A stretch of 20,122 bases of DNA from IMG/VR virus record IMGVR_UViG_3300030060_004663, positions 1 through 20,122 of that record, one strand, 5' to 3'. Shown here in pieces: positions 1-20,122 of the stretch. The notes below the pieces were generated by a model that was given only the letters and a program-made list of their open reading frames with translations, was not told the origin of the DNA and did no database searches. Position numbers and translations under genes: made by a program. Numbering within the stretch: position 1 is the stretch's first letter; every line of letters begins with the position of its first letter. The DNA is from a virus.

Positions 1-3000
1 TTAGGAATTACTACCGCAGCATATAACAGTGTTACTGGTATAATGACCATTACCACTCCTAGTGCTCATGGATATAAAACAAGTGGTAAGACTAGTGTTG
101 TTATTTTAACTGGATTAGCATTTACATGTGACATAGATGGAGGCACTTCTACTCACTATTATCCTCGTGGACAGGACTTAGCATATAACACTTCTGTTGC
201 AATTGCAGGAACTGCATCAACGACTATTACAGTTGATGTTGGATATGGTGGTCCTTCTGATCAATATACACATAGTTTTGTGGGTGTTGGAACAAGTGCT
301 GTAATTGTTGGTGGTGATTATAATCATCAATTTGTAAGTGCTGCAAGTAGTGCAGTTATTAGTGGTGGTGATTATGAACACACCTTTGTAAGTGTTGGTG
401 TTGGTACGATTACTATTGCAGGTATTGGATCTACGGTTGTTACAGACGCATCATATACTGCTTCGACTGGTGAATTAGTATTGACTATTGCTTCTGGTCA
501 TGATTATACCACTGATGATATGGTAGGCATTGGAACAAGTGCTTTGATATTTACTTGTTCTATGGATAATAATTCAAGTCAAAAAACTTATCCAAGATCT
601 ACTGATCCTATTATTAGTATTGGTAATACTGCAATTACTGCAACTACTGATACTACATTTACTGTCAATGTTGGTGCATCTCCATTAGTGTACTTTGATG
701 TATCTAATGCAACTTATGATGCTAATAGTGGAATTTCTACTCTTACTATTGGTTCTCATTCCTTAACTACATCAACAAGTATTAGATTGGCTACTGATAG
801 TTTGACCTTTAGATGTGCAATGGATGATTATTGTTCCTTACATACGTATCCAAGATCTACCGATCCTGGATTTAGTACTGCTTTAGGAATTACAACAACT
901 ACTGCAGATACAATCAGTATTAATGTAGGTGTTTCTACTATTGTTAAGTATAGTGTAACTGATGCTGATTATAATGCCACAACAGGTATTATGACCATGA
1001 CAATTGGATCTCATACCTTAAAGACTGGTACTAATATTAAGATAGCAACTGAATCTTTAACCTTTACATGTGCTAAGGATGGTAATTCTACTACCCATCG
1101 TTATCCTAGAAAACCAGATCCTACTTATGGTGGAACTCCAGTAACTAAGGTTAATAGCACTACTCAGTTTGAGGTTAATATTGGTATATCTACTGTAGAA
1201 TCTTTCTATGTTGGATTAGGATCTGTCCAAGCAGCAATAATTGCTCCTAGAGCAAATAACAATTCTGCAAGTAAGACTGATCCTGCAGCAAACAGTGCTA
1301 CTGTATTGGATGTTATTGATAGTAAGACATTTATCACAAATACTGGTATATCCACTCTAGCTCACTATTACAATAGAGGTGGAACTTTAGAAAAACCACT
1401 AGATGTTATATTTGATGATCCAGAGTCTTATTCAGATCTTGCTTTAGAATATGCATCTAATTCTTCTGGAATTGGAACTGCTGCAACTATTGATGTGGTA
1501 GTAGGTCAAGGATCAAGTATTGTATCATTTACTGTTCAGGAGACTGGATATGGTTATGGGGATGGAGAAAGTTTAACTGTACCTATAGGAGGCACAACAG
1601 GAATTCCAACAACTTCTGGTTATAAAGAATTCTTACTTGATATTAACGAAACCTTTAGTGATGAATTTACTGGTTGGTCAATTGGTCTTCTTGATATGCT
1701 TGATAACTGGGATGATGATTTTGATGGTTCGACCAAGACATTCCAATTAAGTGATAATGGAGATTTAATTTCTATTAGAGCTGCTAAAGGATCCCAGATC
1801 AATGTTCAGGATATTATTCTTATTTGGATTAATGATATACTACAAGTTCCTGGAAAGTCATATACTTTTAATGGAGGTAGTGTAGTTACCTTTACAGAGG
1901 CTCCTAAGAAGGATGATAAGTCTAAAGTTATTTTCTATAAGGGAAGTGGTGATCAAGACGTTGTTGCTAGAGAAATTATTGAAACAGTTAAGACTGGTGA
2001 TAATTTAACTATTGAAAGTAATTACCCACAAGATTGGTATTTACAAGAAGATAAGAGAATTACTCTTAGTGTTGATTCTACTGATATTGTTAGTACTAAT
2101 GCATATTATGGTCCAGGTAACAGTGCTGACGAAACTTTTGAAAGACCTGTTGTATGGTGTCGTCAAACAGAAGATAAGATTATTAATGAAAAACCTATAG
2201 GAAAGGATAGAGAGTTATATGAACCTCAAATTGCTCCATTTGGATATATCACAAAGACTGTTGGTATTGGATCAACCACAATTTACGTAGATCAATTAAG
2301 ACCTTTATTTAATACACAAAATGAAAGACAAGATACTACTGATCTTGGTTTCCAAAATAAAGTTAAATTCTTTAACCAAGGAGTGAAGGTTGGTGCTGCA
2401 GGAACTGCTATTGTATCTGCTGCAGGTACTATTTCTTCTGTTGACATTACAGACGGGGGTGTGGGTTACACTACTGCTACAGTAAGTTTTGCTTCTACTG
2501 TCGGTGTTGGTACTACTACGCAAGCATTTGGTAATGTAACTATTAGTGCTGCAGGAACTGTAACTGGTATTGCCATTACAAGTCCTGGTGTTGGATATAC
2601 TCATACTAATGTACCTTCTGTTCTTATAAGTCCTCCAACTTATGTTGAGGAAATTAATCAAGTAGGTGCTTATAGTGGAGATCAGGGTGTTATCGTTGGA
2701 TTTGGAACTACTACTATCAGTTCTAAAGATCAAATGATCTTTGATTTCTATATTCCCGAAGATTCATTCTTAAGAGAAGGTGCTATTACAGGAACTGCTG
2801 TTACAATTAGTGGAATTGGAACTAATGATATATTTGTTGTTAGGGGATCTAATGTAGGTAATGCAAGCACTTCAATTACATCTGTAGATTCTGGTTCTAA
2901 TACAGTAGGAATAGGAACATCCTTTATAGATAATGTATATTCTGTAAATACATATGAAATTGTTAATAGACCTTCTTCTGTTAATAGTTCAGGTGTAGGT

Positions 3001-3243
3001 ATAGGAACTACTTATTGTGCTAGAGTATTTGCCACAATTACCAGTGACTTCTCATGGGGAGGTACAGGAATTGAAACTTCTAACTACTATGGTACATATA
3101 GTTGGGGAAGAATTGATTTAACTTCAAGAGCAGGATTAAATTCTTATACTGCATATACTGAAGGTGGAATTGGTGGAATTACTACATCTACAATCGTAGA
3201 AAGAAATGCTCCTCTTAAATTTAAAGAATATAAGGATATATAG
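1..3243 (+). CDS. Large repeat-rich virion/baseplate structural protein, 5' end missing
   Basis: The reading frame is open from base 1 to the TAG at 3241-3243 (1080 residues). The first ATG at base 43 lies in the middle of a repeat unit, so the true start is upstream of the window. The N-terminal third is made of beta-type repeats of about 85 residues with the signature Y..TG..T.TI.SH ... LTFTCAMD ... YPRSTDP. The middle holds a segment reading INDILQVPG with a following YTFNGG (about bases 1828-1875), and a conserved block reading RPVVWCRQTEDKIINE (about 2143-2190), both of which I recognise from cyanophage virion proteins. Two GG.GY modules follow (about 2437-2620). It lies directly upstream of gp8, where T4 has gene 7, so a baseplate wedge or attached fibre role is inferred from position. 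I see no clear sequence match to T4 gp7. The virion role is well supported, the exact location in the particle is not. Confidence 0.8.
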   Translation, partial: LGITTAAYNSVTGIMTITTPSAHGYKTSGKTSVVILTGLAFTCDIDGGTSTHYYPRGQDLAYNTSVAIAGTASTTITVDVGYGGPSDQYTHSFVGVGTSAVIVGGDYNHQFVSAASSAVISGGDYEHTFVSVGVGTITIAGIGSTVVTDASYTASTGELVLTIASGHDYTTDDMVGIGTSALIFTCSMDNNSSQKTYPRSTDPIISIGNTAITATTDTTFTVNVGASPLVYFDVSNATYDANSGISTLTIGSHSLTTSTSIRLATDSLTFRCAMDDYCSLHTYPRSTDPGFSTALGITTTTADTISINVGVSTIVKYSVTDADYNATTGIMTMTIGSHTLKTGTNIKIATESLTFTCAKDGNSTTHRYPRKPDPTYGGTPVTKVNSTTQFEVNIGISTVESFYVGLGSVQAAIIAPRANNNSASKTDPAANSATVLDVIDSKTFITNTGISTLAHYYNRGGTLEKPLDVIFDDPESYSDLALEYASNSSGIGTAATIDVVVGQGSSIVSFTVQETGYGYGDGESLTVPIGGTTGIPTTSGYKEFLLDINETFSDEFTGWSIGLLDMLDNWDDDFDGSTKTFQLSDNGDLISIRAAKGSQINVQDIILIWINDILQVPGKSYTFNGGSVVTFTEAPKKDDKSKVIFYKGSGDQDVVAREIIETVKTGDNLTIESNYPQDWYLQEDKRITLSVDSTDIVSTNAYYGPGNSADETFERPVVWCRQTEDKIINEKPIGKDRELYEPQIAPFGYITKTVGIGSTTIYVDQLRPLFNTQNERQDTTDLGFQNKVKFFNQGVKVGAAGTAIVSAAGTISSVDITDGGVGYTTATVSFASTVGVGTTTQAFGNVTISAAGTVTGIAITSPGVGYTHTNVPSVLISPPTYVEEINQVGAYSGDQGVIVGFGTTTISSKDQMIFDFYIPEDSFLREGAITGTAVTISGIGTNDIFVVRGSNVGNASTSITSVDSGSNTVGIGTSFIDNVYSVNTYEIVNRPSSVNSSGVGIGTTYCARVFATITSDFSWGGTGIETSNYYGTYSWGRIDLTSRAGLNSYTAYTEGGIGGITTSTIVERNAPLKFKEYKDI
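10..1200 (+). repeat. Four ~85-residue coding repeats
   Basis: Four related units can be aligned by a conserved Tyr codon at 22, 454, 715 and 970, and by the Leu codon of the L.F.C motif at 115, 544, 802 and 1057. Spacing between the last three is 255-261 bases (85-87 residues). The first unit is about 58 residues longer because it contains a set of short tandem repeats. Each unit has the order Y-x-x-x-TG, T-I-x-S-H, LTFTC, YPR (the first two are the most divergent). The repeats are recognisable only as protein; at DNA level they have diverged. Confidence 0.85.
259..420 (+). repeat. Three 18-residue (54-base) tandem repeats
   Basis: Three consecutive 54-base units (259-312, 313-366, 367-420) encode the pattern (G/D)-x-Y-x-H-x-F-V-x-x-x-x-x-x-x-x-x-(G/A), with the His codon at 271, 325 and 379. 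They form an insertion in the first of the ~85-residue units. The exact 54-base period in a coding frame suggests tandem duplication. Confidence 0.85.
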
Positions 3244-3256
3244 TCTATCAATCCTT

Positions 3257-3264
3257 AATAAATA
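3257..3264 (+). promoter_or_regulatory. Putative T4-type late promoter before gp8
   Basis: AATAAATA is one mismatch from the T4 late element TATAAATA. It lies in the 41-base gap after the upstream stop codon, and 20 bases separate it from the gp8 ATG. Four other elements of this kind in the window have nearly the same distance to a start codon. In an AT-rich genome a single near match is weak evidence. Confidence 0.5.
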
Positions 3265-3284
3265 ACTAAAAAAATTCTATCAAA

Positions 3285-4838
3285 ATGGCCGCTATTATAA
3301 CTGATCAGATTAGAATATTAAATGCAAAGAATTTTGTTGCTGGCGTAACTTCTACTGCTAACGCATATTATTCTTTTATTGGATTGCCTAATCCTACTGA
3401 TGTACAATCTGATTGGGATAGTGATCCCCCTTCTCCAAAAGACAATTTTGAAGAGGAAGATAGTTATTGGGATACTATGGTTGCACTTAAGAAGATTAAT
3501 TCTTCTGATGCAAGAAGAGTAGTTCCTCGTAGAAAGTGGACTTCAGGAACCACCTACGATATGTATCGTAATGATTATAGTAGAACAAATACTGCTGCTG
3601 TTTCTGGTGCTACTAATTTATATGCAGCAACTTATTTTGTAGTTAATAGTGACTATAGAGTATATGAATGTCTTAGGAATGGTATGGATCCTGATAATCC
3701 TAATGGAAAACCTTCTTTAGACGAACCTACTTTTACAGATTTAGAACCTAGAAGTGCAGGTACTAGTGGAGATGGATATCTTTGGAAATATCTTTATACT
3801 ATTAAACCTAGTGATATTGTAAAATTTGAATCAACCGATTATATTCCTGTTCCATCAGATTGGGAAACAAGCACTGACAATTCTGCAGTGAGAGCTAATG
3901 CTGTTGATGGATCTATTAAGGTTGTGACCATTAGTAATAGAGGTGTGGGTATAGGTACTGCAGATGCAGTGTATACAAAGGTTCCTATTAAAGGAAATGG
4001 ATCTGGAGCAGAATGCACCATCACAATAGATTCTTCATCTCAAGTTTCTGATGTTACAGTATCCACTCAAGGTTCGGGTTATACTTATGGTAGTGTAGAT
4101 TTAGTTGCAGGAGGTGTTCCTACAGGAACTACAAGACCAGTCTTGGATGTTATTATATCTCCTCCAGGTGGTCATGGATCAAACATCTATAGAGAACTTG
4201 GTGCATATAATGTTCTTTTATATTCTCGAATTGAGAATGATAATGAGAATCCTGATTTTGTAACAGGAAACCAAATTGCAAGAGTTGGTCTTGTATGTAA
4301 CCCTCAAGCATTTGATAGTACATCTTTATTATCGGTAGATAAAGCAACTGCGTGTAGTGCTTTAAGATTATCGGGTGCTGGTTATAGTAGTGCAACCTTT
4401 ACTGCTGATTCTTATGTTACTCAGACAATTGCAACAGGAACTACTGCTGCAGGAAGAGTTGTAAGTTATGATCAAACTACTGGTGTTCTTAAATATTGGC
4501 AGGACAAAGCACTTGCTGGATTTAATACTGTGGGTGCTGCTGTTACAGAACCTGCATATGGATTTAACTTAAATGCATTTACTTCTTCTCCAGATACGGG
4601 AGGTGCTTTAACTATTGTTCCTTCTAGTGGTTCTAGTTTGGCAATTGATACTTCTTTTACAGGTGTATCTACGGTAATAAATAATAGAACCTATTACTTA
4701 GGTCAAGAGTTTACAAATGGAATTGGAAATCCTGAAGTTAAAAAGTATTCAGGAAATATCATTTATGTTGATAATAGACCATCTATCACCAGATCCTCCA
4801 CTCAGAAGGAAGACATTAAAATAATCTTGCAGTTCTAA
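3285..4838 (+). CDS. 8: Baseplate wedge subunit gp8 (T4-like)
   Basis: This is a structural subunit of the contractile-tail baseplate wedge, where T4 gp8 joins gp6, gp7 and gp10 in the wedge. I recognise it from the cyanophage gp8 family: the N-terminus MAAIITDQIRILNAKNFV, the SGTTYDMYRNDYS segment (residues 87-99), TSGDGYLWKYLYTIKPSDIVKF-type core (160-181), RELGAYNVLLYSRIE (from about 301), and the C-terminal block with IIYVDNRPSITRSSTQKEDI near residues 491-510. At 517 residues it is much longer than T4 gp8 (334). Part of the extra length is a pair of GG.GY-type beta modules around residues 219-280. The ATG at 3285 is supported by the conserved N-terminus and has no Shine-Dalgarno sequence. 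The next gene starts six bases after the stop. Confidence 0.9.
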   Translation: MAAIITDQIRILNAKNFVAGVTSTANAYYSFIGLPNPTDVQSDWDSDPPSPKDNFEEEDSYWDTMVALKKINSSDARRVVPRRKWTSGTTYDMYRNDYSRTNTAAVSGATNLYAATYFVVNSDYRVYECLRNGMDPDNPNGKPSLDEPTFTDLEPRSAGTSGDGYLWKYLYTIKPSDIVKFESTDYIPVPSDWETSTDNSAVRANAVDGSIKVVTISNRGVGIGTADAVYTKVPIKGNGSGAECTITIDSSSQVSDVTVSTQGSGYTYGSVDLVAGGVPTGTTRPVLDVIISPPGGHGSNIYRELGAYNVLLYSRIENDNENPDFVTGNQIARVGLVCNPQAFDSTSLLSVDKATACSALRLSGAGYSSATFTADSYVTQTIATGTTAAGRVVSYDQTTGVLKYWQDKALAGFNTVGAAVTEPAYGFNLNAFTSSPDTGGALTIVPSSGSSLAIDTSFTGVSTVINNRTYYLGQEFTNGIGNPEVKKYSGNIIYVDNRPSITRSSTQKEDIKIILQF

Positions 4839-4844
4839 GAAATC

Positions 4845-7800
4845 ATGCCCCAGTTAACGAATTTAAACGTATCACCATATTTTGATGATTTTGATCCTGC
4901 TAATGATTATTATCGGGTATTATTTAAACCTGGATATCCTGTACAAGCACGGGAACTGACTGGACTGCAATCTATGTTGCAAAACCAAATTGAAAAATTT
5001 GGTCAACATTTTTTTAAAGAGGGTGCTAAAGTAATACCAGGTAATACTTCATTTACAACTAACTATACTTGTATTCAATTAAATAATGAATTTCAAGGAG
5101 TTCCTGTCGCTGCTTATGTGGATCAATTAGTTGGGTCTACAATTACAGGACAAACTTCTGGTGTAACTGCTACTGTTGATAAAGTATTATCTTCTGAAGA
5201 TTCGGAAAATAATAATCTTACTTTATATGTTAACTATAGAGGGTCTAATACTTCAAATAATCAAACAGAAACATTTTCAGATGCTGAAAATTTAACATCT
5301 AGTGTTATTATTTCTTCAGGACTTTTAGGAAATACTACAATATCTATTGGTGCTCCTTTTGCATCTACTGTAGCACAAAATGCAGCAGGAAAAGGATCTG
5401 CTTTTCATGTAGAAGAGGGTGTATATTTTGTACGTGGACAATTTGTTAATGTTTCTCAGGAAACTCTTATTCTAGATCAATATACAAATACTCCTTCCTA
5501 TAAAATAGGATTTAATATATTAGAAGAAGTAATTACTGCAGATCTTGATGAGACTTTAAATGATAATTCACAAGGATTTAATAATTATTCTGCTCCTGGT
5601 GCTGATAGATTAAAAATTACTTTAAATCTATTTAAAAAAGAGTTAACTGATATTGATGATTCTGCATTTGTAGAACTTGCTAAAGTTGAAGATGGTGTTT
5701 TAAGATCAAAAAAACAAAATACTGAATATAATACTTTTGCAGATGAACTTGCTCGTAGAACTTATGAAGAATCTGGAGATTATTATGTTAAACCATTTGA
5801 TGTTTCGGTTGTTGATTCATTAAACGATAATACTGGTAATAGTGGTATATTTCAAGCAAATCAATTTACTTATACTGGTGGGACTCCTTCTAAAGATTTA
5901 GCATTATATAATATATCTGAAGGAAAAGCTTATGTTCGTGGATATGAAATTGAAACTCTTTCTTCGACTTATCTTGATGTACCAAAACCTAGAACTACAT
6001 CAACTTTAACAGATCAAGCAATAGAATATAAAACTGGTCCTGCATTAAAACTCAATAGAGTTTATGGATCACCAACTATTGGTATTGGTAATACTTATAC
6101 TGTAAGTTTAAGAGATCAAAGAACTAATACCACGCAACCTGGATCTGCTAATTTACCAGGAAAAGAAATTGGTCAAGCAAGAGTATATGATATAGCATTA
6201 GAGACGGGTTCTTATAGTGCAAATAATGCTAATTTAAATGAATGGGATGTATCACTTTATGATATCCAAACAATAACAGAACTTTCTATAAATGAAAGTC
6301 CTACAGAGGCATTGAGTGCGGGAACTTTTGTTAAAGGAAATAATAGTGGTGCTACTGGATTTTTAAGATACGCAGTTTCAGCAGGTGTTGCTTTAACAGT
6401 TACTGAAACTTCAGGTAATTTTATTAAGAATGAAGCACTTATATTTAATGGTATTACTAATGGAAGAGTTGCGGTAGCAGTTACTGAATATGGTGTATCT
6501 AATATAAAATCATTATGGGGAACTAATAACGGTGTGGTTGGTATTAATACTTTCTGTGCTGATGTAATTCAAACTACTAAGTTTAGTGTAGGAGTTGCAA
6601 CTATATCACCTGCTTCTGGTGCTGGTACTATTAGCACTATTAGAAGTACTAATCCTCTTTTTCCTGGAACAGGAGAATTGGTCAGAATTAATGATTTAGT
6701 TCAATATAGTGATATTTCTTCTGCTGATAGAGATCCTATCATGGCAAGAGTTACTGGTGTTGGTGCGACAACTATTACTGTCACTGAAGTTACTACTGTA
6801 CCAGGAGTAGTAAATGGATCATTGCCTACAAGTGCTCTTGAAGTATCGGATTTAAAGATCGTATCTACTGATTTTGAATCTTCTGATGAAGTTAGTCTTT
6901 TTACTGAACTTCCTAAACATGATGTTTCAAATGTAGATTTGACTGATGCTTCCATTTCTATAAGAAAAGTGTATGATGGGGAAACTATTGCTCTTAATAG
7001 AGTAGCAAATACTTTAACTGCTGGAGAGAATGAAACTTTCCTTCCTTTTGATCCTGAAAGATATGCAGTTTTTAGATCTGATGGAACTACTGAGGAATTA
7101 ACATCTGATAGATTGGTGTTCAGTAATGGAATGACAGAATTAGATATTCTTAATTTAAGCACAGCAACTGATAGTGGAAATGTATCTATTGTAACCACAT
7201 TAAAGAAAATAAAACCAGTTGCTAAGAAAAAAATTAAAAAAAGAGTTAATTCAATTATTGTAGATAAGTCTAAATTAGAAGGATCTGGTATTGGAAGCAC
7301 CTCTCTTAATAATGGTTTGACATATGGAAGTTATCCATATGGAACAAGAGTGGAAGATGAAACTATTTCATTAAATGTTCCTGACATTATTCAAATGCAT
7401 GGAATTTTTGAAACAACTACTGTGGACGGAACACCATCTGCTCCATCAATGGATCTTACCTCAATTAATAGTTCCTCTACAACAACCACTGAACTTATTG
7501 TAGGGGAATATTTAACAGGACAAACATCTAATGCTATTGCTTGTGTAGCAGAAAAATCTGATTCTGATACTATTGCTTACATTTATAAAAACGATAATGT
7601 CTTTGTTGAGGGTGAGACAGTCATATTCGCAGAGTCTAATGTTCAGGCAGTTATTTCTGAATTATTTGAATCTGATTTAAATATCTCTAACGAATATTTC
7701 TTTACCAATGGTCAGAAAGATACTTTCTATGATTATGGTACAGTAACTAGAAAACCTGATTTTGATGCTCCAACTAAAGCAATAAAGATATATTTTGAGA

Positions 7801-10800
7801 GTGCTTATTACGATTCTACTGATACGGGAGATATTACTACAGTAGATTCTTATAAGACTTTTGATTATACAGACGAGATACAGGAAGTTAATGGTCTTGC
7901 CAATACTGATATGATTGACATCCGACCAAGGGTGGCAGATTATACTGTTAGTGAAAGTGCTAGTTCACCTTTAACTTTTGCAGGAAGAACTTTTAATCAG
8001 GCAGGACAAACAGCAACAAATATACTTGCATCAGACGAATCTATAGTTATAGATTTTTCTTACTATTTGGGAAGAATAGATAGAGTTTTCTTAACAAAAG
8101 ATGGTAAGTTCCAAGTTGTTTATGGAAGTCCTGCAGAAGATCCTCAAACACCAGGAGCAATTGAGGAAGGAATAGAAGTTGCTCAAATAACTTTCCCTCC
8201 CTATTTGTATAATGTTAATGATGCTACTATAAATTTCTTAGAATATAAGAGATTTAGAATGTCTGATATCAATAATCTCGAATCACGGATTAGAAATTTA
8301 GAATTCTATACTAGTCTTTCTTTATTAGAAACTAATACTGCTAATTTCTTTGTTCCTGATTCTGATGGATTGAATAGATTTAAATCTGGTTTCTTTGTAG
8401 ATAATTTTGAGACTTTTTCTACTCAAGATAGTAGATTTAAAATTAAAAATAGTATTAATCCCAAAAAGAATGAATTAAGACCAAGACATTATACTAATTC
8501 TGTCGATCTTCAATTTGGTCCTGTTGTCAATACCGATGATACAGCAGATTTGCAATTCAATACTATTACAGGTACTAATATAAGGAGACATAAAGATCTT
8601 ATTACTCTTGATTATTCGGAAGTATCATATATTCTACAACCTTTTGGTTCTAGAACATGCTCTGTAACTCCTTTTATTGTTGCTTATTGGAAAGGAATTC
8701 TTGAGTTAAATCCAGAGTCAGACACTTGGGTTAGCACAGTAAGATTACAACCTCGTATTGTTAATAGAGAAGGTGATTTTGCTGAAACAGTAGCACGTTT
8801 AGCTGCTGAAGAAGGATTTGATGCTCAATCTGGATTGGGACCACAGGTATGGAATTCTTGGCAAGATGTCTGGACAGGACAAAGAAGAAATACTAATAGA
8901 CAACTTGCAACTAGACCACACGTACATCGTACTAGAACTAGTGGAAACTGGAGAATACGTGAAACAATATCACAAGCTCAAGTAGAAGTTGAAGAAACTG
9001 TTAGAAGTAATAGAACTGGTACTCAACAACGTATTATTGAAGATTTTAGTCAAAGAGAATCTCAAGGTGATAGAGTTGTAAGTAGAGATCTTATACCATT
9101 CATGAGAGCTCGTAATATTGAGTTAGTAGGAAAACAGAATAAACCTACTACAAGGTTGTATGCTTTCTTTGATGGGGTAGATGTAACTAAGTATGTAACT
9201 CCAAAATTACTTCAGATAAGTATGACATCTGGTACTTTCCAAGTAGGAGAAACAGTCGTTGCACATGTGCCAAATTCTGGAAATGTTCTTTGGAACTCAG
9301 GTCCAGGAACAAGACCAAGCTTAAGATTTAGAGTAGCACAGTCTAATCATAAAGAGGGACCATATAATGCACCAACTAAAACTTTTGGAGCAAATCCATA
9401 TAATGAATCCCAAACAGTTCCTGTAAGTTACTCAGCTACCTCTACGACTATTAATATAGATACTGGTGCAATTGCGAATCAGATGATTGGTATTTTCAAT
9501 TTTTCTGGTTGGGTTGAACCTAATATGGTGCTTAGAGGTCAATCAAGTGGTGCTCAAGCTACCATTACAGAAGTAAAACTTATTAGTGATATTAGTGGTT
9601 TCTTTGGAGGAACTTTCTTTATTCCACCACAGAGAACTAATTTCCCATCATTTACTGCTGGTACAAAACAATTTAAATTAACTAGTGATGCTGATAATAC
9701 TCCAACTCTAGAAGCTACTTCTACTTCAGTGGATAATTTCACATCTCAAGGATTCCTTGACACTATTCAGGAAACTATTATTGCAACCAGAAATGCAAGA
9801 GTTATAACTCAGGAAATTAATGACACTAGAGAGACAAGTAGAACTGTTGGTACTGAGTGGATAACTACTGCTGTTAATAGCACTCAAAGGTGGCGATGGA
9901 GAAATAATGGTGACCCATTAGCACAGTCATTTAGTGTTGATGAAACTGAAGGAGTTTTTGTAACTAAATTAGATGTTTTCTTTGCTACAAAAGATGATAC
10001 AAATCTTCCTGTTATATTAACAATCAGAACAATGTCTAATGGTACTCCGACAGAGACAGTTGTTCCTTTAAGTGAATCTGTATTAGATCCAGAAGATGTT
10101 ACGGTATCTAATGATGGATCTGTAGCAACTACTTTTGAGTTTAAAGCTCCTGTTTATTTGGAAGGTGGTATGGAGTATGCTCTTGTAATGCTTTCCAATT
10201 CTGCTAAGTATAGTGTTTATATTTCACGAGTTGGTGATAATGATTTAATTGATAATACTTATATTGCAAACCAACCATTATTAGGAAGTCTTTTTAAATC
10301 TCAAAATGCTTCTACATGGGATCCAAGTCAGTGGGAAGATCTTAAGTTTAATCTTTATAGAGCAGATTTTGTCGAATCTGGTACATTAGAACTTTATAGC
10401 CCAGAATTAAGTGAAACTAATAACCAAATACCTATTTTACAATCTAACCCATTATCAATAACATCAAGAGGTTTAAGAGTTGGTTTAGGCACTACGGTAG
10501 GTGATTCTGGATATGTAATTGGTAATGAATTTTATCAATTAGGAACTAATGCAACTGGTACTTTAGCAGGGGTTGCAGGAACAGCTACTGGTGCTTTAAA
10601 TATAATTAATGCTGGTATTGGTTATACTCCTATATCTGGTGGATATACATTTGCTGGTGTGGTATTAGACACTATAACTGGTAATGGTCGTGGAGCTACA
10701 GCTGATATTTCAGTCTCTAATGGAGTTGCTGTAGGAGCAACTATTAGTGGAGTTGGAACAGGATATCAAGTTGGTGATGTGTTGGGTATTACAACCGTTG

Positions 10801-12386
10801 GATTAAATTCTCTTGGAAGAAATGCTAGATTCTCTGTAGTTTCTATTGGTCAAACCACTGAACTTATATTGGAAAATGTTCAAGGTAATTTTGTAGTAGG
10901 ATCAGCAAATACTATGTACTATTATACTAGTGCAGGTATTTCTTCTGAATTAAATTCGAGTCAAGGTGGCGATGTCCAAGTTGGATCTGTTAATGTTATA
11001 AATGATGGTTTGCATATTAAAGTAAATCATCAAAATCATGGAATGTATTTCAGTAAAAATAATGTAAAGATTTCTGGTGTTGAGGGTGATAATAAACCTA
11101 CTAAATTAACTGCAGCATATAATTCAGGAGATACTGGAGCTATATCTGTTCAGGATTCTACTCTTTTCTCTACTTTTGAAAATGTAGGAGTCGGAACTAC
11201 TAATTATGGTTATCTGAAGATAGGAGAAGAAATCATCTCTTATAGTTCTGTTACTGGTAATTTAATTGGAGTAACAACTAGAGGAATTGATGGTAGTTCT
11301 AAGTTGTCTATAAATTATTCAGTAGGAACTCCTGTTTCTAAGTATGAATTGGGAGGAGTGAATTTATTACGTATTAATAAAACTCATGGATTATCCACTA
11401 CAACTGCTGCATATCCTAATGCTACTAGTTTGGATGTTTCCGATGCTATCCAGTATGATTCTTATAACATTAAGTTAGATATGTCTCAAGGTGGTACTAC
11501 TAGAAATACTGATGTAGGAAATCCTGCTTTGTATTTAAATTCCACTAAATCTACTGGTGGAAGTATGATTAAAGCAACTCAAAATATGCCATATGAAGTT
11601 ATTACGCCTATGATTCAGAATGTGACTTTACCTACTACTTCATTAACAGGTCAAGTAGTTACTGTTACATCTAAGAGTATTGATGGTAATGAAATACCTT
11701 ATATTCAGACTGAAGTACAAGATCTTACCTTGAATACTACCAATTATTTGGATAGTCCTCGATTGATTGCTTCTAAAGTTAATGAGGATACATTCCTAAC
11801 AAATATTGAGGGTAATAAATCATTAAATATGACATTGTTCTTGAATAGTACAAAATCAAATGTGAGTCCTGTAATTGACGGTCAAAGAAAGAACATTATA
11901 TTAACTTCTAATAGAGTTAATAAGGCAATTAAAAATTATGCTACTGATAGCAGAGTTAATGATGCAACTAATGATCCAACTGCTTGTCAATATATTTCTA
12001 AAGAAATGATATTAGAAAATAATTCTACTTCATTAAAAGTGTTATTGTCTGCCCATCTTGATGTTGATGCTGATATACGGGTTCTATATGCCATCAATAA
12101 TAAAGAAGGTATGGATCCAATCTTTACTCCTTTCCCAGGATATAAGAATTTAAATTATAAAGGTGAGGTTATATCACAAGCAGATAATGATGGTCTTTCT
12201 GATAAATTGATTACTAAATCCAACTCTTCTGGATTTGATAATGAATCTTTAGAATTTAAAGAATATACATTTAGTGTTGATGATTTACCATCATTTAAAT
12301 CATATAGAATTAAGATTCTTTTGACTTCAACCAATCAAGTTTATGTTCCTAGAATCAAAGACTTGAGAGTGATGGCACTAGCATAA
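4845..12386 (+). CDS. Giant virion structural protein, DUF4815 family
   Basis: This protein of 2513 residues takes up 37% of the window. Residues 12-66 (YFDDFDPANDYYRVLFKPGYPVQARELT, then LQ.QIEKFG, ending VIPG) are the hallmark of the DUF4815 family found in T4-like marine phages, continuing to a YVRGYEIE motif at about 360. A lysine-rich stretch is at 786-805. Other blocks I recognise from cyanophage structural proteins are SYYLGRIDRVFL (about 1070), RDLIPFMRARNIELVGK (about 1415), DPLAQSFSVDETEGVFVTKLDVFF (about 1690) and the C-terminal YRIKILLTS...VPRIKDLRVMALA. Short beta modules are inserted in several places: G.TSG type near 97, 493, 887 and 1561, GG.GY type near 1916 and 1967, and an IGEEIISYSS module near 2126. 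Its place between gp8 and the neck genes suggests a baseplate-periphery or fibre-network protein; its exact role is not known to me. There is no clear Shine-Dalgarno sequence. The gene probably depends on transcription through gp8. Confidence 0.87.
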   Translation: MPQLTNLNVSPYFDDFDPANDYYRVLFKPGYPVQARELTGLQSMLQNQIEKFGQHFFKEGAKVIPGNTSFTTNYTCIQLNNEFQGVPVAAYVDQLVGSTITGQTSGVTATVDKVLSSEDSENNNLTLYVNYRGSNTSNNQTETFSDAENLTSSVIISSGLLGNTTISIGAPFASTVAQNAAGKGSAFHVEEGVYFVRGQFVNVSQETLILDQYTNTPSYKIGFNILEEVITADLDETLNDNSQGFNNYSAPGADRLKITLNLFKKELTDIDDSAFVELAKVEDGVLRSKKQNTEYNTFADELARRTYEESGDYYVKPFDVSVVDSLNDNTGNSGIFQANQFTYTGGTPSKDLALYNISEGKAYVRGYEIETLSSTYLDVPKPRTTSTLTDQAIEYKTGPALKLNRVYGSPTIGIGNTYTVSLRDQRTNTTQPGSANLPGKEIGQARVYDIALETGSYSANNANLNEWDVSLYDIQTITELSINESPTEALSAGTFVKGNNSGATGFLRYAVSAGVALTVTETSGNFIKNEALIFNGITNGRVAVAVTEYGVSNIKSLWGTNNGVVGINTFCADVIQTTKFSVGVATISPASGAGTISTIRSTNPLFPGTGELVRINDLVQYSDISSADRDPIMARVTGVGATTITVTEVTTVPGVVNGSLPTSALEVSDLKIVSTDFESSDEVSLFTELPKHDVSNVDLTDASISIRKVYDGETIALNRVANTLTAGENETFLPFDPERYAVFRSDGTTEELTSDRLVFSNGMTELDILNLSTATDSGNVSIVTTLKKIKPVAKKKIKKRVNSIIVDKSKLEGSGIGSTSLNNGLTYGSYPYGTRVEDETISLNVPDIIQMHGIFETTTVDGTPSAPSMDLTSINSSSTTTTELIVGEYLTGQTSNAIACVAEKSDSDTIAYIYKNDNVFVEGETVIFAESNVQAVISELFESDLNISNEYFFTNGQKDTFYDYGTVTRKPDFDAPTKAIKIYFESAYYDSTDTGDITTVDSYKTFDYTDEIQEVNGLANTDMIDIRPRVADYTVSESASSPLTFAGRTFNQAGQTATNILASDESIVIDFSYYLGRIDRVFLTKDGKFQVVYGSPAEDPQTPGAIEEGIEVAQITFPPYLYNVNDATINFLEYKRFRMSDINNLESRIRNLEFYTSLSLLETNTANFFVPDSDGLNRFKSGFFVDNFETFSTQDSRFKIKNSINPKKNELRPRHYTNSVDLQFGPVVNTDDTADLQFNTITGTNIRRHKDLITLDYSEVSYILQPFGSRTCSVTPFIVAYWKGILELNPESDTWVSTVRLQPRIVNREGDFAETVARLAAEEGFDAQSGLGPQVWNSWQDVWTGQRRNTNRQLATRPHVHRTRTSGNWRIRETISQAQVEVEETVRSNRTGTQQRIIEDFSQRESQGDRVVSRDLIPFMRARNIELVGKQNKPTTRLYAFFDGVDVTKYVTPKLLQISMTSGTFQVGETVVAHVPNSGNVLWNSGPGTRPSLRFRVAQSNHKEGPYNAPTKTFGANPYNESQTVPVSYSATSTTINIDTGAIANQMIGIFNFSGWVEPNMVLRGQSSGAQATITEVKLISDISGFFGGTFFIPPQRTNFPSFTAGTKQFKLTSDADNTPTLEATSTSVDNFTSQGFLDTIQETIIATRNARVITQEINDTRETSRTVGTEWITTAVNSTQRWRWRNNGDPLAQSFSVDETEGVFVTKLDVFFATKDDTNLPVILTIRTMSNGTPTETVVPLSESVLDPEDVTVSNDGSVATTFEFKAPVYLEGGMEYALVMLSNSAKYSVYISRVGDNDLIDNTYIANQPLLGSLFKSQNASTWDPSQWEDLKFNLYRADFVESGTLELYSPELSETNNQIPILQSNPLSITSRGLRVGLGTTVGDSGYVIGNEFYQLGTNATGTLAGVAGTATGALNIINAGIGYTPISGGYTFAGVVLDTITGNGRGATADISVSNGVAVGATISGVGTGYQVGDVLGITTVGLNSLGRNARFSVVSIGQTTELILENVQGNFVVGSANTMYYYTSAGISSELNSSQGGDVQVGSVNVINDGLHIKVNHQNHGMYFSKNNVKISGVEGDNKPTKLTAAYNSGDTGAISVQDSTLFSTFENVGVGTTNYGYLKIGEEIISYSSVTGNLIGVTTRGIDGSSKLSINYSVGTPVSKYELGGVNLLRINKTHGLSTTTAAYPNATSLDVSDAIQYDSYNIKLDMSQGGTTRNTDVGNPALYLNSTKSTGGSMIKATQNMPYEVITPMIQNVTLPTTSLTGQVVTVTSKSIDGNEIPYIQTEVQDLTLNTTNYLDSPRLIASKVNEDTFLTNIEGNKSLNMTLFLNSTKSNVSPVIDGQRKNIILTSNRVNKAIKNYATDSRVNDATNDPTACQYISKEMILENNSTSLKVLLSAHLDVDADIRVLYAINNKEGMDPIFTPFPGYKNLNYKGEVISQADNDGLSDKLITKSNSSGFDNESLEFKEYTFSVDDLPSFKSYRIKILLTSTNQVYVPRIKDLRVMALA

Positions 12387-12613
12387 TGGATTATCATGGA
12401 GTTACTGGTCATAGCGATCTATTAAGAGATGCTGATACCAAAGCAATAGTTAATGCAAATCATTCAGATTATTTAAAATACGTAGCACGAAGAGATGCTA
12501 GAAAAAAAGAATCTGAAAAAACTGTTAATATTGAAGAAGATCTTGCTAATTTAAAAAGTGAAATGAATGAGATCAAATCTTTACTCAAGGAGTTAGTTTC
12601 AAATGTCCACTAA
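12386..12613 (+). CDS. Small coiled-coil protein of unknown function
   Basis: This 75-residue protein has a start codon that shares its first A with the last base of the preceding TAA (TAATG), a classic arrangement for translational coupling. The N-terminal half reads MDYHGVTGHSDLLRDADTKA and is followed by a charged region rich in Lys and Arg. Residues 49-73 have a heptad pattern (EEDLANLKSEMNEIKSLLKELV) predicting a short coiled coil. No signal peptide or membrane segment is visible. Similar small proteins occur beside the DUF4815 gene in cyanophages as far as I recall. A minor virion protein or an assembly partner of its large neighbour is possible, but that is inference from position alone. 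Confidence 0.75.
   Translation: MDYHGVTGHSDLLRDADTKAIVNANHSDYLKYVARRDARKKESEKTVNIEEDLANLKSEMNEIKSLLKELVSNVH
12587..12592 (+). promoter_or_regulatory. Strong Shine-Dalgarno sequence AAGGAG
   Basis: AAGGAG is ten bases from the ATG at 12603 and lies inside the preceding small gene. It is the best ribosome binding site in the window; most other genes here have weak or no such site. It settles the start of the 214-residue protein. Confidence 0.8.
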
Positions 12614-13247
12614 GAATTTTACATTCGATCCCGAATCAGGAGTTCCAAATGCTGCAGATTTGGTGGTTTATGGTGGTGCTAACTTTAAGAATACATTTAA
12701 TGTAACCAATACATCAAATGAAAAATATGATTTAACTGGATGGAGTGGATCGGCACAATTACAAAAGAGTGCTGGTATAGGAGCGACTACAATTCCTGCT
12801 GATACTTTCACAGTAGGATTCACTAGTGCGTATGATGGTCAATTTTATATTTCATTAGGATCAACACAAACAAGAGATCTTCCTGCTGGAAGATATGAAT
12901 ATAATGTTTTAATGACTCCATCTAAAGACAGTGTTGCTGTTTTGGATACTTCTATTGCTGTGGGTGCTACTGCAGGAATTGGAACCACTGAGTTTACAAT
13001 TAATAAAATTGCAGGAGTAGCAATTGGTGATTCTGTATCTGTTGGTGCAGCAATTACTACAATATCTGTGGTGGGAATTGCAACTACTATAGCAAATAGA
13101 ATTCAAATTGGAGCAGCACATACCTCACCTTTAGAAATATTACCAGGAACAGGGGTTACATTTACTAGAGTAGGAAGTGCCACTACAATTTATAGTATGG
13201 TAAACGGAAATATACTTGTATATGCTGGCATTGCATCAGCACCATAA
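12603..13247 (+). CDS. Beta-rich virion structural protein
   Basis: This 214-residue protein begins 11 bases before the previous gene ends and has a full Shine-Dalgarno sequence, AAGGAG at 12587-12592, ten bases from the ATG. Residues 5-105 (FDPESGVPNAADLVVYGGANFKNT..., GWSGSAQLQKSAG, RDLPAGRYEYNVLMT) have the pattern of the small Ig-like domain seen in phage baseplate upper proteins (BppU N-terminal type). Residues about 112-190 are a repetitive A/G/I/T-rich segment that seems to interrupt the last strands, because the protein resumes with TTIYSMVNGNILVYAG. It lies between the DUF4815 gene and gp13, so a tail or baseplate surface component is likely. The fold assignment is by pattern only. 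Confidence 0.75.
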   Translation: MSTKNFTFDPESGVPNAADLVVYGGANFKNTFNVTNTSNEKYDLTGWSGSAQLQKSAGIGATTIPADTFTVGFTSAYDGQFYISLGSTQTRDLPAGRYEYNVLMTPSKDSVAVLDTSIAVGATAGIGTTEFTINKIAGVAIGDSVSVGAAITTISVVGIATTIANRIQIGAAHTSPLEILPGTGVTFTRVGSATTIYSMVNGNILVYAGIASAP

Positions 13248-13250
13248 ATA
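13243..13250 (+). promoter_or_regulatory. Putative T4-type late promoter before gp13
   Basis: CATAAATA has one mismatch to TATAAATA. The stop codon TAA of the 214-residue protein (13245-13247) forms positions 3-5 of the element. Twenty-one bases separate it from the gp13 ATG, and the Shine-Dalgarno sequence AAAAGGA lies between at 13254-13260. Confidence 0.55.
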
Positions 13251-13271
13251 CCTAAAAGGATAATTGTATAA

Positions 13272-14117
13272 ATGGCTAAACCAGCATCTAGATCACAATT
13301 TATCGATTACTGTAAGAGGCAGTTAGGTGCTCCTGTATTGGAGATTAACGTTGCTGATGAGCAGATAGAAGATATTGTAGATGATGCTATCCAATACTTC
13401 CAAGAGAGGCACTTTGACGGTGTTGCTCAAACATATATGAAGTATAAAGTAACACAAGACGATATCGATAGAGGAAAAGGACCAGGTTCAACAGGAGTAG
13501 TAGGATTAACAACGACTAGTGCTACTTCTGATATCGCAGGTTCTTCCGTACAATTTGATTATACAGAAAATAGTAATTATCTAGCAATACCTCCTTCGAT
13601 TATTGGAGTAACAAAAATATTTCATTTTGATGGATCGAATACTATTACTAATAACATGTTCAGTGTTAAGTATCAGTTATTCCTGAATGACATTTATTAT
13701 TGGGGAGCAACTGAACTTTTAACATATGCGATGACAAAAACATATCTTGAAGATATTAATTTCCTTTTGACAACAGAAAAACAAATAAGATTTAATCAAA
13801 GACAAGATAGATTATATATTGATATTGATTGGAGTTCTATATCAGAAGGTGATTATTTAATTCTAGATTGTTTTAGGGCAATGGATCCTAATGATTATAA
13901 TAGAGTATGGAATGATTCATTTTTAAAACCATATGCTGTTGCCTTAATAAAACGGCAATGGGGTCAAAATTTAATTAAGTTTGCAGGAGTAAAACTTCCT
14001 GGCGGAACTGAGTTAAATGGAAGACAGATGTATGATGACGCTGAGAAAGAATTGACTAGAATTAGAGAAATTATGTCCAACACATATGAACTACCTCCAC
14101 TAGATATGATAGGTTAA
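13272..14117 (+). CDS. 13: Neck protein gp13 (T4-like)
   Basis: In T4, gp13 and gp14 complete the head after packaging and form the neck to which the tail attaches. The 281-residue length is close to T4 gp13 (309). Recognisable features are the N-terminus MAKPASRSQFIDYCKRQLGAPVL, the acidic NVADEQIEDIVDDAIQYFQERHFDG segment (residues about 25-50), and a C-terminal half with KRQWGQNLIKFAGVKLPGG (about 228-246) and NGRQMYDDAEKEL. The domain sequence matches the cyanophage gp13 family end to end with no obvious insertion, unlike its neighbours. The start is set by the conserved N-terminus and an AAAAGGA site 11 bases upstream. gp14 follows after four bases, consistent with the two being made together. 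Confidence 0.93.
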   Translation: MAKPASRSQFIDYCKRQLGAPVLEINVADEQIEDIVDDAIQYFQERHFDGVAQTYMKYKVTQDDIDRGKGPGSTGVVGLTTTSATSDIAGSSVQFDYTENSNYLAIPPSIIGVTKIFHFDGSNTITNNMFSVKYQLFLNDIYYWGATELLTYAMTKTYLEDINFLLTTEKQIRFNQRQDRLYIDIDWSSISEGDYLILDCFRAMDPNDYNRVWNDSFLKPYAVALIKRQWGQNLIKFAGVKLPGGTELNGRQMYDDAEKELTRIREIMSNTYELPPLDMIG

Positions 14118-14121
14118 GATC

Positions 14122-15591
14122 ATGGCACTTAATCCATTTTTTCAGCAAGGTGCTAGATCTGAACAGAATTTAGTTCAAGATTTAATCAACGAACAGTTGA
14201 GGATGTATGGTGTTGAAGTGCATTATATGCCTAGAAAATATATAAAGGAAAATACAGTAATTAAAGAAGTAGTAGCATCTAAATTTGACGATGCTTATCC
14301 ATTGGAAGCATATGTAGATAGTTTTGATGGGTATGGTGATAATCCAGTTTTATTATCTAAGTTTGGTATTGAACAAACTAATGAATTGACTCTTACTATT
14401 TCTAAGGAAAGATGGGAGACATATATTGAACCTTTAATGGAGAATGAGGATAATATTCAATTAGCAACTCGTCCTAAGGAAGGTGATTTAGTATATTTTC
14501 CTTTAGGTGATAGATTATTTGAAATCAAGTTTGTAGAACATGAAAAACCTTTTTATCAGTTGATGAAAACTTATGTTTATACTCTCAAGTGTGAACTATT
14601 CCGCTATGAAGATGAGGTTATTGATACTGGAGTTGAAGAGATTGATGATACTTTAATAGGAGAAGATTATACTGGTACTACTGGTGAAGATGGTGGTATT
14701 TCTACTCTTATCGGACCTACTCAAACACTTACCCTTGTTGGTACAGGTATAACTGCTACTGCTATAACAGGTATCGTGACAGAGGGTGGTATTAGGTATA
14801 TTGATATTAGTAATCGTGGTGGTGGATATTTGGGACAACCAACCGTTGCCATATCATCTGCTCCTTCTGGGGGTGTGACAGGTATTGCTACTGTAAGGTT
14901 AATAGGAGGAATTGTGGCATGTACTGATAATGTTAATCCTGCTACTAGATCTGTCCAACATGCAGATTTAGAAAATGTTGGTTCTGGATATACAGTTGCT
15001 CCTAAGATTGCCTTTATTGGTGGTGGGGGAAGTGGTGCTGCTGCTACCTCTGTGATTGGTGATAATGTTATTGGTATAGTAACTCTTACAAGTTCGGACG
15101 GATATGTTGGTGGTGTTGGATATACTACTAACCCAACAGTTACCTTTAGTAATGAAATATTTAAGACAGGTGTTACTACTGTTTCTGCTGCTGCAACTGC
15201 TGTTGTAAGTTCTGCAGGTACTATTACTGCTATTAATATAACCAATGCTGGTCTTGGATATAGCACTGCTCCTACACTAACTATTGCTGACCCTGCTCTT
15301 GATAATACTGGTAATTATAAGTTTAATGAGATTGTCACTGGACAGACAAGTGGAACTACTGCAAGAGTCAGAACATGGAATGCTACAACTAATGTAATAG
15401 AATTAGCATCAGTAGATGGAACATGGATAAGGGGTGAAAAATTATTAGGTGAGACCTCAGGGGCTACTCATTCAGTTAGAGAGATTGATCTTGATCCTAC
15501 GGATGATGGATTTGCAGACAATTTAGAAATAGAAACTCAAGCAGATTCTATCTTAGACTTTACTGAACAGAACCCATTTGGCACTCCATAA
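14122..15591 (+). CDS. 14: Neck protein gp14 (T4-like), with beta-module expansion
   Basis: gp14 is the partner of gp13 in the neck. Residues 1-165 are the recognisable core: MALNPFFQQGARSEQNLVQDL, EVHYMPRKYIKENTVIKEV, YPLEAYVDSFDGYG, the SKFGIEQTNELTLTISKERW segment, and the YVYTLKCELFRYEDEVIDTG end. T4 gp14 has 256 residues but this protein has 489. The extra length is a run of at least four GG.GY beta modules near residues 222, 280, 326 and 369, then two G.TSG modules near 407 and 443. The last 30 residues (DNLEIETQADSILDFTEQNPFG) look like the normal gp14 C-terminus, so the modules appear to be inserted before it. The last codons overlap the -35 element of the putative promoter for the next gene. 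Confidence 0.92.
   Translation: MALNPFFQQGARSEQNLVQDLINEQLRMYGVEVHYMPRKYIKENTVIKEVVASKFDDAYPLEAYVDSFDGYGDNPVLLSKFGIEQTNELTLTISKERWETYIEPLMENEDNIQLATRPKEGDLVYFPLGDRLFEIKFVEHEKPFYQLMKTYVYTLKCELFRYEDEVIDTGVEEIDDTLIGEDYTGTTGEDGGISTLIGPTQTLTLVGTGITATAITGIVTEGGIRYIDISNRGGGYLGQPTVAISSAPSGGVTGIATVRLIGGIVACTDNVNPATRSVQHADLENVGSGYTVAPKIAFIGGGGSGAAATSVIGDNVIGIVTLTSSDGYVGGVGYTTNPTVTFSNEIFKTGVTTVSAAATAVVSSAGTITAINITNAGLGYSTAPTLTIADPALDNTGNYKFNEIVTGQTSGTTARVRTWNATTNVIELASVDGTWIRGEKLLGETSGATHSVREIDLDPTDDGFADNLEIETQADSILDFTEQNPFGTP
14780..15480 (+). repeat. Beta-module repeat block inside gp14
   Basis: Four protein-level repeats of the type (I/V)-x-I-x-N-x-G-x-G-Y-x-x-x-P-(T/K)-(V/I/L) occur at about 14785, 14960, 15100 and 15227, followed by two G.TSG.(T/A) modules at 15340 and 15448. 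The same two module types occur in other virion genes of this window. They are not detectable as simple DNA repeats. Confidence 0.75.
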
Positions 15592-15606
15592 TATTTGTGT
15601 TATAAT
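15578..15606 (+). promoter_or_regulatory. Putative host sigma70 promoter, near-consensus
   Basis: TTGGCA (15578-15583, five of six matches to TTGACA) is followed by a 17-base spacer and a perfect TATAAT at 15601-15606. The TG of an extended -10 element is at 15598-15599. The expected start of transcription, about seven bases after the -10, falls at or next to the ATG at 15613, so the mRNA would have little or no leader. It precedes the DUF2997/DUF1257 pair only. This is a prediction from sequence; in AT-rich DNA a TATAAT alone would mean little, but the combination with spacing, -35 and extended -10 is uncommon. Confidence 0.6.
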
Positions 15607-15612
15607 TATATT

Positions 15613-15840
15613 ATGACAAAAAAACAAACACTTAAATTTACTATTAGACAGGATGGTCACGTAACTGAAGAAGTTATTGGAGCTGCTTCTGCAGAGTGTT
15701 TAGAACTTACTGAACAAATAGATAATAAATTGGGAGTTTTAGAAACTCGTCAATTTAAACCTGAATTTTATCAACCTGCTATAGTTAACGAACATGTCTC
15801 ACTTCAGCACAATAAAAACCAAAATAAAGAACAAACCTGA
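15613..15840 (+). CDS. DUF2997 family protein
   Basis: This small 75-residue protein has the DUF2997 pattern: a short beta hairpin (LKFTIRQDGHVTEEVIG, residues 7-23), a helix with C-LELTEQIDNKLG, and the closing VLETRQFKPEFYQ. The family occurs in cyanobacteria and other bacteria, usually next to DUF1257, and its biochemical role is unknown to me. I chose the ATG at 15613 over an in-frame TTG at 15595 because the family begins close to the hairpin and the TTG lies upstream of the predicted -10. No Shine-Dalgarno sequence precedes it. The C-terminal tail (QHNKNQNKEQT) is coded in the stretch where the next gene begins in another frame. It is not a virion protein in any obvious way and is probably host-derived. 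Confidence 0.82.
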   Translation: MTKKQTLKFTIRQDGHVTEEVIGAASAECLELTEQIDNKLGVLETRQFKPEFYQPAIVNEHVSLQHNKNQNKEQT

Positions 15841-16174
15841 ACTGATAGAAGCACTTCAACTTCTTCAATATGAAGTTCAGGAGAATCAAGAGTTAATCAA
15901 TCCTATTGATCATCAGCATGAAAAAGTAAAAGTAGATATTTCTATAGGAGAGGATATTGGGTTTCGTTTAAATAATAACGGTGAGTATGAATTAGTAGCA
16001 GATATACAAACTTGGAAGGATCCAGTTCCTCCAAAAAGGTTTGTTGAGAAGATTACCCAACAGTATGCTCGTATGACAGTTCATAATCAAATTAAAGAAA
16101 TGGGATTTAAAGTAGAAGAGGAATGGGAGATGGATGATAATTCTATTGAATTAGTGGTTACTCGTTGGGTATAA
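15794..16174 (+). CDS. ycf35: DUF1257 / Ycf35 family protein
   Basis: This 126-residue protein is full length for the Ycf35 family, which is encoded in cyanobacteria and in some algal plastids. The diagnostic N-terminus MSHFSTIKTKI is followed by a helix (ELIEALQLLQYEV), a beta section with GFRLNNNGEYELVADIQTW, and the C-terminal helix and strand FVEKITQQYARMTVHNQIKEMGF...LVVTRWV. Its function is not established. The gene overlaps the DUF2997 gene by 47 bases in another frame, which suggests tight co-expression, and no Shine-Dalgarno sequence is visible. The pair interrupts the neck gene order between gp14 and gp15, and its stop codon is built into the late promoter of gp15. A host-derived auxiliary role during infection is likely; whether photosynthetic, proteostatic or other cannot be told. 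Confidence 0.88.
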   Translation: MSHFSTIKTKIKNKPELIEALQLLQYEVQENQELINPIDHQHEKVKVDISIGEDIGFRLNNNGEYELVADIQTWKDPVPPKRFVEKITQQYARMTVHNQIKEMGFKVEEEWEMDDNSIELVVTRWV

Positions 16175-16177
16175 ATA
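16170..16177 (+). promoter_or_regulatory. T4-type late promoter before gp15
   Basis: This is a perfect match to TATAAATA. The TAA stop of the Ycf35 gene (16172-16174) forms positions 3-5. Twenty-one bases separate it from the gp15 ATG, and TAGGA at 16186-16190 may serve as ribosome binding site. Confidence 0.7.
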
Positions 16178-16198
16178 TATTATACTAGGACTATAACG

Positions 16199-17236
16199 AT
16201 GTTTGAGTATTTTTATAACGAAATTCTGAGAAGAACTATCATATCATTTGGTACTCTTTTTAATGGAATTACAGTAAAGCAAGAGGGATCTCAGATAAGA
16301 GTTCCTTTAGCATACGGTCCTACCCAAAAGTTTTTAGCACGTTTAAATCAAACACCAGATTTAAATAAAGCAACGGCAATTACTTTGCCTAGAATGTCTT
16401 TTGAGTTTACTGGACTTACTTATGATCCTTCTAGAAAAGTAACTACAACACAACAGTTTACAGTAAAAGATCCTAATGATGGAACTGAGACTAAGAAGTC
16501 ATATATGCCAGTTCCTTATAATATGCAATTTGAACTTGCTATTATGTGTAAGTTAAATGATGATGCGTTACAAATCACAGAACAGATACTTCCATATTTC
16601 CAACCAGCATATAATGTTACTGTTACGTTAGTAGATAATATTAAAGAAAAAAGAGATATTCCAATTGTATTGGAAAATATTACAATGCAGGATGATTATG
16701 AAGGAGACTTTGAGAGTAGAAGAGTTCTTCTTTATACTTTAAGATTTACTGCAAAGACCTACATGTTTGGTCCATCTGCTACTGCTACTGGTGACCTTAT
16801 TAGGAGTGCTAGAGTTAGTTACCTTTCTGGTACAGATACTACCAATACGCAAAGAGATCTTACATACAGAGTTACTCCAAGAGCAACCAAGAGTTATGCT
16901 GGTCCTATAACTACAACTTTAGATGAAGATGTTGATCTAACAGAAGTGGAAATTAAAGTTGTTTCTACTTCTAATATCTTCTTAGATACTTCATCAACTC
17001 CTAAACCAACTTATTGTTATATTGATGAAGAAGAGATGAAGATAACAACAGTAAATGCTAATTCTATTATTGTTGAAAGAGCACAAGATAATACTCTTGC
17101 TGCTTCTCATGTTAAGGGATCTGCCTTAAGAGTTATCAATCCAATAACATCTTCAACAGACACTACTGTTACTTATGATGATAATGTACTTATTGAAGAT
17201 GGCGATAACTTTGGATTTGATGGTGAGATCTCATGA
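16199..17236 (+). CDS. 15: Tail completion and sheath stabiliser gp15 (T4-like)
   Basis: T4 gp15 forms a hexameric ring at the top of the tail that stabilises the sheath and contacts the neck. The N-terminus MFEYFYNEILRRTIISFGTLFNGI, the LPRMSFEFTGLTYDPSRK segment (about residues 60-78), the MPVPYNMQFELAIMCKLNDDALQITEQILPYFQP-type core (102-135), and ENITMQDDYEGDFESRR (about 158-174) are typical of gp15. The protein has 345 residues against 272 in T4. The extra length is at the C-terminus (from about residue 235) and contains a segment reading CYIDEEEMKIT...IIVERAQDNT...HVKGS, which resembles a module in the DUF4815 protein. It has its own late promoter and overlaps gp16 by four bases (ATGA). 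Confidence 0.92.
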   Translation: MFEYFYNEILRRTIISFGTLFNGITVKQEGSQIRVPLAYGPTQKFLARLNQTPDLNKATAITLPRMSFEFTGLTYDPSRKVTTTQQFTVKDPNDGTETKKSYMPVPYNMQFELAIMCKLNDDALQITEQILPYFQPAYNVTVTLVDNIKEKRDIPIVLENITMQDDYEGDFESRRVLLYTLRFTAKTYMFGPSATATGDLIRSARVSYLSGTDTTNTQRDLTYRVTPRATKSYAGPITTTLDEDVDLTEVEIKVVSTSNIFLDTSSTPKPTYCYIDEEEMKITTVNANSIIVERAQDNTLAASHVKGSALRVINPITSSTDTTVTYDDNVLIEDGDNFGFDGEIS

Positions 17237-17652
17237 CCGATAAATTAGATAAAACTTTTAATATTACTCCTGAAGTAGTACCAGAAGAAAAACCAAAAGT
17301 TATTAAAAAGGAAAAACCCGATAGACTTACTAAAGATGATATTACAAGAGATTATGAATATACAAGAGGTAATCTCTATAGTATAATAGAAAAGGGTCAG
17401 GAAGCAATTGATGGTATTCTTGAGATTGCTCAAGAAAGTGAAATGCCCAGAGCATACGAAGTTGCTGGTCAACTTATAAAAAGTGTTTCTGATGCTACTG
17501 ATAAATTGATTGATCTTCAGAAAAAACTGAAAGATGTTAATGAAGAGCAAGTAGTTAAGGGACCATCCACAGTTAACAATTCACTTTTTGTTGGATCTAC
17601 TGCAGATCTTGCAAAATTGATTAAGAGCGAGACTCTTAAAAAAACTGAATAA
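17233..17652 (+). CDS. 16: Terminase small subunit gp16 (T4-like)
   Basis: The small terminase regulates the large subunit and helps start packaging of phage DNA into the prohead. This 139-residue protein matches the cyanophage gp16 type: a charged Lys/Glu/Pro-rich N-terminus (residues 1-33), the central DYEYTRGNLYSIIEKGQEAI segment (about 36-55), a helical AYEVAGQLIKSVSDATDKLIDLQKKLKDV region able to form the coiled coil of the oligomer (about 76-104), and a C-terminal NNSLFVGSTADLAKLIK motif. T4 gp16 has 164 residues. The start codon overlaps the gp15 stop (ATGA). Gene 17 does not follow directly: the 746-residue fibre gene comes next. Confidence 0.88.
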   Translation: MTDKLDKTFNITPEVVPEEKPKVIKKEKPDRLTKDDITRDYEYTRGNLYSIIEKGQEAIDGILEIAQESEMPRAYEVAGQLIKSVSDATDKLIDLQKKLKDVNEEQVVKGPSTVNNSLFVGSTADLAKLIKSETLKKTE

Positions 17653-17655
17653 ATA
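17648..17655 (+). promoter_or_regulatory. Putative T4-type late promoter before the coiled-coil gene
   Basis: AATAAATA has one mismatch to TATAAATA, and the gp16 stop TAA (17650-17652) forms positions 3-5. Twenty-five bases separate it from the GTG start codon at 17681. Confidence 0.5.
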
Positions 17656-17680
17656 TAGTTATAGATGGAGATAAAATAGA

Positions 17681-19921
17681 GTGCCACTCAAAAAGCCGTC
17701 AGAATTTTATAATAAAAATCCTAATTCTTCTTTAGATGAAATTAGGGAAAATGTTACTCCCCAAAAAGTGGAGAAAATTTCTGAAGCTTTTGATTCTTTT
17801 AAGACCAATTTTGACCATATTCAATCTCTTACTGAGTTTACTAATACTTTTGATACTTTTAAAAATAATATAGAAAAGGTAGATAATTTATCAGAAAGTG
17901 TATCTGATATTCAAGATAGTATTCAAGATCTAATAAAGAAAGAAGATCTTGATGATGCAATGACTGCACAACTTCTTTTTGTAGAGGAGTCTATAAGAAA
18001 CGTTCAAGATAAAGTAAAAACTTTAAACTCTAAAAGTGTTTTTGCTATAAAAGAAGAGTTTTCTTCTTTATCAGAAACTGTTTATAATTTTATAGATGAA
18101 GAAGTACCTTCTTACCAAAAATTAATTGTAGATTCTGAGACAAGGGTTGATAGTAGATTTTTAAATTTTAAAAAAGATATTACATCTAAAGTAGAAGATG
18201 TTCATAAAGAAATTAATTCAAATCTTTCCCATATTACAGAAAGTATTGAATCTATTAATGAGGAAAATCTTTCATCTGTAAAAGAAGATGTTAAAGGTAT
18301 TCGTGGAAAAGTTGAATCTCTTCTTGAAAAAGTATTACCAAAGTATAAAAAGTTTTTTGCAGAGACAGAGGTAAGAACAGAGGAAAAGATTGCTGTTGTA
18401 GAAGAAACTGCAAAAGAGATTGAAGAGAAATATGAATCTCAAATTAAAGAAATTACAGAAAATTTTGATCAATTTGTTCATAATGAAATTCCTAAGTATA
18501 AAAAACTTTTAGTAGATTCTAAATTAAAGACGGAAGAAGAAGTAAAGGATATATCTAAAAGTTTAGATGAACAAGTTTCTAAGATTAATAAAAATGTTGT
18601 TAATCTTCAACAACGAGTTAATAATAAAGAAATAGAGATTGATGATGTTCTTTTAGAAAAGACTAATACAATTGATAAATTGATTAATAAATCTAAAGAT
18701 TTGTCAAGAATATATGATGATCTTTCTAGAGATTTTAAAGAAAAAGAAGTTCAATATGAAAATGCTCTTGATGATTTTTCTAAAAAGATTAATACTATGG
18801 AAGAAAGTCTCACAGATAATATTTGTGAACTTCAAGAAAACTTAGATACAAGCACTTCTAAGTATTATTCTGAGATGAAAAATGCGGTAGTTCCTGCCGT
18901 TGTTAATTTTGAGCAAAAATTATCCAGTCAACTTAAAGATTTAAATATCAATTTTGCAGTTAATGAAAAGCATATTGATAATTTAAAAAAAGAATTTCAA
19001 AATCTTGTAGAAGATTTAAAAGTTCCTGTAATTAAAAAAGATTGGAATATATTAGAAGAAAAAAGTGAAAAACTCAATGCTAAAATTGATAGATTAGAAA
19101 AAGTTTTAGAAGAATTTAATGAAAAAAAGGTAGGGACTTTAGAACAAGATTTAAGAGAAGGTCTTTTAAACATACCTCCTGATGTAGATAATTCTGATCC
19201 TCTTACTCCAATAGGTCAAAAGTATGTAACCTTTGATAAATTAGCAGAACATTACAGATTATTTGTCAATAGAGTTCAACAACAAATCGCTACTCTTGGA
19301 GGTGGTGGTGAAGTCTTCCTTGCTAGAATGGAGGATGTTGATGTTGGAGCTGGTATTGCAACTGATGGGTTTGTCTTAGCATGGGATAAAGATCTTCAAT
19401 TATTCACTCCTTCTGCAGGAGGTTCTGCAGGTGCAGGTGGAACATGGGGTTCTAATTCAGTAGGTGTTAGTACTACAAGGTATGTTGGTATTAATACATC
19501 TTCTGCTAAAGAAGAGTTTCCATTATATGTTGGTCCAACAGGATTAGCTGGTACAACAATTGTCGCAAAGTTTGATGGAGATATTTCTGTCGCAGGAACA
19601 ATCTTTAAAGAAAATGTAAAGAATGTAGATTCTATTGGTCTTGTTACTGCTAGAACAGGAGTAGATGTTGGATATAATTTTGAAGATGGAACGGGTGTTG
19701 GTATTACTATGAAAGCAAGTGGTAATGCTGTATTTGCTGGTGTAGTAACTGCTGCTCATATGTTCTATCCACCAGTTATAACAACTGTACAAAGAGATGC
19801 ACTCACAGTAAACGCAGGTGCTCTTATCTTTAATACTACTAGTACCCAATTAGAAATTTATAATGGAACCACTTGGGTAGGTGTAGGTGCTGTTAATAAT
19901 CTCACTATCTCTAACCTATAA
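17681..19921 (+). CDS. Long coiled-coil fibre protein, possible neck whisker analogue
   Basis: This 746-residue protein starts with GTG, preceded by TGGAG at 17666-17670; no in-frame ATG fits better. Residues 1-30 (MPLKKPSEFYNKNPNSSLDEI) are a short non-helical head. Residues about 30-510 are almost entirely heptad-like with Ile, Leu and Val spacing and many Lys and Glu, giving a very long segmented coiled coil. It is broken by three related kinks with P-(S/K)-Y-(Q/K)-K at prolines 143, 220 and 271. The C-terminal part is beta and glycine rich: GGGGE at 540-544, a FDGDISVAGTIFKENVKNVD segment typical of marine phage fibres (about 629-648), and a terminal QRDALTVNAGALIFN...YNGTTW domain (about 705-735). 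The architecture resembles a trimeric fibre with a C-terminal folding domain. T4 fibritin (wac) is also a segmented coiled coil coded next to neck genes, but I see no direct sequence similarity. Assignment as a whisker is inference; it could be another neck or tail fibre. Confidence 0.8.
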   Translation: MPLKKPSEFYNKNPNSSLDEIRENVTPQKVEKISEAFDSFKTNFDHIQSLTEFTNTFDTFKNNIEKVDNLSESVSDIQDSIQDLIKKEDLDDAMTAQLLFVEESIRNVQDKVKTLNSKSVFAIKEEFSSLSETVYNFIDEEVPSYQKLIVDSETRVDSRFLNFKKDITSKVEDVHKEINSNLSHITESIESINEENLSSVKEDVKGIRGKVESLLEKVLPKYKKFFAETEVRTEEKIAVVEETAKEIEEKYESQIKEITENFDQFVHNEIPKYKKLLVDSKLKTEEEVKDISKSLDEQVSKINKNVVNLQQRVNNKEIEIDDVLLEKTNTIDKLINKSKDLSRIYDDLSRDFKEKEVQYENALDDFSKKINTMEESLTDNICELQENLDTSTSKYYSEMKNAVVPAVVNFEQKLSSQLKDLNINFAVNEKHIDNLKKEFQNLVEDLKVPVIKKDWNILEEKSEKLNAKIDRLEKVLEEFNEKKVGTLEQDLREGLLNIPPDVDNSDPLTPIGQKYVTFDKLAEHYRLFVNRVQQQIATLGGGGEVFLARMEDVDVGAGIATDGFVLAWDKDLQLFTPSAGGSAGAGGTWGSNSVGVSTTRYVGINTSSAKEEFPLYVGPTGLAGTTIVAKFDGDISVAGTIFKENVKNVDSIGLVTARTGVDVGYNFEDGTGVGITMKASGNAVFAGVVTAAHMFYPPVITTVQRDALTVNAGALIFNTTSTQLEIYNGTTWVGVGAVNNLTISNL

Positions 19922-19924
19922 ATA
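19917..19924 (+). promoter_or_regulatory. T4-type late promoter before the terminal gene
   Basis: This is a perfect TATAAATA containing the TAA stop of the fibre gene (19919-19921) as positions 3-5. Twenty-three bases separate it from the ATG at 19948. Confidence 0.7.
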
Positions 19925-19947
19925 AAAGATAGGACATATAAAATTAC

Positions 19948-20122
19948 ATGAAAACTTGTAAGAGTGGACAGTATTATTGCACTAAAGATAAAAAGTGCAA
20001 ACCTATTCCTGGTGGATATCACGTAGGTCGTGGTGGATGGCTAGAAAAAGATGATGATTCTAAAAAGAAAAATGGTAATGGCAACGGCAACGGAAGTTCT
20101 CACGGAAATGGGAATGGCTCGA
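19948..20122 (+). CDS. Small Cys-containing NG-repeat protein, 3' end missing
   Basis: The frame is open from the ATG at 19948 to the window end (58 residues visible). The N-terminus MKTCKSGQYYCTKDKKCKPI has cysteines at 4, 11 and 17, followed by IPGGYHVGRGGWLEKDDD and then a run of alternating Asn and Gly (NGNGNG, with SSHGNGNGN). AGGA at 19931-19934 may be a ribosome binding site, and a perfect late promoter precedes the gene, so it is expected to be made late with the virion proteins. I recall similar short proteins with a YYC...KCKPIP-like head and glycine-asparagine tail in cyanophages, without known function. The head could be a small disulphide or metal-held knot; the rest of the gene is needed to judge. 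Confidence 0.72.
   Translation, partial: MKTCKSGQYYCTKDKKCKPIPGGYHVGRGGWLEKDDDSKKKNGNGNGNGSSHGNGNGS

Follow-up and report, generated by a model that had tools for sequence, protein, structure and literature searches.

Between the neck protein gene gp14 and the tail sheath stabiliser gene gp15 of a T4-like cyanophage, an accessory pair of genes encoding DUF2997 and DUF1257 is preceded by what is well supported, from comparison of related junctions, as a promoter of the host type. The stretch analysed, called the window here, is the whole of a 20,122-base record of this marine cyanobacterial virus. In the explanation that we favor, the pair would have been inserted between gp14 and gp15 and would carry a sigma70-type extended -10 promoter, TGnTATAAT, that is most likely read by host RNA polymerase carrying the primary sigma factor. 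The hexamer TTGG[C/T]A, encoded 17-18 nt upstream by the gp14 C-terminus, would assist this polymerase. The pair would be transcribed in the early or middle phase, ahead of the gp55-dependent late transcription of its virion neighbors, and gp15 would rely on a late octamer of its own, located behind the pair. In the subclade of the window, the transcript probably begins at or beside the A of the ATG and would be translated without a leader. We hold this explanation as a whole to be probable, at roughly three chances in four; the use of the promoter, its timing, the exact start site and leaderless translation are what we infer from sequence comparison.

The probable promoter element and its setting

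Matches to Pfam and PHROG families give the gene order of the window as baseplate and fibre genes, gp13, gp14, the DUF2997/DUF1257 pair, gp15 and gp16 (Table 1). The gp14 stop codon occupies 15589-15591 and is separated from the DUF2997 ATG by 21 nt. An alternative DUF2997 start at TTG 15595 was rejected because the homologues begin at the ATG. The gp14 product has a long C-terminal extension that matches baseplate and fibre protein repeats (phrog_701, phrog_708, phrog_5342), and the first open reading frame of the window (1-3243) contains repeated YPR..DP-like segments. No paper on the phage DUF2997/DUF1257 pair was found in a literature search.

Table 1. Genes and sequence elements at the gp14-gp15 junction of the window
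Feature	Position	Strand	Basis or remark
gp14, neck protein (head closure), upstream neighbor	14122..15591	+	Pfam PF11649, phrog_460
-35-like hexamer TTGGCA	15578..15583	+	within gp14 C-terminal codons, Phe-Gly-Thr of NPFGTP
Degenerate remnant CATAATATT of late octamer CATAAATA	15588..15596	+	junction alignment; the octamer of relatives overlaps the gp14 stop codon
Extended -10 TGtTATAAT (TATAAT 15601-15606)	15598..15606	+	kept as TG[ACT]TATAAT in relatives
Six-base gap TATATT, -10 to ATG	15607..15612	+	sequence; transcription start predicted at or beside 15613
DUF2997 gene, 75 aa	15613..15840	+	Pfam PF11211 (E=1.1e-14), phrog_23133; start conserved among homologues
DUF1257/Ycf35-like gene, 126 aa, overlaps DUF2997	15794..16174	+	Pfam PF06868 (E=5.3e-24), phrog_20456
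Late octamer TATAAATA of gp15	16170..16177	+	overlaps DUF1257 stop codon, 21 nt before gp15
gp15, tail sheath stabiliser, downstream neighbor	16199..17236	+	Pfam PF16724, phrog_227

The site consists of two hexamers that are close to TTGACA and TATAAT and lie within the 16-18 nt separation of sigma70-type promoters. Their spacer, CTCCATAATATTTGTGT, is 17 nt long and ends in TGT, with the TG at 15598-15599. Only the -10 is intergenic, since the -35 hexamer sits within the gp14 coding sequence. In a scan of positions 10,000-20,122, TTGGCA-N17-TATAAT, which also has an extended TG, was the sole 11/12 match among 60 promoter-like sites; shuffled sequences gave a mean of 50.9 promoter-like sites, and nearly all were weak. 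Sites that combine TATAAT, the TG and, at 16-18 nt, a -35 matching in five or more of its six bases are expected 0.05 times per window in order-2 Markov shuffles of the whole window. The starts at 3285, 13272 (gp13), 16199 (gp15) and 17681 are each preceded, at 20-25 nt, by a T4-late octamer NATAAATA. When the same octamer was sought before the pair in the window, none was found, and no T4-type late promoter precedes the pair there. The first-pass annotation had described TTGGCA, a 17-base spacer, TG and TATAAT ahead of the pair and T4-late-type elements at the surrounding virion genes, and both descriptions proved correct.

Conservation at related junctions and occurrence of the element elsewhere

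Relatives of the pair and of gp15 were gathered from IMG/VR and from phage records. The element TG[ACT]TATAAT was present in all 15 distinct gp14-pair-gp15 junctions, which represent few independent lineages (about three), and in none of 62 related junctions that lack the pair, except for one copy within the gp14 coding sequence. With so few lineages, P values computed from these counts exaggerate the strength of the association. Shared recent ancestry is insufficient to account for this conservation, because identity to the window at third positions in the last 44 codons of gp14 has fallen to 41% (L369) and 36% (L371). Over 19 loci, only 7 of these 44 third positions are invariant, as against all eight fixed bases of TG[ACT]TATAAT. 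These comparisons indicate that the -10 is conserved as a regulatory signal.

The -35 has a different history. TTGGCA encodes part of NPFGTP, the conserved C-terminus of gp14. Phages with neither the pair nor such a -10 end gp14 in identical or similar bases, so that the conservation of TTGGCA is ruled out as independent evidence of a promoter. Of the 15 junctions that hold the pair, 7 have TTGGTA, a weaker -35, and 11 have a spacer of 18 nt. TTT serves as the Phe codon wherever the pair is present and in 31 of 60 junctions without it, a difference that depends too strongly on ancestry to count. However, the distance from -35 to -10 is fixed at 17-18 nt while the other flank of the -10, up to the ATG, ranges from 6 to 27 bases, and this constancy suggests that the -35 is in use at pair-bearing junctions. 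We regard it as borrowed from gp14, not evolved for the promoter. The first-pass annotation had proposed to test whether both hexamers are conserved above their flanks; this holds for the -10, and at the -35 any such conservation is confounded with that of the gp14 coding sequence. Its wider proposal of a host-type promoter for the pair loses TTGGCA as an independent argument and keeps the sigma70-type form, the conserved -10, the distinctness from late octamers and the association with early/middle-type genes that is described below.

In cyanophage isolates the same element is concentrated near gene starts. Counting with mechanically assigned ORF starts, 16 of 34 TGnTATAAT copies in P-SSM2 lie within 60 bases of an ORF start (2.3 expected), as do 8 of 17 in P-SSM7 (1.1 expected). 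The genes behind them in these two phages include gp32, uvsX, mazG, the gp55 genes of P-SSM2 and P-SSM7, cobS and the heads of the talC and pstS clusters, of which gp32 and the P-SSM2 gp55 were recognised by sequence only. Across ten cyanophage genomes, and with ORF starts assigned in the same mechanical way, the distance from element to start peaks at 20-25 bases (36 observed at 17-28 bases, 1.5 expected), and a minor group lies at 5-7 nt (5 observed, 0.39 expected). From these gene classes and distances it follows that TGnTATAAT marks early/middle-type genes and that leaderless-type spacing is a real minority layout. Early and middle are treated here as one class because the auxiliary metabolic genes of P-HM2 belong to the middle cluster (PMC5082946). 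Early timing of the pair itself is plausible on these grounds.

The pair also occurs near the gp43 DNA polymerase gene, before a large-terminase-like gene, near psbA and hli genes, beside sugar-nucleotide genes and at other sites, the neighbors in unannotated contigs having been identified from their sequences. This variety of positions suggests frequent movement of an accessory unit. All 15 gp14-gp15 copies have a promoter score of at least 11, as against none of the 89 copies that lie less than 10 bases behind another gene. Of the 29 copies elsewhere that stand 20 bases or more from the preceding gene, eight reach this score, six of them with a full TTGACA-N17-TATAAT. Each of these eight promoters is placed within a terminator hairpin or directly behind it, the hairpin overlapping the -35, and the hairpins of six representatives were folded; the perfect promoters with the -35 inside the hairpin stand before DUF2997 in L377, L378, L381, L383, L421 and L432. 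A fused late and sigma70 element, NATAAATATGCTATAAT, lies just before DUF2997 in L028, L070, L100, L104, L106, L108, L394 and L411, where it follows a glycine-rich gene; two or more genome contexts are represented. As a motif general to cyanophages such a fusion was rejected: ATAAATA-N0-8-TATAAT is absent from P-SSM2, P-SSM7 and S-SM2 and occurs twice in Bellamy. The exact fused 16-mer has many matches in IMG/VR, which may come from unrelated AT-rich phages. Further copies have a late octamer alone or no element, and because some copies carry the late octamer only (L046, L072, the L112-L130 group and P-SSM2), the host-type promoter is not universal for the pair. The pair thus seems to have been furnished repeatedly, and not always, with host-type promoters. 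Its several positions and the promoters of some copies would suit a moron-like accessory unit, and the copies with a late octamer alone or no element would not.

Transcript start and alternative readings

With six bases between TATAAT and ATG, position +7 from the -10 falls on the A of the start codon, as expected of a leaderless mRNA. The same 6-nt distance is found in six distinct junctions of the window's subclade, with two different sequences. The remaining relatives have distances of 17-27 nt, and to judge from the sequences the 6-nt form appears to derive from a deletion in the leader. At another genome position, the P-SSM7 copy of the pair has TGGACA-N17-TGaTACAAT-N5-ATG, a spacing that is an independent parallel to that of the window's subclade. 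The annotated start of this P-SSM7 gene (PSSM7_222, DUF2997; NC_015290, 168,914) lies 15 bases upstream of the homologous ATG, inside the -10-like element, and is probably mis-annotated. In Prochlorococcus MED4, 6-8% of primary start sites are reported to lie within 10 nt of a point taken here to be the start codon, and the same source regards leaderless mRNAs as likely and Shine-Dalgarno use as weak (PMC5607370); a leaderless mRNA of the pair should therefore be translatable. Leaderless transcription and translation of the pair are thus plausible within the window's subclade, and the leaderless start proposed by the first-pass annotation becomes a subclade-specific feature, backed by the six-base gap and by the P-SSM7 parallel.

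Other candidate leaderless genes were observed in isolates. PSSM2_156 (P-SSM2 NC_006883, 134,595-134,612, adjoining gp45) and PSSM7_079 (P-SSM7 NC_015290, 46,137-46,153) have TTGACT/TTGACA, an extended -10 and 5-6 nt to the ATG. TTGACG-N17-TGaTATAAT stands one base before an ORF start in S-SM2 (NC_015279, about 115,724) and in Bellamy (NC_047838, about 131,435), where translation or transcription may actually begin farther in. A further reading, conceivable but on balance unlikely, is that selection has favored leaderless expression from strong host-type promoters for the pair and a few other cyanophage genes. This mode would have originated independently in P-SSM7 and in the window's subclade, would supply an early protein without a ribosome binding site and, at the junction of the window, would have turned gp14 codons into a -35. 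A real promoter might instead produce a short leader, or a start inside the gene through start-site slippage or a downstream start codon. Start sites scatter 6-8 nt from a -10 and the relatives have leaders, but the protein start is conserved at ATG 15613, six bases place +7 on its A and the spacing in P-SSM7 is similar. We consider this outcome somewhat unlikely.

The late elements around the junction bear on how separately the pair is expressed. Phages devoid of the pair usually have C[AC]TAAATA, which appears to be the gp15 late promoter, overlapping the gp14 stop. In 8 of the 15 pair-bearing junctions the late octamer is retained, overlapping the gp14 stop, and since it lies seven bases upstream of TATAAT, early-type and late elements overlap there. 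The octamer has been lost from L001, L002, L005, L007, L369, L371 and the window, which has no overlapping promoter of this kind. These observations allow a reading in which a sigma70 -10 and a gp55-type late octamer together give middle-like or continuous expression, the window being a lineage minus the late half. The fused element of the eight contigs that carry the pair elsewhere agrees with it, and overlapping early/late promoters have been proposed for RB49 and S-PM2 middle genes (PMC2984593). However, the octamer is degraded in the window and lost in the six loci just named, and as the octamer at the gp14 stop is the ancestral gp15 octamer it may be a mere relic. We hold this reading to be possible but less likely than not. 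Late transcripts may also run into the pair from gp14 or from the promoter upstream of gp14, so the pair's expression independently of its neighbors, as first proposed, stands only in part.

It is improbable that the pair lacks a promoter and is simply co-transcribed with gp14 in the late operon, TATAAT being an AT-rich accident. The region is indeed AT-rich, DUF2997 follows gp14 very closely and most copies elsewhere (the 89 loci) closely trail another gene with no promoter, yet the -10 is kept at every pair-bearing junction despite divergent flanks, is missing where the pair is missing and is enriched before early/middle-type genes in isolates. It seems very improbable indeed that gp55 reads TATAAT as a variant of the late promoter. 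The TATAAT resembles TATAAATA and, in most relatives, its distance from the ATG is like that of late octamers; but it is extended by TG and is without the additional A of NATAAATA, it marks replication and accessory genes in isolates, and the window's late genes keep NATAAATA at its usual distance while the TATAAT of the pair stands only six bases from its ATG. The host-read sigma70-type promoter is the explanation that we carry forward.

Relation to known systems and meaning

Host-like sigma70 early promoters are known in the T4-like cyanophages S-PM2 and Syn9, and cyanophages do not have the T4 alt, mod and motA genes for polymerase-modifying proteins (reviewed in PMC2984593). The site in the window resembles these early promoters in its two hexamers of host type, in having no MotA box and in the unmodified host polymerase expected to read it. 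It differs in lying within a late structural module, with the -35 in the neck protein gene and six bases to the ATG. Its relatives, with a late octamer directly upstream of TATAAT, resemble the RB49 and S-PM2 middle promoters (PMC2984593), whereas the window itself does not have the octamer. The PeSL cassettes, in which T4-like phages combine a promoter with a terminator (Arbiol 2010, Comeau 2014, both as cited in PMC4503421), are comparable with the copies of the pair elsewhere in which an early-type promoter is joined to a terminator stem-loop; a terminator scan found no hairpin at the window junction. The leaderless mRNAs of Prochlorococcus (PMC5607370) and of other bacteria likewise have the -10 about 6 nt before the start codon and +1 at or beside the A of the ATG, but the gene in the window belongs to a phage and its transcription start is a predicted one. 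The order DUF2997 then DUF1257/Ycf35 is shared with the cyanobacterial duf2997-ycf35-fed7 genes (Synechocystis cluster g, PMC4284462), although no ferredoxin gene lies beside the pair in the window. The promoter type is therefore one known from cyanophages, and what is unusual is its location, the use of a neighbor's codons and the predicted lack of a leader.

The arrangement would show how accessory genes placed within an operon of late structural genes can keep a timing of their own. The conserved -10 and the protein-coded -35 would give the host polymerase access, and the late octamer downstream of the pair would serve gp15. TGnTATAAT may be used as a sequence signature for early/middle units of uncultured cyanophages, and the pair of the window, together with the isolate cases, provides candidate leaderless phage genes. 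The expression class of the pair is also a clue that its products may act on the host or in replication and not in the virion.
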